Source: a virus. From it: DNA of 63,735 nucleotides. The DNA lies in the IMG/VR virus record IMGVR_UViG_3300045110_000325, positions 1 to 63,735 of that record; one strand, given 5' to 3'. A model generated the notes under the pieces. That model was not told the DNA's origin. It was given only the letters and a program-made list of their open reading frames with translations, and made no database searches. A program made the position numbers and the translations under genes. Within the stretch, counting starts at the first letter, position 1. Each line of letters starts with the position of its first letter. Shown one piece after another: positions 1-63,735 of the stretch.

Positions 1-46
1 GTCCGGACCAGCGGAATCAGGAAAAATGTCCGGCTTGTCCGCGCGG
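1..46. other. Left genome terminus (putative cos side)
   Basis: Non-coding left end of the sequence, downstream of the packaging HNH gene. It begins with the 8-bp palindrome GTCCGGAC and carries a second copy of the motif TGTCCGG at about 27-33. Joined to the right end it would place the HNH gene directly before the TerS-like gene, the usual surroundings of a cohesive-end site. The physical type of end cannot be read from the sequence alone. Confidence 0.45.
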
Positions 47-370
47 TCACCAGCGAGCGAGCATCGCCCGTCTCATCGCGGCGCGTCGACTGCGGAGCCG
101 GTTGGCCTTGCGAGCCCCAGCGGCTTCGTTGCAGGCGACGTGCTCGGGGCCGCGGTAGATGGTGCGGTCGTGGTCGTCATGGCCGAGCTGCCATGACGAG
201 CGACGCTTGCCATCGCGGTTGACCAGTGGCCGCGGGTCGATCCACAGGCCGCATCGCCAGCAGTCGACCTGGCCTGCGTCGACGAGCGGCTTCCACCGTG
301 CCCGCTCGGCGACGTGCTCAGCGCCGTAGCCACGCTCTGCCCGACTGCCGTTGTTGCGGGCCACGCTCAC
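47..370 (-). CDS. HNH endonuclease of the packaging machinery
   Basis: A protein of 107 residues with a C-terminal HNH nuclease fold. The pattern CWRCG, then QLGHDDHD, then a final HVACN with an Asn/His core matches the short HNH proteins encoded beside cos in many siphoviruses, which help terminase cut DNA. It is the last gene of the early operon, and if the genome circularises the next gene is the TerS-like gene at the right edge. The start is the GTG at 370, which overlaps the stop of the upstream gene as GTGA. Longer in-frame extensions have poor codon use and run through the neighbouring gene. Confidence 0.8.
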   Translation of the reverse strand: MSVARNNGSRAERGYGAEHVAERARWKPLVDAGQVDCWRCGLWIDPRPLVNRDGKRRSSWQLGHDDHDRTIYRGPEHVACNEAAGARKANRLRSRRAAMRRAMLARW

Positions 371-516
371 CCGATCTTCAGCGGCGTGACGACGGCGAGG
401 AGCCACAGCTCCAGCCCGAGCACGAGGAAGAACCCAGGCCATGAGCGCAGGATGGCGTGCCACACCGCTGACACGGCGAGGCAGGCCAGGCCGAGGGTCA
501 TCAGCACCTCGTCCAT
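367..516 (-). CDS. Small two-helix membrane protein
   Basis: A protein of 49 residues made almost entirely of two hydrophobic segments (about residues 4-22 and 27-45), with a charged arginine/tryptophan turn between them. It overlaps the HNH gene by GTGA, so it is co-translated. Size and topology resemble a small holin or antiholin, but it lies far from the lysins in the early operon, so no function is assigned. Confidence 0.55.
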   Translation of the reverse strand: MDEVLMTLGLACLAVSAVWHAILRSWPGFFLVLGLELWLLAVVTPLKIG

Positions 517-522
517 CACGCC

Positions 523-816
523 TCACGCCTCCCGGACGCCGACCTCGGGCAACAGCCCGAGGTCGTCGAACTCGCCCTTGCGAACACCCTCCAGGAAAGC
601 CGCCCATGACTCGGGCGGGACCCGCAGGACGGGGCCGGGGTGCTCGGTCTCCCGCAGGGCGACGTGCCCGTCATGCAGGGACCGGGCCTCCAGACAGCCG
701 GACGTGGACGACGCCGAGGACTTGCGCCAGCCGGGGCCAGCCGCCTCGTCGGGCGTCACCTGGCACACCAGCCAGCCGGGCGCCGGTTCGTCGTGCCGGT
801 CCGCGATGTCGCTCAT
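523..816 (-). CDS. DUF397 family protein
   Basis: A protein of 97 residues. The core WRKSSASSTSGCLEAR followed by HVALRETEHPG matches the actinobacterial DUF397 family, small proteins found in large paralogous sets in Streptomyces and usually next to XRE-type regulators. The biochemical role is unknown; some are linked to developmental control. Here the partner gene is a proteasome-like hydrolase whose stop overlaps this start (ATGA). A phage copy could interfere with a host DUF397/XRE circuit, which is inference. Confidence 0.8.
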   Translation of the reverse strand: MSDIADRHDEPAPGWLVCQVTPDEAAGPGWRKSSASSTSGCLEARSLHDGHVALRETEHPGPVLRVPPESWAAFLEGVRKGEFDDLGLLPEVGVREA

Positions 817-1358
817 GACACCTCCTCGTCGGTGGCCAGGACGGTGAACGGCCCCGCGACCTCGCCAGTGAAGTGCTCAGCCGCGACCAGCGCCCGGTTG
901 ACGCGGTCCTCGGCGGGCCGCCCCGCGGTGGCGTGCAGCGACCCCAGCGCCACGAGATAGCCCGAGCCGACGGCGGCGTAGGAGTCGGCGGAGTAGCCGA
1001 TCTGGAAGTCGGCCTCGATCTCGTAAAGCCGGTCGCGGTAGCCCACGAGGAACGTCCCGCCCTGCTCCTGGCCGTTGTCGGTCTTGGCCCAACCGCCGTC
1101 CTTGAGGCATTGGCGGACGGCGTCGACGAACGCGGTGGCCATGAACCGGTCGATGTCCCAGCCGTCGGGCTCGGGGGCTTGCAGGCGGTAACGCAGCAGT
1201 TGGCCCATGCGGAAGCTGGTGGTGAACCCGAGCACGTAGGGGCCGTTCCGGAAGACCTTGGTGTCCGACCGGACGCGCACAGACCAGCCGTTGGATCCGG
1301 CGCTGTCTCCGCCGATCCACACCTGGCCCTTGTCGGCGACGCCGACGATGCACGTCAC
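813..1358 (-). CDS. Proteasome-like Ntn hydrolase (peptidase T1 fold)
   Basis: A protein of 181 residues. From the GTG start chosen here the second residue is Thr, and removal of the initiator Met would expose it as the N-terminal nucleophile. Counting that Thr as 1, the sequence has Asp at 17 (in GGDSAG) and Lys at 33 (in DTKVF), the exact spacing of the catalytic Thr1/Asp17/Lys33 of proteasome beta subunits and HslV. A later AVGSG motif also fits the fold. An alternative ATG at 1388 would add ten residues and bury the nucleophile, so it is less likely. Related stand-alone proteins occur in actinobacteria and phages, with substrates unknown. Co-translated with the DUF397 gene. Confidence 0.75.
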   Translation of the reverse strand: MTCIVGVADKGQVWIGGDSAGSNGWSVRVRSDTKVFRNGPYVLGFTTSFRMGQLLRYRLQAPEPDGWDIDRFMATAFVDAVRQCLKDGGWAKTDNGQEQGGTFLVGYRDRLYEIEADFQIGYSADSYAAVGSGYLVALGSLHATAGRPAEDRVNRALVAAEHFTGEVAGPFTVLATDEEVS

Positions 1359-1443
1359 CGGCTTGCCCCCGGACATGTGGATGCCCACCAGCTTCCGGGC
1401 ATGGTGGGCGTGGCGACATCATGGTTTATCCACAGGGGCCGTG

Positions 1444-2184
1444 TCAAGCCACGACCGCCTTCGGCTGCATGGCGGCGTCGATCCACTTCGCGAGCCACTC
1501 CCACTCCGGCTCAGGCCACGCCGGCCGGCCGCGCCACCACGTGCCGCAATGCGAGTCCGGCGGCGCGCAGTTCGTCCCGTGGCACACCACCGCGGGCACG
1601 CCGCCGGGGAGCACGTGGACGACGAGGGTCGCCGCGCCGCCCACCGGCCGGCGGACCGTCCGCCCGCCGCACCACGGGCACAACGCCGCCGGCAGCGGCC
1701 ACCCCGGGCGGACCACGCCAACCGCCCGCGCCAACTCCCCAGCGAGGGCGTGAGCCTGCTCGCAGAGGACGCTGAACGACGCCGGAGCCACGTCCCGCAA
1801 GCCGGCAAGGCCGGCGCGGACATGCCACAGCTTGGGCCGGGGGTCGGCCAACGCCGACGACGCGGGAGGCGGCCGGTCCTCGCCCAACGCTTGCGCAGCC
1901 AGCTCCGCGATGAGGTCCGCCGCCATGGCCACGTCCGCCATGAGGTCGATGACGGCAGGGTCGGCGGCGTCGCGGTGCTCGCCGGGCGCGAGGCCGTCCC
2001 GCTCGAGCCGCTCCGCGCGGGCCTGGGCGTCGATCTGGGAGCGGCGCTCGTCGGAGACTGCCGCGACGGCTGTGTCGCGGAGGCCGGTGGCGAGCGCCGC
2101 CTCCAACCCGGACCAGGCCACGGCCGCGAACGCGAGGTCGCAGTACGCCCGGTCCAGCGGCGTCGACGGCCACTGCGCGGTCAC
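1444..2184 (-). CDS. Hypothetical protein with C-terminal zinc-binding region
   Basis: A protein of 246 residues from the GTG at 2184, which overlaps the previous stop. The first two thirds are alanine-rich and helical. The C-terminal third holds CPWCGG followed by CHGTNC and an SHCG, a probable zinc-binding module, and ends in tryptophan-rich WWRGRPAWPEPEWEW. The layout resembles actinophage proteins of unknown role. Function not recognised. Confidence 0.6.
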   Translation of the reverse strand: MTAQWPSTPLDRAYCDLAFAAVAWSGLEAALATGLRDTAVAAVSDERRSQIDAQARAERLERDGLAPGEHRDAADPAVIDLMADVAMAADLIAELAAQALGEDRPPPASSALADPRPKLWHVRAGLAGLRDVAPASFSVLCEQAHALAGELARAVGVVRPGWPLPAALCPWCGGRTVRRPVGGAATLVVHVLPGGVPAVVCHGTNCAPPDSHCGTWWRGRPAWPEPEWEWLAKWIDAAMQPKAVVA

Positions 2185-2399
2185 TGCGCCGACCCCAAGC
2201 CGTGGACCTCGATCCGGTGGGCGACGGTGCGGGCCAGCCAGTCGACCGGCCATCGGATGTCCACGTCAGGGTGCCAGGGCGGGTCGAGCCACGGCGGGCC
2301 GTACTGGCCGCAGGTGCCGACACGGGGGCATTCCTGGCGGTGCAGCGAAACGTCCTCGGGCCAGGCCCCGCACGTCGGGCACCGCTCGTCGTCGCTCAC
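2181..2399 (-). CDS. Small zinc-ribbon protein
   Basis: A protein of 72 residues from GTG 2399. CPTCGAWPEDVSLHRQEC near the N-terminus forms a CxxC plus His/Cys zinc knuckle; the rest is rich in Pro and Trp. It overlaps both neighbours by four bases. Function unknown. Confidence 0.6.
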   Translation of the reverse strand: MSDDERCPTCGAWPEDVSLHRQECPRVGTCGQYGPPWLDPPWHPDVDIRWPVDWLARTVAHRIEVHGLGSAQ

Positions 2400-2686
2400 A
2401 TCGCCACCGCCGCGCCGATCGGCGCGCCGCCCAGCTCGGCCCTGGCCGCGTTGACCTTCGCCAGGTCCTCGCCGTCGAGCACGTACTTCGCGCCGTGGAC
2501 CTCGGCGAGGCGCTCGCACCACGCGGTGCTCGGCTCGGTGAAGGCCACGATGTCGGGCCCCGGGGCGGTGCGCGCGGTGGTCTTGCGGACGACGAGGGTG
2601 GTGAACCGCAGGCCCTCGTGGACCGTGCCGCAGGGGCATTCGAGGGTCATCCGCAGCGCGACGTGGACGCGTCTCGAGCGGCTCAC
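2396..2686 (-). CDS. Hypothetical early protein
   Basis: A protein of 96 residues. The start is placed at GTG 2686 because it overlaps the stop of the XRE gene as GTGA; an internal Met at codon 13 is possible. Near the start it has a CPCG pair and then a mixed alpha/beta sequence without a recognised domain. Confidence 0.55.
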   Translation of the reverse strand: MSRSRRVHVALRMTLECPCGTVHEGLRFTTLVVRKTTARTAPGPDIVAFTEPSTAWCERLAEVHGAKYVLDGEDLAKVNAARAELGGAPIGAAVAM

Positions 2687-2892
2687 ACGTCCCCCCATCC
2701 GACGGTCAGCCGCAGCCCCACGGCGTGCGCCATGGCCTCGAGGAACGCGGGGCTGCCGGCCTGTTTGCCGGTGAGGACGGCCGAGACGTGCTTCTCGCTG
2801 ACGCCGAGGTGGCGCGCCAGGTCGGCCTGCGTCGCGCCGTCGGCTCGCAGCTCGGCGCGGATGCGGGCCTTCATGGCGGCGAGGTCGCTCAT
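2683..2892 (-). CDS. XRE-family helix-turn-helix regulator
   Basis: A protein of 69 residues that is essentially one lambda-repressor-like HTH: TQADLARHLGVSEKHVSAVL covers helices 2 and 3, followed by the usual TGKQAGSPAFLEAMAHAVG. No effector domain. Lying in the middle of the early operon, it is more likely an auxiliary or antitoxin-like regulator than the immunity repressor, which is better matched by the divergent pair near 19.5 kb. Confidence 0.75.
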   Translation of the reverse strand: MSDLAAMKARIRAELRADGATQADLARHLGVSEKHVSAVLTGKQAGSPAFLEAMAHAVGLRLTVGWGDV

Positions 2893-3059
2893 CCGGCCTC
2901 CTCGGCGTCGTGGCGCGGCCCGGTCCCCATCGTCCAGGCGTCTCGGCGGGTCGCGCACCAGGCCGCGCAGAACGCGCACAGGCGGCTGCCGGGCGCTGCC
3001 TCCGCCACGCACTGGTAGGCGGCCCGGCCCTCGGCGTACCGGCACTCGCATTGGCTCAT
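2889..3059 (-). CDS. Small cysteine-rich protein
   Basis: A protein of 56 residues with six cysteines arranged as CECR, CV and CAFCAAWC, a likely zinc-binding knuckle. The start is ATG 3059, overlapping the previous stop by ATGA. Function unknown; such small zinc proteins are abundant in this operon. Confidence 0.55.
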   Translation of the reverse strand: MSQCECRYAEGRAAYQCVAEAAPGSRLCAFCAAWCATRRDAWTMGTGPRHDAEEAG

Positions 3060-3217
3060 CGCGGGTCCTCTCGTCGGAGCCCGAGCGCCTGCATGATCGC
3101 GAGCGCGTCGGGCCAGTCTCGGGCGTGGCGCAGCACCGTGCGGCGAGCGGCCTCCGCCTCGTCGTCGGTGACCTCGCACGGCAGGTTCGCGACCGTGATC
3201 TCGTCCAACCCGGCCAT
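3056..3217 (-). CDS. Small hypothetical protein
   Basis: A 53-residue acidic then helical protein. The reading frame is supported by high GC at third positions and by TGATG and ATGA junctions with both neighbours, exactly as in the rest of the operon. No domain recognised. Confidence 0.5.
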   Translation of the reverse strand: MAGLDEITVANLPCEVTDDEAEAARRTVLRHARDWPDALAIMQALGLRREDPR

Positions 3218-3546
3218 CAGCGGGCCTCCTCGGCGGGCTCAGGCGGGGGTCCGACAGCGGCCTTGACGGCGGCGAGCAGCTCGGCCCGGGCGTCGTCGGC
3301 TGGCACCTCGCCGTGCGCCAGGCGCTGCCGGGAGTCGGCGAGCACGTCGGCGGCGAGCGGGACGGCGGACGTGGCGACAGGCCTGTCGCCGTCGAGACGC
3401 CAGCCTCGGCGGATGGCCTCCCGCCAGTACGCCTCGGCCTCAGACGCGCATCGCCGGCTGTCCCACGCCGCGGCGGATGAGGCGGCGAAACGGGCTGCGA
3501 GCGAGTTCACGGCGTCGGCGAACGCGACTTGCGGATGATGACTCAT
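3217..3546 (-). CDS. Hypothetical early protein
   Basis: A protein of 109 residues, alanine-rich and predicted helical. It is the first gene after the iteron-bearing non-coding segment and heads the final run of the early operon. Function not recognised. Confidence 0.5.
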   Translation of the reverse strand: MSHHPQVAFADAVNSLAARFAASSAAAWDSRRCASEAEAYWREAIRRGWRLDGDRPVATSAVPLAADVLADSRQRLAHGEVPADDARAELLAAVKAAVGPPPEPAEEAR

Positions 3547-3741
3547 GCCCGTTTTTGGCCGTCTTCGCGCGTAACGGCCCGTAAGTTATACATCTTCAGT
3601 AACCACCTTCTCCGTCAGTCCGTCCGTACGTCCGTAGGACCTCTCGACCGGTCAGTTGAGCGATTCGGTCAGCGATTCGGTCAGCGATTCGGTTGGGGGA
3701 CCACTCCAGTCGTCGGTGAACCCGTCGGTATACCGAGCGGT
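3547..3741. repeat. Iteron-like region, candidate replication origin
   Basis: A 195-bp non-coding gap in an otherwise gapless operon. At 3661-3696 lie three head-to-tail 12-bp units, two identical (CGATTCGGTCAG) and a third with two end changes. At 3612-3637 CCGT recurs four times, and around 3579-3605 the sequence is unusually AT-rich for this genome. It sits immediately 3' of the replication-initiator-like gene. Iterons plus an AT-rich patch next to an initiator gene are the usual signs of an origin; binding is inferred. Confidence 0.5.
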
Positions 3742-4128
3742 CTAGGTATCGTTCTGCCAACAGCCACACCGAGGTCCGTGGTGACGTATGCAGTTGCCCT
3801 TCCGCCCACCGCGGGACTGCTGCTCGGACACCCACTCCGTCGTGGCCGCGCTCTGCTGCCGCTGCTCCCAATTGCGGATCACGTACCCTCCGTCGCCGTT
3901 GTGGGTCCAGAGCCGGCAGTCGACGAGCAGCCGGGCGAGCTTCGCGCTGCCGTGGATGACCGGCAGCGCGTATGCCGGTATGTGCCCGTCGGTGCCGTGC
4001 CCGCCCGCGTACCCGAGGGCGCACACGTAGAGGACGAACGCCTTCGACCCATCCCGCTGGGCAAGCAGATAGAGGATCTTGTCGTGGGACGCGATGTTCG
4101 CGTCCAACCGCACCCACGGCAACGGCAT
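3742..4128 (-). CDS. Replication-initiator-like (replisome organizer) protein
   Basis: A protein of 128 residues. The N-terminus (PWVRLDANIASHDKILYLL, then CALGYAGGHGTDGHIP) matches a family common in actinophages that resembles the winged-helix N-terminal part of replisome organizers. The C-terminus CIRHHGPRCGCWQ is a conserved cysteine/histidine cluster. The family is often annotated only as hypothetical; a role in origin recognition is inferred from the fold resemblance and from iterons directly downstream. Stop is TAG at 3742. Confidence 0.5.
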   Translation of the reverse strand: MPLPWVRLDANIASHDKILYLLAQRDGSKAFVLYVCALGYAGGHGTDGHIPAYALPVIHGSAKLARLLVDCRLWTHNGDGGYVIRNWEQRQQSAATTEWVSEQQSRGGRKGNCIRHHGPRCGCWQNDT

Positions 4129-4134
4129 CAGGCG

Positions 4135-4449
4135 TCACCCGCCGTCTCGTGCTGCTAGCCGCATCCGGTGCGCGCGCATCCGGACCCGTGCGGCGGCCTG
4201 GCTTGCCCCAAGCTGCTCCCCGCATTTGCAGGCCCAATGACCTGGCCCATCGTGCTGCAGCCGGTGGTTCCTGAACCGCGAGTGCTCCCTGGGCGGGTCG
4301 TATCCGACTGCGAGGAGCCGCCGGTTCGCGAGGATCCGCTCCGCCGTGAGGGGCGAGACGGCCGCGCCTGCGGGCTTGGGGACGGGGGTGGGCCTCTGTG
4401 GGACGCGTTCGGCCTCCAGGTCGCGGAGGAGCGCGCTGAGCCGGTCCAT
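4135..4449 (-). CDS. Hypothetical protein with CxC motif
   Basis: A protein of 104 residues. The N-terminal half is helical and proline-rich; the C-terminal half holds HWACKCGEQL and an Arg-rich helix, suggesting nucleic-acid contact. It is the first gene upstream of the initiator-like gene. Function not recognised. Confidence 0.5.
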   Translation of the reverse strand: MDRLSALLRDLEAERVPQRPTPVPKPAGAAVSPLTAERILANRRLLAVGYDPPREHSRFRNHRLQHDGPGHWACKCGEQLGASQAAARVRMRAHRMRLAARDGG

Positions 4450-4655
4450 CAAACCCCTCCCCGGACGTTCTCGGCTTGGACTGCGCCCGGCCCGTGCCAG
4501 GTGACCTCGCACGCGCATTTCCAGAGGTGGCTGCGGCCGAGCCGCACGCTGTGTTTGGGCGTCTCCTGCGTGACGAGGCTGCCGCATGACCAGCAGGTGT
4601 CCTGGATGACGACGGTCGCCGCAGAGGAGCGAAGACAGCCGATGGAGGGCGTCAC
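4449..4655 (-). CDS. Small zinc-finger protein
   Basis: A protein of 68 residues from GTG 4655 (GTGA overlap with its upstream neighbour). Two cysteine pairs, CWSC and CAC, separated by about 28 residues can form one zinc ribbon. Role unknown. Confidence 0.5.
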   Translation of the reverse strand: MTPSIGCLRSSAATVVIQDTCWSCGSLVTQETPKHSVRLGRSHLWKCACEVTWHGPGAVQAENVRGGV

Positions 4656-4828
4656 GCGGTCCTCCTCTTGGCCGTGGCCGGTGAGTCGTGCGCGGCGCGG
4701 CCGGGTTCGGGCCGTCTGGTAAGCGCGGCGGGTGTGTGCTCGACGCAGCGGTCACCGGGGAGGTACCGGCGGGTCGGCGTCGCGCCGCACACCTGGCCAT
4801 GGCTCCAGTAGCCGCAGGGACGTGTCAA
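4652..4828 (-). CDS. Small zinc-ribbon protein (CGYW...CGATP type)
   Basis: A protein of 58 residues. CGYWSHGQVCGATPTRRYL followed by GDRCVEHTPAA is a conserved pattern in short actinophage proteins, with three cysteines and a histidine suited to bind one zinc. The TTG start at 4828 is chosen because it overlaps the methyltransferase stop as TTGA, the same junction type used elsewhere in the operon. Function unknown. Confidence 0.55.
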   Translation of the reverse strand: MTRPCGYWSHGQVCGATPTRRYLPGDRCVEHTPAALTRRPEPGRAAHDSPATAKRRTA

Positions 4829-5820
4829 CGTTGACCACCCAATGCCAGTTCGGGCTCCTCGTAGGCGCCCGCTTCGATGGTGGCGAGGTTCTTCAGGGCC
4901 TGCCGGTAGTAGCTCCGCTTGAGTTCGACGCCGACACCGAGCCGACCGGCCTCCACGGCGGCGTACACCTCGGACCCGACACCCGCGAAGGGGGTGAGGA
5001 CTCGTTCGCCTAGGTTTGACCACAGCGCCACGCAGCGGCGGATCACGTCGAGCTGCAGCGGGTGGACGTGCTTCTCGTCTTCCCCATCGCGGGCCTCGCG
5101 GTAGGGCAGTACGCCGTCCTTGTCGAGCGTTCGGTTGCCCTGGTTGCCGCGGATGTCGTCCCAGAACGCGGAGGCATATTGCCGCCAGATCCAGTGCGAG
5201 TAGCGGTTCTCGATCTGGTTGCCGGCCCAGCCGCGATAGCGCAGCACGTCGGCCGGCGGCGTGCGGCAGCCGGCGTAGTCGGTGAGCCCAGTCGGGTGGG
5301 CGATCGGGACGGTGTTGTCGCCGCGCTTCCGGAACGCCAGGAGGTAGTCGGCGGAGGCGATGGTGGAGTAGGCGGCGTCTTCGACGATCGTCTTGTGCGC
5401 GAGCCCTTTGATCATGGTCCGGTTGCGGACCGCAAGGGGCTCCTTCCAGATGGCCCGTCGGCCGACGTAGAGGAAGCCGACGCGCTCGTGCAGGCGGAGC
5501 ACGTCGCCGGGGAAGTCGAGCAGCGCGTCCCGGCCGGTGTTTCCGGTGGGCACGTCCATGCAGTGCACGGCGCTGATGCGGCCGGGTGGGGCGAGGCGGT
5601 GCAACTCGCGGACGACGAACTCGTAGTGGGTGAAGAACTCCTCGTAGGTGCGTGCGTTGGACAGGTCCCGTTCGGAGGAGGAGTAGTGGTAGAGCCCGGC
5701 GAACGGTGGGCTGTAGACGGACAGGTGGACCGAGCCGTCTGGCAGGCTGGGCAGCACCTCCATGCAGTCGGCGTTGTAGACCGCCCACCGTTCGGTGACC
5801 ATCTGGCTCAGCACGCCCAT
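4825..5820 (-). CDS. DNA methyltransferase (N6-adenine/N4-cytosine type)
   Basis: A protein of 331 residues. The catalytic motif SPPF (motif IV, about residue 39) comes before the SAM-binding motif TPFAGVGS (motif I, near residue 276), giving the order of beta-class N6A/N4C enzymes. It lies in the same transcript as a helicase whose end overlaps its start, a pairing frequent in actinophages. No restriction endonuclease partner is present, so protection of phage DNA against host restriction is the likeliest role. The recognition sequence cannot be predicted. Confidence 0.85.
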   Translation of the reverse strand: MGVLSQMVTERWAVYNADCMEVLPSLPDGSVHLSVYSPPFAGLYHYSSSERDLSNARTYEEFFTHYEFVVRELHRLAPPGRISAVHCMDVPTGNTGRDALLDFPGDVLRLHERVGFLYVGRRAIWKEPLAVRNRTMIKGLAHKTIVEDAAYSTIASADYLLAFRKRGDNTVPIAHPTGLTDYAGCRTPPADVLRYRGWAGNQIENRYSHWIWRQYASAFWDDIRGNQGNRTLDKDGVLPYREARDGEDEKHVHPLQLDVIRRCVALWSNLGERVLTPFAGVGSEVYAAVEAGRLGVGVELKRSYYRQALKNLATIEAGAYEEPELALGGQR

Positions 5821-7178
5821 GCTGGAACCTCCACTGGCTGGTCGTGGGACTCTGCTCCCGGCGCGGCCGCGGCTTGGCGCATGTGGGTCACGAGCGCGTC
5901 GAACATCCGGTCGGCCTGCGCGGCCTTGCGCTGCAGGTTCCGCAGCGCGTTGGCGCCGCCTTCGGCGCTCACCACGTCAACGACGACGGCGCAGGTCTGG
6001 CCGAACCGCCACATTCGGCGGACGGCCTGGTACCACCGCTCGTAGCTGTGGTCAGGGAAGTAGGACATGCGGCTGCAGTGCTGCCAGTTCAAGCCCCACG
6101 CGCCGATCGAGGGTTTCGTGACCAACCGCTTGATGTCGCCGCGGCTGAACGCGGCCAGCTTCTCCTCCTTGGCCTCGGGCGAGTCCGATCCGGCGACCTC
6201 CACTGCGCCGTCGATCAACCGAGTCAGCAGCCGACCCTCGTCGTTGAGCTGGCACCACGCGACCGCCGTGTCCGCGTCGTCGAGCGCGGCGGCTGCGGCC
6301 TCGCAGCGCTCGACCAGGGTGCGGCGTGCCTCCTCTCGCTCCTCCGCCAGCCCGACCGCGGGAAGGTCGAAGAGCTGTCCGTCGCGGGGCACCGCGGCCT
6401 TGACGATGTGGTGTCGGTGCTTGAGGGGCGGCAACGCAAACCCGGCGTCGTCGAATCCGAGGTCGGACGGGCGGCGCATCGCCCGCGCCCACGAGGCGAC
6501 CCATCGCCAGAAGGGCTCCTCGGCCCAGCCCTTGAGCCGCCACTCGGCGGCTTGGCCCTGTCGCCGGTTCGTCCCACTGGTCCGGTGCTGGTTGGTGAAG
6601 AATCGGTTGAGCATGTCGATATGGCCGAGGCAGCCGAGGGCCTCGCTGGACGTGCCGAGTTCGATGTAGTCGTTCGGCGCCGCCGTCGCGGTGGCCAGGA
6701 GCCGGTAGCGCAGCGTGCGGAGGAACTCGGTGACCAGAGCACGCGTTTTGCCGTCGAACGCCTTGATTGCGCTGGACTCGTCGCACACCACACCGCCGAA
6801 ACGCGCTGGGTCGAAGCGCGCCAGCCGCTCGTAGTTCGTGATGGTGATGCCGGCGGTCGGCCTGCCGTCTCGGGACACGGCGGCGTCGACGCCGAACTTC
6901 TCGGCCTCCAGTTGGGTCTGGAAGGACACCGCCAGTGGGGCGACGACGAGCACTGGTTTGCCGGTGCGGCGGCGGACGTTCTCGGCCCACACGAGCTGCA
7001 TCGGGCCTTTGCCAAGGCCGCAGTCGGCGAACAGCGCCGCCCGTCCCTGTCGTGCCGCCCATTCGACAAGTGACCGCTGGAAGGGGAACAGCCAAGCGGG
7101 CAGGACCTCGGGGGTGAAGCCGTGGCCGTCGGCCACTTGCGTCTTGGCGGCGAGGAACTCCTGGTAGGCCCCCGTCAT
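5808..7178 (-). CDS. SNF2/DEAD-type superfamily 2 helicase
   Basis: A protein of 456 residues with helicase motifs in order: motif I ADCGLGKG (about 51), motif II CDESSAIK, motif III LLATATAAPND, motif V VTKPSIGAWGLNWQ and motif VI YQAVRRMWRFGQ. Motif I ends in GKG instead of the usual GKT/S, a small departure seen in this phage subfamily. Probably a DNA translocase or helicase acting in replication or recombination. It overlaps the methyltransferase gene by 13 bp, suggesting coordinated production. Confidence 0.8.
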   Translation of the reverse strand: MTGAYQEFLAAKTQVADGHGFTPEVLPAWLFPFQRSLVEWAARQGRAALFADCGLGKGPMQLVWAENVRRRTGKPVLVVAPLAVSFQTQLEAEKFGVDAAVSRDGRPTAGITITNYERLARFDPARFGGVVCDESSAIKAFDGKTRALVTEFLRTLRYRLLATATAAPNDYIELGTSSEALGCLGHIDMLNRFFTNQHRTSGTNRRQGQAAEWRLKGWAEEPFWRWVASWARAMRRPSDLGFDDAGFALPPLKHRHHIVKAAVPRDGQLFDLPAVGLAEEREEARRTLVERCEAAAAALDDADTAVAWCQLNDEGRLLTRLIDGAVEVAGSDSPEAKEEKLAAFSRGDIKRLVTKPSIGAWGLNWQHCSRMSYFPDHSYERWYQAVRRMWRFGQTCAVVVDVVSAEGGANALRNLQRKAAQADRMFDALVTHMRQAAAAPGAESHDQPVEVPAWAC

Positions 7179-7615
7179 GCCGCGCCGCCTGCGGGGGTGT
7201 CCTCGGCGAGCCGCACCTCTGCGACGAGGACGGTCACGCCGTCTTCGCGGGCCTCGGTGTGGGCGCGTTCGGCGAAGGCGCGGTCGTCGATGCGGCCGTC
7301 CCAGATGACGTAGGGCCGCCTGTCGTCGTCGAAGTCGACGACGACCCAGCCGACGACCTCACCGCCGTATGCCCGTTCGTGGATGTGGATTCGCTCGAGG
7401 GCCACGCCGAGCACGGACGCAAGCTCAAGGCGTCCCCATCTCGGCTCGTTGAGCAGTCCGCGGGTGAGGTCCAGCGCGGCATCCGCGGGGCCGAGCTTGG
7501 GGACGGCTTTGGCGGCGGCGGTGAGGAGCCGTGCCAGGTCGTCGACCGCCTCGGCGTACGCCGCTTTGGCGAGAGGGTCGCCAAAGATAGTCGCGCCAGG
7601 CGTCTCCGCGCTCAT
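7175..7615 (-). CDS. Hypothetical early protein
   Basis: A protein of 146 residues with an alanine-rich helical N-terminal half and a beta-rich C-terminal half (GWVVVDFDDDRRPYVIWDGR). Four-base overlaps join it to the RecT-like gene before and the helicase after it. No family recognised. Confidence 0.5.
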   Translation of the reverse strand: MSAETPGATIFGDPLAKAAYAEAVDDLARLLTAAAKAVPKLGPADAALDLTRGLLNEPRWGRLELASVLGVALERIHIHERAYGGEVVGWVVVDFDDDRRPYVIWDGRIDDRAFAERAHTEAREDGVTVLVAEVRLAEDTPAGGAA

Positions 7616-8589
7616 GGCGTCCCCTGTGGCGGCCCGTCGAGGAGCGCGCTGAGGCGGCCTTGCGGGTCGGGGTCGTCGACGCAGGCTTGCAGCACCTTCG
7701 CCAACTCCTCCGCCTCGAACGGCGACAGGTGGTTGAACGACCCGACCTGCGTCCGCAGCAGTTTGCTGGCGGCGGTGAGGCGTGCGGCGCGGTCGTCGGA
7801 CGCGTACCCGAGTTCCCCGAGTAGCGCGAAGACGCGGTTGAGGACGCGGCGGTCGGGTTTCGGCGCTTCGGCCGCCGGCTGCTTTGCTGGCTCTGTGATC
7901 TCGCCTGTCTCGAGGTCCACGCCGTCCGGCGGCGCGTCTTCACCTGTGGCCGGCTCGCCCATGATCTCGGCGGCGGTGACGCGGCCGACTGGCCGACCGC
8001 CCTCCACTGCTCCGATGAGCGGCTCGGCCAGCTCCTCTGCGGCGTAGGGCATCGCGAACAACACGTCGGCGGCGATGAGCCGGCAGATCTCGCCTGTGGC
8101 GCGCGCGGTGAGCATCGTCTGCGGCTGCTTCTTCCACTCAGCCTTGTCTGTCAGGCCCATCTGCGCGGCGCGTCCGATCGGCCAGTCGGCCTCTTGCACC
8201 GGCCCGAAGGACTGGCCCTCTCGACGCTGACCGCGCATGACGACCCGTTCGGGCGTCTGCTCGACGAGCCAGAGTTTGTGTCCGTGGGATTGGACGAGGC
8301 CGCGCATCGCGTGCGCGCGCAACGCGGGCGTGCCCTGGATGACATCCAAGGACCGCAGCATGGCCATCGGTCGCAGACCCAACTCCTGCCCGGCGAGGAT
8401 CGCCGCGGTGATGTCGTCTGGCTTGCCGCGCAGCGAGGCGGGCACGAACGATGTCCGCGACAGCGACACGGCTATCTGATGGGCTTGGCTCGCCTCGTAG
8501 ACCCATTGCACGAGCGGGCTCGGCGCGCCTGGGTGGCTCCCGGCGGAGCCGTTCTGCTGTTCTTCTTCGCGGACTGCGATCTCAGTCAT
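7612..8589 (-). CDS. RecT-like single-strand annealing protein
   Basis: A protein of 325 residues. The core (FVPASLRGKPDDITAAILAG, LGLRPMAMLRSLDVI, then GQSFGPVQEADW) matches RecT-family recombinases of actinophages. Such proteins coat single strands exposed by a partner exonuclease and anneal them to homologous DNA. The partner is the gene just upstream, overlapping by 8 bp. The last 100 residues are acidic and helical, probably for multimer contacts. Roles: end repair, circularisation or recombination with host DNA. Confidence 0.75.
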   Translation of the reverse strand: MTEIAVREEEQQNGSAGSHPGAPSPLVQWVYEASQAHQIAVSLSRTSFVPASLRGKPDDITAAILAGQELGLRPMAMLRSLDVIQGTPALRAHAMRGLVQSHGHKLWLVEQTPERVVMRGQRREGQSFGPVQEADWPIGRAAQMGLTDKAEWKKQPQTMLTARATGEICRLIAADVLFAMPYAAEELAEPLIGAVEGGRPVGRVTAAEIMGEPATGEDAPPDGVDLETGEITEPAKQPAAEAPKPDRRVLNRVFALLGELGYASDDRAARLTAASKLLRTQVGSFNHLSPFEAEELAKVLQACVDDPDPQGRLSALLDGPPQGTP

Positions 8590-9439
8590 ACAGGCTCTCT
8601 AGGTGTCGGCGCTCGGCCCATGCGGGGAGCGAGATGGTCTCCACGTCGTCGGCGTAGCCAGGCCAGCGGCCGGCGGCTTTGCATTCGGCGTACAGGTTGA
8701 TGGCTTGCCGCCACAGGGCCTCTCCGACGCGCAGCGCAAACTCGTCGAGCTGGACGACGGTCACCAGGTGCGGCGGGGACTTCTCTTGGAAGATGAAGAC
8801 GAAGGCGGCGTCGTCCTCGCCGAGGACTTGGGCGACGCCGTCGAGGTAGGCGGCGGCCTGGACGTGGTACCCGAAGTTGGCGACGGATTTGCGGATCGAC
8901 TCGGTGTCGGCGGCTTTCGCGGTCTTGTAGTCGGTCACGATCAGCCGCCGGCCCGGCGTCTGGTCTGGGAGCCAGTCGAGCCGCGCTCGGAGCGCGACGC
9001 CCGTGGCCGTGTCTTGCCAGATCAGGGTCTGCTCGGGCCTGCCGTGGTCGGGGTCGAGGAGCGCGGCTGCGACGGGGTGCTCGGCGAGCGCGTCGCGCAT
9101 GGCGTGGACCACTTTGACGCGTTCGGTGAGGAGCGGCACCTTCCCGGCCTCGCGTGCCTCGGCGGCGGATGCTTTCGCGGCGTCGGTGCGCCAGGAGTCG
9201 GCTTTCACCTCGACGATCTCCGCGCCGAAGCCGAGGACGAGCCCGTGCGCCGCGTGGCCTTCGTCCCACTCCGGCTTGGTCTCCTCGGGGTGTTCCGCGA
9301 ACCACCGGAACAGCGCCGGGCACGAGGGTGGTAGGAGCCTGCGCGCCCCGGTGGATGACAGCGAGCCGCCCGGCACCGGGTCGGCGAGGTAGTCCTCGAA
9401 CGGCATGTCGTAGACGCCGCGGTCGTTGACCACGCTCAT
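8582..9439 (-). CDS. RecE/YqaJ-like PD-(D/E)XK exonuclease
   Basis: A protein of 285 residues. The N-terminus (DMPFEDYLADP, then GSLSSTGARRLL) and the core (GHAAHGLVLG, LDWLP, then VTDYKTAKAAD) match the PD-(D/E)XK nucleases of RecE/exonuclease VIII type; D and K of DYKT are the catalytic pair. It resects double-strand ends for the RecT-like protein encoded next. The start is the ATG at 9439, giving an ATGA junction with the WhiB-like gene; upstream in-frame sequence belongs to that gene's shadow. Confidence 0.8.
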   Translation of the reverse strand: MSVVNDRGVYDMPFEDYLADPVPGGSLSSTGARRLLPPSCPALFRWFAEHPEETKPEWDEGHAAHGLVLGFGAEIVEVKADSWRTDAAKASAAEAREAGKVPLLTERVKVVHAMRDALAEHPVAAALLDPDHGRPEQTLIWQDTATGVALRARLDWLPDQTPGRRLIVTDYKTAKAADTESIRKSVANFGYHVQAAAYLDGVAQVLGEDDAAFVFIFQEKSPPHLVTVVQLDEFALRVGEALWRQAINLYAECKAAGRWPGYADDVETISLPAWAERRHLESLYD

Positions 9440-9861
9440 GCTGTCGCCGCCTCTCGCCTGGCGAGCGCCTCCACGAGCCGCTGCGCGGGGAGCAGGCCGC
9501 CGCGCAGGCCGTGGCGGAAGTGCGCGCCGACGACGGGGCGGCCGGTGCTGGAGGTCTCCTCGTCCAGGGCGGTGTCGAGGCAGTCCGCGCGGACGGGGCA
9601 GCGGTCGCAGTAGTAGGCCCGCGCCTGTTTGGCGCGTCCGTGCCAGGTGTGGACCTGGTAGACGGGGTGTGGCCCCTCGTCGGGGCACAACCGGCATGGC
9701 TCGTCGCAGAGCGCCAGCACCGCCTCGACGGCGGCGAGCAACGCGCGCACGTCGTTGTCGTGCGCGATGTCGGCCGGCATCCAGGCAGCCACGTCGTCGC
9801 AAGGATGGACCTCTGCGTGCCATGCCCGCATTTGGGCCAGCCGCTCCCGAATGTCAGGCAT
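9436..9861 (-). CDS. WhiB-like iron-sulfur transcription factor
   Basis: A protein of 141 residues. Cysteines in C(x2)C(x5)C form (CDRCPVRADC), an upstream cysteine pair near CRLC and the downstream GLRGGLLPAQR turn are the signature of WhiB/Wbl proteins, which bind a [4Fe-4S] cluster and act on the principal sigma factor. The N-terminal extension of about 50 residues resembles the small protein encoded at 11,487-11,765. Phage WhiB proteins (for example of mycobacteriophage TM4) can down-regulate host wbl genes; the same is possible here. Confidence 0.8.
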   Translation of the reverse strand: MPDIRERLAQMRAWHAEVHPCDDVAAWMPADIAHDNDVRALLAAVEAVLALCDEPCRLCPDEGPHPVYQVHTWHGRAKQARAYYCDRCPVRADCLDTALDEETSSTGRPVVGAHFRHGLRGGLLPAQRLVEALARREAATA

Positions 9862-10261
9862 CGGCGCTCACCGGCAGGTCCACGTCGGGTCGCCAGAGCC
9901 CGAGCCGGCCTTTGCCGGGGACAGGCTCGGGGAACGGCTTCGGGTTGGCGAGTTGCAGGTGGACCATGGCGTCCGGCATCGCCCACGGCGACGTGCAGCA
10001 GCCGGGCCGGACGAGGTGCCCGGTGACGACCTGGACGGTGCCGAGGAACGCGCCGAGCGGCAGGTCGGCCGGCACCCGCGTCCCTGTGATGTCTTCGATC
10101 ATGCGGTCGGCGTGGCCCGGCTCTCGTTGTAGCCCGCTGTGGACGATGAAGGTGTCGAGCCAGCCGGGGATAAACCTCCAGTCCCGATTCTCGATGTCCT
10201 TGCCGAGGCGTAGCACAGCTTCGGCCCATGGCTGGCGGATCGACAGCGCGTAGGGGTTCAT
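9854..10261 (-). CDS. ASCH-domain protein
   Basis: A protein of 135 residues. It opens with ALSIRQPWAEAVLRLGKDIENRDW, the hallmark of the ASCH fold (related to PUA), and continues with IVHSG and GAFLGTVQVV. Members bind RNA or modified nucleotides; several are nucleases or amidohydrolases. Frequent in phages beside nucleotide-metabolism genes. The start is ATG 10261, overlapping the resolvase-like gene. Confidence 0.75.
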   Translation of the reverse strand: MNPYALSIRQPWAEAVLRLGKDIENRDWRFIPGWLDTFIVHSGLQREPGHADRMIEDITGTRVPADLPLGAFLGTVQVVTGHLVRPGCCTSPWAMPDAMVHLQLANPKPFPEPVPGKGRLGLWRPDVDLPVSADA

Positions 10262-10740
10262 GACGCCTCGCCTTCGCGGTCGTCGGCGATGGGGGTTCCG
10301 TGCCCGGCCCAGCGGAGCAGCCGGCAGGCGTCGGCGAGGAGCATCCGCACAGGGACGGCGGGGGCTGCCTGCGCGAACACGGGTCCGACGCCGAGAAGTC
10401 TCGCGAGGGTCGTCGAGGTCAGCCAGGCGTGCCAGCGGCCGGCGTTGGCCTCGCCGACGCCGCGGCGCTGTGTGACGAGGACGGCGACCTCCGAGCCGGT
10501 GCGGGCACGCATCGCCTCGGCCTCGGCCATCCACGCGTCGATCAGGTTGTCGGACGCGTCCTTGGCCGCCGCGCCGCCTTTGACGGACCAGGCGACGCCG
10601 GGGGTGCCGGCGATGTCGCCCCAGTCGTCGACTCCGCGCAGCGCCCGCCGCTCGGCCTGGTCGAACCCGTTGGACCGGATGTGGCGGACGACCGCTGACT
10701 CGCTGGCGGTGCCGATGTCCTTGGGCCGGCGGGGTGTCAT
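10258..10740 (-). CDS. Holliday-junction-resolvase-like nuclease
   Basis: A protein of 160 residues. The N-terminal half (GTASESAVVRHIRSNGF, then GVDDWGDIAG, then WSVKGG) matches short PD-(D/E)XK nucleases of the Hjc/VRR type found in actinophages: Glu in the first helix, Asp of GDI and Lys of VKGG would form the active site. It probably resolves branched intermediates made by the RecE/RecT-like pair. Confidence 0.65.
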   Translation of the reverse strand: MTPRRPKDIGTASESAVVRHIRSNGFDQAERRALRGVDDWGDIAGTPGVAWSVKGGAAAKDASDNLIDAWMAEAEAMRARTGSEVAVLVTQRRGVGEANAGRWHAWLTSTTLARLLGVGPVFAQAAPAVPVRMLLADACRLLRWAGHGTPIADDREGEAS

Positions 10741-11135
10741 GTGGACGCTCCCGCTTCAAGCGTGGCCTGCTTGGGCGGCATTGGCAACCGATCCGGGAAG
10801 CCTTCGCGGACGCTGACCCGGTTGAACGTGGCAGCAACGCACTCGGCGATGTCGAGGCCGTAGTGCTGGGCGAGCAGGTCGAGGTACAGGTACACGTCGC
10901 CGATCTCCATGGCCAACTTCGCCCGCAGGTCGGCGACAGGCGGTGTCGTGTCCCGACCTGTGCCCAGCTCATGCCGTCGGAGCTTCTTGACGATGTTCGC
11001 CGTCTCGCCGGCCTCACCGCACATGGCGTTCGACCAGTCGGCGCCGGTCCAGGCGTCGCCGGGGAAGCCGGGGTGCCATCGCTCGCATCGCTTGCGGTTG
11101 GTTTCGCTCACCGTGCGGAAAGTCAGGTCGCTCAC
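10737..11135 (-). CDS. MazG-like nucleotide pyrophosphohydrolase
   Basis: A protein of 132 residues from GTG 11135. The alpha-helical NTP-PPase signature is clear: CGEAGETANIVKKLRR, then KLAMEIGDVYLYLDLLA, giving the ExxE...ExxD metal ligands. It would hydrolyse (d)NTPs to the monophosphates. In phages this cleans the nucleotide pool or lowers alarmone levels. Co-translated with its neighbours by four-base overlaps. Confidence 0.8.
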   Translation of the reverse strand: MSDLTFRTVSETNRKRCERWHPGFPGDAWTGADWSNAMCGEAGETANIVKKLRRHELGTGRDTTPPVADLRAKLAMEIGDVYLYLDLLAQHYGLDIAECVAATFNRVSVREGFPDRLPMPPKQATLEAGAST

Positions 11136-11494
11136 GGCTCGACGACCTCCCCTGAGCACTCGGGGCATTTGCGGAGGCCGGTGGCGGGGTCGAGGCAGTC
11201 GTCGGGGTGGTCGACGGCGAAGTCCAGGCGGCACCACTCGCAGCGGACGTTGACGCCGGTGTAGCCGAGCACGGCCAGCTCGCCCATGGGGTAGAGCCGT
11301 TCCCCGTCCTGCGGGTCCATGTTGGGGCCGTAGAGGAACGCCCATTCCCCCCCGAGGTTCGCGACGACGAGCCGCCGGGCGTCGTGCTCGTCCGCCGCGT
11401 GGATCGTCACGTATCCGTCTGGGTGCGCCGCGGGGAATCGCGGGTGCGGGTCGCGGCGGAAACGCTGCCCGAAGGTGACTCGGTACTCACCCAT
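11132..11494 (-). CDS. Hypothetical zinc-binding protein
   Basis: A protein of 120 residues. The N-terminal half is beta-rich; the C-terminal half has CEWCRLDFAVDHPDDCLD and CPEC, a two-knuckle zinc ribbon. ATG at 11494. No function recognised. Confidence 0.55.
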   Translation of the reverse strand: MGEYRVTFGQRFRRDPHPRFPAAHPDGYVTIHAADEHDARRLVVANLGGEWAFLYGPNMDPQDGERLYPMGELAVLGYTGVNVRCEWCRLDFAVDHPDDCLDPATGLRKCPECSGEVVEP

Positions 11495-11765
11495 CGGCCG
11501 CCTCCAGTCCGAGGGCGTCGGCGATGGCGGCGCGGATGCCTCGGGCGATCGCGATGTCGCCGTGGCGCTCGTGGTCTCGGGCCACGGCCAGCACCGCCTC
11601 GACGGCGGCAAGGAGTTGGGGGCCGGCGACGCACCAGGCGTCGCTGGCCGCCTGCCACGCGAGGTAGCCGCGTTCCGTGCCCTCGTAGGCCGCGTCGTAG
11701 TCGGCGCGGATCTGCTCGAGCCGCTTCCGGATGTCCTCGGGGTTGGGGCTGGGGTCAGCGGGCAT
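11487..11765 (-). CDS. Small hypothetical helical protein
   Basis: A protein of 92 residues. DIRKRLEQIRADYDAAYEG and the pattern LLAAVEAVLAVARDHER parallel the N-terminal part of the WhiB-like protein of this phage (DIRERLAQMRAWH..., LLAAVEAVLALCDE), so the two share a small helical module. ATG 11765 has a good ribosome binding site (GGAGG) seven bases upstream, which favours it over GTG 11768. Confidence 0.55.
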   Translation of the reverse strand: MPADPSPNPEDIRKRLEQIRADYDAAYEGTERGYLAWQAASDAWCVAGPQLLAAVEAVLAVARDHERHGDIAIARGIRAAIADALGLEAADG

Positions 11766-11871
11766 CACGCGCCTCCTCGGCGTGGGCGGGCGCGCGCCAG
11801 ATCCCCCAGGCGACGCAGAGGATGGGCGCGGCCGGGGCGCACAGCAGCGCGGCGGTCACAAGGGCGGTCAA
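11755..11871 (-). CDS. Single-span membrane peptide
   Basis: A peptide of 38 residues from TTG 11871, overlapping the previous stop as TTGA. One hydrophobic span (about residues 3-25) is followed by a short charged tail. Too short for a recognised family; conserved gene junctions support that it is translated. Confidence 0.4.
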   Translation of the reverse strand: MTALVTAALLCAPAAPILCVAWGIWRAPAHAEEARDAR

Positions 11872-12182
11872 CGTGCCACCTCCTCCTCGGCGTGGGCGGA
11901 TCCGGGGATGAGGTCGGTGAGCGGTGTGGGCAGGGCCACGTCGGCGAGGTCCCAGCCGCGGACCATGTCCTCCAGCGCGGCAGTCGCGGCCATGGCCAGG
12001 TCGATCCGGTCGACGAACAGGCGCATGTCCCCGTTCGCCAAGGCGTAGTTGAGGCGGTCGCGGAGCTGCTCGGGGGTGCGGGCGGCGCGGACGACGCGGA
12101 CGCGGGCTCGCCGCGCTGACTGGTCCAGCTCGTACGCGGCGTGGTCGGCGGCCTGGTCGCGGATGTGCCCGGAGACGCTCAT
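11868..12182 (-). CDS. Hypothetical early protein
   Basis: A protein of 104 residues with an N-terminal charged helix (AAYELDQSARRARVRVVR) and a leucine-rich C-terminal helix pair. ATG at 12182. No domain recognised. Confidence 0.5.
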   Translation of the reverse strand: MSVSGHIRDQAADHAAYELDQSARRARVRVVRAARTPEQLRDRLNYALANGDMRLFVDRIDLAMAATAALEDMVRGWDLADVALPTPLTDLIPGSAHAEEEVAR

Positions 12183-12340
12183 GTCGTCGCCTCCTGGCAT
12201 TCGCAGTGGGCGACAGGCTCCGTGGCCCATTGGTCGTCCGCTGGCGGCGCATCTTCTTGCCGCAAGCGGGGCATGGCAGGTTTTTTTCGTGCCGTCAACG
12301 GGACGACTTCGTAGCGCTCAACTCGCGTTGTCCAGCCCAT
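12179..12340 (-). CDS. Small protein with split zinc knuckle
   Basis: A protein of 53 residues. The start RVERYEVVPLTARKK resembles a family of short actinobacterial zinc proteins in which this segment leads into CPxCGK. Here an A7 run (T7 at about 12,281-12,287 on the plus strand) puts the expected CPACGKKMRRQRT into another frame, while the frame read through ends in HCECQEATT with an ATGA junction to the next gene. Either the family sequence has diverged or one base is extra in the run. A good Shine-Dalgarno (GAGGAG) precedes ATG 12340. Confidence 0.45.
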   Translation of the reverse strand: MGWTTRVERYEVVPLTARKKPAMPRLRQEDAPPADDQWATEPVAHCECQEATT

Positions 12341-12345
12341 CTCAC

Positions 12346-12484
12346 TCCTCCCCGCGTGGACCGCGCGACGGGGCCGCTTGCACCGGGGCCGTTCTAAGCA
12401 AGTCGGCGCAGCGCTCGAGCAGCGCCTGCCGCTGGGCGAGGAGCTTGTCGCCTCGACGGCGGGGTGGTTGGGGGCGAAGGTCAT
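12346..12484 (-). pseudogene. Probable frameshifted small gene
   Basis: ATG 12484 overlaps the stop of the upstream gene (ATGA) and encodes TFAPNHPAVE, but beyond about 12,455 the coding signal moves to another frame, which reads GDKLLAQRQALLERCADLL with high third-position GC and ends at a TGA just before the next start. The two parts join only through a one-base shift. A frameshift mutation, a sequence error or programmed shifting would explain it. Confidence 0.35.
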
Positions 12485-12609
12485 CCGGTCACAGCCTCGA
12501 GTAGCGCGCGGATGACGTTGGTGGACAGCGCGCCGGGGATGAGGTCGTCGTCCTCTGGCAGCCACTCGGCGAAGGCGGCGTAGATGGGGGACATGGACTC
12601 GACGCTCAT
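12481..12609 (-). CDS. Small acidic protein
   Basis: A protein of 42 residues with an acidic centre (EWLPEDDDLIPG) and a C-terminal helix. ATG 12609 overlaps the preceding stop by four bases and has a purine-rich ribosome binding site. Unknown function. Confidence 0.45.
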   Translation of the reverse strand: MSVESMSPIYAAFAEWLPEDDDLIPGALSTNVIRALLEAVTG

Positions 12610-12911
12610 CCGGCTGCCCCCTCTTTCGACGCCGCGGCGGGGGTGCGGATGAGGACGGTGCCGTACGGGGTGCGGCAGCTCGCGGTGTGGGCGCCCGAGT
12701 TGTCCGGGTCGGACCCGCGGAACACGGCGAGGCCGTCGATCTCCCACGCGAGGTGGACGAGCATGTCCAGGCGCGCCCGCTCGGTGCCCTCGGCGAGGGG
12801 TATGTCGATGACGGCGTCGTGGCCGGTGATGGTGACGGTGTGGTGGGAGTCGGCCTCGGCGTGGTCCTCCCGGTCGGCGAGGACGCGCATCAGGCACGCC
12901 TGGCGGTTCAT
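12606..12911 (-). CDS. Hypothetical early protein
   Basis: A protein of 101 residues, mostly beta-strand in character (HHTVTITGHDAVIDIPL, then TPYGTVLIRTP). Good codon bias and overlaps with both neighbours support it. No family recognised. Confidence 0.55.
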   Translation of the reverse strand: MNRQACLMRVLADREDHAEADSHHTVTITGHDAVIDIPLAEGTERARLDMLVHLAWEIDGLAVFRGSDPDNSGAHTASCRTPYGTVLIRTPAAASKEGAAG

Positions 12912-13114
12912 CGCTTGCCGCCGATCCCCGCGGCCACCGACTCCGCGATGAGGCTTGCGGCCTTCGAGCGGACAGCGGCAACGACCTTCGCCTTTTCTTC
13001 ATTGACGACCTCGGCGAGTTCCTTGGCCGCCTGGACAGCGTGCTCGGGTCCGCCTACAACCCCGACGGCTATGAGGTCCAGGTCAATGCCAGATACGTTC
13101 ACTTCGAGGTTCAC
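12908..13114 (-). CDS. Small hypothetical protein
   Basis: A protein of 68 residues from GTG 13114, preceded by GAGG. The first 25 residues are beta-like (VNLEVNVSGIDLDLIAVGVV); the rest is an amphipathic lysine/alanine helix. Function unknown. Confidence 0.5.
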   Translation of the reverse strand: MNLEVNVSGIDLDLIAVGVVGGPEHAVQAAKELAEVVNEEKAKVVAAVRSKAASLIAESVAAGIGGKR

Positions 13115-13195
13115 TCGCTTACACTTCCTCTCGTCTGGTGGCCGGCTCCGCGGTCTCACGGCTCGGGAGCCGGCCCCTGGCATCTGCGGGCTTGC

Positions 13196-13666
13196 TCAGT
13201 CCGCCACGATCCGGATCTCGTCGGCTTGCTCGCGCTTGCGCCGGAGTTCGTACTGGCCGACTCCGATGCCATTGGCTCCGTGCTCCTCGGTGTGGATCAG
13301 GTACGCCGCCCCAGCGGGCACGGTCAGGTAGCCGACGACCTGTCCGCGGTCCACGCGAGCCCAGAGCGCTAGGCGTTGCTCGTCAGCGTGCAGCCAGTGA
13401 GTGTTTCCCGTCGCCTCGCCGGTCACGACCTGCACGCCGTCGCCGACGAGTTGCCACGTCAAGCTGCCAGGAGTCTCCGCGACGGGCCGGATGAGGATGT
13501 CGCCCTGGTGCTGCAGGCCGGTGAGGACCGGGACAGCGGCCTGGGCCTCCAGGTGGTCAGGCACATCGACGCTGACGAGGCGGAGCGCGCATTCGAAGGT
13601 GAGCATCTCTAATTTCTCCATTCTTAGTTGATGCGACGGGGCGGCGATGGACTGCGCGCCGCTCAT
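13196..13666 (-). CDS. Hypothetical early protein
   Basis: A protein of 156 residues with alternating hydrophobic strands and no cysteine motif. A second start (MEKLEML, 15 residues in) is possible. It overlaps the repeat-protein gene upstream by four bases. No domain recognised. Confidence 0.5.
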   Translation of the reverse strand: MSGAQSIAAPSHQLRMEKLEMLTFECALRLVSVDVPDHLEAQAAVPVLTGLQHQGDILIRPVAETPGSLTWQLVGDGVQVVTGEATGNTHWLHADEQRLALWARVDRGQVVGYLTVPAGAAYLIHTEEHGANGIGVGQYELRRKREQADEIRIVAD

Positions 13667-14871
13667 GTGGCACGCTCCATCAGCGCGTACTCGTCGCGTG
13701 GTATGTCCCAGGCCCAGGCTTGGGCGGAAACGGGGTCGGCGATCTCAGCGGGCACGGTCTCGCCGTACCGCCTGCGGGTGCCGTCCCGGTCGGGGCTGGC
13801 GTTGGTCATGAGCACAACCCGGACCGGCTCGCCGTAGACCTGGCGGGGGATGTCGTACAGGTCGAGGGTGTGGGGGTGGTTTGCCGGGTCTGGCGCAGAG
13901 GACACGAGCCGCATGCCAGCCTCGGCGACGAAGCGGTCCCAGCCGCGACGTTCGATCGCGGCGCGTCGGACCTCTGTGTTCTCCTCGCGGAGGATGCGCT
14001 CGGTGTCCCAGCCGTCTCCGACGACGAGATCCTGCGGGACCCGCAGACCGTGCCAGGCGTGGAGGGTGTGGCCGTCGGCCCAGGCGAGCGCGGGGCCGTC
14101 CTCGGCGTGGAGGCGGGCTTGGTCGTCGCGGCGGATGACGGCAGGCCGGTCGGTGATGACGACGGCTCCCCGCATCGGCCACCACCAGCCTGCCTCGGCG
14201 ACAGCGAGCGCGAGGGCGTCGAGGCGCTCGGAGGCCGCGATGGGGGCGGCGGGGAGCGCGCACGTGTAGATACCCAGCCAGTAGGCGTCATACCACGGGC
14301 TCAACCCGAGGTCGAGCTGGCCCCAGAGCTGGCCCCCGAGCTGGTCCCGGAGCTGGTCCCCGAGCTGGTCCCGGAGCTGGCCCCCGAGCTGGTCCCGGAG
14401 CTGGTCCCCGAGCTGGCCCCCGAGCTGGTCCCCGAGCTGGCCCCCGAGCTGGCCCCAGAGCTGGTCCCCGAGCTGGCCCCAGAGCTGGTCCCCGAGCTGG
14501 CCCCAGAGCTGGCCCCCGAGCTGGCCCCAGAGCTGGCCCCCGAGCTGGCCCCAGAGCTGGCCCCCGAGCTGGTCCCGGAGCTGGTCCCCGAGCTGGTCCC
14601 GGAGCTGGTCCCCGAGCTGGCCCCCGAGCTGGCCATTGCGCAACAGGCCGGTCGCGAAGGCACCGCCGAGCGGCGAGTCCATCCAGACGGCAAGCTGTGG
14701 CGGATCGACGCCTGCCGCGCGGTACGCCGCGGCGATGGCGGCCTCGGCTTTTGGCCTGTCGCACCGCTCCGTTGACAGGCCGACGCGCATCCAATGCTCG
14801 CGCACAGCGGAGACGCGGGCGAGATCCTCCTCTGTGAGCGTCCCAGCGTACCGCCGCCGGTCGTCGGTCAC
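13663..14871 (-). CDS. DUF6745-like protein with a tetrapeptide-repeat insert
   Basis: A protein of 402 residues from GTG 14871 (four-base overlap with the upstream stop). It has three parts: an N-terminal helical part (1-75), a block of 27 tandem tetrapeptides of form xxQL (about 76-186), and a C-terminal domain with [24 protein letters not shown] and [16 protein letters not shown], which matches the actinobacterial DUF6745 region. Repeat units are mainly [12 protein letters not shown] and WGQL. DUF6745 proteins often carry such Q-rich repeats next to the domain; none has a known function. Since units are 12 bp, slippage changes length without breaking the frame. Confidence 0.65.
14313..14639 (-). 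repeat. 12-bp tandem repeat array (about 27 copies)
   Basis: About 27 uninterrupted copies of a 12-bp unit (plus strand GAGCTGGTCCCC and variants differing at two to three positions). All six frames stay open across it, so several long overlapping reading frames are artefacts. On the minus strand it encodes the xxQL tetrapeptides of the DUF6745-like protein. Confidence 0.9.
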
Positions 14872-14993
14872 GGCTTGCCCTCCAGACGCTCCCAGGGCGG
14901 GGTGTGCCGGCCGTCGCGGTGGTCGATGAGGCGTCGCAGCTCGGGCACGACGGGCTCGGCCGGCGCGTTGCCGCTCTTCGCGTTGTCTGCCAT
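14868..14993 (-). CDS. Small hypothetical protein
   Basis: A protein of 41 residues (EPVVPELRRLIDHRDGRHTPP core), with a GTGA junction to the repeat-protein gene. No family recognised. Confidence 0.45.
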   Translation of the reverse strand: MADNAKSGNAPAEPVVPELRRLIDHRDGRHTPPWERLEGKP

Positions 14994-15001
14994 GCGGGTC
15001 C

Positions 15002-15100
15002 TCAGACTGGGTTGGCCGCGCCGCTGGGCCGCCGGGTGTCGACTGGCGGAGCGGGCTTGGACGGGTGGGGGCGGGTCTGGGTCTGGGTCTGCTTTGCCAT
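15002..15100 (-). CDS. Small proline-rich protein
   Basis: A peptide of 32 residues beginning with a Gln/Thr alternation and rich in proline. The frame is open upstream, and a GTG at 15112 would add four residues. Weakly supported by spacing (8 bp from the next gene) and codon bias. Confidence 0.3.
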   Translation of the reverse strand: MAKQTQTQTRPHPSKPAPPVDTRRPSGAANPV

Positions 15101-15183
15101 GTCGCGGACCACCTCCGTGATCTCGCTTGGACTCGGCGGCTCGCCGGGCGTGGCATGATCGCCGCGCCGCCTGTCCGGTGGTG

Positions 15184-15228
15184 TCAGCCCGCGCGGGGCC
15201 GGAGGCCGCCGTCACCCGCGCGGGCTGA
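15184..15228. terminator. Perfect 14-bp hairpin after the secreted-protein gene
   Basis: Inverted repeat TCAGCCCGCGCGGG / CCCGCGCGGGCTGA with a 17-nt loop, 14 bp downstream of the stop of the secreted-protein gene. No U-tract follows, as is common for actinobacterial terminators. It would end or attenuate minus-strand transcription. Confidence 0.65.
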
Positions 15229-15241
15229 GCATTCTGGCCTG

Positions 15242-15775
15242 TCAGCTGATCGAGCAGCTGGCGCCCATATAGGTGTGCGACCCCGGCGCCCACCAGCCGG
15301 CGGTCACCGTGCCGATGTAGGTGTTGCTGGCCGCGCTGCGGAACTGGGCGTTCGTGTACGCGTGCGCGCCGAGGGGGAACGGGCCGACCTCGGGATGCGC
15401 CGCGTACCACAGGTACGCGAAGCCGCTGCCGGTCGCGCCCACCTGCACCGAGTACCACCCGGTGAGCCACTGCTGCTGCTGCGGCTCGCCGGTGCGCAGC
15501 TCGAAGCGGACTTCCACGTCCGGCCCGGTGGGCACGGAGACGGCTGAGACGTAGGGGTCCATCACTGTCGCGCCGAAGCAGTCGCGGGCGTCGAGGGTGG
15601 CCGTCTGCCCGCCGACAAGGCCGGCGCCGGCTTCCGACTGCCGCAGGTCGCCGGCTTGCGCGGGAGCCGCCCCTGCCGCCGTGAGGGCGAGGGTCGTCAG
15701 GGCTGCCAGCGCCAGGGCCGCCAGCTTCGGGCGGGGAGCCCGGCGGCGAGGTCGATGAAACAGGGACAGGGACAT
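15242..15775 (-). CDS. Secreted protein of unknown function (putative moron)
   Basis: A protein of 177 residues from ATG 15775. The N-terminus is a clear Sec signal peptide: basic stretch (HRPRRRAPRPK), hydrophobic core (LAALALAALTTLALTAAG) and an APAQA cleavage site near residue 41. The mature part, about 136 residues, is beta-rich with two cysteines (in RDCFGA and ASCSIS) that could form a disulfide. Unlike its neighbours it has no overlap with adjacent genes and is bounded by perfect hairpins on both sides, so it is probably expressed separately. It may act at the cell surface of the lysogen. Confidence 0.65.
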   Translation of the reverse strand: MSLSLFHRPRRRAPRPKLAALALAALTTLALTAAGAAPAQAGDLRQSEAGAGLVGGQTATLDARDCFGATVMDPYVSAVSVPTGPDVEVRFELRTGEPQQQQWLTGWYSVQVGATGSGFAYLWYAAHPEVGPFPLGAHAYTNAQFRSAASNTYIGTVTAGWWAPGSHTYMGASCSIS

Positions 15776-15828
15776 GGGTGGAAGGCCCTTCGCTAGATTG
15801 AGTTCGGGCAGGTTGGAAGGCCCGCCCA

Positions 15829-15860
15829 GTCCCTGCCGCTGTTGACCCAGCGGCAGGGAC
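15829..15860. terminator. Perfect 12-bp hairpin before the secreted-protein gene
   Basis: GTCCCTGCCGCT and AGCGGCAGGGAC flank an 8-nt loop. It lies between the methyltransferase stop and the secreted-protein gene, so it would stop early-operon read-through into that gene. No U-tract. Confidence 0.65.
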
Positions 15861-15922
15861 GCTTTGGCCTCGCGTCGCCCGGCTTTCCCGGGCACGTCGC
15901 ATTGCCCTCACCTCCCGTTGAC

Positions 15923-16747
15923 TCAAAGGGAAAACCTGAGTGGCCGATTCGGCGTTGACGCCGCCCGGAGAAGCGCCAGCAACTGGCGGCCGATGTGCTC
16001 GGTGTAGGCGGGTGGGATGGCCTGAGCCACCTCGTCTCGGGTCATCCAGTCGATGTCCATCGCCGCGCGCTTCTCATCGGCCGATCCTTGGTACGCGCCA
16101 CGGCGTGTTGCGCTGGGAGCCCAGCGCCCGTGGCCGTAAACGCCCAGCGAGTAGCCGACATGGGCGCAGGCGGTTCCGCTCAGCGCGGTGTTGGACTCGA
16201 ACAGCCGGTGCCGGCGCAACTGCCGCCACACGCCGTCAGCGCAACGCGCGCCCAGGCCCAACGACGACCCGCAGAACTGGATGGGGTCGACCAATGGAGC
16301 ACCGGGGACGTTCTCGATCACCCACGTCCCGCCCCATCCCGCCAGCAGGGTCCTGGTCCCGGAGATCAGGTCGGGATACTCGCGCGGGTTTGCTGTGCGG
16401 AGCGCCGTGAAGCGCTGGCAGGGCGGGCTGGCGTGGACCGCGTCAAAGCCGTTCAGGTCTGCCTTGAGCGCGTCCGCCTGGATGAACTCGAACGGGTAGC
16501 GCGGCTGCGGCTCGATGTCCACGCCGACGACGTCGAAGCCCGCGCGGTGGTAGCCCATGGCAGCCCCGCCCGCTCCGCAGAACAGGTCGAGTAGTTTCGG
16601 GCGCGTGGGGTGGTGCCAGCCGGGTGCCGGGGCGTCGCTCGGCGCGTTGTCGTTTGGGTCGGGCTCGTGAGCCGGCCCCGGCTGGGCATTGCCCGCCGCC
16701 CTCGCTGCGAGGGGGTAGAGGACGACGGGGGTCGGGGGAGCGGTCAT
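15923..16747 (-). CDS. C5-cytosine DNA methyltransferase
   Basis: A protein of 274 residues. Motifs in order: LLDLFCGAGG (motif I, about residues 52-61), SPPCQ with the catalytic Cys (motif IV, about residue 113), ENVPG (motif VI) and RRHRLFES (motif VIII). The variable target-recognition region is short, giving a compact enzyme relative to the usual 330-400 residues. The first 45 residues are a low-complexity tail. No cognate nuclease is nearby, so evasion of host restriction is the likeliest use, in parallel with the second methyltransferase at 4.8 kb. Confidence 0.85.
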   Translation of the reverse strand: MTAPPTPVVLYPLAARAAGNAQPGPAHEPDPNDNAPSDAPAPGWHHPTRPKLLDLFCGAGGAAMGYHRAGFDVVGVDIEPQPRYPFEFIQADALKADLNGFDAVHASPPCQRFTALRTANPREYPDLISGTRTLLAGWGGTWVIENVPGAPLVDPIQFCGSSLGLGARCADGVWRQLRRHRLFESNTALSGTACAHVGYSLGVYGHGRWAPSATRRGAYQGSADEKRAAMDIDWMTRDEVAQAIPPAYTEHIGRQLLALLRAASTPNRPLRFSL

Positions 16748-16968
16748 GAGGCGGCCTTGGGGACCCAGGTGTCGGCCTTGTCATCCCAGACGACGCAGGC
16801 CGGGCAGTAGTGCTGGCCGTCGATCTCCCGCCAGTCGCCTTCCTCGGCGTCGTCCCAGGCCGAGTCCTGCTCGCTCCAGCCGGCGTAGTCGGTCGTCGCC
16901 TGGGCGTTCGCCTTGCAGCCGGGACCGTCGCAGTCGACGGTCCACATGGTCACGGCGCGGTAGCTCAT
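16744..16968 (-). CDS. Small cysteine-containing protein
   Basis: A protein of 74 residues with CDGPGC near the start and CPAC near the end, probably one zinc site, in an acidic tryptophan-rich context. Overlaps the methyltransferase start (ATGA). Confidence 0.55.
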   Translation of the reverse strand: MSYRAVTMWTVDCDGPGCKANAQATTDYAGWSEQDSAWDDAEEGDWREIDGQHYCPACVVWDDKADTWVPKAAS

Positions 16969-17519
16969 GGCCGCACCTGACCCTGGTCGAACGCGGCCTC
17001 GATCTGCCGCAGCCGGGCGCTAGGCACTAGCTCGGCGACGGTCGGGATGCGGACCAGGAACTCGCGCGCGGCGTCGGTCTCCAAGCCCTCCATCGCCAGC
17101 GCGCGGAGCAGGTCGGCCTCTTGCCTGTCCAGCGCGAGCATGGCCTGGCTGACCTGCTCCGCGATGCCGGCAAGCAGGGCGCGGTGGAGCTGATTGCGGT
17201 CCTCGGTCTTGCGGGACACCGGCCGGAGGCTCAACTGTCCGGCCCACCTGCCCCACTGCCCGCCTTCCACGTCCTCGCCGTGCGCCTTAAGCAGGTCGTC
17301 TATCTGGCGTTGCGCCTCGCGGGCCAACTCCTGGATGCGCCAGTTCAGGTCGTCGACCCTCTTGTCCTCGGCGCGGTAGCGGTCGACGAGGCGCCCCTCG
17401 GCCTCGGCCTCCAGCTCGAGGCGGCGCTGCTTCACCTCGGTCCGCAGTACCTTGAACTGCGCGCGGACGACGGACCGCAGCTCTCGGCGCTCGCCAGGCG
17501 GGATCGGCGCGGCGGTCAT
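16965..17519 (-). CDS. Coiled-coil early protein
   Basis: A protein of 184 residues dominated by charged heptad-like helices (residues 12-75 and 110-160). No catalytic motif. Could be a structural or DNA-associated early protein; family not recognised. Confidence 0.5.
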   Translation of the reverse strand: MTAAPIPPGERRELRSVVRAQFKVLRTEVKQRRLELEAEAEGRLVDRYRAEDKRVDDLNWRIQELAREAQRQIDDLLKAHGEDVEGGQWGRWAGQLSLRPVSRKTEDRNQLHRALLAGIAEQVSQAMLALDRQEADLLRALAMEGLETDAAREFLVRIPTVAELVPSARLRQIEAAFDQGQVRP

Positions 17520-17938
17520 GGCCGGACCAGCCCGCGCAGGATGAGGCTGCCGGCGTAGCGGGCCTTCGCGTAGCGGAGCGGGCCGACCTCGACGTGGGTG
17601 TAGTCGTGGCCGTGGTGCTGCTCGGCGAGGGCGAGCGTCGTCCGGTCGCGGCCGATGTCAGGGCCGTGCCACGTCGCCAGGAGCCCGCAGTCGCGGCAGT
17701 GCAGCACCGAGAACGGCGGCCGGGCGGTCGGCTTGCCGTGCTTGCCCATGGCGCGTCGCCACGCCTGCCGGGCCGAGCGCGACCAGCCGTAGAGCGCGAA
17801 GGCGTAGAAGATTCCTCCCCAGAGGTGGAGCGACACCAGTGCGACAGCCAACGAGACCGCGACGATGAGGGCCGCTGCGGCGCAGACGCCGGCCGCGGTG
17901 AAGAAGGCCGTGCGCTTGGCGAACTCGCGGTCGTCCAT
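17516..17938 (-). CDS. Membrane protein with two spans and a CxxC motif
   Basis: A protein of 140 residues. Residues about 11-36 and 38-52 are hydrophobic spans; the cytosolic C-terminal part has CRDC and a histidine-rich stretch (EQHHGHDYTH) that could bind metal. ATG 17938. Function unknown. Confidence 0.5.
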   Translation of the reverse strand: MDDREFAKRTAFFTAAGVCAAAALIVAVSLAVALVSLHLWGGIFYAFALYGWSRSARQAWRRAMGKHGKPTARPPFSVLHCRDCGLLATWHGPDIGRDRTTLALAEQHHGHDYTHVEVGPLRYAKARYAGSLILRGLVRP

Positions 17939-17939
17939 C

Positions 17940-18260
17940 TCACGCTCCGAAGTTGTGTCGCGGCGGGTCGGCCTCGCGGATATCCACACCCGTCCCGCCT
18001 CCACACGGCCAGTCCACCCACACGTCGTCGTTCTCGCGTTCCTGGCGAGCTTTCGAACAGGGTCCGCAGACATCGCTGACGCGAGAGTCCTCGCAGGCCG
18101 GCACACCGTCTTCCCCGACGTAGAAGTGTGCTTCGCTCCACGCCTCCCACTCCGGCTCGCAGTCGTCTGGTTCGGGGTGGGCTACGCACTCCTCATATAC
18201 CGCGATCTTGTAATGCGCTGGAATCGCCAGTCGTTCGTCCATCACACCCGTCCCGCTCAT
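17940..18260 (-). CDS. Acidic cysteine-rich protein
   Basis: A protein of 106 residues, strongly acidic, with spaced cysteines (ECVAH, DDCEPE, ACED, CGPC). ATG 18260 gives an ATGA overlap with the upstream HTH gene. Unknown role. Confidence 0.5.
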   Translation of the reverse strand: MSGTGVMDERLAIPAHYKIAVYEECVAHPEPDDCEPEWEAWSEAHFYVGEDGVPACEDSRVSDVCGPCSKARQERENDDVWVDWPCGGGTGVDIREADPPRHNFGA

Positions 18261-18532
18261 GACGCCGCCTCGAACGCGAGGCGCGCCCAGGTCTGCACGT
18301 CGGCGTAGAGGGCTTTGCGCCGGCCGTGGAGGACCCGCGAGGGGATGCGGCCGGGGGTCACGTCGCCGGGCGGCGCGCCGTCCCCGGCGAGCATCAGCTC
18401 CCTGACGGCGACCTCCCCGAGGGCGAGCAGCGCCATCGCCGCCTTGATGTCGACGAGCAGCGGCGGGCTGGCCGGTGGGAGCGCCGAGGCCCCGTTAGGC
18501 GCGGCCGCCGAAAACTCGTTAGGCGTTGGCAT
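18257..18532 (-). CDS. Excisionase/MerR-type HTH protein (possible Xis)
   Basis: A protein of 91 residues. LLVDIKAAMALLALGEVAVREL forms the HTH and SRVLHGRRKALYADVQTWARL the wing and last helix of the excisionase-type DNA-binding domain. Size fits a recombination directionality factor. It is expressed with the early genes, as needed for prophage excision, and lies 2 kb from the integrase on the same strand. Other roles for this fold (plain regulator) remain possible. Confidence 0.5.
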   Translation of the reverse strand: MPTPNEFSAAAPNGASALPPASPPLLVDIKAAMALLALGEVAVRELMLAGDGAPPGDVTPGRIPSRVLHGRRKALYADVQTWARLAFEAAS

Positions 18533-18707
18533 CGGTGACCACCACCTCCACCTGTGCTCCGTTCAGCCACGCAACACGCCCAGCCGCCTCATCGGAGCTG
18601 CCGTGGTCGCTCTCTGGCACCCAAGACCCGTCTGGCTTGTAGAAGCCCACCGTCCAAAGGCCAGGTTCCGACCGGACGTACACGTAAGAGCCGTTAGGCA
18701 CGGTCAT
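18519..18707 (-). CDS. Small hypothetical protein
   Basis: A protein of 62 residues, beta-rich (SYVYVRSEPGLWTVGFYKPDG-like strands). It overlaps the putative excisionase gene by 14 bp. No family recognised. Confidence 0.5.
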   Translation of the reverse strand: MTVPNGSYVYVRSEPGLWTVGFYKPDGSWVPESDHGSSDEAAGRVAWLNGAQVEVVVTDANA

Positions 18708-18979
18708 GGCGCGGTCTCCTCGCATCGGCGCTCCCACGCGAGGTCGAGGACCTCTCGCACCTCGGCGCTCGCGCCCTCGGTAGTCCACGGGTGATCGGCG
18801 AGTCGCGTGATCAGCTCGTCGGCGAATGCGGCCGTGACCGCCTTGACGCCCTCGAAGTCCAGCGTCAGGACGGATCGGCGAGAGCGCGCGGTGGCGGCTT
18901 GGCAAATCCGCCGGGCGCTCTCACGGGTGGCGAAGAACTCGCCAGCGTCGGCGACTCGGTACACCGAAGGGTCGGTCAC
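18704..18979 (-). CDS. STAS-like (DUF4325) protein
   Basis: A protein of 91 residues from GTG 18979. VLTLDFEGVKAVTAAFADELI is the diagnostic segment of DUF4325, a STAS-like domain often found beside ATPases in bacterial signalling and defence loci. No ATPase partner is adjacent here. Its position next to the regulators suggests a regulatory interaction, which is inference. Confidence 0.6.
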   Translation of the reverse strand: MTDPSVYRVADAGEFFATRESARRICQAATARSRRSVLTLDFEGVKAVTAAFADELITRLADHPWTTEGASAEVREVLDLAWERRCEETAP

Positions 18980-19248
18980 GGCTCGTTCACGGGCGTCATG
19001 TCGTGGCCGCGCGCGAATTGCAGGCGGCTGACCGGGTAGGGGGTGCGCCGGTGGTCGATGGCGACCCACCCGCCCCGCTCCGTGGGATGGTCGCCCTCAG
19101 GTGTCCTGACTATGAGGACGCCCTCCTCGTCGAGCCACAGGCAGTCGGCGTCGCCGAGGTGCTCGGCCGCCCAGGCGCGGACCTCGGCGAGGTTCTCCCC
19201 GGTCCACGGGACGGCCTCCGTCGTTCCGACGCGCCGGTAGCGGGCCAT
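18976..19248 (-). CDS. Hypothetical early protein
   Basis: A protein of 90 residues of a type common in actinobacterial phages (WLDEEGVLIVRTPEGDH followed by GGWVAIDH), with no known function. Second gene of the early operon. Confidence 0.55.
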   Translation of the reverse strand: MARYRRVGTTEAVPWTGENLAEVRAWAAEHLGDADCLWLDEEGVLIVRTPEGDHPTERGGWVAIDHRRTPYPVSRLQFARGHDMTPVNEP

Positions 19249-19484
19249 CAGGCCACGTCCGAGGCGGTGTCGGAGTAGTCCCAGATCGACTCGACTCGGA
19301 CGCCGAGCGCGGCGGCCAGGTTGATGCGGATGCGGTCGCCGGGGCTCGTCTCACCGCGCTCGATCCGGTAGAGGTATGAGTCCGTTATCCCGGCGGCTGC
19401 GGCGAGCTGGGTGCGGTTCATCTCGCGCTCTTCCCGGAGAGAGCGCACCTTCGCGCCCCAGGTCTTGTCGCGGTCACTAGGCAT
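19248..19484 (-). CDS. XRE-family regulator, first gene of the early operon (Cro-like)
   Basis: A protein of 78 residues. RTQLAAAAGITDSYLYRIE gives a standard lambda-repressor-like HTH followed by RGETSPGDRIRINLAAALGV. ATG 19484 has the purine-rich AGAGAGAG upstream; an alternative ATG lies at 19,502. It is transcribed away from the larger HTH gene across a 92-bp control region, the usual arrangement of Cro and CI. Which of the two maintains lysogeny cannot be proven from sequence. Confidence 0.7.
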   Translation of the reverse strand: MPSDRDKTWGAKVRSLREEREMNRTQLAAAAGITDSYLYRIERGETSPGDRIRINLAAALGVRVESIWDYSDTASDVA

Positions 19485-19576
19485 GTTGTGACTCTCTCTC
19501 ATAGTCTGTGTGAGTGTCAAGCGTAACTTTGACCCGTGCTTGATTTGCATGCGCGAATGTGTGACGCTCATTCTCT
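19485..19576. promoter_or_regulatory. Divergent immunity control region
   Basis: It separates the two HTH genes. It contains an inverted pair GTCAA (19516-19520) and TTGAC (19529-19533) with an 8-bp spacer, and TGTGA recurs several times. For the plus-strand gene a weak promoter TTGCAT (19545-19550), 18 bp, CATTCT (19569-19574) would start transcription close to the initiation codon. On the minus strand a TTGACA is present. Operator function is inferred. Confidence 0.5.
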
Positions 19577-20014
19577 GTGAGCATGCGGGACGAGGAGCAC
19601 GCGCGCAGGCTGGCCGCCGGCCGCTGGGTGCGTGACGCGCGCGTCCGCCGGGGTTTTCAGCATCAGACAGAGCTGGCGCAGGCGCTGAACGTCCACCCGT
19701 CGCTCGTCTCGGGCATCGAGCGCGGGCACGCTCCCGTGTCCGTCGAGGTCGCGCAGCGGCTGGCCGGCGTCCTCCACATGCCGCTGCTGGAGGTGTGGCG
19801 AAGCGTCGGCCTGCCGTTGCCGCCCGGCATCCCGGACGACCAGCTGGGGGACTACCCCCTGGCGCGGCACAACCTCAAGGACCACGAGTACGACGCGCTG
19901 ATCGCAGTGCTGCGGGCGCTGCGCGGCGAGGACGCCGCGGCCATCCTCGCCGGCCAGGACGCCGCCGACGAGCCCGAGCCGTCCGACCCCCGCCGCCGCG
20001 GCGTGGCCGGATGA
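19577..20014 (+). CDS. XRE-family repressor-like protein (CI-like)
   Basis: A protein of 145 residues. The HTH (HQTELAQALNVHPSLVSGIE) lies at about 27-46; the C-terminal 70 residues contain LRALRGEDAAAILAGQ and an acidic tail but no LexA-like protease site, so induction would not be by autocleavage. GTG 19577 and ATG 19583 are both possible; no Shine-Dalgarno is seen, suggesting a leaderless or nearly leaderless mRNA. Best candidate for the immunity repressor because of its orientation opposite to the early operon. Confidence 0.65.
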   Translation: MSMRDEEHARRLAAGRWVRDARVRRGFQHQTELAQALNVHPSLVSGIERGHAPVSVEVAQRLAGVLHMPLLEVWRSVGLPLPPGIPDDQLGDYPLARHNLKDHEYDALIAVLRALRGEDAAAILAGQDAADEPEPSDPRRRGVAG

Positions 20015-20127
20015 GGAGCCTCCCCGCCCGCCCGCCATAGCGTCACCCCGCCCCGCATGGAGGCCGCCCCCCCATCCGTGGACGACGCTCCGCCTTTCGC
20101 CGGGTCAGGCGGGGCGAGGAGGTGTCA

Positions 20128-20526
20128 ATGAGGTCGATGCCGACCAATCCGGCGGCACTCCGCAGGTCGGGCTGGGCGTGCGCCGCGAGCGGGCTGGCGG
20201 TGATGGCGGGCCCTGACGTGGCTCACATCCCTGATCACTGGGCCCGGCTCGGCTTGGTGCTGACGTACGCCGGCCTGTTGGCGTGGGCGACCGCGACGAT
20301 CCTGGCGCATCAGCGCAGGCTGGAGGAGCGGACTCTGGCCAGGGACGCGGAGGCGACCGCCACGCAAGTCCGGACCGGTTTCCAGCTCGGCTGCGCGTCG
20401 ATCCGCGCCGGGGCTGCTGCTCCGGCCGTGTCAGCCGGGTTGTCCGCTGACCGGCGGCGTCCCCGGCTGCGCCTCGTCAGCGACAGGGGAGTTGACGGGG
20501 CCGCCGGGGAGCAGGACTCGGCCTAG
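20128..20526 (+). CDS. Small membrane protein downstream of the repressor
   Basis: A protein of 132 residues from ATG 20128, preceded by GAGGAGG at ideal spacing. Two hydrophobic spans (GLAVMAG region and LVLTYAGLLAWATATIL), then a charged cytoplasmic tail. Its last 96 bp overlap the 3' end of the integrase gene on the other strand. It would be expressed in lysogens with the repressor; role unknown. Confidence 0.45.
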   Translation: MRSMPTNPAALRRSGWACAASGLAVMAGPDVAHIPDHWARLGLVLTYAGLLAWATATILAHQRRLEERTLARDAEATATQVRTGFQLGCASIRAGAAAPAVSAGLSADRRRPRLRLVSDRGVDGAAGEQDSA

Positions 20527-21846
20527 CCGGTCTGGCTCCGCCGGCTTCGCTGGCAGCACCTGCTCGCCCCACGCCTCGAGCGCCTGGCGCTGCGCCGAGT
20601 CGGGCGGGGTGTCGTAGCGGTCAAGCATCGCCCTCTGCGTCCAGCCGGCGATCGCCATCACGGTCCGGTCGGAGACGCCGAGGGCGCGCAGGCCGGTGGC
20701 CATGGTGTGCCGCAGCTCGTGGACGCGGCGGCGCGGCAGCCCGGCCTCGTCGAGGATCGCCTGCCACTCCGCCCAGTCGGCCTTCGCCTCGATCGGTCCG
20801 CCGGCCGGCGTGGTGAACACGAGCCCGCCGAACTCCGCGCCGGGGCCCTGCTTCCCGTTGGAGTCCTGCGGCGGCTGCCGGTCCCGCAGGCCGGCGAGGA
20901 GCACGGCCAGCGCCGGCAGCAGGGGGACGGTCTTGGACCTGTGCGTCTTCACGTCGCCGAGGACCAGCCCGCCCGTGCGGACGCCGGGCGGTGGCCGGCG
21001 CTGGGGGCAGTTCCCGCCGCGTTTGCGCCCGCACGACGGGCCCCGCCCGGGCTGGTCAGCGCCAGGACAGCCGTGCCGCCAGGGCAGCCGCTCCAGGTCG
21101 TGCCGAATCGTCACCGACGCGGCCAGGGGGTCGGCGATGTCCAGGTCGTCCCAGCACAGCCCGAGCGCCTCTCCCTGCCGCAGGCCGAGGAGCATGCCGA
21201 GCAGCCACCGCACGCCGTTGCGCCGGCCAGCCGCTGCGGCGGCGACTTGCCGGGCCTCCGCGGCGGTCAGCGGCTTGACCTCGCGGCGGCGCACCGTCGG
21301 AGGGTCGACGAGGTCGCATGGGTTGCGCACGTTGTGCTTGCGGCCGGCGAGGACGTAGAGCCGCGACAGGATGCGGTGCACGTGCAGCACCGTCTGCGGG
21401 GACAGCGGCCCGCCGTCCTTGCCGCCGTGGTCGAGGAGGTCGGCGTAGAGCCGCTCGACCCGCTGGGGTGTGACCCGGTCCAGCCGCAGCCCGCCGATGT
21501 GGGGCGCGATGTACCGCTCGACCTTCCCCCGGGCGCGCCACACCGTGCCGGGGGCGCGCTGCGAGGCGGGCATGACCACGTCGAGCCAGTGCCTGGCCCA
21601 CGCCTCCACCGTCGGGGGGCGGTCGGACGCGACCGCGCCGGAGTCCTCCATCTCGCGGCGGGCCTTCGCGAGCTTCGCCCGGACCTCGGCCTGGGTCCTG
21701 CCGTAGCGGGTGACCCGCCGCCGCCGGCCGGTGCCGTCGTCCACCGAGAACTGCCCCATGTAGGACCCGCTGGCCTTGTGCCAGCAGACCGTCCCCTCGC
21801 CGCGGGCCCGGCGCGGGCGGTCGCGTCGAGGGGGGTTGCGCGGCAC
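20431..21846 (-). CDS. int: Tyrosine site-specific integrase
   Basis: A protein of 471 residues with all tyrosine-recombinase parts: an N-terminal arm-binding domain (about 15-70), a SAM-like core-binding domain (80-170) and a catalytic domain with Arg223 (GLRQGEALGL), His376/Arg379 (HELRH), Trp402 and the nucleophile Tyr411 (MLDRYDT). An inserted cysteine cluster at about 260-280 (three Cys) is typical of integrases from actinobacterial integrative elements such as pSAM2. It inserts the genome at the tRNA-Arg(CCU) gene whose 3' half lies just upstream. Confidence 0.92.
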   Translation of the reverse strand: MPRNPPRRDRPRRARGEGTVCWHKASGSYMGQFSVDDGTGRRRRVTRYGRTQAEVRAKLAKARREMEDSGAVASDRPPTVEAWARHWLDVVMPASQRAPGTVWRARGKVERYIAPHIGGLRLDRVTPQRVERLYADLLDHGGKDGGPLSPQTVLHVHRILSRLYVLAGRKHNVRNPCDLVDPPTVRRREVKPLTAAEARQVAAAAAGRRNGVRWLLGMLLGLRQGEALGLCWDDLDIADPLAASVTIRHDLERLPWRHGCPGADQPGRGPSCGRKRGGNCPQRRPPPGVRTGGLVLGDVKTHRSKTVPLLPALAVLLAGLRDRQPPQDSNGKQGPGAEFGGLVFTTPAGGPIEAKADWAEWQAILDEAGLPRRRVHELRHTMATGLRALGVSDRTVMAIAGWTQRAMLDRYDTPPDSAQRQALEAWGEQVLPAKPAEPDRLGRVLLPGGPVNSPVADEAQPGTPPVSGQPG

Positions 21847-21865
21847 GTCCCCAAGCCTATCGGAG

Positions 21866-22119
21866 TACTGCCAGACTACTGCCTACAGGATGTCCCGTGC
21901 TGTCGAGCTATGTAGACCTGCGTCGTGCGACACACGGTCTCGCCTGGGCGGTTGTCCCGCAGTGTCCCGCCATGTAGAGTGGCACCCGTACTGGTCGGCG
22001 GTTTCCTAAACCGTGTGTCGGAGGTTCGAATCCTCTCGGGGGCACAACCTCGCTGACCTGCCAGTTCGGCACTCGGCGGCGGGAACCTCGAACAGCCAGG
22101 TACTGCCAAGTCTACTGCC
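21866..22119. other. attP: attP with integrase arm-type sites
   Basis: Non-coding region upstream of int. TACTGCC occurs as two direct pairs, at 21866 and 21877 on one side of the core and at 22101 and 22113 on the other. TGTCCCG recurs three times between 21,890 and 21,970. The paired, symmetrically placed heptamers fit arm-type binding sites of a heterobivalent tyrosine integrase; the tRNA-derived core lies between them. Confidence 0.7.
22003..22044 (+). other. attP core: 3' half of tRNA-Arg(CCU)
   Basis: The anticodon loop TTCCTAA (22003-22009), variable loop GTGTC, T-stem GGAGG/CCTCT around the loop TTCGAAT (22025-22031), 3' acceptor strand CGGGGGC (22037-22043) and discriminator A (22044) match actinobacterial tRNA-Arg(CCU). 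No D-arm or 5' acceptor strand lies upstream, so this is not a functional tRNA gene but the identity segment that restores the host tRNA after integration. Confidence 0.8.
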
Positions 22120-22140
22120 AGAGAGGACGGGCCTCCCCCA

Positions 22141-22719
22141 ATGGCTGACATGACCGATCAAGTGCGGCGCAGCAGCCAGGTGTCCATCGACGGCGGCCCG
22201 CTGCTGGAGTGCGAACTGGCGACTGAGCGCGAGGTCGAATACGTCCGCTCACTCCACGCTGTCAAGCCGGACACGCAATGGGCGTTCGTCGACAGCCAAG
22301 GACACCAGCACCAATTCGCCGAAGGCCGTGCTCTGCCGACTCTCACCCCGCAATCTGAGCACGTTCCCTGCGATGGGTCCTGTGGCGGCGTCTGCGAGGG
22401 CGAGGGCTACCACATCACCGTTTACACCTGCTCGCTGTGCGGCGATGTCGTCGAGCCGAGCTGGGTGCCGGACCACGATGCGATGACCGTCGGCACGCCG
22501 GTGGTCATCGCCGAGAGTCAGACCCTGACGGTGCTGCAAGACCCAGGCTTGCGCGATTACGCCTATGGCTCTGAGTTGCCGGTTCGAGTCCAGTTCGGCG
22601 ACCGGTGGATGACCGGTGTGGGGTGGATAAACAGCCTGCAAGTGACCACATGGCCGGTTCCTCGATTCGCGCTGACGATGCCCTGTCGACTTCAGCCGGA
22701 AGAGGAGCGCGCGTCATGA
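22141..22719 (+). CDS. Hypothetical protein at start of plus-strand module
   Basis: A protein of 192 residues. The central part carries CDGSCGGVCEGEG and CSLCG, probably a zinc knuckle; the C-terminal part is beta-rich. First gene past attP on the plus strand and co-translated with the next (ATGA). No family recognised. Confidence 0.5.
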   Translation: MADMTDQVRRSSQVSIDGGPLLECELATEREVEYVRSLHAVKPDTQWAFVDSQGHQHQFAEGRALPTLTPQSEHVPCDGSCGGVCEGEGYHITVYTCSLCGDVVEPSWVPDHDAMTVGTPVVIAESQTLTVLQDPGLRDYAYGSELPVRVQFGDRWMTGVGWINSLQVTTWPVPRFALTMPCRLQPEEERAS

Positions 22720-22964
22720 CCGACCTGCCTGAGACCTCCCTCATTCGCTCCACGGAGGCTGTGGAACTTCTGCGTCGAGCTGCCGCCGATGCCCGCGAGC
22801 AGCACGGCCCGGCGCACGCTCGCCACGAGTTCTGGTGTCGGTTGTCGAACTGGTGGGACAAGACGGCCTGGATGATTGAGATGGACGCCGACTTGCTCCA
22901 TCGCATCGGATGCGACGAGGCCGTCGCCGCTGCTCGCGCCTACCTTGGCAGGCCGGCGTCATGA
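22716..22964 (+). CDS. Small helical protein
   Basis: A protein of 82 residues, mostly helical (STEAVELLRRAAADAREQHG). Four-base overlaps on both sides. Unknown function. Confidence 0.45.
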   Translation: MTDLPETSLIRSTEAVELLRRAAADAREQHGPAHARHEFWCRLSNWWDKTAWMIEMDADLLHRIGCDEAVAAARAYLGRPAS

Positions 22965-23239
22965 GCCTCAACCTCTACTGGCAGCCCGTCGTCCCGCAGG
23001 AGCGGCATTGCCTCGGCGGGCACCCCGTCAAAGGCGTCCTGGTCCGCGCGTTCGGCGACGGCGACGGCTCGCGGATGACCGAGTTCGAGTTGACCGCGGC
23101 GAACTTCGGCGAGTTGCGGATGCTCCAGCGAGTCCACGACAGCCCGTCCGAGAATCACCAGGAGATCAGGGACGGGATCGAGAAAGTGATCGAGGCGGTC
23201 GAGCGTTATGGCGCTGTCCAATGCTTCACCGCCGATTAG
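22961..23239 (+). CDS. Hypothetical protein
   Basis: A protein of 92 residues with an N-terminal beta region (NLYWQPVVPQE) and a C-terminal helix (EIRDGIEKVIEAVERYG). The pattern recurs in actinobacterial phages, function unknown. A 123-bp gap with no clear feature follows before the translocase gene. Confidence 0.45.
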   Translation: MSLNLYWQPVVPQERHCLGGHPVKGVLVRAFGDGDGSRMTEFELTAANFGELRMLQRVHDSPSENHQEIRDGIEKVIEAVERYGAVQCFTAD

Positions 23240-23362
23240 ATTCCGCCGCACATGGAGTAGTGGCACACTGACCAGGACCGCTGACTCAAGGCGGCCGGAG
23301 CCGATGATTCCCGCCACCGGCCCCGGCCTTGCCCGACCCCCGATCCAACCGGGAGACGGACC

Positions 23363-25492
23363 GTGGAGAAACCTACCGACGTAGCGCAGCGCACGTCACC
23401 GCCCGGCCGGCTGATCCAGCTCCGCCGGAAGGCGGAGCCTGAGGTCGCAGAGGCGGCCGAGCTGCCCGCTGTCGCGGACGAGGTCGTCGACGGCGAGCTG
23501 GTCGACGACGGCGAGGGCCGGGACCTGGAGCCGGCGCTCCCTCCGCAGTTCACGGCTCTCCCCGCGCGGCCGATCATCGCGGACTGGCTCCGCTCCAGCG
23601 GGCAGCGCCGGATGGCCGCGAAGTGGGCGCTGCGGTTCGCCGGCCACGTCGTCGCGTTCCACATCGCGCGCCTGCCGTTGTACGCGGGGAAGCTGGCCCT
23701 TTACGCCCCGCGGGGCCTTGCCCGGTCGTCTCTGGCCGCGGCGTGCTGGCTCGCGGACCTGGAGGCCCGGCCGCTGCGGAGGGCGGCCGTGGACAAGGTG
23801 GAGATCGGCGAGTACATCAAGCTCGCGCGGCTGCGGGACGACCGGATACGCGGGCGGCTGATCTGGGCCGGGGTGCTGGCGGTCCCCGTCCTCGTCGTCC
23901 TCGCCGTCGGCTGGTTCTTCTACCGCCCGTACTTCACCGTCGGGCTGGTTGTCGCCGTCGCCATGCTCGGCTGGCTTGGCCGGCGCAGAGACAAGCCGCT
24001 GATCCCCCACGCCGTGATCCCCACGGAGGCGAAGCCGCTGACCGCGGACACGGTGACCGCGGCCCTCGGGTCGCTGGGGATCTCGAAGATAGACCAGGCC
24101 GTCGCCAAGGGGCCGGGGTTGGCGTTCCCCGCGCCGATCTGCCGCGACGGCCCCGGGTGGCGCGCCGACGTGGACCTCCCCCTGGGCGTCACCCCCGGGG
24201 AGGTGATGGAGCGGCGGGAGAAGCTGGCGTCGGGGCTGCGCCGGCCGCTGGGCTGCGTGTGGCCGGGGGCTGATCCGGAGATTCACGAGGGGCGGCTGGT
24301 GCTGTGGGTCGGCGACCAGGACATGTCCAAGATGCGCCAGCCGCCGTGGCCGTTGGCGAAGTCGGGGACGACGGACCTGTTCAAGGAGTTCCCGTTCGGC
24401 ACGGACCAGCGCGGCCGGGACGTGTCGCTGACGTTGATGTTCGCGTCGATGGTGATCGGCTCGGTGCCGCGGATCGGGAAGACGTTCGCGCTGCGGCTGA
24501 TCCTCCTCGCCGCGGCGCTGGACGTGCGCGCGGAGATCCACGCCTTCGACCTGAAGGGCATGGGCGATTTCTCCGCGCTGGAGCCGGTGCTGCACCGCTA
24601 TGGCCGGGGCTGCCGCGACGAGGTGGTCGAGCGGATACGCGCGGACCTGCTGGACGTGCGGGCCGAGCTGACCCGCCGCACCGACGTGGTTGACGCCCTG
24701 CCGCGGGAGATCGCGCCCGAGTCGAAGATCACCCCCGAGTTGGCTTCGCGGCGGCAGCTGCGGCTCCACCCGATCGTGATCGCCATCGACGAGTGCCAAC
24801 TCGCCTTCGACCACCCCGTGTTCGGCGACGAGATCGAGGCGTTGTGCGACGACTTGAACCGCCGCGGCCCGGCGGCCGGGATCATGTTGATCCTCGCCAC
24901 GCAGCGCCCCGACGCGAAGTCGATCCCGTCAGGGGTGAAGGCGAACTCGGTGCTGCGGTTCTGCCTCAAGGTGACCGGCCATTTGGAGAACGACATGGTG
25001 CTCGGGACCGGCGCGTACAAGGCCGGGGTGCGGGCGACGATCTTCTCCCGCCGGGACCTGGGCATCGGGTACCTGGTGGGCGAGGGGGCCGACCCGACGA
25101 TCACCCGCACGTACTACGTCGACAACCCGGGCGCGGAGCGGATCGCGGCGCGGGCGCGGCGGCTGCGGGAGGCCGCGGGCACGCTGTCGGGGCACGCGCT
25201 CGGGGAGGAGCCGGAGACGGGCCCGGTCTGCACGGTCCTCGACCACGTGCGGATGGTGCTCGCGCCGGGGGAGGAGAAGGTTTGGTCGGAGACGCTGCTG
25301 GAGCGGATGCGGGAGCGATGGCCGGAGCGGTACGACGGCTGGTCGACGACGCAGCTGGCACTGGCGCTCAAGCCGTACGACATCGCCACCAAGCAGATCC
25401 CGCGCCGCTTCGGCGAGCGGGTCGTGAACAACCGCGGGGTCGAGACGGCGGACGTTCTGGCCGCCTCGGCGTCGCCGCTCGAAAGGCGCTGA
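23363..25492 (+). CDS. TraB/FtsK-type DNA translocase of AICE type
   Basis: A protein of 709 residues. Two membrane spans (about 167-187 and 190-206) precede a RecA-like motor with Walker A GSVPRIGKT (366-374), Walker B IVIAIDE (471-477) and the FtsK-specific ATQRPD segment (512-517). The last 70 residues resemble the winged-helix end of conjugative TraB/FtsK proteins. Length and architecture fit the single-protein double-stranded DNA transfer motors of Streptomyces plasmids and actinobacterial integrative conjugative elements, not phage packaging motors. A DUF2637 membrane protein 1 kb downstream strengthens the link. It may pass the prophage between hyphae or act in partition; both are inference. 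Confidence 0.75.
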   Translation: MEKPTDVAQRTSPPGRLIQLRRKAEPEVAEAAELPAVADEVVDGELVDDGEGRDLEPALPPQFTALPARPIIADWLRSSGQRRMAAKWALRFAGHVVAFHIARLPLYAGKLALYAPRGLARSSLAAACWLADLEARPLRRAAVDKVEIGEYIKLARLRDDRIRGRLIWAGVLAVPVLVVLAVGWFFYRPYFTVGLVVAVAMLGWLGRRRDKPLIPHAVIPTEAKPLTADTVTAALGSLGISKIDQAVAKGPGLAFPAPICRDGPGWRADVDLPLGVTPGEVMERREKLASGLRRPLGCVWPGADPEIHEGRLVLWVGDQDMSKMRQPPWPLAKSGTTDLFKEFPFGTDQRGRDVSLTLMFASMVIGSVPRIGKTFALRLILLAAALDVRAEIHAFDLKGMGDFSALEPVLHRYGRGCRDEVVERIRADLLDVRAELTRRTDVVDALPREIAPESKITPELASRRQLRLHPIVIAIDECQLAFDHPVFGDEIEALCDDLNRRGPAAGIMLILATQRPDAKSIPSGVKANSVLRFCLKVTGHLENDMVLGTGAYKAGVRATIFSRRDLGIGYLVGEGADPTITRTYYVDNPGAERIAARARRLREAAGTLSGHALGEEPETGPVCTVLDHVRMVLAPGEEKVWSETLLERMRERWPERYDGWSTTQLALALKPYDIATKQIPRRFGERVVNNRGVETADVLAASASPLERR

Positions 25493-25536
25493 CACGCTTA
25501 TCCGCAGGTCAGGAGTCTGTGGATTGATTACTTGGC

Positions 25537-25551
25537 CGCTTACAGTAAGCG
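25537..25551. promoter_or_regulatory. Short palindrome upstream of small basic genes
   Basis: CGCTTAC and GTAAGCG around one base, in the 89-bp gap after the translocase gene. Related decamers CCGCTTACAG and CCGATTACAG are about 21 bp apart. It may be an operator or a stem ahead of the next cistron. Confidence 0.3.
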
Positions 25552-25581
25552 ACCTCGCCGATTACAGAAGGGACCGAAGCC

Positions 25582-25752
25582 ATGGGATTGTTCAGCGACC
25601 GGCGGGAGTACAAGGCCGCGCAAGAGGCGCAGGCGAAGCTGCAGCGGAGCCAGAAGCGGCGCAAGATCCGCGAGGAGACGCCGTCGTACCTGAAGGCGAA
25701 CAAGAGGACGAACGCCGCCGTCAACAAGCTGCCGTGGTGGGCACGGATCTAG
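25582..25752 (+). CDS. Small basic protein (MG-F/L-D type)
   Basis: A protein of 56 residues, strongly basic, beginning MGLFSDRREYKAA. It shares its start and the EYKAA helix with the protein at 28,562-28,729, and the MG(I/L)F start with the next gene. Such peptides could bind nucleic acid. ATG 25582; stop TAG. Confidence 0.45.
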   Translation: MGLFSDRREYKAAQEAQAKLQRSQKRRKIREETPSYLKANKRTNAAVNKLPWWARI

Positions 25753-25766
25753 GGAGGACAGAAGTC

Positions 25767-25919
25767 ATGGGCATCTTCGACGGGGACCCGAGGTACCAGG
25801 AGCTGAAGCGCATCCGCGAGAAGGAGGGCTACAAGGGTTGGTTAGACCAGGACAACAAGAAGGTGTCCGACAAGGACGTGAAGTCGGGCGCGTGGAAGGG
25901 CAAAGGCAAGAAGAAGTGA
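25767..25919 (+). CDS. Small basic protein
   Basis: A protein of 50 residues with an acidic/aromatic start (MGIFDGDPRY) and a lysine-rich tail (GKGKKK). A GGAGG precedes the ATG. Co-translated with the next gene by GTGA. Confidence 0.45.
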   Translation: MGIFDGDPRYQELKRIREKEGYKGWLDQDNKKVSDKDVKSGAWKGKGKKK

Positions 25920-26170
25920 TCATCGCCGCCGCCGCGTCGTCGGGTGTGTCGCCTTGGCATTGGCTGTGGATAGCCGCCGCCATGGCCGCCCTGTACCTCG
26001 TCGGGTGCTGGGTGTACCCGTACGCGCCGTGCCGTGTGTGCATGGGCTCGGGGCAGCGCCGCTCCGGCGGGGTGCTCGGCGAGGGCGGGTCGTGGCGTCG
26101 GTGCTGGCGCTGCGGCGGACGCGGGGAGCGGATCAGGCCCGGCGCGAGACTCCTCGGGAGGGGCAAGTGA
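25916..26170 (+). CDS. Membrane-anchored double zinc-knuckle protein
   Basis: A protein of 84 residues from GTG 25916. One membrane span (about 11-33) is followed by CRVCMGSG and CWRCGGRG, two CxxCxGxG knuckles of the DnaJ zinc-finger kind. Part of the conjugation-like module. Confidence 0.5.
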   Translation: MIIAAAASSGVSPWHWLWIAAAMAALYLVGCWVYPYAPCRVCMGSGQRRSGGVLGEGGSWRRCWRCGGRGERIRPGARLLGRGK

Positions 26171-26436
26171 TCGGCAGAATCGTGCACACGCCGCCAGGCG
26201 GGCACTCGTGCATGCCTGGATGGGAGACCATCCGGACAACCCCCGGATCGCCGGCGCCGTACTCCGCCCACTCCGTCAACACCGGCTGCTTCGCCCCCGA
26301 GGGCAGCGTGTGGGAATGCGAGTGCGCCCGGACGTTCGTCGCGTTCTACGACCGCCGGCATGGCTGCCTGGCCGCGTTCTGGCGGCCGGAGCGGCGCCGC
26401 GAGCGCAAGCGCCGGCTCAAGGCGGCTGCCTCGTGA
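26167..26436 (+). CDS. Hypothetical protein
   Basis: A protein of 89 residues from GTG 26167. It contains a CEC motif (WECECARTFVAFYD) and a strongly basic C-terminus. Overlaps both neighbours by four bases. Unknown function. Confidence 0.45.
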   Translation: MIGRIVHTPPGGHSCMPGWETIRTTPGSPAPYSAHSVNTGCFAPEGSVWECECARTFVAFYDRRHGCLAAFWRPERRRERKRRLKAAAS

Positions 26437-27113
26437 GTGGGCGAGCCTGGGCGTACACCGGCGTCGTCCTCGGCGCGGCGGTGTCGGTCGCGGCGAACGT
26501 CGCCCACTCCTACGTCCCCCCCGAGGACGCGCCGCCTGCCTGGTCTCCGCACGCCGGGGCGGTCGTCGGCGCGGTGTTCTGGCCCGTGGCGCTGCTCGTG
26601 TCGCTGGAGATCCTCGCCCGGGTGGAGTGGCCGTCCGGGTGGCGGTGGACAGCTGTCCGCTACCTCGGACTGATCCCGGTCGGCGTGGTGGCAGCCGTGG
26701 TCAGCTACCGGCACATGTCCGGACTGCTGGAGTGGTACGGCGAGGAGAGCATCACGTGCGACCTCGGGCCGTTGGCGGTGGACGGCCTGATGGTGATGTC
26801 CGCCGGGGCGCTGCTGGCCACGGCTCGGACAGCCCGGGCAGTCGAGGCGGCGGCCGAGGACAGCCCGACCGAGCCGCTGGCGACGGAGCCCGCCGAGACC
26901 GTGAAGCCGCAGGTCGTGCTTGACCTCGTGGCGACCCTGGACCGCCTCGGCGTGCCACCTGGCACCGGCCGGGAGAAGTCCCGACAGGAGCTCGCGAAGG
27001 TCGGCCGGCGGGCGTCGACGGGCGACCTGTCCGAGGCTGTCCGGCTGCGGAAGACAGGTGACCGTGCCAAGGTCAACGGCGTGGACCGAGAACTGGAGAG
27101 GGCAGGGACATGA
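26433..27113 (+). CDS. DUF2637 (Spd-like) membrane protein
   Basis: A protein of 226 residues. Four hydrophobic spans in the first 130 residues, with the DUF2637 pattern (AAVSVAANVAHSYVPP, GAVFWPVALLVSLEILARV, RYLGLIPVGVVAAVVSYRHM, LAVDGLMVMSAGALLA). The C-terminal 90 residues are charged and cytoplasmic. DUF2637 proteins accompany FtsK-type translocases in actinobacterial plasmids and integrative elements and are thought to help intramycelial spread. Here they sit in the same plus-strand run. Confidence 0.7.
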   Translation: MSGRAWAYTGVVLGAAVSVAANVAHSYVPPEDAPPAWSPHAGAVVGAVFWPVALLVSLEILARVEWPSGWRWTAVRYLGLIPVGVVAAVVSYRHMSGLLEWYGEESITCDLGPLAVDGLMVMSAGALLATARTARAVEAAAEDSPTEPLATEPAETVKPQVVLDLVATLDRLGVPPGTGREKSRQELAKVGRRASTGDLSEAVRLRKTGDRAKVNGVDRELERAGT

Positions 27114-27257
27114 CCGACCGACACGCTGGGTACATCGTCATGCTCGACCACGACCACCGCGACGAATCCGCATGTGCACTACCCGTGCGACACGGTTCGC
27201 CTCGTGGCCTCGGCCTGGTTTGACCACGACCGCTACGACTCAGCGTGGAGCGTGTGA
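27110..27257 (+). pseudogene. Remnant: short start fused to a DUF6221-like tail
   Basis: ATG 27110 (ATGA overlap with the previous stop) encodes TDRHAGYIVMLDHDHRDE and runs to a TGA near 27,223. In another frame, 27,174-27,257 encodes YPCDTVRLVASAWFDHDRYD, closely parallel to the C-terminus of the next protein (FPCQTLRLIASTWPNAPGYD). It looks like the leftover tail of a duplicated DUF6221 gene joined to the start of an unrelated one by deletion. Confidence 0.4.
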
Positions 27258-27718
27258 CCGTGGACATCGTGGAGTTAATCCGGCGCAACCTGGCGGCTGA
27301 CCGGGAGGCGGCTGAGGCGGCGACGCCGGGGCCGTGGCGGCACAACCCCGACAAGCATTGGCGGAAGCCAGGCACTTCGTGGTTCGAGGAGGCAGTCTTT
27401 GCCGGACCAGCCGGGGATGATGCGACCTGCGTCGCGGGCACGGGAGAAACCGAGGACCCGCAGAGCCACGCCGACGCCGCCCACATCGCCCGCCAGGACC
27501 CGGCCGCGACGCTGCGCCGCGTCGAGGCCCTGGAGCGGATCGTGGAACTGCACGCGGTTGAGCACAAGTGCCCAACATTGTTGGACGACGGCGTCGCGGG
27601 GGACCTGTTCACCTTTCAGGTGGGCGGTCGTTTCCCGTGCCAGACCTTGCGCTTGATCGCCTCGACCTGGCCCAACGCCCCCGGCTACGACCCGGCGTGG
27701 ACGGTGCCGCCGCTGTGA
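27254..27718 (+). CDS. DUF6221 family protein
   Basis: A protein of 154 residues from GTG 27254. ATPGPWRHNPDK, EAVFAGPAGDDATCVAGTG, PQSHADAAHIARQDPA and a final YDPAW match the DUF6221 family of actinobacteria and their phages and plasmids. Function unknown. Confidence 0.65.
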   Translation: MTVDIVELIRRNLAADREAAEAATPGPWRHNPDKHWRKPGTSWFEEAVFAGPAGDDATCVAGTGETEDPQSHADAAHIARQDPAATLRRVEALERIVELHAVEHKCPTLLDDGVAGDLFTFQVGGRFPCQTLRLIASTWPNAPGYDPAWTVPPL

Positions 27719-27751
27719 CCCCCTCGCGTCGTTGTGTAGTGCGCTTGACAA

Positions 27752-27961
27752 TCAATCGGTGCGTGGTGCGCTTGTCTCGCTCGCACGAACGATCTGCCGA
27801 ATCCGTTCACGGCTGTAACCAGTCGCTCTAACGATGTCGACTTGGCGGACACCATCGCGGGTAGCTTCAACGATGACATGGGCGAGACGCTCACGAGCCT
27901 CGTCTCCTTTGCTGACCATGCGAGCGAGGTCGGCCATGTCGCGCAGCAAGTCTCTAGTCAT
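27752..27961 (-). CDS. Small HTH regulator, divergent from the GIY-YIG gene
   Basis: A protein of 69 residues, the only minus-strand gene inside the plus-strand module. Its C-terminal HTH (VDIVRATGYSRERIRQIVR) closely resembles that at the end of the divergent GIY-YIG protein. A promoter TGGCAA, 17 bp, TACACT lies just upstream with only six bases between the -10 box and ATG, so the mRNA would be leaderless. The start codon lies in a TTGGCATG half-site also present in the neighbouring palindrome, suggesting autoregulation. Confidence 0.55.
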   Translation of the reverse strand: MTRDLLRDMADLARMVSKGDEARERLAHVIVEATRDGVRQVDIVRATGYSRERIRQIVRASETSAPRTD

Positions 27962-27996
27962 GCCAAGAGTGTAGGCCGAGCCCCTTGACATTGCCA

Positions 27997-28029
27997 GGGT
28001 GCCATGCCAAGCTAATTGGCATGGCACCC
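27997..28029. promoter_or_regulatory. Perfect 14-bp palindrome over a start codon (operator)
   Basis: GGGTGCCATGCCAA, 5 bp (GCTAA), TTGGCATGGCACCC. The right arm includes the ATG of the GIY-YIG gene, and TTGACA lies at 27985-27990. It stands in the 59-bp gap between two divergent genes encoding similar HTH motifs. Binding of either protein would block initiation of the nuclease gene; alternatively the RNA hairpin could mask the start. Confidence 0.6.
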
Positions 28030-28542
28030 GAACCGTCCACACTTACGGGAACGATCCCCGTTCAAGATGGCTGTAAGCCAACCAGTGTCTACCGTCTTTA
28101 CAATGATAGCGGGACATTGTTATACGTAGGCATTGCGACCAATCCATCTCACCGATTCAGGCAACACGCCAAAGACAAACGTTGGTGGTCGGATGTCACC
28201 AGTGCGCGGATCGAAATGGCCGGTAGCGTGGATGATGCGCTCAGGATTGAACGAGAGGCAATCATGGAGGAAGCTCCTTTGCATAACGTCATGGGGAGAC
28301 TGCCACCAAGCGTGAATGCGCTAAGGAATGGGGCTGAAATCAGACGTGCGGCGCGGCAGGAGTTGGCTGATGCCACAGAGGAACGGAAGCGGAGAGCTCC
28401 GGTAGTTGAGCAACAGTGGCGGCAGTCCATCTGCCAGGCCGTGGCGGGGGGTGTCCCCGTGGTGGAGGTCGCCGCGTTGGCGGGGATCTCCCGTGAGCGC
28501 GTCTACCAGATCCGGCGTCAACGCACGGAGGAGACATCGTGA
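28021..28542 (+). CDS. GIY-YIG nuclease with C-terminal HTH
   Basis: A protein of 173 residues. The N-terminal domain has VYRLYNDSGTLLYVGIA and RFRQHAKDKRWW, giving the GIY-YIG tyrosines, the Arg in the helix and a downstream Glu. The C-terminus (VVEVAALAGISRERVYQIRR) is an HTH matching that of the divergent regulator. The gene is less GC-rich than its surroundings, suggesting recent arrival. It may be a free-standing homing-type nuclease; no intron is seen beside it. Confidence 0.7.
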   Translation: MAPEPSTLTGTIPVQDGCKPTSVYRLYNDSGTLLYVGIATNPSHRFRQHAKDKRWWSDVTSARIEMAGSVDDALRIEREAIMEEAPLHNVMGRLPPSVNALRNGAEIRRAARQELADATEERKRRAPVVEQQWRQSICQAVAGGVPVVEVAALAGISRERVYQIRRQRTEETS

Positions 28543-28561
28543 CGGACAGGAAGGACCGGGA

Positions 28562-28729
28562 ATGGGACTGTTAGACAAGGCCAGGAAAGCTAGCGCGATC
28601 CAGGACATCGTCTTAAGTGGGTCAACGAAAGCTCCTGACGGGACATGGGTCAGAACGCGCAAGGAATACAAGGCAGCCGAGGCGCGCGCGAAGAAGTCGA
28701 AAAGCGGCAAGCGGGCGGCGAAGCGGTGA
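28562..28729 (+). CDS. Small basic protein
   Basis: A protein of 55 residues, very lysine-rich at the end. It begins MGLLDKARKAS and contains RKEYKAAEARAK, parallel to the protein at 25,582-25,752. ATGA/TGATG junction with the next gene. Unknown role. Confidence 0.45.
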   Translation: MGLLDKARKASAIQDIVLSGSTKAPDGTWVRTRKEYKAAEARAKKSKSGKRAAKR

Positions 28730-29457
28730 TGGACCGAGCAGAGCTTGAGTCATCTATTCGGGGGCTTCGCCGCGTCGCCGCTGATTTCTGTGCCAGCGGA
28801 CAACTCAATAACGCGGTGGAAGTGGAGCGGATCATACGGGATCGTCAGGCGGAATTGGCCGCTCTTGACCCCGGCACTTCGCCGGCAGTCAGCGCCGAGG
28901 CGGTGGAGGCGATCTGCGAGGCGCTGCGTGAGCGGTACGGCGTCGACCCGAGCAACCCGTACCGGCCGGAGCGAGCGGCCGACGAGACGTGCACGACGAC
29001 GTTCGTCGACAGCGACGGCGGGCTGTCGATTCGGGCGCTGACGTTCGGCGAGGTCGCAGAGGTCGCCGCCGGCCCCCACCTGCACGCCGGGTGCGTCCCG
29101 GCCGAGGCGCAGGCCGAGAGCTATCCTCACGAGCCGTCCATAGGCCAGCTTGCCTTAGGCGGCTTCGGCGTGTTTTGCGTCGAGTGCTCGCGCCAGGCAG
29201 GCGATTACGTCTATCCGTGCGCGGTGAAAACAGAGTGGCCCTATCCGTCCAAAGTGGTGCCGGCCGACGGTGCCGACGACCACGCCTGCGTTCCCCTCGC
29301 CGAGCTGGCGGAGCTGCGGGTGCTGTTTGGCAAGTGGGAGGCGGAGTGGCACATGCCGACTGTCATGGCCAGGGCATGCGGCGAGCGCATCCGGCTCATT
29401 CTCGACACGCTCGCGTCTAGTCCGGCCGGCTTGTCGCTGAACGGCGAGGCCCCGTGA
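28729..29457 (+). CDS. Hypothetical protein
   Basis: A protein of 242 residues. The first 35 form a helical hairpin, the middle has a CxxC (FCVEC) and the last 60 are helical. Looks like a mosaic of short actinophage modules; no enzyme signature seen. Confidence 0.5.
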   Translation: MDRAELESSIRGLRRVAADFCASGQLNNAVEVERIIRDRQAELAALDPGTSPAVSAEAVEAICEALRERYGVDPSNPYRPERAADETCTTTFVDSDGGLSIRALTFGEVAEVAAGPHLHAGCVPAEAQAESYPHEPSIGQLALGGFGVFCVECSRQAGDYVYPCAVKTEWPYPSKVVPADGADDHACVPLAELAELRVLFGKWEAEWHMPTVMARACGERIRLILDTLASSPAGLSLNGEAP

Positions 29458-29783
29458 CCGGCACCGCGCCCAGCGAGGTGGAGATGGTCCTGCGCGACTT
29501 CCCCTGCCGTTGGTGCGGCGCATCGCCGGGATCAAGGTGCAAGGTCCGCGGGACTGACAGGCGTGTGTCTCGCTCGCACGGCGACCGCCACGCGCAGGCC
29601 GTCGCGGTCGGGCGACTGCCGCTTGGCGACACGCTCGCGACCGATCGCTACGGCGTCTCGACCGGTCGCCGCTGCCCGAACCCGAGGTGCGCCTACCCGG
29701 ACATGGAGCGCGTCGGAGTCGACGACGACGGCCAGGGCGGCTACCTGTGCTGCCCCGCATGCGGAACCGAGCTGGAGGAATGA
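29454..29783 (+). CDS. Zinc-finger protein of actinophage type
   Basis: A protein of 109 residues from GTG 29454. FPCRWCGASPGSRCKVRG followed by SRSHGDRHAQA is a short zinc-finger domain found widely in actinobacterial phages and mobile elements. A second pair of cysteine knuckles (CPNPRC and CCPAC) forms a C-terminal ribbon. Probably nucleic-acid binding. Confidence 0.6.
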   Translation: MTGTAPSEVEMVLRDFPCRWCGASPGSRCKVRGTDRRVSRSHGDRHAQAVAVGRLPLGDTLATDRYGVSTGRRCPNPRCAYPDMERVGVDDDGQGGYLCCPACGTELEE

Positions 29784-30169
29784 CGGGCGACGAGCGGTGG
29801 TTGGGCGTCTACGGCTCCCCCGACGGCAGGTGGCTGCTCATCACCGGTCCAGTCGGGTTGATCGGCCCAGCGGAGGTCGCCGCTCAGGTTCCCAGACAAC
29901 CGCTAGCCGGACCGCTCGTCTGGCTCGGCTCCCCAAGTGACTTGATCACCTTGATCTACGCCCACCTGGCCGAGAAGCTTCCCAGGGGATACCGCGGGCG
30001 ACGCGGACCCGCTCAAAGGACGCTCGCCGACTACCTCAGCGTGAAGCAGCAGGACATCTCGCATTACGTGGGCGGTGGCAACCCTCGGTTCACCGACGAT
30101 CAGTGGCGACGACTCGTGGTCGCGCACTTTGACCCGGACGTCCTACTCCCCGCTGGCAGACCGTCATGA
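29780..30169 (+). CDS. Possible HTH DNA-binding protein
   Basis: A protein of 129 residues. The C-terminal half (RTLADYLSVKQQDISHYVGG) reads as an HTH with a following basic/aromatic helix. ATG 29780 overlaps the preceding stop. Likely a regulator; partner and target unknown. Confidence 0.4.
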   Translation: MTGDERWLGVYGSPDGRWLLITGPVGLIGPAEVAAQVPRQPLAGPLVWLGSPSDLITLIYAHLAEKLPRGYRGRRGPAQRTLADYLSVKQQDISHYVGGGNPRFTDDQWRRLVVAHFDPDVLLPAGRPS

Positions 30170-30294
30170 CCCGTCCGACGCTTGAGCAGCAGGCCGCGAA
30201 CCAGGCGTACGTCGACGCGATCCGCCGCGTGGTCGCCGAGTGCGCCGACGCGATAGCCGCGGCGCGGCAAACAACCGACCAAGAGGAGGAGTGA
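30166..30294 (+). CDS. Small helical peptide
   Basis: A peptide of 42 residues forming one amphipathic helix (AYVDAIRRVVAECADAIAAA) with an acidic end. Four-base overlap with the previous gene; its last codons provide the Shine-Dalgarno (AGGAGG) of the next. Confidence 0.4.
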   Translation: MTRPTLEQQAANQAYVDAIRRVVAECADAIAAARQTTDQEEE

Positions 30295-30299
30295 TCGAC

Positions 30300-30590
30300 A
30301 TGGGCTACGCCTTCTACACCGTCCGACGCAATGGCGAGGAGATCGAGGCCGGATACGGCGTCGAGACGACATGCGAGGAGCCCGGCTGCGACGAGGCGAT
30401 CGACCGCGGCCTCGGCTGCCTGTGCGGCCAGACGCCAGGCGGTGACGAGCACGGGTGCGGCGGCTACTTCTGCGGCCAGCACCTGTTCTACGGTGACACT
30501 GGCCAGGGACAGCAATGCCGGCGATGCGTTCGTGCGACCCAGGCTGATCAGATCTCCGCCGCCGACCCGCAGGTCGGAGGTCGCACATGA
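30300..30590 (+). CDS. Cysteine-rich zinc-binding protein
   Basis: A protein of 96 residues with nine cysteines, including CEEPGC, CLCG, CGGYFCGQH and CRRC: a RING-like or treble-clef arrangement. ATG 30300 is preceded by AGGAGG. Function unknown. Confidence 0.5.
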   Translation: MGYAFYTVRRNGEEIEAGYGVETTCEEPGCDEAIDRGLGCLCGQTPGGDEHGCGGYFCGQHLFYGDTGQGQQCRRCVRATQADQISAADPQVGGRT

Positions 30591-30847
30591 GCACGCTGAT
30601 CGCGCGCAGCTTCATCCGTCCCAGTGTCAGCCTAACGCTGGAGGGGCCGGTCGACATCCGCGTGCACAAGGAGATCGGCACGGCCCGCGGTGTTTATCAG
30701 ATGGTCATCGACTCGCAGCCGGAGTTCGGGGGCGTGTGCTCGGTCGGCTTGTTCCTCGACGCCGAGGCTGCCCGCCTGTTGCGTGACGCCTGCGACGAGG
30801 TGCTGGCACTCGCCGCAGCGGCCGGGACACCGGAGTCGACTCGATGA
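30587..30847 (+). CDS. Hypothetical protein
   Basis: A protein of 86 residues with beta strands then a C-terminal helix (AARLLRDACDEVLALAAAAG). ATGA overlap with the previous gene. No family recognised. Confidence 0.45.
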   Translation: MSTLIARSFIRPSVSLTLEGPVDIRVHKEIGTARGVYQMVIDSQPEFGGVCSVGLFLDAEAARLLRDACDEVLALAAAAGTPESTR

Positions 30848-30878
30848 CCGCCCGAGAACAGCCGCCTATCGACTCGCG

Positions 30879-31283
30879 ATGCCTGACCTGACCACGGTGC
30901 TCATGCTCGCGGTGCTGCTGCACTTCGTGGGCGACTACCTGACCCAGTCGCACTGGATGGCCACCGAGAAGACCAAGCGGTGGCTGCCAGCCGCCATCCA
31001 CGCGGGCGTCTACGGCCTGCCGTTCCTGCTGGTGACCCGATCACCAGCCGCCTTGGCCGTCATCGTCGGCACGCACGCGGTGATCGACCGGTACCGGCTG
31101 GCCCGGCACGTCGTGTGGGTGAAGAACCTGATGGCCCCGGCCGGTCACCGCCATTCGTGGTCGGAGTGCTCGACGACGGGTTACCCGGCTGCCACCCCAG
31201 CGTGGCTGGCGGTGTGGCTCCTGATCATCGCGGACAACACGATTCATGTGGCGATCAACTCAGCGGCGGTGGTGCTGCTATGA
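30879..31283 (+). CDS. DUF3307-type membrane protein
   Basis: A protein of 134 residues with three or four spans. LLHFVGDYLTQSHWMATEKTKRW near the start and THAVIDRYRLARHV match DUF3307, small membrane proteins found in phages and bacteria. It is the last gene of the first plus-strand run and is followed by two hairpins. Confidence 0.6.
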   Translation: MPDLTTVLMLAVLLHFVGDYLTQSHWMATEKTKRWLPAAIHAGVYGLPFLLVTRSPAALAVIVGTHAVIDRYRLARHVVWVKNLMAPAGHRHSWSECSTTGYPAATPAWLAVWLLIIADNTIHVAINSAAVVLL

Positions 31284-31328
31284 CCCCGCGAAAATAACGC
31301 CCAAGCTTCCTTGAACGCGACCGGCCGA

Positions 31329-31358
31329 GGTTCAAGCAATCGCCGACTTGCTTGAACC
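31329..31358. terminator. 11-bp perfect hairpin after the DUF3307 gene
   Basis: GGTTCAAGCAA and TTGCTTGAACC around an 8-nt loop, 45 bp after the stop codon. First of two hairpins that close the plus-strand run. Confidence 0.55.
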
Positions 31359-31380
31359 ACCAGCGGGCGGAGACAGCGAA

Positions 31381-31408
31381 GAACGCCCCCGCCGAAGCGG
31401 GGGCGTTC
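31381..31408. terminator. Bidirectional 12-bp terminator hairpin
   Basis: GAACGCCCCCGC, loop CGAA, GCGGGGGCGTTC. It lies between convergent transcription units (DUF3307 end and holin end), so it serves both strands. The CGAA tetraloop makes it very stable. Confidence 0.75.
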
Positions 31409-31435
31409 CGGGGTGAGCAGCGAGCCCAATATATA

Positions 31436-31534
31436 TTACCGCGGCGCGAACACGATCACTGCGGCCGAGAGCAGCAGCGCCGCCAGCCACATCCACTCAG
31501 TCGCCGTCCACCGGTGGTGTGGGGGGCCGGGCAT
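31436..31534 (-). CDS. Single-span membrane peptide (holin-associated)
   Basis: A peptide of 32 residues: a polar start, then one span (WLAALLLSAAVIVFA). ATGA overlap with the holin gene and a terminator just downstream. Probably a second holin component. Confidence 0.45.
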   Translation of the reverse strand: MPGPPHHRWTATEWMWLAALLLSAAVIVFAPR

Positions 31535-31872
31535 CAGGTCACGGCTTCCCCCTCGGGTGTCGTGCCGTCCCGACGGCTGGGCTGCTCGGGGACACCGGGA
31601 TCAGGGTAGTCCGCGCGGACGGCGAGCCGTTCAAGCTGCGCCTCGGTCAGGCCGTTGGCGGGGGGCCGGCGTTCCCGTGTGATGTAGCCGGCGGCCCACA
31701 TCAGCGCCCCGGCGACGGCGAACGCGACCCCCTCCGGCACCGGCCAGCCCGCGAGATCGGCGACGGTGACGACGCCGAACGCGACCAGGCCGACGGTCCC
31801 GCTTGCTGCCATCTTGCGGGTTGGGAGCCGGGTGGGTTGTTCGACGGTGGTCGCCCGCTTGGTCGCGTTCAT
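31534..31872 (-). CDS. Holin
   Basis: A protein of 112 residues: basic N-terminus, two spans (about 24-43 and 47-65) separated by a short GWPVPEG turn, and a long charged hydrophilic tail. This is the typical actinophage holin layout. It is separated from the lysin genes by a 2.4-kb plus-strand cassette and therefore needs its own promoter in the 75-bp gap upstream. Confidence 0.65.
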   Translation of the reverse strand: MNATKRATTVEQPTRLPTRKMAASGTVGLVAFGVVTVADLAGWPVPEGVAFAVAGALMWAAGYITRERRPPANGLTEAQLERLAVRADYPDPGVPEQPSRRDGTTPEGEAVT

Positions 31873-31909
31873 GACGCCTCCAGGGTCTCCTGAACTTTAC
31901 CGCACGGTG

Positions 31910-31939
31910 TTGACAACTCACAGCGCCACGCTGTAAGGT
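31910..31939 (+). promoter_or_regulatory. Sigma-70-type promoter, leaderless
   Basis: TTGACA (31910-31915), 18-bp spacer, TAAGGT (31934-31939), a near-consensus actinobacterial housekeeping promoter. The ATG of the next gene begins eight bases after the -10 box, so transcription would start at or next to the A of ATG. It drives the second plus-strand accessory cassette. Confidence 0.75.
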
Positions 31940-31946
31940 AGTGCAC

Positions 31947-32279
31947 ATGACGACGACGCAAACAGCGCAGGCAGCCAGGGTCACCTACCGGAAGACCCGC
32001 GACGGCGAGTGGGTCGCCTTCGGCCCCATCTCGGCCATCAAGCCGATGACGGTCGTCACCGTGACCAAGCGGGACGGCTCCACCAAGACGGAGGAGATCG
32101 TCGAGGTCGGCAAGACCTTCGTCGTCGGCGGCGAGCGGATGCGCTACGGCTACCTGTACAAGCCAGCCACCTCGCGCAACGGATACAGCGCCTCGTACTC
32201 CTGTGCAGACTGCCAGGACATCGAGGACGCGGGCGACGGGCGGGGCTGCTCCCGCCACCGTGGCAACCCCCGCAACTGA
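31947..32279 (+). CDS. Hypothetical protein, first gene of second accessory cassette
   Basis: A protein of 110 residues with a beta-rich central part and a final CADC...C motif. Its end, HRGNPRN, recurs as HRGSPRN in the protein at 32,779-32,982. Expected to be well expressed in the lysogen because of the strong promoter. A GTG at 31941 is a less likely start. Confidence 0.5.
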   Translation: MTTTQTAQAARVTYRKTRDGEWVAFGPISAIKPMTVVTVTKRDGSTKTEEIVEVGKTFVVGGERMRYGYLYKPATSRNGYSASYSCADCQDIEDAGDGRGCSRHRGNPRN

Positions 32280-32298
32280 CCAGATCTAGGAGCCTGCA

Positions 32299-32721
32299 GT
32301 GATCATCAGGAATTGCACGAGTAAGACCGTCAAAATCCAGAACCCCGTATCCGGGAGGACTGTCACCTTTCCGCCGGGATGGGTTGTGGGGAAAGTCCAA
32401 ATGGGCGACGGACATGCCCTGCACACGGAGAACCAGGACGGTGTGCGATTTGACATCGTTCAGCTTGCGCCAGAGATCTATGTCGACCTGCCGTTCAAGA
32501 GCCCGGACACCCTCCTGATCGTCGACCGGGAGGTCGCTCGGGCGACCAATCGCGATGATTTGGTAACCCCGATCCGGCCGATAAGAGCGACCCCCGGATC
32601 GGATGAGGTCATCGCATACAGCGCCCTCGGGCGATTCTCGCCAGCGTGGCCGCCAGCGCCGCTGGTACCAACTCACGGGTACGACGTATCCGAGATCGGC
32701 CTGTGGGGAGACGAGGTGTGA
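32299..32721 (+). CDS. Hypothetical protein (paralogue of 33,013-33,519)
   Basis: A protein of 140 residues from GTG 32299. The layout, a short beta start (IIRNCTSKTVKIQNP) and a later LLIVDREVARA followed by DEVIAYSALGRF, parallels the 33,013 protein (VRNLTPHPVVLV, LLIVARAVAEE, VGCAAFG). Both appear to belong to one small actinophage family without known function. Codon use is less GC-biased than around it. Confidence 0.45.
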   Translation: MIIRNCTSKTVKIQNPVSGRTVTFPPGWVVGKVQMGDGHALHTENQDGVRFDIVQLAPEIYVDLPFKSPDTLLIVDREVARATNRDDLVTPIRPIRATPGSDEVIAYSALGRFSPAWPPAPLVPTHGYDVSEIGLWGDEV

Positions 32722-32778
32722 CCGTCCGAATGGATATCCCCGTACTCCCGCGATGCAACGACGGATGGAGGGTGACCA

Positions 32779-32982
32779 ATGAACCGGGACCACCTCAAGG
32801 CGGGTGACGAAGTCGTGATCAACGCCGAGTCATCGTCGTCAGGAGAGGAGCAGGCCGGCACGATCCGGGAGGTCGTCAGCCGAGACGCCATCAACGGGAC
32901 GGTCACCTACTTGGTCGCCGCGCCCGATGGTGACCATGAGTTCGCCGACTGGGAGATCCACCGCGGCAGTCCCCGCAACTGA
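32779..32982 (+). CDS. Small hypothetical protein
   Basis: A protein of 67 residues, probably a small beta barrel (HLKAGDEVVINAES, GTIREVVSRDAI, GTVTYLVAAPDG). It shares the C-terminal HRGSPRN with the 31,947 protein. A good Shine-Dalgarno (GGAGG) precedes it. Confidence 0.45.
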   Translation: MNRDHLKAGDEVVINAESSSSGEEQAGTIREVVSRDAINGTVTYLVAAPDGDHEFADWEIHRGSPRN

Positions 32983-33012
32983 CCGTCCCCCATCAACCGA
33001 GAAGAGACACTC

Positions 33013-33519
33013 ATGACCACGGTTCGCAATCTCACGCCTCACCCGGTCGTGCTCGTCGACGGCGAGGCCACTCACACCATTCCCGTTGACGGGCCGCCCG
33101 CCCGGCTCGTGCTTCACCCGGACGAGCCGATCGACCAGGTGACCGTCGGACCGCTGACGGTTCCTGTCGTCCGAACCGCGGCCAGTTCGGAGACGACGGG
33201 ACTGCCGCCGCAAGAGGGGGGCGTGCTTCTCATCGTCGCCCGCGCGGTGGCTGAGGAGTTCCCGGAGCGCACCGATCTGCTGTTCCCCCACCGAACTGTC
33301 CGCGGAGAAGGCGGTCGGGTGGTCGGGTGCGCCGCGTTCGGGATCGCTTCCCCGCTGGTGTCGCCTGCGGAGTCAGGCGATTACACCAGCGAAGACGACA
33401 CGGCTGCGGCAGCCCGTCTCCGAACAGCGGAAGCCAACCTTGAGCGCGCCAAGTTCGCGGCCGAGATGGCCGCGCAGAATCACCTGGCCATCCGGCTGGC
33501 GCGACTGGGGAACCTTTGA
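33013..33519 (+). CDS. Hypothetical protein of the NLTPHPV family
   Basis: A protein of 168 residues. NLTPHPVVLV at the start and EGGVLLIVARAVAEEFPERTD in the middle are conserved in many actinophages. The last 45 residues form a helix (AARLRTAEANLERAKFAAEMAA). No biochemical function known. Confidence 0.5.
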   Translation: MTTVRNLTPHPVVLVDGEATHTIPVDGPPARLVLHPDEPIDQVTVGPLTVPVVRTAASSETTGLPPQEGGVLLIVARAVAEEFPERTDLLFPHRTVRGEGGRVVGCAAFGIASPLVSPAESGDYTSEDDTAAAARLRTAEANLERAKFAAEMAAQNHLAIRLARLGNL

Positions 33520-33884
33520 TGCCTGAGACCGGGAGCGACCTGCCCCTGGTCGAGCGCTGGCCCGAGGACACCACGTGCGCGTTCGGCGACGAGCCCGCCG
33601 TCGCCGAGGTGTCGTTCTGCTTCGCCAACGCCGACCCGCCGGACCGGCTCGTGCCGCTGTGCGCCGAGCATCTTGACTGCGACCAACTGGTGTTCACGCC
33701 GTCCGCTGTGGCGGCGCTGCGGCCGGACCTGGGCATGCGCGTCTCCCGCGACTCCTGGGACCGCATCCGCGCGCTCGCCGCCTCCTGGGACGCCATCGAC
33801 CGGACCGTCTTCGTCGAAGCCTGGGGGATGTGCAGCCGGGACCTGACGCGCCTGCTGGGCGAACTGGAGGACCACGATGCCTGA
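33519..33884 (+). CDS. Hypothetical protein
   Basis: A protein of 121 residues with CAFGD and LCAEHLDC in the first half and a helical second half. Overlaps the next gene by 8 bp. Not recognised. Confidence 0.45.
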   Translation: MPETGSDLPLVERWPEDTTCAFGDEPAVAEVSFCFANADPPDRLVPLCAEHLDCDQLVFTPSAVAALRPDLGMRVSRDSWDRIRALAASWDAIDRTVFVEAWGMCSRDLTRLLGELEDHDA

Positions 33885-34341
33885 GACGCCTCTCACCGTG
33901 CGGGACGCCGCAGCGTGGGCTGGCGTCACCCCATCCACCTGGCGCTCCTACGTCGCACGCGGGCAAGCCCCCGCCGCGGACGGACACCTAGGCGCGACTC
34001 CCTACTGGCACGAGTCGACCGTCCGGGCATGGCTGGACAACCGCCCAGGCCAAGGCCGCCGCACCTGGGGGCTTTGGACCGTCGAGACCGACGCCACCTA
34101 CGACCAGGCGCAATCAGCCACGGGCATCCCGGCCAACCGGTGGTCAACGGCGGGCCGGCGCGGACTGGAGCTGACCACCGGCGTGTCCGAGGCGGTCGAG
34201 GCGGCGCTCGCTCTCCGGTCCGCAGGCCGGGTCGCGTGGCTCACCCCCGGTCCCGGCAAGGTGCCGCCCGCAGACTTCGCGCTCGTGGCCGGCTACGACC
34301 GGCTGACTTGGGACGCCCGCCTCAAGGCCAGCTACACCTGA
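33877..34341 (+). CDS. HTH protein of excisionase/MerR type
   Basis: A protein of 154 residues. TVRDAAAWAGVTPSTWRSYVARGQAP followed by YWHESTVRAWL is an excisionase-type winged HTH at the N-terminus; the remaining 90 residues have no recognised domain. It ends 4 bp from the convergent lysin gene. Confidence 0.5.
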   Translation: MPETPLTVRDAAAWAGVTPSTWRSYVARGQAPAADGHLGATPYWHESTVRAWLDNRPGQGRRTWGLWTVETDATYDQAQSATGIPANRWSTAGRRGLELTTGVSEAVEAALALRSAGRVAWLTPGPGKVPPADFALVAGYDRLTWDARLKASYT

Positions 34342-34345
34342 GCGC

Positions 34346-34864
34346 TCAGCTTCCCAACAGCCGGGTCATGATCCCGACGATCTCCTCGCCGTAAGTCGGC
34401 GACGGCGCCCACAACCCACCCAACTGCTCAACGGTCGGCGCGGAGCCGAACCGCGGCCCGCCCGGCCAGACGTAGACCGCGCGGGGGTCGGGGGAGTCGT
34501 CCGGCGAGTCGTAGCCGGCGGGGACGCGGCCGGCGTAGAGGGACAGGTGGTCGGCGTGGGCGCGCGCGCCGGTCGCCATGTCGGGGAACAACGCGTGGTC
34601 GGCTGTCGTGTCGCCGGTCGGGTTGCGCACCTTGAGGCCGCACGGGTTGTTCATCGACGGGGTGACCGCGCCGCCGAAGCGCCCCCAGCCGGTTTCCTTC
34701 GCGCATTGCGCGACCAGGACCACCGGGTCGACGCCGACGGCCAGGCCGGCAGCGGCGAGGTGCGGCAGCGCGCTGAAGAACCACGGCGAGGCGGTCGCTG
34801 GTATGTCCTCGTAGTGGATGACGTGGGCCGGCCCCGCAAGGAGGATCGAAACCGGCCGAGTCAG
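34346..34864 (-). CDS. Glucosaminidase-type lysin (GH73-like)
   Basis: A protein of 172 residues. LVAQCAKETGWGRFGG (with the catalytic Glu), MNNPCGLKV, FPDMATGARAHADHLSLYAG and WAPSPTYG match endo-beta-N-acetylglucosaminidase-like lysins. The frame is continuous up to the amidase stop, and HVIHYEDIPATASPWFFSAL belongs to the domain, so the gene must start upstream of the first internal ATG. The only overlap of the kind used in this genome is CTGA at 34,864, implying a rare CTG start. It cuts the glycan strand during lysis. Confidence 0.65.
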   Translation of the reverse strand: MTRPVSILLAGPAHVIHYEDIPATASPWFFSALPHLAAAGLAVGVDPVVLVAQCAKETGWGRFGGAVTPSMNNPCGLKVRNPTGDTTADHALFPDMATGARAHADHLSLYAGRVPAGYDSPDDSPDPRAVYVWPGGPRFGSAPTVEQLGGLWAPSPTYGEEIVGIMTRLLGS

Positions 34865-35721
34865 TTTCCCGGGCTCGCCGGAAGCGCGGCCTTGATCTCA
34901 GTGACGGTGGCAAGGATCAGCGTGAGCGCGTCTTCCATCGCGGCGACGCGCTCGGCCAACACGGCCTGCGACTCGCCGAACTTGACGACCATGCCGCTCA
35001 ACGCGTCGGCCTTCCGGGACGCGGCGTGGGAGTTGCTCGCGGCCCACTCGGCGAGGTCGCCCATTCGGACCGCAGTGTGCCCCAACTCGGTCCTGGCCCC
35101 GGTGCCCAGCTCCTCCTCGCGGTTCCACACGTCGTTCGCGTCAGGCATGTCGGCGACCTCCAGGATCACGATCGGGGGGGCTTCGGCGGCGACCAGCGGC
35201 AGCGCCGCGCGGAGCACGGGGCCGGGGCATTCGGTGTCGCCGAAGATGGAGTGGGGGACCACGCGGGTCGCGCCCGGCGTCCGGCTGAGCGCCTTGGCCC
35301 GACACCAGCGCATCCCCTCCACCAGCGCCGGCGTGACCTGGCCGTCGTCGTTGCCGAAGACGACGAGGACGGCGTACCACTCGTCGTTCTCGCTGCCGGC
35401 GAGGTTCGGGTTGTCCTGCCCGGCGGAGCGCCGGTCGAAGGTGCGGCAGGGGTAGACGTGCGCCTGGCCGGCCACGTCGGCGACGGCCCACTGGTAGGCG
35501 ATGTCGCAGTACCCGCGGCCGCCTTCGGACCGGGGGTTCATGTGGTCGTCCTGCCAGCCCCGCAGCCTCGAGCAGACCTGCGCCTCGGTGAGGCCGAGGA
35601 GCGTCCCGGCGCTGCCGGGGTGGTGGTAGACGACGCCCCTGATCCCGGACGTGGCCATGGCGGCGCATCCCGTGCCGGCGCGGCTGGTCCAGTCGGAGCG
35701 GGTGTGAACGACGACGGTCAT
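34861..35721 (-). CDS. N-acetylmuramoyl-L-alanine amidase endolysin
   Basis: A protein of 286 residues. Residues 1-185 are an amidase_2/PGRP domain: VVYHHPGS gives the first zinc His, CDIAYQWAV and YPCRTFDRR follow, and VVPHSIFGDTECPGP supplies the last ligands. Residues 200-286 form an alpha-helical C-terminal segment with coiled-coil character, probably for binding or multimerising. It cleaves the amide bond between peptide and sugar in the host wall. Overlaps the glucosaminidase gene. Confidence 0.85.
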   Translation of the reverse strand: MTVVVHTRSDWTSRAGTGCAAMATSGIRGVVYHHPGSAGTLLGLTEAQVCSRLRGWQDDHMNPRSEGGRGYCDIAYQWAVADVAGQAHVYPCRTFDRRSAGQDNPNLAGSENDEWYAVLVVFGNDDGQVTPALVEGMRWCRAKALSRTPGATRVVPHSIFGDTECPGPVLRAALPLVAAEAPPIVILEVADMPDANDVWNREEELGTGARTELGHTAVRMGDLAEWAASNSHAASRKADALSGMVVKFGESQAVLAERVAAMEDALTLILATVTEIKAALPASPGN

Positions 35722-35745
35722 CGATGCCTCAACTCCTCTCGGCGG

Positions 35746-36033
35746 TCACATCGCCTGCCGTTGGATGCGGTCGAGTCCGAGCTCGGCCAGGGCGCGGACC
35801 TTCCGGCCGAACGTCCGCCGGAACGCCCACGGCGGCTTTGGGTCGGCCTTGAGGAGCCGGTCGAGGTAGGAGTGGACCGCGCCGTGGGCGTTGGAGCACA
35901 ACGGCACCCGGTTCGCCGGGATGTCAGGCTCGCCATGCCCCAAAGGCCAACAATGATGGACCTCGATCGGCACCCACTCGCGGTGCCGGTGGACGGCGCA
36001 CGCCTTCGGGGCTTTCGGGACGGTCACAGCCAC
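35746..36033 (-). CDS. HNH endonuclease (second)
   Basis: A protein of 95 residues. VHHCWPLGHGEPDIPANRVPLCSNAHGAVH has the paired His and Asn-His pattern of the HNH superfamily, as do many short proteins in actinophage lysis regions. GTG 36033 or 36027 can start it. It is away from the terminase genes and may be a free-standing homing-type nuclease. Confidence 0.55.
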   Translation of the reverse strand: MAVTVPKAPKACAVHRHREWVPIEVHHCWPLGHGEPDIPANRVPLCSNAHGAVHSYLDRLLKADPKPPWAFRRTFGRKVRALAELGLDRIQRQAM

Positions 36034-36047
36034 AGGACCGCCGCCGC

Positions 36048-36386
36048 TCACTTCGGCCGAAGCGCGAAGTACAGGCCGACGAGCACGCCGATCGCGCCGA
36101 TGACAGCGATGACCCGCGACATCGGCGACCACGACTGCTCCACCTTGTCCCGCCGCGCCTCCTCCGCGTCCTTCAACGCGGCGGCGGTGGTCACAACGGT
36201 CGCGTCCCGGGCGACAGCCTGATCGCCGAGACGCTGCACGGCCAACTTCAACCCGTGCAGCTCCTCCGCGATCTTCTCCAGGCTGCCATTGATGGCCTCA
36301 AAATGCTTGTCATGGCCTGCGAGCCGGGCTCCGATCTCCCCGGCCACAGCGCCCCGGTCATAGGCCTCCTGCGGCGTCTCGCTCAC
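36048..36386 (-). CDS. Tail-anchored coiled-coil membrane protein
   Basis: A protein of 112 residues from GTG 36386: a long helix (30-70) followed by one C-terminal membrane span (VIAVIGAIGVLVGLYFAL). Such proteins in lysis regions are often holin or spanin-like accessories. Confidence 0.5.
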   Translation of the reverse strand: MSETPQEAYDRGAVAGEIGARLAGHDKHFEAINGSLEKIAEELHGLKLAVQRLGDQAVARDATVVTTAAALKDAEEARRDKVEQSWSPMSRVIAVIGAIGVLVGLYFALRPK

Positions 36387-36387
36387 G

Positions 36388-36717
36388 TCAGCCGCCTCCG
36401 CAGGTGTCGCGGATCTCCGCGACGACCCGGTCGTTGTCACCGGTGAGCGAGCGGACCGCGTCGGCCATGCGACGCTGCCCGTCCCGGTAGCAGCCGCCGG
36501 CGACATGCCACCCCGTCGCCACGACCCTGACACCGGGGGTGGTGCAGTCGTACAGGCGGAACGCGACCGCGCCGCCGACGACCGTGCCGCAGAGAGTCAG
36601 GACCACCAGGCCGATGACCCACGCCTGCCGGCGTCTCAACCCTTGGACCGCTCCGGCGAACTCCCGTGTCGCGGCGCCGAGGCCGCTGACGGCTGTAGCC
36701 AGGTCGCGCTCAGGCAT
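36388..36717 (-). CDS. Single-span membrane protein
   Basis: A protein of 109 residues with one span (AWVIGLVVLTLCGTVVGGAVAF) and an outside part with three cysteines (DCTTPG, GGCYRD, DTCGGG). Role unknown; lies in the lysis neighbourhood. Confidence 0.5.
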   Translation of the reverse strand: MPERDLATAVSGLGAATREFAGAVQGLRRRQAWVIGLVVLTLCGTVVGGAVAFRLYDCTTPGVRVVATGWHVAGGCYRDGQRRMADAVRSLTGDNDRVVAEIRDTCGGG

Positions 36718-36859
36718 CGGACCGCCTTTCCCGCTCGCTTTCGACTTCCGCCAGCAACGCGTCGGCCTGCTCCTTGAGTTGCTCGGCCAGCAGTTGCAGG
36801 CGGCTCAGCCACGCCTCGCCGCTTTGGCGGCGCGGCGGCTCATCACGCTCACGTGTCAC
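36710..36859 (-). CDS. Small helical protein
   Basis: A protein of 49 residues from GTG 36859, largely one charged helix (LSRLQLLAEQLKEQADALLAEVE). Overlaps both neighbours. Confidence 0.4.
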   Translation of the reverse strand: MTRERDEPPRRQSGEAWLSRLQLLAEQLKEQADALLAEVESERERRSDA

Positions 36860-37217
36860 GCCGGCTGTCTGCTCCCTCCGCCCTGGCGGCAGCGATCTCG
36901 TCGTCGTGTCGCTGACGGGCCAGGAACTCGCGGTACGAGGCAAGGGTCTCGGCGGTGGAGGCCAGCGCCGGCCCCACCGCCTGGTACACGGCCAGCAACT
37001 CCGCCTTGTGCTTCTCGGCCTGCGTCAGGAGCCGGTCAGACAGCTCCTCGACACGTTTCTGCAGCGCCGCCCGCTCGGCCTCGGTGCGGGTCCACTGCCG
37101 GCCGGCGAACACCAGGCCGAGAGTCGCAATGAAACCGACGACGCCGTAGCCCAAGAAGGGGGACAGATCCCCTGGGGGAGTCTCGGTTTGCAGCCACCAC
37201 AACGCGAGCGCAGGCAC
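36849..37217 (-). CDS. Membrane-anchored coiled-coil protein
   Basis: A protein of 122 residues: one span near the N-terminus (YGVVGFIATLGLVFAG), then about 80 residues of coiled coil. Third one-span protein in this cluster; holin or spanin-like functions are possible but unproven. Confidence 0.5.
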   Translation of the reverse strand: MPALALWWLQTETPPGDLSPFLGYGVVGFIATLGLVFAGRQWTRTEAERAALQKRVEELSDRLLTQAEKHKAELLAVYQAVGPALASTAETLASYREFLARQRHDDEIAAARAEGADSRRDT

Positions 37218-37223
37218 TCCGGC

Positions 37224-37562
37224 CTAGCGCCCGGTCCGGTCCTCGTACGACACGCCGGCCATCGCGTCCCACACGTTGCGGGCCACGGCCTGCAGGTCCG
37301 CGTCGCTGATCGAGCCGGCGCCGCCGAACGCGTACGTGGCGACCGCCAGGTCCCAGGCCAGCCGGGAGGTCATCCCCACGGGGTTGGTGAGGATCGACTC
37401 GGCGAGCGCGGCCCTCTTGCGGCGGTGCGGGATCTTGTCCCCGGCCCCCGGGTCGCCAGGAGCCTCGCCGATGACCGAGTTCGCGACGAGTATCCCGCAG
37501 GCCGTGACACGGCCCTGCCACGCCGTGTCGGCCGCGAGCGTCGCCGCGTCGGAGAAAGCCAC
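37224..37562 (-). CDS. Hypothetical late protein
   Basis: A protein of 112 residues without membrane spans. The pattern (TAWQGRVTACGILVANSV, LAWDLAVATYAFGG, VWDAMAGV) occurs in actinophage tail regions. Probably a minor virion or assembly component. Confidence 0.5.
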   Translation of the reverse strand: MAFSDAATLAADTAWQGRVTACGILVANSVIGEAPGDPGAGDKIPHRRKRAALAESILTNPVGMTSRLAWDLAVATYAFGGAGSISDADLQAVARNVWDAMAGVSYEDRTGR

Positions 37563-37567
37563 TTAGC

Positions 37568-37720
37568 TCACGGCCCCCACCGCTGCGCGTCAGAGTCGCA
37601 CTGGTGCTGCTGCCAGTACGGGTCCGGGTCGGTCTCGTGGCCGGCGTCCCGGCCACAGGTGCAGGTGTGGAAATCGATGTCCGGAGTCCCCTGGGTCTTC
37701 TGCGCCATGCACGCGGCCAT
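37568..37720 (-). CDS. Small cysteine-rich protein
   Basis: A protein of 50 residues with DFHTCTCGRDAGHE and a further Cys/His, a plausible zinc site. ATG 37720; fits the gap between two late genes. Confidence 0.4.
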   Translation of the reverse strand: MAACMAQKTQGTPDIDFHTCTCGRDAGHETDPDPYWQQHQCDSDAQRWGP

Positions 37721-37737
37721 TGGGTTGCTCTGCTCCT

Positions 37738-38184
37738 TTAGCCGATGTAGGTGACGATGAGGTACGCCGGCAACGTGGCCGACGCCGAGCGGTTGATGAG
37801 CCCGGTGCCGGCCACCTTCTGGCCGGTCATCGAGAAAGTCTTCGAACCCGAGGACACGGCGATGTACTCGGCGAAGGCGTGGAACCTGGGACTCACGCTG
37901 GTGGCGCGGACCATGTTCTCCGCGACCATCACCGTGCCGGACGCGCTGTCCTCGCGGAGCGTCATGCCGATGACATCCCCGGCGACACTGCTGGTCATGC
38001 TGACCTCGCCCTGCACCCGGTACTTCCGCCCGGACACCAGGGTCACCGTCACCGTCATGATCTGCGTCTCAGCGGTGAACGTCGACGAGTCCGATGTGAA
38101 GACCTGTTGGCCGACGCGTTGCATCATGTTGTCGTTCAGGTCGGCGGCGTCGAGGATCTGCCCGTCGACAAAGGTCTGAGCCAA
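37738..38184 (-). CDS. Minor tail protein
   Basis: A protein of 148 residues opening with TFVDGQILDAADLNDNM, a motif shared by many phage tail or baseplate proteins, followed by a beta-sandwich-like sequence. Placed right after the large minor tail gene. Confidence 0.6.
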   Translation of the reverse strand: MAQTFVDGQILDAADLNDNMMQRVGQQVFTSDSSTFTAETQIMTVTVTLVSGRKYRVQGEVSMTSSVAGDVIGMTLREDSASGTVMVAENMVRATSVSPRFHAFAEYIAVSSGSKTFSMTGQKVAGTGLINRSASATLPAYLIVTYIG

Positions 38185-38193
38185 GGCGTCTCC

Positions 38194-39462
38194 TTATATC
38201 GCTAACGCGTTCTGGCCGAGGACGCCCAGCGTGGACGAGCCCAAGACGAACCCGCCCCACTTCGTCGCGGACTGCAGCGTGAACGTCACCCGCCACCGGG
38301 CGGGGCTCGCCGACCACTCGTGCTCGACGCCTCGGATGAACACGTCCCGTTGGATCGCCGATCCTGTCGGCGGGCGGCGGATGATCGTGATCCGATCCCC
38401 GATCTCCCGGGACAGCACCGCGGGCCACAGGTTGTCCGGGTCGCGCAGCGGCTCCACGGACAGCGCCGCGAACCGGTACTCCGGATCTTTCGACTGCGAC
38501 ACGACCCAGTTCGCGTAGGACAACGCCACCGAGTCCGTCTGCATGATCAGGTCGGACCGGTCGAACGAGCGGGTCAAGTTCGCGGTCTTGCTCGCCACGT
38601 CCTGCGCGACCTGCTCCGTCCCGCCGACCCGAGTCACCCTGGCGACGTTCACCAACTGCTCGTCGTCGTATTCCGGGACCACGTCCTGGTACTTCAACTC
38701 CCCCGCGTTGTCCCCGAAGGTCGCCTGGGAGGTCGCCGACCGCGCGTCGGTGAAGATCGCCTGCCGGTTGCGGAAGAACGCGCGCCCGCCGGAGTCGATG
38801 TAGAACTCCCCGAGTTCCGTGTCCGCCGTGAGTTGCAGCTCCTGCAGAGCGTTGCCCTCCAGCGTGGTCGCCTGCACCGTCGTGTTCCCGGTGGCCACCA
38901 ACCGGTCCTCGCTCGGCCAGTCCGCTGAGTTGAGAATCCGGTCGACCCGAGTGCCCGAGTCCTCGCCGGCTCCAACCGCGGCCCCGGCGGCGCGGTCCAC
39001 CTGCCCGAGCACCTTGAACCCGTCGGTGGCGGCGACCGTCGTCTCCGCGTACCGGGGCTTGGTGTATTCCGTGGTCCACGAGTCCGCGAAACCCCGCCAA
39101 ATGTTGTAGGTGACGCCGGCCCACGTCGCCCGCAGCCGCACCACCCTCATCGGGCGGACCTGCGTCACCCCGCCCGACACGTACGGCCCGGCCAGGTTCG
39201 ACGCGTCGAACCTGCGGTCGTCGTCGCGGAGCACCAACGACGCGTTGCCCGCGCCGTAGGAGACCACCGGGGACGACACCCGGTCGGAGCCGCGCCGGGT
39301 CGTGAAAGACCGCAGCCACGGGGTCACATCCGTGTACGCCTGGCCGTCACCAAGCGTGCCCGTGCCGAGGAGTCCCCGCGCCGAGTCGCCCAAGTGCAGC
39401 AACGTCCCCGACGACGCGCCGATCCCGAACCCGACCTCAGCGATGATCGTCGGCTGCTGCAT
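38194..39462 (-). CDS. Minor tail protein (distal tail/baseplate)
   Basis: A protein of 422 residues directly downstream of the tape measure (TGATG junction). It begins with a dit-like beta domain (TDVTPWLRSFTTRRGSDRV, RRFDASN, RVVRLRATW) and continues with hub-like segments (FFRNRQAIF, YSYAN-type strands, DRITIIRRPP). Position and layout fit the actinophage minor tail protein that forms the tail tip and contacts the cell. Confidence 0.7.
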   Translation of the reverse strand: MQQPTIIAEVGFGIGASSGTLLHLGDSARGLLGTGTLGDGQAYTDVTPWLRSFTTRRGSDRVSSPVVSYGAGNASLVLRDDDRRFDASNLAGPYVSGGVTQVRPMRVVRLRATWAGVTYNIWRGFADSWTTEYTKPRYAETTVAATDGFKVLGQVDRAAGAAVGAGEDSGTRVDRILNSADWPSEDRLVATGNTTVQATTLEGNALQELQLTADTELGEFYIDSGGRAFFRNRQAIFTDARSATSQATFGDNAGELKYQDVVPEYDDEQLVNVARVTRVGGTEQVAQDVASKTANLTRSFDRSDLIMQTDSVALSYANWVVSQSKDPEYRFAALSVEPLRDPDNLWPAVLSREIGDRITIIRRPPTGSAIQRDVFIRGVEHEWSASPARWRVTFTLQSATKWGGFVLGSSTLGVLGQNALAI

Positions 39463-42400
39463 CAGGGGCGGATCTTCAGCCGAATGCCGCCGTTGCTCCT
39501 CGCGTACGCCTGCAGCTCGTCGACGAGCTGCTTGACGTTCTGCACGCCATGCAGAACCAAGTCGCCGTGGACGACGACGCCTCCGCCCCCGCTTCTCGGC
39601 ACCACCGTCTCGCCCGCCTGGAAACCGTAGGTCCGCCCCGAGCGGCCGACGCCCATGATGTCCTCGGTGATCGGCCCCCCGCCGTGGTACCAGTGCGGGG
39701 AGCGCGACGACCACTTGGCGTACGCGTTGACCGGGTTTCCATACGAGCCCTTGATGTAACGGCCGGTGTACACAGCCTGCAGATACGGGTCGAAAGTCTT
39801 GTGGCCGCCCACTGTGGCCCAAGTGCTGTCCAGGAACTGGCCAATTCCGAGCGCGGAGCTTGTCGGGTTTTGGGCGGTGTTGCGGAAACCGGACTCGCCC
39901 ATGAGCAGCCTGTACGCGGCGTTCCACTGACCACCCGACCAGCCGAACATGCTCGCGAAGACCTGCTTCACCAACGCGGCGTTGCCTGACACGTTCGACT
40001 GCGCGCCCAGAGTCGCCGCGCCATCGCCGCCAGCACCCCCAGCGCTGCCGAGTGCCTTCTGCAGGCGGTCCGGCAGGTCGGACAACGCCCGCACGATGCC
40101 CTGGTACGGCTGGCCGGAGACGACCAGCGGGACCGTCGCCGACGGCCGCACCGGGCCGCCGCGAGCATAACCCCCGGCCAGCACGGCCTTGCGCATCCGC
40201 CGCACGGACTGATGGCCGCCAGCGGCCCGCACCTCCTTGGCGGTCCACATGTGCTCACCGGCGCTGGCCCAGATCGGCACGTCATCCGACGTGCCCGTCC
40301 CCGGGCCAGTGATCGCCCCGCCGGCCGCCTTCTTGCGGCCCGCCATGGCAAGCTCCTGCTTCACCAGGGACGTGGCCTGCGCCTTGGAGATGTGCGCCGA
40401 CTTCCACACGTGGTCGATGCGGGCATTGAGATTGTCGAAGCCGTGGATGGCGTCCTTCAACCCAGGCGTCGACACCTTGACCTTCAGGTCAGACGGGACC
40501 TTGAACATCTGCTCAAGCAGCTTGTGCGTCTCCGTCTTCGAGTACCCGGCCTGGATCGCCTGGTTCTCCAGATCCTTCTTCTGCTGCCGGAGGCTCGCGT
40601 TCACCACGTCAACGGACTTGCCGGCCGCCCTGTCGGCTTTCGCCTTCGCGTAGGCGGCGTCGACCGCGGACTGGAAAGCCGCGACGTTCTCCCGGCCCGC
40701 CGCGGTCATGATGTTCAACGAGTGCGACCCGACCTCGCCGGCCCGTTTCTGCGCCGCCGCGACGTTGCGCGCCGCGTCCGCGACCGCCCTAGCCGTGTCC
40801 TGCTGCGCCTTCGCGATGCCGCGCTGCGCCTCGGCGACCGCCCTCGCCGAGTCCTCATGAGCCTTCGTCAACGCCACCCGGGCGTCACGCGCGGCCCCGT
40901 CCGCGGACGTGACCGCTTTCTGCGCGGCGACCACCGCCGGGGTGGCGTTGACGCCCTCGCGCTCCACCTTGTTGCTCTCCCGCACCGCCTGGGCGCGTTC
41001 CCGCTGCGCGTCGGAAAGGCTGTCCTGCGCCAGCGCCAACGCCAAGATGGCCTCGCGGCGGTCCAAATCCGTCGACTTGGCGTCCTTGTTGACCTCCTTC
41101 AGCCGCTGCTGCGCGCGCAGCACCTGCAGAGTCGCCCCCTCCTCTGCGAGCAGAGCGTCGTCGACGGTCTCCTTCAAGTCCCGGAGCTGGCCGGCGGCGT
41201 CCCTGCGGGCCTGCGTCAAAGACCGCTGCGCCTCCCGCTGCCGGTCCTGCGCGCCGGTCAACGCCTCCTCCGCGGACCGCACCGACTCCGCGCCCGCCTT
41301 GTACGCGTCGCCCAGGGCGCGCTGCGCCGATGTGATCTGCTCCGCGCCCGAGGACTGCGCGTCCGCCAACGCCCGCTGCGCGTCGCCCACCTCCCGAGAA
41401 GCGTCAGCCGCCTCCCGGGACCGGTCGCCGAGCTGATGCAACGCCGCGTTCCACGCCGAAGTCGAGGACACCGCGTCCCGACCAGTCGAGGCGATCAGAT
41501 CCAGCCCCGACGCGTAGGCGCCAGCCGCCTGCTGGTTGTCCAGCAACACGCGAAGGCTCTTGTCGACAGCAGGGGTCAAGCCGAGGCCCAGCGCCTCCGC
41601 CGCGGCCTTCGCCTTCTGCGCGGTCTCGTCGAGTTTTCCGCTCAGGTTGCCGGCCGCGTCGGCGTGGGCGTTGGTCGCGCCCGCCGCGACCTTGTCGACC
41701 TCCGCCTTCTCCCGGGTCTTGTCCAACGCCTTGCCCGTCGCCTCAGACTCGCCGTGGATGCCCTCCTTCACCGCGTTCAACGCGTCCAGGCGCTCGCTGC
41801 TGACCTGCCCCGTCAACTGCAAGTGCGCCTGCTCCTGGCGGATCTGCTCGTCGATGATCCCGGTGACGCGCTTGCGCGCGTCGCCCTCGTTCAGGGTGGC
41901 GGCCAGGACATCCTTCGCCGCGATCCCGAACTGCGCCGCACGCTGGATGACCTTGTCCTGCGCGAGCGCCTGCGCCACGTACTCGCGGGTCGTCCCGCCG
42001 ATCGCGCCGCCGTCCTGCTCGATGGCGGCCGTCAGCGAGTCGATGTGGTCCTTGGCACGCTTCGACGCCGCCGCGAACAGGCCGACCCCGGCGGTCGCGC
42101 CCACAAGCGCGACACCCCACGGCCCGCCGAGGAACCCGGCCAGGCCGCCAGCGGCCCCGCGCAACTTGCCGACCGAGCTGGCCGCCGAGCCCATCGCGAA
42201 CTTGCCGCTCGCGGTCTGGGCGGCGACACCGGCCGTGGCGATCCCCGCCGCGGCCGCCTCCGCGTCCGCGCCGACGACCAGCAACGCCTTGCCCGTGCGC
42301 AAGCTGCTGATGCCCAACTGGTCCATCGCCGTGCGGACCGCGCCCACGCCCTTGCCCGCGACAACCAAGCCGACCAAGCCGAGGACAGCAGCCTTCGCGA

Positions 42401-43538
42401 CATCGTTGGACGCGATCGTGGCTATGCCCTTCGCGACCGCCTGAATCGCCGGAGCCGCGTCGACAAACGCCTTCGTCAGCTGCAGCTGGACGGGGAGCAG
42501 GCCAGCGCCAAGCTCCGCCTTGGCGTTCTCGAACTCGGCGGTGGCGATCCGCTGCTGGTTGGCGAGGCCGCCGGACGTGCGCGCGAAGTCGCCAGCCGCC
42601 GCGCCCGTCTGCTTCAAGATCAAGCCGTACGTGGCCTGCGCCTTGATCGCCGGGGTGATGTCGGCCTTGGTCTTCGCCAGGCCAGACCGCAGCGCCTCCT
42701 GCTCGACGGCGGCGGCGGTGATCGCGAACCCGAACCGCTGCAGCGGGTCGAACTCGCCGGCCAGCGCGGACTGCAACGCCCCGAGCATCTCCTCCGGCGA
42801 CGCGTTGTTGAAGCTCGCCAGGTCGCCCGCGGTCTTGACGAGCTGGATCGACATCTTCGCCGAAGCCTTGTCCGTCAACCCCAGGTTGTGGAACAAATTG
42901 CCAAAGTTGCCCGCCGCGGTGAGCGCCTGGTTCTGCGACTGGCCCAGCGACTTCGCCGCGGACTTGCCGAAGGCGATCACCGCGGTCGCCGAGTCACCGA
43001 AGACCACCCGGGTCTTGGAGGTGGTCTCGTTCAAATCGGACGCGGCCTTGATCGACTCGCCGCTGAGCTGGGCCATCTTGCGGAGCGCGCCGACCGCGAC
43101 GACCCCCGCGCCAAGCTTCCAAGCGGCGCCCGTGAGCGTGGCCGCCTTTGACTGCCTGTCACCCAGGTCGCTGACCGTCAAAGCGGCGCGTTTCTGCTCG
43201 CCGGTGAGCTTCGACTGGGCGGCCAGGGTGTCCCGGCTGGACGACGCGACGCCGCGCTGCGCCTTCGCCAACTGCTCCTCAGCGGCGACCAGCTGCGATG
43301 TCTTCGCCTTGCCTGACCCGCGCAGGTCCGCGAGTTTCGCCTCCGCGGCCCGCACGCGGCCGGACGCGTCCTTCTCCCGGTCCTGCGCCTTCGCCAGGTC
43401 CAAGGTGGCGGCCTCGAGCGCCTCCACCGACGTGGCCGCCGTCTTCGCCGCTCCGCCGAGCGTTTTGAGGTCTCTGGCCCCCGACGCCGCGCCATCGACC
43501 TCAAGGAGGAGCTGCAGCTTCTCGGTTGTCGTCCCCAC
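39462..43538 (-). CDS. Tape measure protein with lytic transglycosylase domain
   Basis: A protein of 1358 residues. Long coiled-coil runs with ADAQRALADAQ-type repeats, hydrophobic segments (GLVGLVVAGKGVG, VALVGATAGVGLFAAA) and a C-terminal soluble lytic transglycosylase domain (GESGFRNTAQNPTSSALGIGQF, with the catalytic Glu). It sets tail length; at about 1.5 Angstrom per residue the tail would be near 200 nm. The transglycosylase helps pass the cell wall during DNA entry. The largest gene in the window. Confidence 0.93.
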   Translation of the reverse strand: MGTTTEKLQLLLEVDGAASGARDLKTLGGAAKTAATSVEALEAATLDLAKAQDREKDASGRVRAAEAKLADLRGSGKAKTSQLVAAEEQLAKAQRGVASSSRDTLAAQSKLTGEQKRAALTVSDLGDRQSKAATLTGAAWKLGAGVVAVGALRKMAQLSGESIKAASDLNETTSKTRVVFGDSATAVIAFGKSAAKSLGQSQNQALTAAGNFGNLFHNLGLTDKASAKMSIQLVKTAGDLASFNNASPEEMLGALQSALAGEFDPLQRFGFAITAAAVEQEALRSGLAKTKADITPAIKAQATYGLILKQTGAAAGDFARTSGGLANQQRIATAEFENAKAELGAGLLPVQLQLTKAFVDAAPAIQAVAKGIATIASNDVAKAAVLGLVGLVVAGKGVGAVRTAMDQLGISSLRTGKALLVVGADAEAAAAGIATAGVAAQTASGKFAMGSAASSVGKLRGAAGGLAGFLGGPWGVALVGATAGVGLFAAASKRAKDHIDSLTAAIEQDGGAIGGTTREYVAQALAQDKVIQRAAQFGIAAKDVLAATLNEGDARKRVTGIIDEQIRQEQAHLQLTGQVSSERLDALNAVKEGIHGESEATGKALDKTREKAEVDKVAAGATNAHADAAGNLSGKLDETAQKAKAAAEALGLGLTPAVDKSLRVLLDNQQAAGAYASGLDLIASTGRDAVSSTSAWNAALHQLGDRSREAADASREVGDAQRALADAQSSGAEQITSAQRALGDAYKAGAESVRSAEEALTGAQDRQREAQRSLTQARRDAAGQLRDLKETVDDALLAEEGATLQVLRAQQRLKEVNKDAKSTDLDRREAILALALAQDSLSDAQRERAQAVRESNKVEREGVNATPAVVAAQKAVTSADGAARDARVALTKAHEDSARAVAEAQRGIAKAQQDTARAVADAARNVAAAQKRAGEVGSHSLNIMTAAGRENVAAFQSAVDAAYAKAKADRAAGKSVDVVNASLRQQKKDLENQAIQAGYSKTETHKLLEQMFKVPSDLKVKVSTPGLKDAIHGFDNLNARIDHVWKSAHISKAQATSLVKQELAMAGRKKAAGGAITGPGTGTSDDVPIWASAGEHMWTAKEVRAAGGHQSVRRMRKAVLAGGYARGGPVRPSATVPLVVSGQPYQGIVRALSDLPDRLQKALGSAGGAGGDGAATLGAQSNVSGNAALVKQVFASMFGWSGGQWNAAYRLLMGESGFRNTAQNPTSSALGIGQFLDSTWATVGGHKTFDPYLQAVYTGRYIKGSYGNPVNAYAKWSSRSPHWYHGGGPITEDIMGVGRSGRTYGFQAGETVVPRSGGGGVVVHGDLVLHGVQNVKQLVDELQAYARSNGGIRLKIRP

Positions 43539-43557
43539 CGTTGGCTACCCTCCTGAC

Positions 43558-43833
43558 ATGCGGACAGTCATGGTCGCTGCCGTCATCGCGTCAGCGACCC
43601 TTGCCCTCGGATGCCAAAGCAGCGACGACACGGCAGACAAATGCGCCGCCATCCGGCACGCCATCGTCACCGACAAACAGCAGGTCATAGACGCGATGCA
43701 GGCAGGGGACGAGATGTCGGCCGCGAGGGCGCGGGTCGACGTTGACGCCGACGCCCGCGCGGCGCGCGACCCCGCCGCGGTCGGCGGCGTCTGCGACATC
43801 GACGACCTGGTGGGACCAGGCGTGGGCCGCTAG
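43558..43833 (+). CDS. Antisense lipoprotein moron next to the tape measure gene
   Basis: A protein of 91 residues on the strand opposite to the whole late operon. A signal peptide with a lipobox (ATLALGC, about residues 14-20) predicts a lipid-anchored outer-face protein. The mature part is acidic with two more cysteines. It exactly fills the gap between the tape measure start and the chaperone end. A TACCCT box six bases before ATG suggests a leaderless mRNA. Lipoproteins that block tape-measure-mediated DNA entry (for example Ltp of phage TP-J34) make superinfection exclusion a good hypothesis. Confidence 0.65.
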   Translation: MRTVMVAAVIASATLALGCQSSDDTADKCAAIRHAIVTDKQQVIDAMQAGDEMSAARARVDVDADARAARDPAAVGGVCDIDDLVGPGVGR

Positions 43834-44272
43834 CCGGCCTGCGCCTGCGCCGCGTCCATCAGCAGGAACAGGTCCCGCCACGAGTGCTGACGGACAACAG
43901 AGGGCGGCCAGCCGAAACGGCGGACCGCCCACACCACTAAGTCGTCGCCGGTTCTCCCGGCTCCGATTTTGGGTCGACCACGGGCAGCCCGTCGACCCAC
44001 TCGATCGGCCGGTCGTGGTCGTCGACGAGCTCGAACGCGTCGACCATCTGCCGCGCGGTCATCGCGCCGACCCGCTTCGCGGCCTCGGCCTTGCCATGAG
44101 TCCGAGCGGAGAGCGCGGTGAGGATCGCCCGCGCATGCTTCGCCGTCTTGACCGGGGCGGTGACGACGAACCACCAGTCGTCCTCGACGGCGGCCTCGAT
44201 CTCGCACGTCTCGTCGACGGTGAGGTCTTCGGACAACCACGACTTGCCGTCGAGGGTGACACGGAACGGCAT
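43830..44272 (-). CDS. Tail assembly chaperone, frameshifted (gpG-T type)
   Basis: The long product of a -1 frameshift, 147 residues. Translation begins at ATG 44272, shifts at C CCA AAA (43973-43967) and continues in the -1 frame (KIGAGRTGDDLVVWAVRRFGW) to the stop at 43830. Two overlapping chaperones made in a fixed ratio before the tape measure gene are a hallmark of long-tailed phages. Confidence 0.75.
43937..44272 (-). CDS. Tail assembly chaperone (gpG-like)
   Basis: The zero-frame product, 111 residues, ending with GEPATT just after the slippery site. Composition (LDGKSWLSEDLTVDETCEIE, KHARAILTALSART) is typical of gpG-like proteins that coat the tape measure during tail assembly. Confidence 0.75.
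   Translation of the reverse strand: MPFRVTLDGKSWLSEDLTVDETCEIEAAVEDDWWFVVTAPVKTAKHARAILTALSARTHGKAEAAKRVGAMTARQMVDAFELVDDHDRPIEWVDGLPVVDPKSEPGEPATT
43967..43973 (-). promoter_or_regulatory. -1 ribosomal frameshift site CCCAAAA
   Basis: Read on the minus strand as C CCA AAA in the chaperone frame, a canonical X XXY YYZ slippery heptamer, ten codons before the zero-frame stop. Slippage extends the chaperone by 45 residues. Confidence 0.7.
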
Positions 44273-44446
44273 CTAGGCCACCGCCCACGTCGGCTCGCGT
44301 CCGCTGCCTTGGCAATGGACGCAGGTCACCTTGCGCACGCGACGGAAGGTGGCCAGCGAATCCAGGGGGGAATGACCCAGATAGGAGCCGTGGCCACCGC
44401 AATAGGAGCACCGGTCCCGGCCCAGCAGTCGGGTGAGCAACCTCAT
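44273..44446 (-). CDS. Small double zinc-knuckle protein
   Basis: A protein of 57 residues with CSYCGGHG and CVHCQGSG, two CxxCxGxG knuckles. An unusual addition between the tail protein genes and the chaperones. ATGA overlap with the upstream gene. Confidence 0.5.
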   Translation of the reverse strand: MRLLTRLLGRDRCSYCGGHGSYLGHSPLDSLATFRRVRKVTCVHCQGSGREPTWAVA

Positions 44447-44694
44447 GACTCGTCCAGGCGTGCCGTCAGGTCGGCGATACGCGCCCGGACCCACTCGGAA
44501 GCATTCCCGTGGCCATCTTCCAGCCACGAGATGAGCTGGTCCGCGACCTCATCCGGGTCAAGGCCCAGGCTGTGATGCGCAAGCGCGTTCACAACCGTCC
44601 CGACCAGCTCCGCGCGTTCGGTGCGTGGACGATACAACGCCATGTACAACAGGCGGCGCGTCTCATCCAGATCCTTGCTGATGCCTTCGTCCAT
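44443..44694 (-). CDS. Small helical late protein
   Basis: A protein of 83 residues, acidic and helical (RRLLYMALYRPRTERAELVG, DPDEVADQLISWLED). Position between tail tube and chaperones. Unknown. Confidence 0.45.
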   Translation of the reverse strand: MDEGISKDLDETRRLLYMALYRPRTERAELVGTVVNALAHHSLGLDPDEVADQLISWLEDGHGNASEWVRARIADLTARLDES

Positions 44695-44775
44695 CGGAGT
44701 CCTCCTGCGGTGTGCGGTGGTTGACCTCCGGCCGGCGACCACCGCTGAGCGCCGGCCGGAGGAGGGGAGAGCCGG

Positions 44776-45177
44776 CTATCCGACCTTCTGGAACGTCGTC
44801 GCGGCAGACCAAGCGCCGGAGCCCTCCACCGCGCCGTCGACCGCGGACTGGACGGAGAAGTCGACGAAACCTGTGCCGAACCAGTAGACGCCAGGCGCGA
44901 GCACGAAATCGGGGTAGATGTACAGCTTCCGGGCGATCCCGTCCACGGCCGCGCTGTACGTCTGAACCGTCGCGTCGTCCCACCAGAAGTCGAACGACCC
45001 CTGCGCGTCCGGCAGGCCGGCGACATAGACCTTGGAGCCGTCGCCGAACGCTGTCACCTCGGTCTTGTCAGAGGTCGCTGACATACTCAGCGACTTCACG
45101 AATGCGATCGGCTCGGCGGTCCCAGCCGAGGTCAGGTTCATGAAGACCCGACCGTTCCTACCTGCGCGCCTGGCCAT
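44776..45177 (-). CDS. Major tail (tube) protein
   Basis: A protein of 133 residues. FVKSLSMSATSDKTEVTAFGDGSKVYVAGL is the standard tail-tube strand pattern and VQTYSAAVDG etc. complete the beta sandwich. Short for the family and without an Ig-like extra domain. Located as expected, before the chaperones. Confidence 0.75.
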   Translation of the reverse strand: MARRAGRNGRVFMNLTSAGTAEPIAFVKSLSMSATSDKTEVTAFGDGSKVYVAGLPDAQGSFDFWWDDATVQTYSAAVDGIARKLYIYPDFVLAPGVYWFGTGFVDFSVQSAVDGAVEGSGAWSAATTFQKVG

Positions 45178-45189
45178 GAATCCTGCTCC

Positions 45190-46221
45190 TTATGCCGTGA
45201 CGGGTTGTTGGTCGAACATCCGCAGCAATCGGGCCGCGTGGTTGGCAAACGTCCGCTCGGAGACCGCGGCGCGGGCCTGCCGCGCGGCCTCGACGCGGTC
45301 CGCCGGGTGGTCCAGCCACCACCGCAGCTGCTCCCCCGCGTCCTCCGGGCCGGCGAACGTCGGCAGCATCGGGAACAGCTCGTCGCCCTCCGGGCGCGGG
45401 TCGCGCAGGTAGAAGCACCCCGTGGCCGCCAACTCGATCTCCCGCGGCCCGCAGGCCCAGCCGACCGCCAAGTCCTCAGTCTCGGCCTCGCGGCGGTAGA
45501 TGTTCACCGACGCTGACGCCGCCCGGTACAGGTCGACCGCGTCTGCGTTGTCGAAGCACCCGTCGATGTCATGGATGACGTGCCGGCGCAGCGGCGAGTC
45601 CTCGTCGAGGCCCATCCAGTTGCCCGCCAGCGCCACCCGCAGCCCGTCCAAACCCATGCGGTCGAAGAAGTCCACACGGGACGGGTAGCCGGTGCCGACG
45701 AACGCCAAGTCGGACGGCGCGGCCTCGCTAGGCCCCGGGCAATGGACCCGCTCCCGGTAAGCGTGAGGGGCGTACACGGTTGGGGTCAGCGTCTCGTACT
45801 CGGCGAGGTTCGTCGGGTCGTTGAGCAGCACCAAGTCGGCGTGCGGGGCCAGCAGGAGCTGCCGGCCCTCCTCGTACGGGCTCTCCGTGTTCAGAAGGAC
45901 GACACGAGTGCCGTTGCGGCGGGCCTGGTCCAACACCGCGGCGTCGGAGAAGAAAGCCGAGACGACGAACAGCATGTGCGGGCGGATCTTGAACAATGCG
46001 GCGGCCAGGCGGTCGGTGGTCAGCGCGACCACCTGCTCAGCAGACAGCGCCTTCTTGAACCCGTCCCCGGCGTCGATGTGCGCGGCGTCATAGAAACACA
46101 GCAGGTCGCCGAGGGGGAACTCGAGCACGTTCTGGCCGAGTTCCCGGAACGCCTCCACCCAGCCCGCGTAAACGTCCGCCACGGAGAACCCCGGTCCTGG
46201 CGCGACCGCGAGAATCCGCAT
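45190..46221 (-). CDS. CgeB-like glycosyltransferase
   Basis: A protein of 343 residues. The N-terminal Rossmann half (MRILAVAPGPGFSVADVYAGWVEAF-like) and C-terminal half (LAFVGTGYPSRVDFFDRM, SVNIYRREAE, ACGPREIELAATGCFYLRD) match CgeB/GT4-type transferases that use nucleotide sugars. The C-terminal EIELAATG-FYL segment is the donor-binding part. It sits between the tail-tube and head-completion genes, so a structural protein is the probable acceptor. Confidence 0.75.
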   Translation of the reverse strand: MRILAVAPGPGFSVADVYAGWVEAFRELGQNVLEFPLGDLLCFYDAAHIDAGDGFKKALSAEQVVALTTDRLAAALFKIRPHMLFVVSAFFSDAAVLDQARRNGTRVVLLNTESPYEEGRQLLLAPHADLVLLNDPTNLAEYETLTPTVYAPHAYRERVHCPGPSEAAPSDLAFVGTGYPSRVDFFDRMGLDGLRVALAGNWMGLDEDSPLRRHVIHDIDGCFDNADAVDLYRAASASVNIYRREAETEDLAVGWACGPREIELAATGCFYLRDPRPEGDELFPMLPTFAGPEDAGEQLRWWLDHPADRVEAARQARAAVSERTFANHAARLLRMFDQQPVTA

Positions 46222-46587
46222 TCAGAAGTCCTCGCGGGGCACGACCAGCGTTGTCGTCGCCACGTACGCCCCCAGCGACTCGACCCACGCGTAGGTCCAG
46301 CCGACGCGAGGCGTGGGCGTCGACCCGAGCGCCTGCTCGCACGCCAACACGAGCACGTCGAGGTCGTCCTGGGCCTGCTGAGCGTCGGCGGTGGTGTCCA
46401 CATACACCCGCACCGCGACGATCCACTCGTACGGCGAGATGCCCGCCGGGGAGACCGTGACCGCTTTCGGGCGGGGCAGGCTCGCAGGCAGCGGCTCATG
46501 GTCGAGCACCGCCGTCGCGCCCAACCCGCCGACGCCGACAAGCGCCGCGTGGACAGCGGTGCGAGCGGCCTTCGGGGTGGCGGTCAC
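46222..46587 (-). CDS. Tail terminator-like protein
   Basis: A protein of 121 residues, an alpha/beta protein (AVRVYVDTTADAQQAQDDLDVL, TYAWVESLGAYVATTTLVVP) in the position of the tail terminator between the gp10-like neck gene and the tail tube. Confidence 0.6.
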   Translation of the reverse strand: MTATPKAARTAVHAALVGVGGLGATAVLDHEPLPASLPRPKAVTVSPAGISPYEWIVAVRVYVDTTADAQQAQDDLDVLVLACEQALGSTPTPRVGWTYAWVESLGAYVATTTLVVPREDF

Positions 46588-47069
46588 CTGAATTGCTCCT
46601 CAAGGTATTTGCGCAGCGCCGCCTGGAACACGCCGGGCACCTTCGGGACGGCGGCGTCGACGGCCTTCGACCAGGTTCTCTTGCCACGGGTGCCTGGGTG
46701 ATGGACCTTGCGCCGGTAGCCGCCTGGAAGTCTCAACGCGTGCCGGCCCTTCGCACGGCGCTCGATCATGTGGCCGGCCGTGGGCGACTGCAGCAGATGC
46801 AGGGGGCCGGCAGAGCGGACCAGCATCATCCACGCGCCCTTCGGCTGCACAACCACGTCCACCCTCGCGCCGTCTTCTCCGACACCGGACAGGCGCATGT
46901 CCCCGCCCGAGTCACGTCGGACCGCGTCCCGGGCGGCGTCGCCGACCACAGCCGCCGCCTCCAGCAACGCCTTGCCCATCACCTCGTCCAAGCCGGCCGC
47001 CGCGGCGTCGACCTTCACGCCGAACTGGGCGATGACACGGGTTCGCCCGACGCTGCCTCGAGGCATCAC
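46584..47069 (-). CDS. HK97 gp10-like head-tail joining protein
   Basis: A protein of 161 residues. A helical N-terminus (LDEVMGKALLEAAAVVGDAARDAV) and a basic C-terminal half fit neck proteins of the HK97 gp10 type. ATGA overlaps with both neighbours. Confidence 0.6.
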   Translation of the reverse strand: MMPRGSVGRTRVIAQFGVKVDAAAAGLDEVMGKALLEAAAVVGDAARDAVRRDSGGDMRLSGVGEDGARVDVVVQPKGAWMMLVRSAGPLHLLQSPTAGHMIERRAKGRHALRLPGGYRRKVHHPGTRGKRTWSKAVDAAVPKVPGVFQAALRKYLEEQFR

Positions 47070-47860
47070 ACCCCCCAGGAGTTGCGCAGGTGTTTGACCA
47101 TCTCCGCGGCGGCGCGGGGCACGGCGAACCCGAACCCCGTCGGAAGCTCGTCGCCGCCGCCGAACGTGTCGGTGCCCATGCCGTGGTCACGCCGCCACAT
47201 GTGCGCGGCGATCTCCGCGGTCGCGACAACCGCCTCCTCGGGGCACTGGTTCGCCCGGCCAGCGACATAGGTCACGCGGACGGGGCCGTAGACGCAGCCG
47301 CCGTCTTTGCGCTCCACGATCCCCGAAGGACCGTCCACGTCGAGGTCAGCCACGGTCTGGGCGACCCCGCCGGTGCGAATCGGAACGACAGAGGTCACCG
47401 AGACAACGGGGATCTTCCGCAGCGCCAACGCGTGGCCGCCGAGGTGCTTCTCGACCACGGTCTCGTTCGCGACCGGGCCGATGCGCGACTCCACCCATGC
47501 CGTGGCCATCTGCAGCAGCTCGCCGATCTCGTCGAGGTCGCCCTGCCCGTTGAGCAGGGCCTGCACGTCCTCGGCCGACGCGATCCACCGCGGCGACCCG
47601 GCGCGAACATAGAACACGCCTTCTCTCGCGCCGGCCGGCGTCGTCGTCACCCACCGGTAGACGTGCCGGCCCACATCAGCGGTGGTGTAGTCGACCTCGT
47701 AGTGGCCGGTCGGCGAAGGCGCGGGGACCGTCGGCGCAGTCGTCGTCAGGTCCGGCTTCGTGATCGTCAGCACAGCCGTGGCGGCGTTGAGAGGAGTCGG
47801 CGGTGTCGCGCCGTCGTCCACGTCGATCGCCAGCGAAACCTGCGCGCCGAGCGAGAACAC
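47066..47860 (-). CDS. Head-tail connector (adaptor) with extra N-terminal domain
   Basis: A protein of 264 residues. The C-terminal 155 residues (SAEDVQALLNGQGDLDEIGELLQMATAWVESRIGP, then VTYVAG) match gp6/gp15-like connectors. The N-terminal 105 residues form an immunoglobulin-like beta domain (LTITKPDLTTTAPTV, GHYEVDYTTADVGRHVYRW), an unusual fusion that could project from the neck. Confidence 0.65.
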   Translation of the reverse strand: MFSLGAQVSLAIDVDDGATPPTPLNAATAVLTITKPDLTTTAPTVPAPSPTGHYEVDYTTADVGRHVYRWVTTTPAGAREGVFYVRAGSPRWIASAEDVQALLNGQGDLDEIGELLQMATAWVESRIGPVANETVVEKHLGGHALALRKIPVVSVTSVVPIRTGGVAQTVADLDVDGPSGIVERKDGGCVYGPVRVTYVAGRANQCPEEAVVATAEIAAHMWRRDHGMGTDTFGGGDELPTGFGFAVPRAAAEMVKHLRNSWGV

Positions 47861-47863
47861 GAC

Positions 47864-49405
47864 TCACCTCACTCTCGGTGCGCTGCCCGTTCCCGGGTTG
47901 ACCTTCGCTGCCGTGCCAGAGCCGGAGCTGACGCCTGCCGCCGCGCCGATGCCGACCCGAATGCGGCCAGGGATGCTGGCCGACACTGACGCGGCTGCAG
48001 CCACGTCAGTCAAGCCCGCCACGTCGGCCAACACCAGCGCCTGCGACCAGGCGACGCTGTCGACGAGGCCTGCGATGTCGCTCAGCTCAAGCGACCGCAG
48101 GATCAGCCGGGTGTCGGCGAGGCCAGCCGAGTCGGTGGCTGCCATATCACGCTGCAGACCGGTCGAGGTGGCGTCGGTCAGCCCAGCCGAGTCGGTGAGG
48201 ACTTTCGCCTGACTGAACGCGGTCGCGTCCATTAGGCCGGCCGAGTCGGTGAAGACTTGAGTTCTAGAGAACGCCGCGGAGTCGGCCAGACCCGCGTCAT
48301 CGGTCGGTGTGATGAAACGCGCCGACTGGATGAGCTGCGTGTCCACCAGGCCAGCGCTGTCCGTGAGGACCCTCGCCTGATCCAGCACCACGGCGTCGAC
48401 AAGCCCTGCGGAGTCGGTGACGCCCTTGCTCTGCGCCAAGAGGACGGCGTCAGTGAGGCCTGCGGCGTCGGTCTGTGCGACGGTCTTGATCAGCTCGACG
48501 GCGGCGGCGTCGACAAGCCCTGCGGAGTCGGTGAGCACCGGCGCGACCATCAGCGCCGCCGAGTCGACCAGACCGGCGGAGTCGGTCTCGATGTACTGCT
48601 GCTCGAGGACCGCGGCGTCCGTGAGCCCGGCGGAGTCGGTCTGGTCGACCGGGAACGTGGTCCCGCCTGCCGCCGGGGCTTTGACGGCGAGGCTCAGTGC
48701 CTCCCAGCCCACTGACGCGGAGCACGTCGCCGTGCGGGTGCCCGTCGCGCCTGACACCGTCAGCCGCTCAGAGCAGACCTCCACCACGATCCACGACGAG
48801 GACGGCTGCGCGTCGACCTCTTCGCTCATCGGCGGCGGCGGGGTGTATGTCCGCGCCGTGCCCAGGGTCAGCCCGTAGAACCCGCTGATCAGCAGGTCGT
48901 CGGCGACCGTCGGGGAGATCGTCGGCGCGACGTGGCTGGCTGATGTGCCGCCCGCGCCGAACGTCGCGGCCACGTCGACCGGCGTCGTCGCGTTCACGTT
49001 GGCGACATCGAGGATCACGACCTCGTTTGAGGACGCCGCGTCCCCGCCGAACGTGTAACTGGCGCCCTCGCTGGCGGCGGTCTTCGTCCAGATCTTGATG
49101 TCGCCGTTCGCGGTCGACTGGGTCGAGCCTGACTGCGTCCAGCCGCCCGGGGCGGTCATGCTGGCGGTGCTGCCGTCCGGGTCGGCGAAATGCAAGGCGA
49201 TCAGCAGGTCGCCGTCCACTGTCGCCGGGGGCTTGTTGACGACGATGCTGCCGCCGGCCGAGCCTGCGGACGTTCTGTCCCGCACGTACGGAGCGGTCGG
49301 GGGGAGCCCGTCGGCTCGCCGGTAGTACCGGGTGACGTACCGCGTCTCGTTGAACTCGGCGATGTACCGCTTGCGCAGCCGCCCGTAGTAGGTGCGGACA
49401 GGCAT
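47864..49405 (-). CDS. Virion protein with TDSAGL repeats
   Basis: A protein of 513 residues. Residues about 60-245 are a lectin-like beta domain (GGSIVVNKPPATVDGDLLIALHF). Residues about 260-465 hold twelve imperfect 16-18-residue repeats with the core TDSAGLxDA. A Gly/Ala-rich tail follows. Such repeated proteins are common as exposed structural proteins of actinophages. The gene stands between connector and decoration genes. Confidence 0.6.
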   Translation of the reverse strand: MPVRTYYGRLRKRYIAEFNETRYVTRYYRRADGLPPTAPYVRDRTSAGSAGGSIVVNKPPATVDGDLLIALHFADPDGSTASMTAPGGWTQSGSTQSTANGDIKIWTKTAASEGASYTFGGDAASSNEVVILDVANVNATTPVDVAATFGAGGTSASHVAPTISPTVADDLLISGFYGLTLGTARTYTPPPPMSEEVDAQPSSSWIVVEVCSERLTVSGATGTRTATCSASVGWEALSLAVKAPAAGGTTFPVDQTDSAGLTDAAVLEQQYIETDSAGLVDSAALMVAPVLTDSAGLVDAAAVELIKTVAQTDAAGLTDAVLLAQSKGVTDSAGLVDAVVLDQARVLTDSAGLVDTQLIQSARFITPTDDAGLADSAAFSRTQVFTDSAGLMDATAFSQAKVLTDSAGLTDATSTGLQRDMAATDSAGLADTRLILRSLELSDIAGLVDSVAWSQALVLADVAGLTDVAAAASVSASIPGRIRVGIGAAAGVSSGSGTAAKVNPGTGSAPRVR

Positions 49406-49425
49406 GGGCTAGCCCCCTTTTTGGA

Positions 49426-49878
49426 CTAGCCGATCTCCACGAGCGTCCAGCCGTAACGCCATGTCTGGCTGGCGGGGGCCGCGGCAAACCGGGAGCCGAG
49501 GATGCCCGCCGCCGCCACCACCAACTGCTCGTCTGGTGTCGGCAGCCAAAGCCAGCCGTTGACGACGTTGAAGCCCTCGCCGTCGTGCACGTCTGTGACG
49601 GTTCCCTCGGCGCTGGCGTTGTGGCCGGCGGTGAACGAGGCCGCGCTGGTCGACGGCCGCACGACGACCGGGGTCACCGCCGTGGTGGTGCCGGCGCCTG
49701 TCTTCCGCACGATCTCGATGCCCGCCTGCGCGGCGGTGGCGCTAGCCGACTCGGTGACCCACGCCCGCACAGCAACGAGCGGCTTGGCTGAGGCCGCGAC
49801 CGCCTGGATGATCGTGATCGCGGTGGAGATCGTCGCCGTCTGGCGGATCGTGTAAGGGTTGCCAAGCTCAGTCGCCAT
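49426..49878 (-). CDS. Structural protein (decoration or fibre type)
   Basis: A protein of 150 residues, beta-rich (ISTAITIIQAVAASAKPLVAVRAWV, FTAGHNASAEGTVT, GFNVVNGWLWLPTPDE), typical of phage appendage proteins. ATG 49878 overlaps the next gene upstream. Confidence 0.55.
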   Translation of the reverse strand: MATELGNPYTIRQTATISTAITIIQAVAASAKPLVAVRAWVTESASATAAQAGIEIVRKTGAGTTTAVTPVVVRPSTSAASFTAGHNASAEGTVTDVHDGEGFNVVNGWLWLPTPDEQLVVAAAGILGSRFAAAPASQTWRYGWTLVEIG

Positions 49879-50143
49879 CGACGGCCTCGCTCGCACGCCG
49901 CCAGAACGTCAGCTCGTACATGAAGGGGTGCAGTCGCCCGTCGGCGTACCGCTGCCGTGTCACGACCGTCACCGCGTCGGCGTCAGGGACCGCGTCACCC
50001 GGCGGCGGGACGAAATCAGGGCCGCCGACATGGAACGAGGCGACCCGCTCGAAGCCGGGCAGCGCAGGCTCCGAGTCGGGGGGGAGCTCAATCGCGTCGT
50101 CGTCGAAGGGCACGCCGAACGGCAGCCCGGTTATGCCAGCCAT
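49868..50143 (-). CDS. Small structural-region protein
   Basis: A protein of 91 residues, Pro-rich and acidic with a final LTFWRR. Lies in the decoration gene set. Not recognised. Confidence 0.45.
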   Translation of the reverse strand: MAGITGLPFGVPFDDDAIELPPDSEPALPGFERVASFHVGGPDFVPPPGDAVPDADAVTVVTRQRYADGRLHPFMYELTFWRRASEAVDGD

Positions 50144-50149
50144 GCCTGG

Positions 50150-50365
50150 TCACCTCCCTTTCCGTGTCGCGCGCTGCGTGAGAGTCCAGGCGCACGCGGC
50201 GCACACGTACGGCCGGTTGTCCTCAGAGAGGGTCAACACCTGCCCGCACAGCAGGTGCCCCAACTCGCCGCACGCCGAGCAGACGTAAGTCGCCCGCAGA
50301 GGTATCCGCTCCCCGCATGTCCCACAGCACGGGGAGCGTGTCGTCTGGAACCCGTAGAGGCTCAC
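50150..50365 (-). CDS. Zinc-ribbon protein in decoration cluster
   Basis: A protein of 71 residues from GTG 50365 (GTGA overlap with the upstream stop). Four CxxC pairs, CCGTCG, CSACG, LCG and CAAC, form two zinc ribbons. Unknown role. Confidence 0.5.
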   Translation of the reverse strand: MSLYGFQTTRSPCCGTCGERIPLRATYVCSACGELGHLLCGQVLTLSEDNRPYVCAACAWTLTQRATRKGR

Positions 50366-51105
50366 CAGTTGCTCGCCGTCGCGTACTGCTGCTGCTGCGT
50401 CCACTGCGATCCTCTCGCCGCCGCACCCGCCTCGGCGGACACCACCGACGCGTACGCGATGTGGTACAAGCCGCCGGCCGGGAGCCCCGTGATCCCCAGT
50501 GAGGTGGAGAAGCCGGCCACGTCGTCGGGATCAGTGCGCTGCACCACCGCGTAGCTGATCTCTCCCGCGAGTGTGCCCTTGTTCACGATCGTGCACCCCG
50601 ACGCCGCCGCCCACGCCGATGTCGAGTTCGCCTGCCAATCGGAGACCACCATGAAGCCCTGGCCGCCGTCGATCGTCGCCGTGTAGCTGACCGTCAGCGT
50701 GCTCCCGCCGTTCTGCCTCGTCCCGTTCGCGTTCGCGATCGGCGTGACAAGATCATGGCCGGTGAGCACGTACGGCTTGAGGATGCTGCCGCGTTCGGCG
50801 GCGGTGTTGTGGCCGTTCGTCACCGTCAGGACAGTGCTGCCCGGCGCGGTCCCCACAAGCGCGTGGAAGAAAGCCGCCTGCCCATCCAGCGACGGCGTGC
50901 CCGACCCCTTGTGATCCCAGGCGTCCGTCGTCCAGGTCTGTGCGGGACTGCTGGACTTCGACGGGGCCAACGGGTCCACCGAGCCCGTGTTCCCCGCCCA
51001 GAGCGCGATGATCAGCGAGTTGTCCGGCGGAGTGAAAGCCGTCGACGCGTTCGCCTGCGCTGACGTGGTCGACGCCGCCGGGGAGGAGTCGATGACCAGC
51101 GGCAT
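50362..51105 (-). CDS. Structural protein with lectin-like beta fold
   Basis: A protein of 247 residues. Thr/Ser/Ala-rich with alternating strands (DNSLIIALWAGNTG, GQGFMVVSDWQANS, YHIAYASVVSAEAG). The pattern resembles the first half of the TDSAGL-repeat protein (DLLIALHF, EVVILDVANV). Probably exposed on the capsid or neck. Confidence 0.55.
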   Translation of the reverse strand: MPLVIDSSPAASTTSAQANASTAFTPPDNSLIIALWAGNTGSVDPLAPSKSSSPAQTWTTDAWDHKGSGTPSLDGQAAFFHALVGTAPGSTVLTVTNGHNTAAERGSILKPYVLTGHDLVTPIANANGTRQNGGSTLTVSYTATIDGGQGFMVVSDWQANSTSAWAAASGCTIVNKGTLAGEISYAVVQRTDPDDVAGFSTSLGITGLPAGGLYHIAYASVVSAEAGAAARGSQWTQQQQYATASNW

Positions 51106-51638
51106 CAGTCGCTCGCGATGACCCCGGCGATGTCATCAAAGCTCGCCGTGACCTGGAACTCCACATCGGAGTCGATGGGATGCTTCCGCGCGTACCCGCT
51201 GGCTGTGCCCACGCCGTTCGCGCCGACTGCGACAGTGAACGTCGTGGTCGAGCCGACGACGGTGACCTCCCAGCCGCCGTTCGCGTTCGTGTTCACCAGG
51301 TGCGACGCGATCTCGACGGTGTCCCCCACCGCCAGGCCGTGCGCCGCGGCGGTCGTCACCACCGTCGGGGTCGCGTTCGTCGATGACGAGATCGCGACCG
51401 GCGAGCCCATCGCGACCGTCGAGTTCTGCACCACCGCGTAAACGAATCGGTCGAGGTACGCCGACGGGTTGTTCAACACCAGCGTGGCGAGCTGCTGGCG
51501 TTTCTGCCACTTCGCGTTGCCCATCGCGGCCTGGGCCTCGCCCTGGACCGCGGTGGCGACCTTCGCCATCGCGACCTGCACCCGCGACCGAAACGTCCCA
51601 TTGCCCGCCAGCGACGCCTGCGAAATGAAGTTCGCCAC
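51105..51638 (-). CDS. Structural protein
   Basis: A protein of 177 residues: a helical N-terminus (RSRVQVAMAKVATAVQGEAQ) and a C-terminal small beta domain (GLAVGDTVEIASHLVNTN, GWEVTVVGSTTTFTV), a fold found in many phage virion proteins. Overlaps the next gene. Confidence 0.55.
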   Translation of the reverse strand: MANFISQASLAGNGTFRSRVQVAMAKVATAVQGEAQAAMGNAKWQKRQQLATLVLNNPSAYLDRFVYAVVQNSTVAMGSPVAISSSTNATPTVVTTAAAHGLAVGDTVEIASHLVNTNANGGWEVTVVGSTTTFTVAVGANGVGTASGYARKHPIDSDVEFQVTASFDDIAGVIASD

Positions 51639-51641
51639 CGG

Positions 51642-52202
51642 TCAGACCCCCAGAAACTTGGCGTTCCAGGTAATTACTAAGGTATCTGAGGCGCTTTTAT
51701 TTATCGCTGTGAACACGACTCGATGAGCTGTGTTCGCTGCCGTCGTGGTCGCGTCGGTGGCCGCGTCGTTGACGATGACTGCCTCGGTGATCGCCGCGTT
51801 CGTCACGTCCCCCGCAGCCCACGTCGTTTTGTACTGGCCGTTCACGCCCAGGCCGGCGCCGAGGTTCTGTGTCGCCGGGAACGACGCGTCGAACGGGTTG
51901 TTCGACGCCGCGATGTAGGTGACCAGCGCCGCGCCAGCCCCCGACTTCGCCGCGGCCGTCGTGCCCGTGCCCAACTTCATCCCGGTCATCTTCGTGGGCT
52001 GCGGGGGCGCGGCCGGGGTCACCAACGCGATCGCCATGCCCGCGTAGTACAGGTCACCCGCGTCGGTTATCAGGTTGTCCGCGCGGCGCTCGTCCTTGAC
52101 TTGCCCATCGGGGCCGATCAACTGGATGAGGATGTTGCCTTTGAACCCGCCGTCTGGCCCGGCCGGGTCCTGCTCTTCGACTTCGATCGGCTCAACAGGC
52201 AC
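51642..52202 (-). CDS. Structural protein (fibre-like)
   Basis: A protein of 186 residues. GNILIQLIGPDGQVKDERRADNLITDAGDLYYA is a segment common in phage structural and fibre proteins, followed by MKLGTGTTAAAKSGAG. Probably a capsid or neck appendage. Confidence 0.6.
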   Translation of the reverse strand: MPVEPIEVEEQDPAGPDGGFKGNILIQLIGPDGQVKDERRADNLITDAGDLYYAGMAIALVTPAAPPQPTKMTGMKLGTGTTAAAKSGAGAALVTYIAASNNPFDASFPATQNLGAGLGVNGQYKTTWAAGDVTNAAITEAVIVNDAATDATTTAANTAHRVVFTAINKSASDTLVITWNAKFLGV

Positions 52203-52303
52203 AGGGGATTCCCTTCTGGCGGGCTCGGTCAGTCAAGTCGAGCCGGCGGCCGGGGCGGGAGTCGAGGCCGCCCCGGCCTGCTAGTGGTTACCTGCCGACG
52301 GCT

Positions 52304-52537
52304 CTACGTGGCCTGGCGCTGCTTGACGGTCCGGCTCTGCGGCGGCTCCGACTTCGCGTCGTCGCTCTTCGCCGCCGCCTTGCGCTCCTCAGCGGCGTCG
52401 GCCTTCAGGCCCAGCTCCGCGAGTTGCTTGTCGACCGCGCGGACGCGCTCCGAGTTGCCGTAGGCCACGGCGTTCTCGCGCTCGTTGCGGAGCTGCTGCA
52501 CCAGAGTGGCCTGCTGGTAAGGGACCTCGTCGCTCAC
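52304..52537 (-). CDS. Small charged helical protein
   Basis: A protein of 77 residues from GTG 52537. A helix (TLVQQLRNERENAVAYGN...RVRAVDKQLAELG) and a basic tail. This type is frequent near capsid genes of actinophages, function unknown. Confidence 0.5.
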   Translation of the reverse strand: MSDEVPYQQATLVQQLRNERENAVAYGNSERVRAVDKQLAELGLKADAAEERKAAAKSDDAKSEPPQSRTVKQRQAT

Positions 52538-53055
52538 TGAAGCTCCAATCGCGGGTAGTGCAGATGCACGGGCCGAACATGCCAAGCGATGGGCACGTCC
52601 TCAGAGACGTTGCGGTGATGCCACCCCGACAACGTGCCGTCGGAGACATGCCCCGCGGGATTCGCGGACATGTACGCCTCGACGAAGACTCGCGGCAGGT
52701 ACGTCATGCCCAGACCCCACAGGTGGCAGGTCCGGTCATCGGGGGTGACGTGCCGCAGGTGGCCGGTCTCCGGCGTCCCCTCGTAGCGGCGGTGAGCCCA
52801 CTGGCCAGGTGGCCGGGTGTCGTACAGCCGGTACGGGGCGACAAGGACCCGATCCGGCTCCGACTGGGCCATGTTCGCGAACGCCCGAAGATCCTCTTTG
52901 CCGACCGCGATATCCCACTCGAGAAGCAGGATGTCGTCGGCCACGTCGGCGAGGCACCGGTAGTCGTGGCCGTCCATGGCCAGCCGCGGCAGGTCGTCCT
53001 GGACATAGGACCGGCCCTCCGGCACCGTCGCCGGCCAGGAGCGGATCAGCCTCAC
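52534..53055 (-). CDS. Glycosyltransferase-like protein, paralogue 1
   Basis: A protein of 173 residues from GTG 53055 (GTGA overlap). RLIRSWPATVPEGRSYVQDD, DDILLLEWDIAVGKEDL and PDRVLVAPYRLYDT define a family of which this phage has three copies. The EWDIA motif resembles the metal-binding DxD of GT-A glycosyltransferases, with Asp at the expected strand end. Its genes alternate with clear sugar-modifying genes. Confidence 0.55.
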   Translation of the reverse strand: MRLIRSWPATVPEGRSYVQDDLPRLAMDGHDYRCLADVADDILLLEWDIAVGKEDLRAFANMAQSEPDRVLVAPYRLYDTRPPGQWAHRRYEGTPETGHLRHVTPDDRTCHLWGLGMTYLPRVFVEAYMSANPAGHVSDGTLSGWHHRNVSEDVPIAWHVRPVHLHYPRLELQ

Positions 53056-53624
53056 GTGTGGTAGTCCACGGTCACATCGCCGACGAAGGCCCACTCCGCG
53101 CCGGCCTGCATCCAGCGGTCCACGATGTCCCAGTCGATCGTCGGCAGCGACGGCTCCCACGTGCCTAGGTCGAGCAGTTCACGGCGATGGACGATGATCG
53201 ACGTGTCGATGCCGCAGTACACCGGGGGGTCGGTGCCCACCACCGAGCCCGACGGGTGGACGAGCATCTGGCTGTACGCGAACGCGGCGTCGGGGTTGTC
53301 CTCCAGCGCCGCCACGAGTAGCTCCAGGTGCCGGGGGCGGTAGGCGTTGTCGTCGTCGAGGTAGGCGATCAGCTCGCCCTTCGCGAGCTCCAAGCCGCGC
53401 AGGCGTGCCCAGTGCCCCCATCGCGCGTCGTCGTCGTGCTCGTCGAGGGCCTCGAAGACGACACCGGCCGGCAACTGCTCGGCCAACCCCACGTCCGGGC
53501 CGTCCGAGACGACGACGTGCTCCACGGCCGGGTGGGTCTGCGCCTGCACCGACGGGACGCAACGATCGAGCAGCTCCCAATGCCTCTGCCAAGTAGGGGT
53601 TATCACGGACACGGTCGGGGTCAC
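53052..53624 (-). CDS. Family 2 glycosyltransferase
   Basis: A protein of 190 residues. VSVITPTWQRHWELLDRCVPSVQAQTHP and AYLDDDNAYRP (the DxD metal site) are the GT2 signature. It transfers a sugar from a nucleotide donor. Short for the family, representing the catalytic domain alone. Confidence 0.8.
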   Translation of the reverse strand: MTPTVSVITPTWQRHWELLDRCVPSVQAQTHPAVEHVVVSDGPDVGLAEQLPAGVVFEALDEHDDDARWGHWARLRGLELAKGELIAYLDDDNAYRPRHLELLVAALEDNPDAAFAYSQMLVHPSGSVVGTDPPVYCGIDTSIIVHRRELLDLGTWEPSLPTIDWDIVDRWMQAGAEWAFVGDVTVDYHT

Positions 53625-54265
53625 CGGTGGTCCCGATGGCCGAGCAGGCTGAACCGCTTGTTCCCCTGCCAGTCGATCGGGATGTCGGCCGGCCGCAAGC
53701 CGGCGCGGAGGAGCACATACGGCTCGCTGATCTGGTCCTCATACGTCCAGCGGACCATCTCAGCCAGCCACGCGTCGCCGAAGGCAGGACAGTCGGCCGC
53801 GCGGACCATGAGCCCCGTCCACCACACACCCCAGTCCACCGGGTGGCCGTCGGCGATGTAATGCCGCGCTTGCTCCCAGACCGGCAGCCCGTCGTACTTC
53901 GGCATTCCCGACGCGACCGACGCCTCCGCGAGGAGGCTGGCGCGCTCGACGCTGTGGTGCTGCGCCAAGTCTTCGTCGCCGAGGGAGTCGACACACCAGC
54001 GGACAAAATCCGGGGACTCGATCCGCAGGTTGCCGTCGACCCAGATCAGCACGTCCGCGTCGGAGTACTGCTCGGGGTTGGCCTTCGCGACCTTCGCCGC
54101 GAGCCGCGGATGCAGCTGCGGGCGGGGCTCGACGACGACCTTCCACGGCTCGCACTGGAGCGGCTGGTCGGTGACCATCACCCAGTCGCACGGCATGTCC
54201 TGCGCGACCGGGGCGAGCGGCTGGTCGTATCCACCGAAGATCGAACTGATTACGGCGACGCTCAT
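53621..54265 (-). CDS. Glycosyltransferase-like protein (DUF616 type)
   Basis: A protein of 214 residues. SVAVISSIFGGYDQPLAP, KVAKANPEQYSDADVLIWVDGNLRI and the HHSVERASLLAEA segment parallel the DUF616/TOD1-like glycosyltransferase fold, with VDGN in the DxD position. Overlaps the GT2 gene. Confidence 0.6.
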   Translation of the reverse strand: MSVAVISSIFGGYDQPLAPVAQDMPCDWVMVTDQPLQCEPWKVVVEPRPQLHPRLAAKVAKANPEQYSDADVLIWVDGNLRIESPDFVRWCVDSLGDEDLAQHHSVERASLLAEASVASGMPKYDGLPVWEQARHYIADGHPVDWGVWWTGLMVRAADCPAFGDAWLAEMVRWTYEDQISEPYVLLRAGLRPADIPIDWQGNKRFSLLGHRDHR

Positions 54266-54459
54266 CAGGCCGACACCCACTCGGGGCCGAACTGGTGATC
54301 GCATATCAGGCACAGATGCGCGACGACCTCGCCGCTGATGGACTCGACCGGCACGACTTCCAAGTGGAGGCACCGGACCTGGACAAGCACCGGCTCAGGG
54401 TCGCCGAACGTCTGGACGCTGGCCCACTCCCACCGCGGGTCCGGCTCGACACCGCTCAC
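54265..54459 (-). CDS. Small protein in the sugar cluster
   Basis: A protein of 64 residues from GTG 54459 (GTGA overlap with the epimerase stop). VRCLHLEVVPVESISG and HLCLICDHQF suggest a CxxC zinc site with histidine. Unknown. Confidence 0.5.
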   Translation of the reverse strand: MSGVEPDPRWEWASVQTFGDPEPVLVQVRCLHLEVVPVESISGEVVAHLCLICDHQFGPEWVSA

Positions 54460-55352
54460 CGCGCCGCCAAATAGTCGCGGTACCAGGCCACCGTCTCGTC
54501 GAGCCGGTGCGGCCACGGGTTGAGGCACCTCGGATCGGCGGCCACGACCTCCGCGCCCTCAGGCTCACCCGGGCGCATCGGCACGTGCGTCACCTGCGAC
54601 CGCGAGCCGGCCGCCTCGATGACCGCCCACGCCGCGTCCAGCACCGTCGTGGGCTTCCCGGTGCCGGCCTCGACGACCTCGCCGTACGGGCCGCCGACCG
54701 CGTCGACCAGGACCCTCGCCACGTCGTCGACGTGGACAAGGTCGACGACCTGCGCGCCCGAGCCGTTGACCTCCACGTCCATGCCCGTGAGCGCGCGACA
54801 CGCGAACGAGGGGATGATCTTCCGGACCGTCGACTTGCCGTGCGGCGGGCACGCCTTCTGGCCTGGGCCGTAAACATGGTAGGCGCGGACCACGGCGATC
54901 TTCTCGCCGCGCCATTGCGCCCGCGCGAGGCCGATGTCCTCCGCCGCGCCCTTCGTGATCGCATAAGGGTTCGGCTGGCCCTTGTGCCCGGTGCCGATCT
55001 GCACCACCGGGACGCCCGCGTGGGCCGCGGCGTCGTAGACGTTGATCGCGCCGATGATGTTGACATCGGCGGCGGCCAACTCGGCAGGACAGGGCCGAGA
55101 CAACCACCCCGGACCCCCGGGCAGAGATGGCGGCGCGCTGGCCGGGTCAACCTGCAGAAGCTCGGACGTGCCGAGCATCCCCGCGAGGTTGACCACCGCA
55201 TGGGCCTCGGCGACCGCCGGCCACAGATCCTGCTCCAGCAGAATGGTCTTCGTCGGCAGGTCGAACGGGACGCACTCCATGCCGCGCGACTCCAACTCGC
55301 GGCGGACCGCCGAGCCGATGAAGCCACGAGAGCCCGTGACCAGGACCCTCAT
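54456..55352 (-). CDS. NAD-dependent sugar epimerase/dehydratase
   Basis: A protein of 298 residues. GSRGFIG at the start is the nucleotide-binding GxxGxxG; YAITK (in PNPYAITKGAAED) is the catalytic YxxxK; VVNLAGMLG and VVRAYHVYGPGQ are typical of extended short-chain dehydrogenases acting on NDP-sugars. It likely makes a special sugar donor for the neighbouring transferases. ATG 55352. Confidence 0.85.
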   Translation of the reverse strand: MRVLVTGSRGFIGSAVRRELESRGMECVPFDLPTKTILLEQDLWPAVAEAHAVVNLAGMLGTSELLQVDPASAPPSLPGGPGWLSRPCPAELAAADVNIIGAINVYDAAAHAGVPVVQIGTGHKGQPNPYAITKGAAEDIGLARAQWRGEKIAVVRAYHVYGPGQKACPPHGKSTVRKIIPSFACRALTGMDVEVNGSGAQVVDLVHVDDVARVLVDAVGGPYGEVVEAGTGKPTTVLDAAWAVIEAAGSRSQVTHVPMRPGEPEGAEVVAADPRCLNPWPHRLDETVAWYRDYLAAR

Positions 55353-55882
55353 GGCCTGACCACGAACAGCGTGTCGACCAGCTCGTCCGGGCCGTCCGGC
55401 GGCCAGCCGTCCAGCGCCGCGCGAACGCCCGGGCAGCAGCAGTCCTCGCCGTAATCGTGACAAGCCAGAACCCCGCCAGGAGCGAGAAGCTTCAGCCCCC
55501 ACGACACGTCGTGCTCCACGGCCTCGCGGGCGTGGTCGCCATCGACGAACACCAGGTTGAACCGCTCACCCGCGTCAGCCAGCGCAGGAAGCGCCTCGTT
55601 GCTGCGGCGGCGGTCGACAACCACTCGGTCAGCGACCCCGTAGAAGCCCAGGTTCGCGGCCATGACACCCGCCGACTGCAGCCAGTCGTGCGGGTCGACC
55701 GCGTGGACCTCGGCTCTCGCCAGGGCCATCACGACCGCGCTGTACCCGAACGCCGAGCCGACCTCCAGCACACGCCGGCCTTCCCCTGCCAGCTCGCGCA
55801 ACTTGGCCGACTCGGCGTCGGTGATGGACGTGGCGATCGCCGGGCCGGGGCCCGGGGCGACATCTCGCCAGGGCAGATGCAT
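55349..55882 (-). CDS. Class I SAM-dependent methyltransferase
   Basis: A protein of 177 residues. RRVLEVGSAFGYSAVVMALA is motif I, then VHAVDPHDW, then LVFVDGDHAREAV and GGVLACHDYG: the Methyltransf_24 pattern found with sugar and antibiotic pathways. Probably O-methylates a sugar or the glycosylated protein. The four-base overlap with the epimerase indicates joint expression. Confidence 0.8.
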   Translation of the reverse strand: MHLPWRDVAPGPGPAIATSITDAESAKLRELAGEGRRVLEVGSAFGYSAVVMALARAEVHAVDPHDWLQSAGVMAANLGFYGVADRVVVDRRRSNEALPALADAGERFNLVFVDGDHAREAVEHDVSWGLKLLAPGGVLACHDYGEDCCCPGVRAALDGWPPDGPDELVDTLFVVRP

Positions 55883-55947
55883 GTTGGGGACACCTCCGCA
55901 TCGGTGTCCACCGGCCGGCGATGCGGGCGCCGGCCGGTGGCCTGTGG

Positions 55948-56508
55948 TCAGAACGCCGGGAAGTCGAAGTGCAGATGCACGGGCCGGACATCCCAGCAGA
56001 TCGGCACGTCCCGCTGGATGTGGTTGTGATGCCACAACGAGAACGACGTGTCGTTGAGCTTGCGCAGCAGCGGGAACCGCCGCGCCGCCTCGACATAGCC
56101 GCGGATCAGATCCCGCGGCAAGTAGGTCAGGCCGAACCCGAAGGTCTGGCAGAACGGGTCGCCCGTCGCCACCGGCTCCATCAGCAGCCCGTCGTAGCGC
56201 AGGTGGACCCAGAACCCCCCGTCGGCGTTCATGTGGCCGGACCACTTCCGCTCCAGGTCGCCACCCGGCGCGGCGTAGAGGCGATACGGGGCCACCAGCA
56301 CCCGCGACGGGTCACGGCGGGCGTCGGCGGCGAAGAACAGCAAGTCTTCGGCGGTCGTCGCGATGTCCCACTCGATCAACAGGATGTCGTCGTCGTAGTC
56401 GGCGAGCGGCGAGTAGTCGAAGCTGTCCATGACCAGTCGCTCGCACCCGTCGACCACATGCGCGCGGTGCTCTGGGACCGCCGCCGGCCAGGAGCGGATC
56501 AGGCGCAA
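55948..56508 (-). CDS. Glycosyltransferase-like protein, paralogue 2
   Basis: A protein of 186 residues from TTG 56508. It has the same blocks as paralogue 1: RLIRSWPAAVPEHRAHVVD, DDDILLIEWDIAT, PSRVLVAPYRLY and VRPVHLHF at the end. The end of paralogue 3 overlaps its start by 10 bp. Confidence 0.55.
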   Translation of the reverse strand: MRLIRSWPAAVPEHRAHVVDGCERLVMDSFDYSPLADYDDDILLIEWDIATTAEDLLFFAADARRDPSRVLVAPYRLYAAPGGDLERKWSGHMNADGGFWVHLRYDGLLMEPVATGDPFCQTFGFGLTYLPRDLIRGYVEAARRFPLLRKLNDTSFSLWHHNHIQRDVPICWDVRPVHLHFDFPAF

Positions 56509-57044
56509 AGATCAACCGACCGGTAGTTCAGATGCACCGGACGCGCCTCCCAGCAGATCGGGACCTCCCGGGTCACCCGCGCGTGGTGCCACATCGAGAA
56601 CTCCACGTCCCCGAAATGCGCGGACCACCTCGACTCGACGAACCGGCGCACAAGGTCGCGCGGCAGGTGGGCCATGCCGAATCCGAACAGGTTGCACACC
56701 GGGTCGCCCGTCGCCACCGGCCGCGCGCCAGTCGGAGAAGTCGTCCCCGAGCCCGTGCCGTCCCACCGGCGATGCGCCCAGATGTCCGCCGGCAAGTGGT
56801 AGGCGTCCGCGTAAAGCAGGTACGGGGCCACCAACACCCGGTCGGGAGCGGCCCGCGCGCGCTCGGCGAACGAGCGCAGGCCCTCCCGGTCGACAGCGAT
56901 GTCCCACTCGATCAGCAGGCAATCCTCGTCCAGCTCCGCGAGCGGGGTGTAGTCGCAGTTGTCGATGACCAGCCGGTCCATGTCGTCGACGACGTGGCTA
57001 CGACCCGGTGGGATGCGGGCCGGCCAGGAGCGGACGAGGCGCAT
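56499..57044 (-). CDS. Glycosyltransferase-like protein, paralogue 3
   Basis: A protein of 181 residues from ATG 57044: RLVRSWPARIPPGRSHVVDD, DEDCLLIEWDIAV, PDRVLVAPYLLYADAY. Conserved histidines and a closing ARPVHLNY as in the others. First gene of the sugar cluster, after the endonuclease VII gene. Confidence 0.55.
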   Translation of the reverse strand: MRLVRSWPARIPPGRSHVVDDMDRLVIDNCDYTPLAELDEDCLLIEWDIAVDREGLRSFAERARAAPDRVLVAPYLLYADAYHLPADIWAHRRWDGTGSGTTSPTGARPVATGDPVCNLFGFGMAHLPRDLVRRFVESRWSAHFGDVEFSMWHHARVTREVPICWEARPVHLNYRSVDLCA

Positions 57045-57057
57045 CTGGCCTCCGAGG

Positions 57058-57723
57058 CTACGAGCTATACAGCTCCAGGTACTCAGCGGCGCGACGGAGA
57101 AGGGCTGGGTCGTCGCACATCTGGCCAAGGATGCTGTTGCAAGGCGCGCACAGCAATCCACGAACAACACCCGTCTTGTGGCAGTGGTCCACAACCAGCT
57201 TCCGGGGGCGGCGGCAGATCTTGCAGGTGCCACCCTGCTCGGCCAGCATCGCGTCGTAATCTGCCTGGACGATCCCGAACTTGTACGTGAGCGTCCAGTC
57301 CCGGAAGCAGGCCGGGCAGTAGCTCAGGTGAGCGCTGTCGCCGCGGGGCTTCCCGCACCGCGAGCAGTTAACCGTCGGCTTCTGCGGGTTCTTCGTCCTG
57401 TAGTCCCGCTCGTACGCTCGCCGACACGTCTTGCAATAGCTGGCGTCGACCCGCGGCTCGGTCCCGCATCGCGAACATAGGCGTAACTGCTGCTCCGCGC
57501 GCTTCGCTCGATAGCAGTCACGGCAGTAAGACGGGTGAGCCCCGTCGTCATTCTGACGAGGTTGCTTGCACCGCGAACACTGCTCGGCCTTTATCCGCCC
57601 ACCTCGACGGTGATAAGCCTCGCGCTCTATCTCCCGTTTGCATTCGACGCAGTAGGACTTAAGCGTGCTATTCCGGGGGCGCTCACCGCAGCGAGCACAC
57701 AGGTCACCGTTACGCTTAGACAT
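57058..57723 (-). CDS. Endonuclease VII-like HNH nuclease with serial zinc ribbons
   Basis: A protein of 221 residues. The C-terminal 85 residues (KFGIVQADYDAMLAEQGGTC, VDHCHKTGVVRGLLCAPCN) are a recombination endonuclease VII domain with zinc-bound HNH core. In front are four CxxC...CxxC ribbons of 30-35 residues each, an unusual serial array that may bind DNA. Inserted between capsid and sugar genes, flanked by hairpins and lower in GC; it may be a homing nuclease. Confidence 0.75.
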   Translation of the reverse strand: MSKRNGDLCARCGERPRNSTLKSYCVECKREIEREAYHRRGGRIKAEQCSRCKQPRQNDDGAHPSYCRDCYRAKRAEQQLRLCSRCGTEPRVDASYCKTCRRAYERDYRTKNPQKPTVNCSRCGKPRGDSAHLSYCPACFRDWTLTYKFGIVQADYDAMLAEQGGTCKICRRPRKLVVDHCHKTGVVRGLLCAPCNSILGQMCDDPALLRRAAEYLELYSS

Positions 57724-57747
57724 GTCGACTCCAGCTCAGTCGGCCAG

Positions 57748-57776
57748 CCCCGGGGGTGTTGCCACACCCGCCGGGG
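57748..57776. terminator. Hairpin between capsid and endonuclease VII genes
   Basis: Stem CCCCGG-GGGTGT / ACACCC-(G)-CCGGGG with a TGCC loop and one bulge. With the next hairpin it may dampen transcription after the highly expressed capsid gene. Confidence 0.5.
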
Positions 57777-57813
57777 CGTCTCTTGCTCTGATTCTATCCC
57801 GCTAGCCTCTCGA

Positions 57814-57837
57814 TGTCCGGTTAGAGCGAACCGGACA
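57814..57837. terminator. Perfect 9-bp hairpin after the capsid stop
   Basis: TGTCCGGTT, 6-nt loop, AACCGGACA, only a few bases after the capsid stop on the minus strand. Just before it the minus strand reads TATAAT, a perfect -10 box that might give the nuclease gene its own start. Confidence 0.55.
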
Positions 57838-57842
57838 TTATA

Positions 57843-59279
57843 TCAAAAGGCTGGCGTTACCAGACCTGTGCCGCTAACCGACTGAAATGCGGAGCTATAA
57901 CGCCGAAAACTGTAGGCGTAGTAACCGTACAAGACCATCAAAATACCCAGAGTCGCCGCTGCGGCCTGTTCCGCCCTAATGAAGACAGGGGCGTTGGGAT
58001 CTTCCCAAAGGTGGCACTCGGCGTCGGCGACGACGTAGATGGCGTCTTCGTTGCTGCCGGTGCCGGCGTTGGTCACGATGTTGTTGTCGACGACGACGAG
58101 GGTCCCGTTGGGCAGCACGCCGCGGATGCCCTTGTTGTAGCCGGCGCCGTAGTTCGCGCCGCCGGTCTGGCCCTGCGGCACGATTCCGGGCTGGTTGATG
58201 AACGGCCACGTGCTGACGAGCTGGCTGCTCATCCAGTGCCACCGACGGGAGTGCATGACGGCGTGGGATGGGATGGCCTGCGCGAGCAGAGCCGCCTCCG
58301 CGCCTGCGATCGCGCCGAGGATCTTCGGGTACAGGCCGGCGGCGGTCGGCGCGGTGGCGGTGTACGCCACGTCCACGGACACCGCCTCCAGGCCGGTGGT
58401 GGCCTGGTTGATCAGGTTGGCGTCGAGCGCCGTGGCGTACCGGCGGAACAGGTCGTTCATGAGCACGTCGTCGACGCCGGTGCCGCGTTCGATGGCCTGC
58501 CGGGACACGGTCTGCTGGCCGGCGGCAGTCTGGATGTTCTCGGTGAGCAGGGTGTCGTCGGCGTTGGTCTCCTGGACGGCGGTGTTCTCCGCGGTCTGCA
58601 ACGCCACGCCGGTGGAGGTGGTGATCCGGGAGATGTTGACGGTCATGCCGTCCGGCGGCAAGTCGTGCTTGTTGCAGATGTCCGCGAACGGCCGCAGCGC
58701 GGCGGTCGCCGGGGCGTACATGTCGGTCAGGTACTGCGGGACGACGAGGCCGGTGAAGGCCCCGGTGCCGACAGCGCGGGTCAGGTACTCGGCCCGCTCC
58801 ACCCGCTCCTCGGCCATGTGCTGGCTGAGGCGAGTTCCGGCTTGCACATCGTTGAACAGGAACTGCCGGACCACGTCCCACAGGAACTGGGTGCCGCGCT
58901 TGTCGGTGTCGGGGCGGTAGGTCCGCTCCTCCCGGCCCACCCGCGCCACCCGGTCGTACGACGGCTTGGACGCCGCCTTCGCCGCCGCGGGCGTGGGCTT
59001 GACCTCCCGCGCCGCGTCGTCAGCGGCGCGCTCCTCGGTCTTGACGCGCTCCGCGTTCTCCAACTTCGTCTGGATGCCGCGGATGTCGGCCTTCGCCTGG
59101 TCGCGCTCGGCGAACAGTTGGGCGGTGGTGGCGTCCTCCTCCTGGGTCAGGTTCGCGCGGCCCTCCTGCGCGGCCTGCGCCAGGATCGTCTTCACCTGGT
59201 GGATGGTCTTGTCGCGGCGCTTCTTGGCCGCTTCGAGCTCGACTTCGATGCCCGCGATGATGTCGTCGATGGTCGCCAT
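57843..59279 (-). CDS. Major capsid protein (HK97 fold) with N-terminal scaffold
   Basis: A protein of 478 residues. Residues 1-110 form a charged coiled coil, the delta-domain scaffold removed by the protease. The rest (GAFTGLVVPQYLTDMYAPAT, GVALQTAENTAVQETN, IPSHAVMHSRRWHWM) follows HK97-type capsid proteins. Located directly after the protease gene. Confidence 0.88.
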   Translation of the reverse strand: MATIDDIIAGIEVELEAAKKRRDKTIHQVKTILAQAAQEGRANLTQEEDATTAQLFAERDQAKADIRGIQTKLENAERVKTEERAADDAAREVKPTPAAAKAASKPSYDRVARVGREERTYRPDTDKRGTQFLWDVVRQFLFNDVQAGTRLSQHMAEERVERAEYLTRAVGTGAFTGLVVPQYLTDMYAPATAALRPFADICNKHDLPPDGMTVNISRITTSTGVALQTAENTAVQETNADDTLLTENIQTAAGQQTVSRQAIERGTGVDDVLMNDLFRRYATALDANLINQATTGLEAVSVDVAYTATAPTAAGLYPKILGAIAGAEAALLAQAIPSHAVMHSRRWHWMSSQLVSTWPFINQPGIVPQGQTGGANYGAGYNKGIRGVLPNGTLVVVDNNIVTNAGTGSNEDAIYVVADAECHLWEDPNAPVFIRAEQAAAATLGILMVLYGYYAYSFRRYSSAFQSVSGTGLVTPAF

Positions 59280-59423
59280 GTCGGCGCTGTCCTTCCGGCA
59301 GTCGGAAGTGCCGCTGGCTCATGCGAGGACGGTCTGAGAGCCGGACTCGCGCGAACCCGCAACCGGTCTGACTGCCGGCGATGCGTGCTACAGGCACAGA
59401 TTCAGGGGGTTTGAGTTGTCGGC

Positions 59424-60263
59424 TCACTCTTCGTCGCTGAGCAGCAGGGTGCTGATCAGCGCCACGGACCGGCCCGTGCTGGCCGGTGACGCCGCGCGGG
59501 TCTGACCGCCCGCGCGCGCGACCCCGCCGTGAGAGGCGGGGAGGTCTGTCCGCAGCGACAACCGGTCCAACGCGGCCCGGGCCGCGCCGGCCGGCAGGTG
59601 CTCGAGGTCGGCGAGGATCTCCCGCGACCGGGCCGCGATGGAGGTGTAGGGGTTCGCGCCGTAGTTCACGGCCGACACGTCGCCGCGGTTGATGTCCACC
59701 TTCGAGATCTTGAAGGTGGAGAAGTCGTCGGACCACCAGCCCTCTTCGAGCATGAACGCGAAGCTCATCTCGGTGATGTTCTTGTCGTCGACGGCGACCA
59801 CGAGATCGGACACGTCCTGGCGTTTCGGGTTCAGCCAGGCGTCGGAGCCCAGGCCCTCGTCGACCATGCCGAGGTCGAGGGTCCCGTTCGTGGTCCGGGC
59901 CATGGTCACGCCGCGGTGGTTGACCAGGAACGCCACGTCGGGCTCGGCCGCCAGCGTGTCATCGAACGCGGAGTGCTCCACGATCTCCTCGTACGGGCCG
60001 AACATGTCCCACATCTCGTACGGGGTGTCCGTCACAGACGCGATGCCGTTGAGGTGGTACAGCTCCTGGCCGTTGCGCTTCTCCAGCTTCGCCCGCAACT
60101 GCGCCGGGAACGCCAGCGAGCGGGCTCCCCCGACGCCGCGAGGCGACTCCTGGCACCGTTGCGAGCGCCCGCCCTGCGTGGAAAGCGCCTCGGCTCTCCG
60201 CTCGGCCGCCGCCTGGCGTTCAGGGGTCATCCCGGCTGCGCCCTTCATATCGGACCTGTCCAT
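59424..60263 (-). CDS. Prohead protease (HK97 family)
   Basis: A protein of 279 residues. YHLNGIASVTDTPYEM, FLVNHRG (catalytic His), LEEGWWSDDFSTFKISKVDINRGDVSAV (with Ser/Asp region) match the U35-type prohead protease. ATG 60263 follows the portal stop. The 144 bp after it, before the capsid gene, show no clear signal. Confidence 0.8.
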   Translation of the reverse strand: MDRSDMKGAAGMTPERQAAAERRAEALSTQGGRSQRCQESPRGVGGARSLAFPAQLRAKLEKRNGQELYHLNGIASVTDTPYEMWDMFGPYEEIVEHSAFDDTLAAEPDVAFLVNHRGVTMARTTNGTLDLGMVDEGLGSDAWLNPKRQDVSDLVVAVDDKNITEMSFAFMLEEGWWSDDFSTFKISKVDINRGDVSAVNYGANPYTSIAARSREILADLEHLPAGAARAALDRLSLRTDLPASHGGVARAGGQTRAASPASTGRSVALISTLLLSDEE

Positions 60264-60264
60264 C

Positions 60265-61545
60265 TCAGACCACCTTCGCCACTGGCGCAGCCGGGAAGTT
60301 CGGCCCCGGGACCGGCAGATTCCCACCTGCCTCGTTGACGATCTCCCGCGCCTCGTCCGATGTGATCACCTTGCCGACGCCGAGGTAGATCTTCTGAATC
60401 GTCTCAGCGATGTCCCGGTTGGTTCCGAACAGCTTCTCGAACTCCTTCACCTGCTCATCCGTCAGCGGTGGCAGGTTGTCCAGCTCCCGCGCCTCGGACG
60501 GGGCGCGCTGCCGAGATGTGATCTGCAATGCGAGCATCTCCGCGCGGGTCTTCGGGTCCATCCGCAGCAGCGCGTCGGTGTTCAGCTTCACGAACCGCGG
60601 CCGGGACAGCAGGCTCGACAGCGCCCGCTCCCGGCGGACCACCGCTGGGCCGATGTTGTGGATCAGCAGCTGCAAGTTGCGCTGCACGATGTTCGCGTAG
60701 GTGACCGACGAGCCGGACACCGCCGCGTCGATCACGTCGCCGGGGCAGTCGAAGAACCGGGCGATGTCGTTGACGCCGTAGCGCTTGGCCTCGATCCAGT
60801 CCGCGCCGGCCTGCGCCGCGCCCATCATCTCGTACTCCCAGTCGCCGCCGAGGACGAGCACGCCGCCGTGCTGCATCGACGCCTGGTGGCGCTGCTGCAA
60901 CGTCGCGGCCTGCTCGTTCGTCAGCTCCTGCGTCTTGTTCCGCAGCAGCGCCTTCGGCACGCCGCCGCCGGAGAACCACGACAGCGCGAAGTCCTGGATG
61001 GACAGGTACTCGCCGATCGACCATGCCGCGTGCGCCACCGGCGAGAGCCCCACATGCAGGCCGCTCTTGGTGTACTGCCGCTCGTGCCACACCTCCGACG
61101 GGTCGTACTCCTTCCCGCCGATCCGGTAGTGGTCCAGGCTGCCGGCCTTGACCCTGACCGACACACTCGACACCGGCTGCAGGTCGATGCGGGCCGGCAG
61201 GCCGCGGCCGTCCGTCTCGGTGATCAGGCCGAAGGTGTTCCCCGTCTCGTCGAGGTCGAACTGCGACGAGAACAGCCACTCGAGGATGTCGACACGCTCG
61301 CCGCCAGGGTTGACCAGGACCGGCGGCTTCGGAACCTCGACCTGCACGCCCTGCACCCGCCGGTAGGCGTCGACCGGCATCGTGGAAATCAAGTTCGCCC
61401 GCAGCCGCAGGCACGCCCACACCGCCGAGTGGCGAAGCGCCGTGTCCGCGTTCACCGCGACGATGCCGGCCATCTGCGTGGGCCGTTGCGCCATCAGCTC
61501 CGTCGCCGTCGCCCCGGCCCAGTCCCGTTTGGAGAACAGGCTCAC
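60265..61545 (-). CDS. Portal protein
   Basis: A protein of 426 residues from GTG 61545 (GTGA overlap). ALRHSAVWACLRLRANLISTMPVDAYR and GVNDIARFFDCPGDVI are hallmarks of HK97-type portals. It forms the dodecameric channel for packaging and ejection. Confidence 0.9.
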   Translation of the reverse strand: MSLFSKRDWAGATATELMAQRPTQMAGIVAVNADTALRHSAVWACLRLRANLISTMPVDAYRRVQGVQVEVPKPPVLVNPGGERVDILEWLFSSQFDLDETGNTFGLITETDGRGLPARIDLQPVSSVSVRVKAGSLDHYRIGGKEYDPSEVWHERQYTKSGLHVGLSPVAHAAWSIGEYLSIQDFALSWFSGGGVPKALLRNKTQELTNEQAATLQQRHQASMQHGGVLVLGGDWEYEMMGAAQAGADWIEAKRYGVNDIARFFDCPGDVIDAAVSGSSVTYANIVQRNLQLLIHNIGPAVVRRERALSSLLSRPRFVKLNTDALLRMDPKTRAEMLALQITSRQRAPSEARELDNLPPLTDEQVKEFEKLFGTNRDIAETIQKIYLGVGKVITSDEAREIVNEAGGNLPVPGPNFPAAPVAKVV

Positions 61546-61745
61546 GTCTTGGCCCCAGGCGGCCTGGGGGGCTTGGGCGGCCGCGCGATCAGCCAGGAGC
61601 CGGCGAGGACCACGACGCCCCCCGATCCCAGCGCCCACGCGCCTATCCAGGGCCAGAGGCCGCCGGTCGGGGCCGCCGCCAGGAGCAGGAGCCCCAGCGC
61701 GTCCAGCGCGTCGGTGTACCGCTCATGGCTTGGCCGGCTCGGCAA
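61542..61745 (-). CDS. Small membrane protein between terminase and portal
   Basis: A protein of 67 residues from TTG 61745, overlapping the end of terminase by 23 bp. Two hydrophobic spans (ALGLLLLAAAPTGGLWPW and ALGSGGVVVLAGSWLIA) and a Pro-rich tail. The frame has high third-position GC. Unknown role in this position. Confidence 0.5.
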   Translation of the reverse strand: MPSRPSHERYTDALDALGLLLLAAAPTGGLWPWIGAWALGSGGVVVLAGSWLIARPPKPPRPPGAKT

Positions 61746-63285
61746 CCCCGGCCTCCTCGCTGTCCGCGTCCCCCGGGCCGTAGAGCGGCAGGAAGGACAT
61801 CATCACGTCGTAGGACGGTCGGTTCCGCAGCAGCCACGCGGCGCCGGTCACGGCCACGAGCGGGGAGATGTCGCCGGACTTGCGCCGTGACCACGTCCAC
61901 AGGTCGTCGCCGATGTCCCGGGCTGCCGCCACCGACAACGCCTGGACGAGCAGCGGGTCCCCCGAATGGGTCACGGCCCGGTCCGCGACCAGTTTCTGCA
62001 GGTGCGCGCAGCCGCGGCCCATGTCCTGGTTCGTCAGTTGGTCCGGCTCGAGCCCGGCCTCGGCCAGATCCGGCAGCAACGCCGACACAGCGCCCGTGCC
62101 CAGCAACGCGAACCGCGCCCCGGGATGGTCCGCCTTCAGCTTCTTCGCCCGCCCGGCCAGCCAGCCAGCGCCCGACCGGTGGTCGGCGACCTCCAGGTGC
62201 GGCTTGCCGCTCGCGGTCGCCGCGACGCCGATAGACGCGGACGCGAGGCCAGGGGATGCGTCGAGGAAGAACACCGGGCGGCCGTCGACCTTGGGCAGCT
62301 TGTCCAGCGCGCAGGCCGACCAGTCGTCGACGGTGATGCGGCTGCCCGCCTCGTCGGGGGCGTCCCACCAGCCCAGACGCTCGCGGGCGAACTCCTCCGG
62401 CGTCAGCGCCAGACGCTCGGCCCGCAGGTAGTCCACGGTGATCCGCCGGCCAAGCGCCGGGTTGGCGAGCAGCCACAGCTCCTCGCGGTCCAACGCGCAG
62501 CCTTCGACCCCGGGCCGGTGCGGGCACTGGTCGCGACGCTCGCACGTCGGCTTGTCCAGCGACCCAGGCGCGCACCACTCGATGTACGCCGGAGCGTCCT
62601 TGCCGCCGGCACGGCCGCGGTCCCGCACGCCACGCAGCACCGCCGACTCGGGAAGCCCAGCCGAGGAGCCGTACAGCACGTGGGCCCGCCGCCGGGTGCT
62701 CAACGTCGGCAGCAACGCGCCCATGTGTCCCGGCTGCAGCGCGAACGCCTCGTCGAGGACCACGAAGTCGCCGCTGAGCCCCCGGCCGCCGGACTTCGAT
62801 CGGGCCTTGAACTTCAGCCGCCGCGTCGGCCCGTCGCCATGGCCCTTGAGCTCGAACTCCTCCTCGCCGTTGCCGCGGTGGACCTTCTTCACGCGGCGGG
62901 ACAGGTGGGAGAAGCCGGCGAACAGCTCGTCGAAGTTGCGGAACGACTCCTGCGCCGTGTCGAAGAGCTGCGACGACCAGATGCCCAGCCGGAACGGCGG
63001 GAGACCAGGCCGGTCCGGCTCTAGCAGCTTCGTCAGCACGATGCCCTCGAGGACGAAGGTCTTCAGGTTCTGCCTCGCCGAGACGACCGCGCCCTCTAGG
63101 GCCGCCGGCATGCCCGCCGCGTTGACCGACATGAGCACGTCGGCGGCCAGGCGCTGCTCCTCGTCGAAGTCACGGCCGACGCTCGCGCACACCAGGGCGA
63201 CTTTCTCGCCGAGAGAGCCGGCGCGCGGCGGGATGTGCAGGTGGGCCGGCTCGACCATGAGCCGGCCGGGCGCGACGGCGGTCAC
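61723..63285 (-). CDS. Terminase large subunit
   Basis: A protein of 520 residues from GTG 63285. ATPase: VVSARQNLKTFVLEG (Walker A variant) and GDFVVLDEAFAL (Walker B and catalytic Glu). Nuclease: VFFLDASPGLASASIGV near residue 340. An inserted CERRDQCPHRPGVEGC is a probable zinc site. It cuts and pumps the genome with the HNH protein and TerS. Confidence 0.9.
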   Translation of the reverse strand: MTAVAPGRLMVEPAHLHIPPRAGSLGEKVALVCASVGRDFDEEQRLAADVLMSVNAAGMPAALEGAVVSARQNLKTFVLEGIVLTKLLEPDRPGLPPFRLGIWSSQLFDTAQESFRNFDELFAGFSHLSRRVKKVHRGNGEEEFELKGHGDGPTRRLKFKARSKSGGRGLSGDFVVLDEAFALQPGHMGALLPTLSTRRRAHVLYGSSAGLPESAVLRGVRDRGRAGGKDAPAYIEWCAPGSLDKPTCERRDQCPHRPGVEGCALDREELWLLANPALGRRITVDYLRAERLALTPEEFARERLGWWDAPDEAGSRITVDDWSACALDKLPKVDGRPVFFLDASPGLASASIGVAATASGKPHLEVADHRSGAGWLAGRAKKLKADHPGARFALLGTGAVSALLPDLAEAGLEPDQLTNQDMGRGCAHLQKLVADRAVTHSGDPLLVQALSVAAARDIGDDLWTWSRRKSGDISPLVAVTGAAWLLRNRPSYDVMMSFLPLYGPGDADSEEAGVAEPAKP

Positions 63286-63668
63286 GCCGAGTCGAAGATC
63301 CGGTCGATGATGTCGGCGTCCTGGCCGGCGTCCTTCGTCGCCGCGTCCAGCGCCTTCGCGTAGGCGTTCGCCAGCGAGGCCAGCGCCGAGCCCGCGTGGC
63401 CACCTGCGTCGATCCGACGGGCCAACTCCAGGACTAGGACACCCTCAGGCGTGAAAAGCCGGGAGCAGCCGCTCAGGCGCTTCTCCGTGGCGGTCTCCAG
63501 CGCCCCCTGCGCCGGAACCGGCGCGGCGGCGCGCTGCTCGACCCCGCGAAGGCTTACGACGCCGCTCTGCTGCCGATTCGACCTCACCCGGCACTTCGCC
63601 GAGCAGAACCTCGACCTCGGACGCTGAGCCTCGTAAGCGTTTCCGCATCCGTCGCAAGCACGCTGCAT
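63282..63668 (-). CDS. Terminase small subunit-like protein with zinc finger
   Basis: A protein of 128 residues. RACDGCGNAYEAQRPRSRFCSAKC is a zinc finger, followed by a basic linker and a C-terminal helical region. By position (before TerL, overlapping by four bases) it is the TerS or a DNA-recognition partner. The sequence itself is only weakly TerS-like. Confidence 0.5.
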   Translation of the reverse strand: MQRACDGCGNAYEAQRPRSRFCSAKCRVRSNRQQSGVVSLRGVEQRAAAPVPAQGALETATEKRLSGCSRLFTPEGVLVLELARRIDAGGHAGSALASLANAYAKALDAATKDAGQDADIIDRIFDSA

Positions 63669-63735
63669 AGCGGCCTCCGGTAACGGTGCGTCACTGATTA
63701 CGTTACGGGCGCCGTTCAGAGAGGGAAACGATCAC
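63669..63735. promoter_or_regulatory. Right terminus: inverted repeats before the late operon
   Basis: GTAACG (63680-63685) pairs with CGTTAC (63701-63706) over 15 bp, and AACGG (63682-63686) with CCGTT (63712-63716). The segment could be the terminase-binding site of cos and contain the start of late transcription. It joins the left end when the genome circularises. Confidence 0.4.

Follow-up and report, generated by a model that had tools for sequence, protein, structure and literature searches.

A TraB-type translocase module of integrative conjugative elements recurs in integrative actinophages with a candidate DNA target site

We analysed a DNA stretch of 63,735 nucleotides (IMG/VR virus record IMGVR_UViG_3300045110_000325; hereafter, the window), which looks like a complete actinobacterial phage genome. 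It carries a transfer module of the kind known from actinobacterial integrative conjugative elements (AICEs), and such a module recurs across many integrative actinophages together with a conserved candidate DNA target. We consider it probable, at roughly 60%, that the phage acquired an AICE/plasmid-type transfer module, which would be usable for spread by cell contact besides virions; contact transfer is, at about the same level, the best reading of the module. The module consists of a TraB-like double-stranded DNA translocase, the putative cis site behind its gene, and two predicted membrane proteins, one a zinc-ribbon partner and the other DUF2637-like (Table 1).

Table 1. Positions of the features discussed in the text
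Feature	Position	Strand	Basis
Tyrosine integrase, 471 aa, HGC...CGRK...CPQR cysteine insert	20431..21846	-	PF00589 7.8e-12, phrog_1 2.3e-50
attP core, 3' half of tRNA-Arg(CCT), 41 bp	22005..22045	+	single copy in window
TraB-type (FtsK/SpoIIIE superfamily) membrane DNA translocase, 709 aa	23363..25492	+	ORF, coding score and homology
Candidate clt-like cis-acting transfer site	25493-25581	+	architecture common to AICEs and phages 3' of translocase
Half-site ACGCTTATC in candidate site	25494-25502	+	
GCAGGTCAG core in candidate site	25504-25512	+	
Palindrome CGCTTACAGTAAGCG in candidate site	25537-25551	+	
Half-site CCGATTACAG in candidate site	within 25493-25581		
Small basic protein, 56 aa, MGLF-type	25582..25752	+	gene call and HMM
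Small basic protein, 50 aa, MGIF-type	25767..25919	+	gene call and HMM
Membrane and zinc-ribbon protein (CxxCxG..CxxCxG), 84 aa	25916..26170	+	aligned TM and 4 Cys
Small Cys-containing protein, 89 aa	26167..26436	+	ORF
DUF2637-like protein, 226 aa, three hydrophobic segments	26433..27113	+	Pfam 19.1 bits
Endolysin	34861..35721	-	phrog_1493 5.9e-8
Tail tape measure protein	39462..43538	-	phrog_7025 8e-48
Major capsid protein	57843..59279	-	phrog_2263 3.8e-47
Head maturation protease	59424..60263	-	phrog_7053 1.1e-25
Portal protein	60265..61545	-	phrog_12 2.2e-57
Terminase large subunit	61723..63285	-	phrog_9 1.9e-43

The phage genome and its translocase

The window has the genes expected of a tailed temperate phage (Caudoviricetes), namely integrase, TerL, portal, HK97-type capsid, tape measure and lysin, and the translocase is transcribed in the opposite direction to the virion genes. 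The translocase gene lies 1.3 kb from attP. Matches to the attP core with three mismatches were found in two Micromonospora genomes, and wherever ARAGORN predicts a tRNA-Arg(cct) gene there, the match overlaps it. The preliminary description of this DNA had placed the module right after attP in a genome with a full virion set, and the single attP and the genes from TerL to endolysin bear this out. It had also noted a cysteine insert in the integrase as in conjugative elements; this insert is indeed common to most of the AICE integrases compared.

The translocase ORF is intact and has the top coding score of its region. Walker A (GSVPRIGKT, residues 366-374) and Walker B (IVIAIDEC, 471-478) motifs are present, and the protein matched phrog_1358 'FtsK/SpoIIIE-like' in the PHROGs profiles (5.9e-25), while zero matches were obtained from Pfam. 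The AlphaFold2 model (pLDDT 83) predicts a hydrophobic helical N-terminal part and an FtsK-like motor. Long helices at 79-206 in the model and a hydrophobic segment at 162-189 are consistent with a membrane protein. The top PDB matches of the model were the FtsK motors 6t8b and 2iut, and TcpA of pCW3 also matched. ORF, motifs, profile match and model agree with the 709-residue TraB/FtsK-like motor described earlier. In the profile comparison by hhalign, the translocase matched TraB of pSVH1, a protein studied by experiment, with a probability of 99.95% (E 7e-38, 28% identity over 369 columns). The C-terminal region at 625-694, which is outside this alignment, is predicted to have an H-H-H-E-E fold of the winged-helix type.

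Relatives of the translocase were recovered from viral and genome collections by a profile scan; their ORFs were cut from the loci stop-to-stop, so that the N-terminal lengths are approximate. A tblastn search of 50,697 cultured-phage records gave no close homologue. In the phylogenetic tree, chromosomal FtsK separated from the window translocase at 100/100. The window protein belongs to a phage/viral clade of 16 rows (96/80) that lies within the AICE TraB-type family; the 'phage' label here, and in the partner and motif counts below, denotes portal/capsid, TerL or tape-measure matches without CheckV verification. The AICE label needs seven changes on this tree, at least four of which are forced. 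By sequence, the translocase groups with AICE/plasmid TraB and not with chromosomal FtsK, and the preliminary assignment to the conjugative type withstood this phylogenetic check. The median dN/dS of the motor within the phage clade was 0.20, which indicates purifying selection; for pairs that include the window translocase the value was about 0.5, and those pairs are divergent.

Partner genes and a candidate cis-acting site

Small basic and zinc proteins between the motor and the membrane protein, as reported before, are present at 25582-26436. The 56-aa protein has relatives close to the translocase of plasmid L006 and of a few phages, and the 50-aa protein has them at eight phage loci. The 84-aa membrane zinc-ribbon protein is, from its recurrence in the sequences, a conserved partner of the translocase: it was found on the same strand within 4 kb at 34 of 40 phage loci and 68 of 79 genome loci. 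The assignment of the protein at 26433-27113 is marginal. Its Pfam DUF2637 score was under the cutoff of 22.8 bits, although its relatives L046 and L050 passed (37.6 and 39.0 bits), and BLASTP detected no similarity to SpdB2 of pSVH1. When the profiles of the window-type DUF2637 group and the AICE DUF2637 were compared, the probability was only 10%. The 'Spd-like' label given to this protein is weak, with a sub-threshold DUF2637 match and no similarity to SpdB2. As for the wider proposal of an AICE-core module, the translocase, the AICE neighbours and a clt-like site do travel together.

A search for clt-like repeats had been proposed. The pSVH1 8-mer GACCCGGA does not cluster within the window, and an unbiased scan of 21850-28100 for exact repeats was not above chance. 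In a repeat scan of the whole window, the only repeats were coding ones within genes, at 14313-14634. The candidate site appeared only through comparison of the flanks across relatives. AICEs and phages have a common cis element, which consists of a near-invariant GCAGGTCAG and variable palindromes about 22 bp apart. It lies directly 3' of the translocase gene or 3' of the zinc gene, the same place as the clt of pSVH1, and the known GACCCGGA cluster of pSVH1 was recovered by the same scan. In the 200 bp 3' of the translocase, CTAG-type palindromes were 60-fold (phage/viral) and 163-fold (AICE) denser than elsewhere. The CTGABCWG motif was found in 25 of 35 phages and 50 of 78 AICEs, with 0.06-0.07 expected per flank. 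The summed autocorrelation at 22 bp was clear in AICEs (z 3.0) and weak in phages (z 1.3), because the half-sites and the spacing vary in the phages. In the window, a TRF repeat with a period of 22 was detected at 25535-25575, and the site has one perfect palindrome while the remaining half-sites are diverged. In partial Mantel tests, array similarity gave a partial r of 0.44 with the C-terminal DNA-binding domain and of 0.46 with the N-terminal domain; the correlation of array and DNA-binding domain is positive and not specific. The shared element behind the translocase of AICEs and phages is new here and, from its position and architecture, is a candidate clt. The palindromes could instead be repressor operators, as the array tracks the DNA-binding domain of the translocase no more closely than its N-terminal domain.

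Recurrence in phages and possible functions

About half of the 50 IMG/VR records with translocase relatives carry portal and/or capsid genes (portal matches in 22, capsid matches in 25, and Prim-Pol in five). Virion genes, translocase and DUF2637 also occur together on two complete circular Pseudonocardia replicons, pPaSha2 and P. broussonetiae unnamed3. The combination of phage and conjugative-element genes noted in the window is, from these results, a recurrent one. The preliminary description had regarded a conserved virion-linked gene as the contrary case. The translocase does recur in phages, but it is absent from the close virion relatives identified by capsid protein, and therefore the module is accessory.

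For contact transfer, we propose the following course. In cells with circular phage DNA, excised or plasmid-like, the translocase would be located in the hyphal membrane with its C-terminal winged-helix domain on the cis array. Double-stranded phage DNA would be pumped across septa or to an adjoining hypha, and the arriving DNA could integrate into tRNA-Arg(CCT) of the recipient. Besides its virions, the phage would then have cell contact as a second route.

The module may, with a smaller but appreciable chance, act inside its own host, moving or distributing phage DNA, for maintenance or spreading, along the multigenomic mycelium and across septa or into spores, with no transfer from donor to recipient. 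The same genes would serve both functions, the spd functions of Streptomyces plasmids are intramycelial spread and stability (PMC4170104), and phage-plasmid forms exist, as the two circular Pseudonocardia replicons indicate. The TraB-type protein itself, however, is the inter-hyphal transfer protein in the plasmids studied (PMC3218068, PMC3583192), and the module is linked to integrases, while an integrated prophage has no need of partition. That the phage carries the module as functionless cargo captured from an AICE, as a decaying moron, is rather unlikely. The accessory status of the module, seen in its absence from capsid relatives, the diverged array of the window and the DUF2637 match below the cutoff would fit such decay, but the ORF and Walker motifs are intact in the phage rows examined, the phage clade shows purifying selection, and the zinc partner and cis array are kept across many phages. 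An FtsK-like motor of the virion cycle unrelated to conjugation (packaging, concatemer or dimer processing, or superinfection effects) seems very improbable. Distant FtsK-like genes do occur in other phages, such as large Bacillus phages and an M. abscessus prophage, and PHROGs classes phrog_1358 as moron, auxiliary metabolic gene and host takeover. Against this stand the grouping with AICE translocases, the hydrophobic helical N-terminus, the orientation opposite to the virion genes, the phage's own TerL and the virion relatives without a translocase. Least likely is an artefact, either a chimeric contig or a prophage and an AICE side by side at one tRNA gene: tRNA sites are common to AICEs and phages and the int-att-translocase order would fit a tandem array, but the att core is single, no second integrase lies between att and the virion genes, further virion genes follow on the other side, and the combination is seen again in many contigs and in both circular replicons.

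Beyond contact transfer by this phage, we tentatively suggest that a wide range of uncultured actinophages and the AICEs might possess one modular contact-transfer system, consisting of the pump, the zinc-ribbon partner and a cis site with an invariant GCAGGTCAG core and element-specific palindromic half-sites. The system would provide the phages with a second, virion-independent route, and the array would be the missing clt of this AICE group. Matching half-sites would allow mutual mobilisation, linking phages and AICEs in a single exchange network. If the module works, these phages could be passed on without lysis and standard phage surveys would fail to see it, and the boundary between prophage and conjugative element would be blurred in antibiotic-producing bacteria. 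The shared array offers an exact sequence for tests, in AICEs as well as in phages.

Comparison with known systems

The AICEs of the Prim-Pol/YfjI type (PMC3218068) share much with the window. The circular NBC_00562 element (NZ_CP107792.1) has a translocase 52% identical to that of the window, and AICEs of this type likewise have a DUF2637 neighbour, a zinc-ribbon protein just behind the translocase, a 22-bp palindrome array and a tyrosine integrase. The window also has a tRNA attachment site as AICEs do. Unlike the window, these AICEs are without virion genes and carry a Prim-Pol/primase and often an RRQRL zinc protein. AICEs are defined by a single element with Int, at one end, Tra and a Rep of the RepSA, RepAM or Prim-Pol type; the window has Int and Tra, and tblastn and HMM searches for Prim-Pol and YfjI found neither in it. 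A published survey (PMC9513070) remarks that pSAM2, the model AICE, has no described clt motif.

The homologous motor of pSVH1 is followed directly 3' of its gene by direct and inverted repeats with a spacing of 21-32 bp, similarly to the window. Its repeat is GACCCGGA, its SpdB2 is unrelated by BLASTP, and it is a 12.7-kb plasmid without virion genes. The replicons pPaSha2 (CP052773.1; translocase 47% identical to that of the window) and P. broussonetiae unnamed3 (NZ_CP053567.1) resemble the window in that each circle combines terminase, portal or protease and capsid genes with DUF2637 and the translocase, but they represent other phage lineages with another gene order and are listed as plasmids. 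The unnamed3 translocase forms a separate deep branch in the tree.

As in a plasmid-phage, virion genes and a transfer module are found in one element in the window, as far as genes can indicate. The Streptomyces plasmid-phage pFP4 is described in PMC4170104 as conjugating and forming virions. Judging by its title, Zhong 2010 (cited in PMC5431353 and PMC4487206; see also PMC3583192) presents pZL12/PhiZL12 as one element with both abilities, and transfer of pZL12 is said to require tra and two adjacent genes (PMC3583192). The pZL12 protein tested as the candidate tra product, gp20, did not match the window translocase. The idea of a phage/conjugation hybrid is already known from pZL12 and pFP4, and the version presented here and the shared target site look new.

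Position of the translocase among its relatives

A tree of the translocase motor (355 columns, 101 rows) set chromosomal FtsK from E. coli and three actinobacteria apart at 100/100, and the window protein was placed within the family of actinomycete integrative conjugative elements (AICEs), in a clade (96/80) of 16 phage or viral rows. The affinity to AICE TraB proposed in the preliminary description was thus borne out. Several other phages and pPaSha2, a Pseudonocardia alni replicon, branched elsewhere among the AICEs; the AICE label requires seven changes on this tree, at least four of them forced by well-supported branches, and the placement of its long branches (pSVH1, some phages) is insecure. 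Profile comparison matched the protein to TraB of the Streptomyces plasmid pSVH1 over 369 columns (99.95% probable).

Walker A (GSVPRIGKT, residues 366–374) and Walker B (IVIAIDEC, from 471) were found as described earlier. The protein matched phrog_1358 ("FtsK/SpoIIIE-like") in PHROGs at 5.9e-25, and Pfam gave no hit. An AlphaFold2 model from a 42-sequence alignment (mean pLDDT 83) predicted disorder at the start, then long helices in the N-terminal part, including a strongly hydrophobic segment (162–189), then a motor of FtsK type and, at the C-terminus, a winged-helix-type domain (helix-helix-helix-strand-strand). When the model was searched against PDB folds, FtsK motors ranked first and TcpA, a conjugation coupling protein, came next. 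The median dN/dS of the motor in the phage clade was 0.20, and this purifying selection argues that the translocase is in use.

Candidate cis site and partner genes

The transfer site clt of pSVH1, a GACCCGGA cluster directly behind traB, was recovered by our repeat scan. The clt-like repeats expected for the window did not rise above chance when it was scanned alone, but comparison of flanks disclosed a layout common to its relatives. Behind the translocase, AICEs and phages carry palindromes such as GCTAGnnCTAGC, often two spaced 22 bp; additional half-sites and a core, CTGACCTGC/GCAGGTCAG, accompany them. CTAG occurs 2.2 (phages) and 5.0 (AICEs) times per 150 bp there, versus 0.09–0.14 in the genome background; the core pattern CTGABCWG, with 0.06–0.07 expected per flank, is present in 25/35 of the phage flanks and 50/78 of the AICE flanks, and the density of the palindrome class exceeds that in the rest of the loci 60-fold (phages) and 163-fold (AICEs). 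The window gap follows this layout, with a half-site of its own. Because GCAGGTCAG occurs only four times in the 63.7-kb window on either strand, and perfect palindromes (arm ≥7, spacer ≤1) 20 times, their joint presence in the gap is unlikely by chance (~1e-4, a rough product assuming independence).

One rival reading takes the array for no more than an operator of the zinc gene's promoter. In pPaSha2 and four other loci (L024, L026, L029 and L052), however, no other gene separates translocase and zinc gene, and the array lies behind the zinc gene, which argues against such an operator. The half-sites differ among elements (GCTAG, GCTAC, TTCCGC, GTCGCG, GGTAACG), and the core is nearly constant in most phages and more variable in AICEs, as if a common factor read the core and an element-specific factor the half-sites. 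The 3' flanks of L010, L020, L026, L072, L127 and L003 are examples of this pattern of a GCAGGTCAG core near-invariant in phages and half-sites that differ by element.

By iterated HMMs, the zinc partner was found within 4 kb of the translocase on the same strand in 34/40 phage and 68/79 genome loci, and its alignment across loci is convincing. In most loci of AICEs and of phages, a member of this small membrane zinc-ribbon family (relatives in L002–L140) comes right after the AICE-type translocase. HMM counts, which may include drift, put DUF2637-like proteins near the translocase in 26/40 phage and 71/79 genome loci. The window protein itself scored 19.1 bits, below the DUF2637 cutoff, although two relatives passed it; profiles of its type did not match AICE DUF2637 proteins. 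Its naming as an Spd-like protein was not upheld, as BLASTP against SpdB2 of pSVH1 gave no match. By HMM, Prim-Pol was found near the translocase in only 2/40 phage versus 59/79 genome loci, and the RRQRL protein in 0/40 versus 36/79.

The Tra/TraB proteins of Streptomyces and of AICEs transport DNA in double-stranded form; they recognise clt and work without a T4SS (PMC3218068, PMC3583192). By homology, the phage translocase would form its assembly in the membrane and recognise the array when the phage DNA is circular; it would then pump this DNA across septa or into a neighbouring hypha in contact, and the integrase would insert it at tRNA-Arg(CCT).

The module within an integrative phage

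In the window, a 63,735-bp virus record of IMG/VR, PHROGs recognised the terminase large subunit, portal, maturation protease, major capsid protein, tape measure and endolysin, together with a helicase and a RecT-like annealing protein; a tyrosine integrase was found by Pfam and PHROGs. The cysteine insert noted earlier in the integrase (HGC...CGRK...CPQR) is present, and is common to most compared AICE integrases and one compared phage integrase (L050). The attP core matched two Micromonospora genomes at three sites with 3 mismatches, and two of these sites are called tRNA-Arg(cct) by ARAGORN. With attP on one side and the lysis region on the other, the module is read in the direction opposite to that of the virion genes. 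A tandem prophage and AICE read as one element is an unlikely artefact, since the attP core occurs once and the stretch from it to the virion genes holds no further integrase.

Features of the window
Feature	Position	Strand	Remarks
ORF with 12-bp tandem repeat	13663-14871	-	repeat at 14313-14634, 26.8 copies, encoding in-frame QL-rich repeats; function of protein unassigned
attP core	22005-22045		3' half of tRNA-Arg(CCT)
Translocase	23363-25492	+	709 aa; top coding score within its region
Candidate cis site	25493-25581		89-bp gap; ACGCTTATCC-GCAGGTCAG-...-CGCTTACAGTAAGCG-...-CCGATTACAG
Zinc partner protein	25916-26170		one transmembrane helix, four cysteines; iterated HMMs
DUF2637-like protein	26433-27113
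GIY-YIG endonuclease	27985-28542		C-terminal helix-turn-helix; adjoins the module
Possible glycosyltransferase-, epimerase- and methyltransferase-like ORFs	45190-46221, 54456-55352, 55349-55882	-	inside virion region; labels from N-terminal sequence only
Three alike proteins (RSWPA..PEGRSYV..DD..EWDIA)	52534-53055, 55948-56457, 56499-57044	-	all inside 4.5 kb; tail/head genes to one side, capsid to the other

The translocase might instead be a conserved virion-linked gene. It does recur in phages, and L015 and L020, whose virions are closely related, both carry it near TerL. Against this, it was found in 0/17 records with related capsids (51–74% identity for full-length matches), which include contigs of 40 to 77 kb and may be incomplete. 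When the search was repeated with positive controls, the window and three phages that carry the translocase gave a signal, and six capsid relatives gave none. For this virion lineage, the translocase gene is best regarded as an accessory module.

Relation to known elements

A profile scan gave 54 IMG/VR loci and 485 genome loci, 80 of which were kept. Portal and HK97 capsid were matched in 22 and 25 of 50 viral records with translocase relatives, and Prim-Pol in only 5. Most of the 80 are AICEs of the classic kind, with DUF2637, RRQRL zinc protein, translocase, Prim-Pol, primase and integrase; one is a chromosomal prophage with TerL and portal (L108, Streptomyces sp. STR69, NZ_JALJRY010000011.1), where the same translocase and palindrome array stand beside these genes in a cultured strain.

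Forty-four plasmids matched the translocase, the best being an AICE-like element, circular and 18 kb long, with 52% identity. The second, pPaSha2, is also circular (42 kb); it carries terminase, portal, protease and capsid genes, and DUF2637 adjoins its translocase; P. broussonetiae unnamed3 (circular, 27 kb) has the same combination plus Prim-Pol. By tblastn, no match at 1e-5 was found among 50,697 phage records including that of pZL12, and gp20, taken here as the candidate tra product of pZL12, did not match the translocase.

The window does combine an AICE-type module with virion genes, as suggested for a phage/conjugative-element hybrid, but spread both as virions and by contact is not a new idea, because the Streptomyces element pFP4 is described as both conjugating and forming virions (PMC4170104), and pZL12 is cited as a plasmid-phage in three reports (PMC5431353, PMC4487206, PMC3583192). 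Judged on the openly readable literature, what appears to be new is the presence of an AICE-type module in integrative phages, the recurrence of this module, and the array that these elements share.
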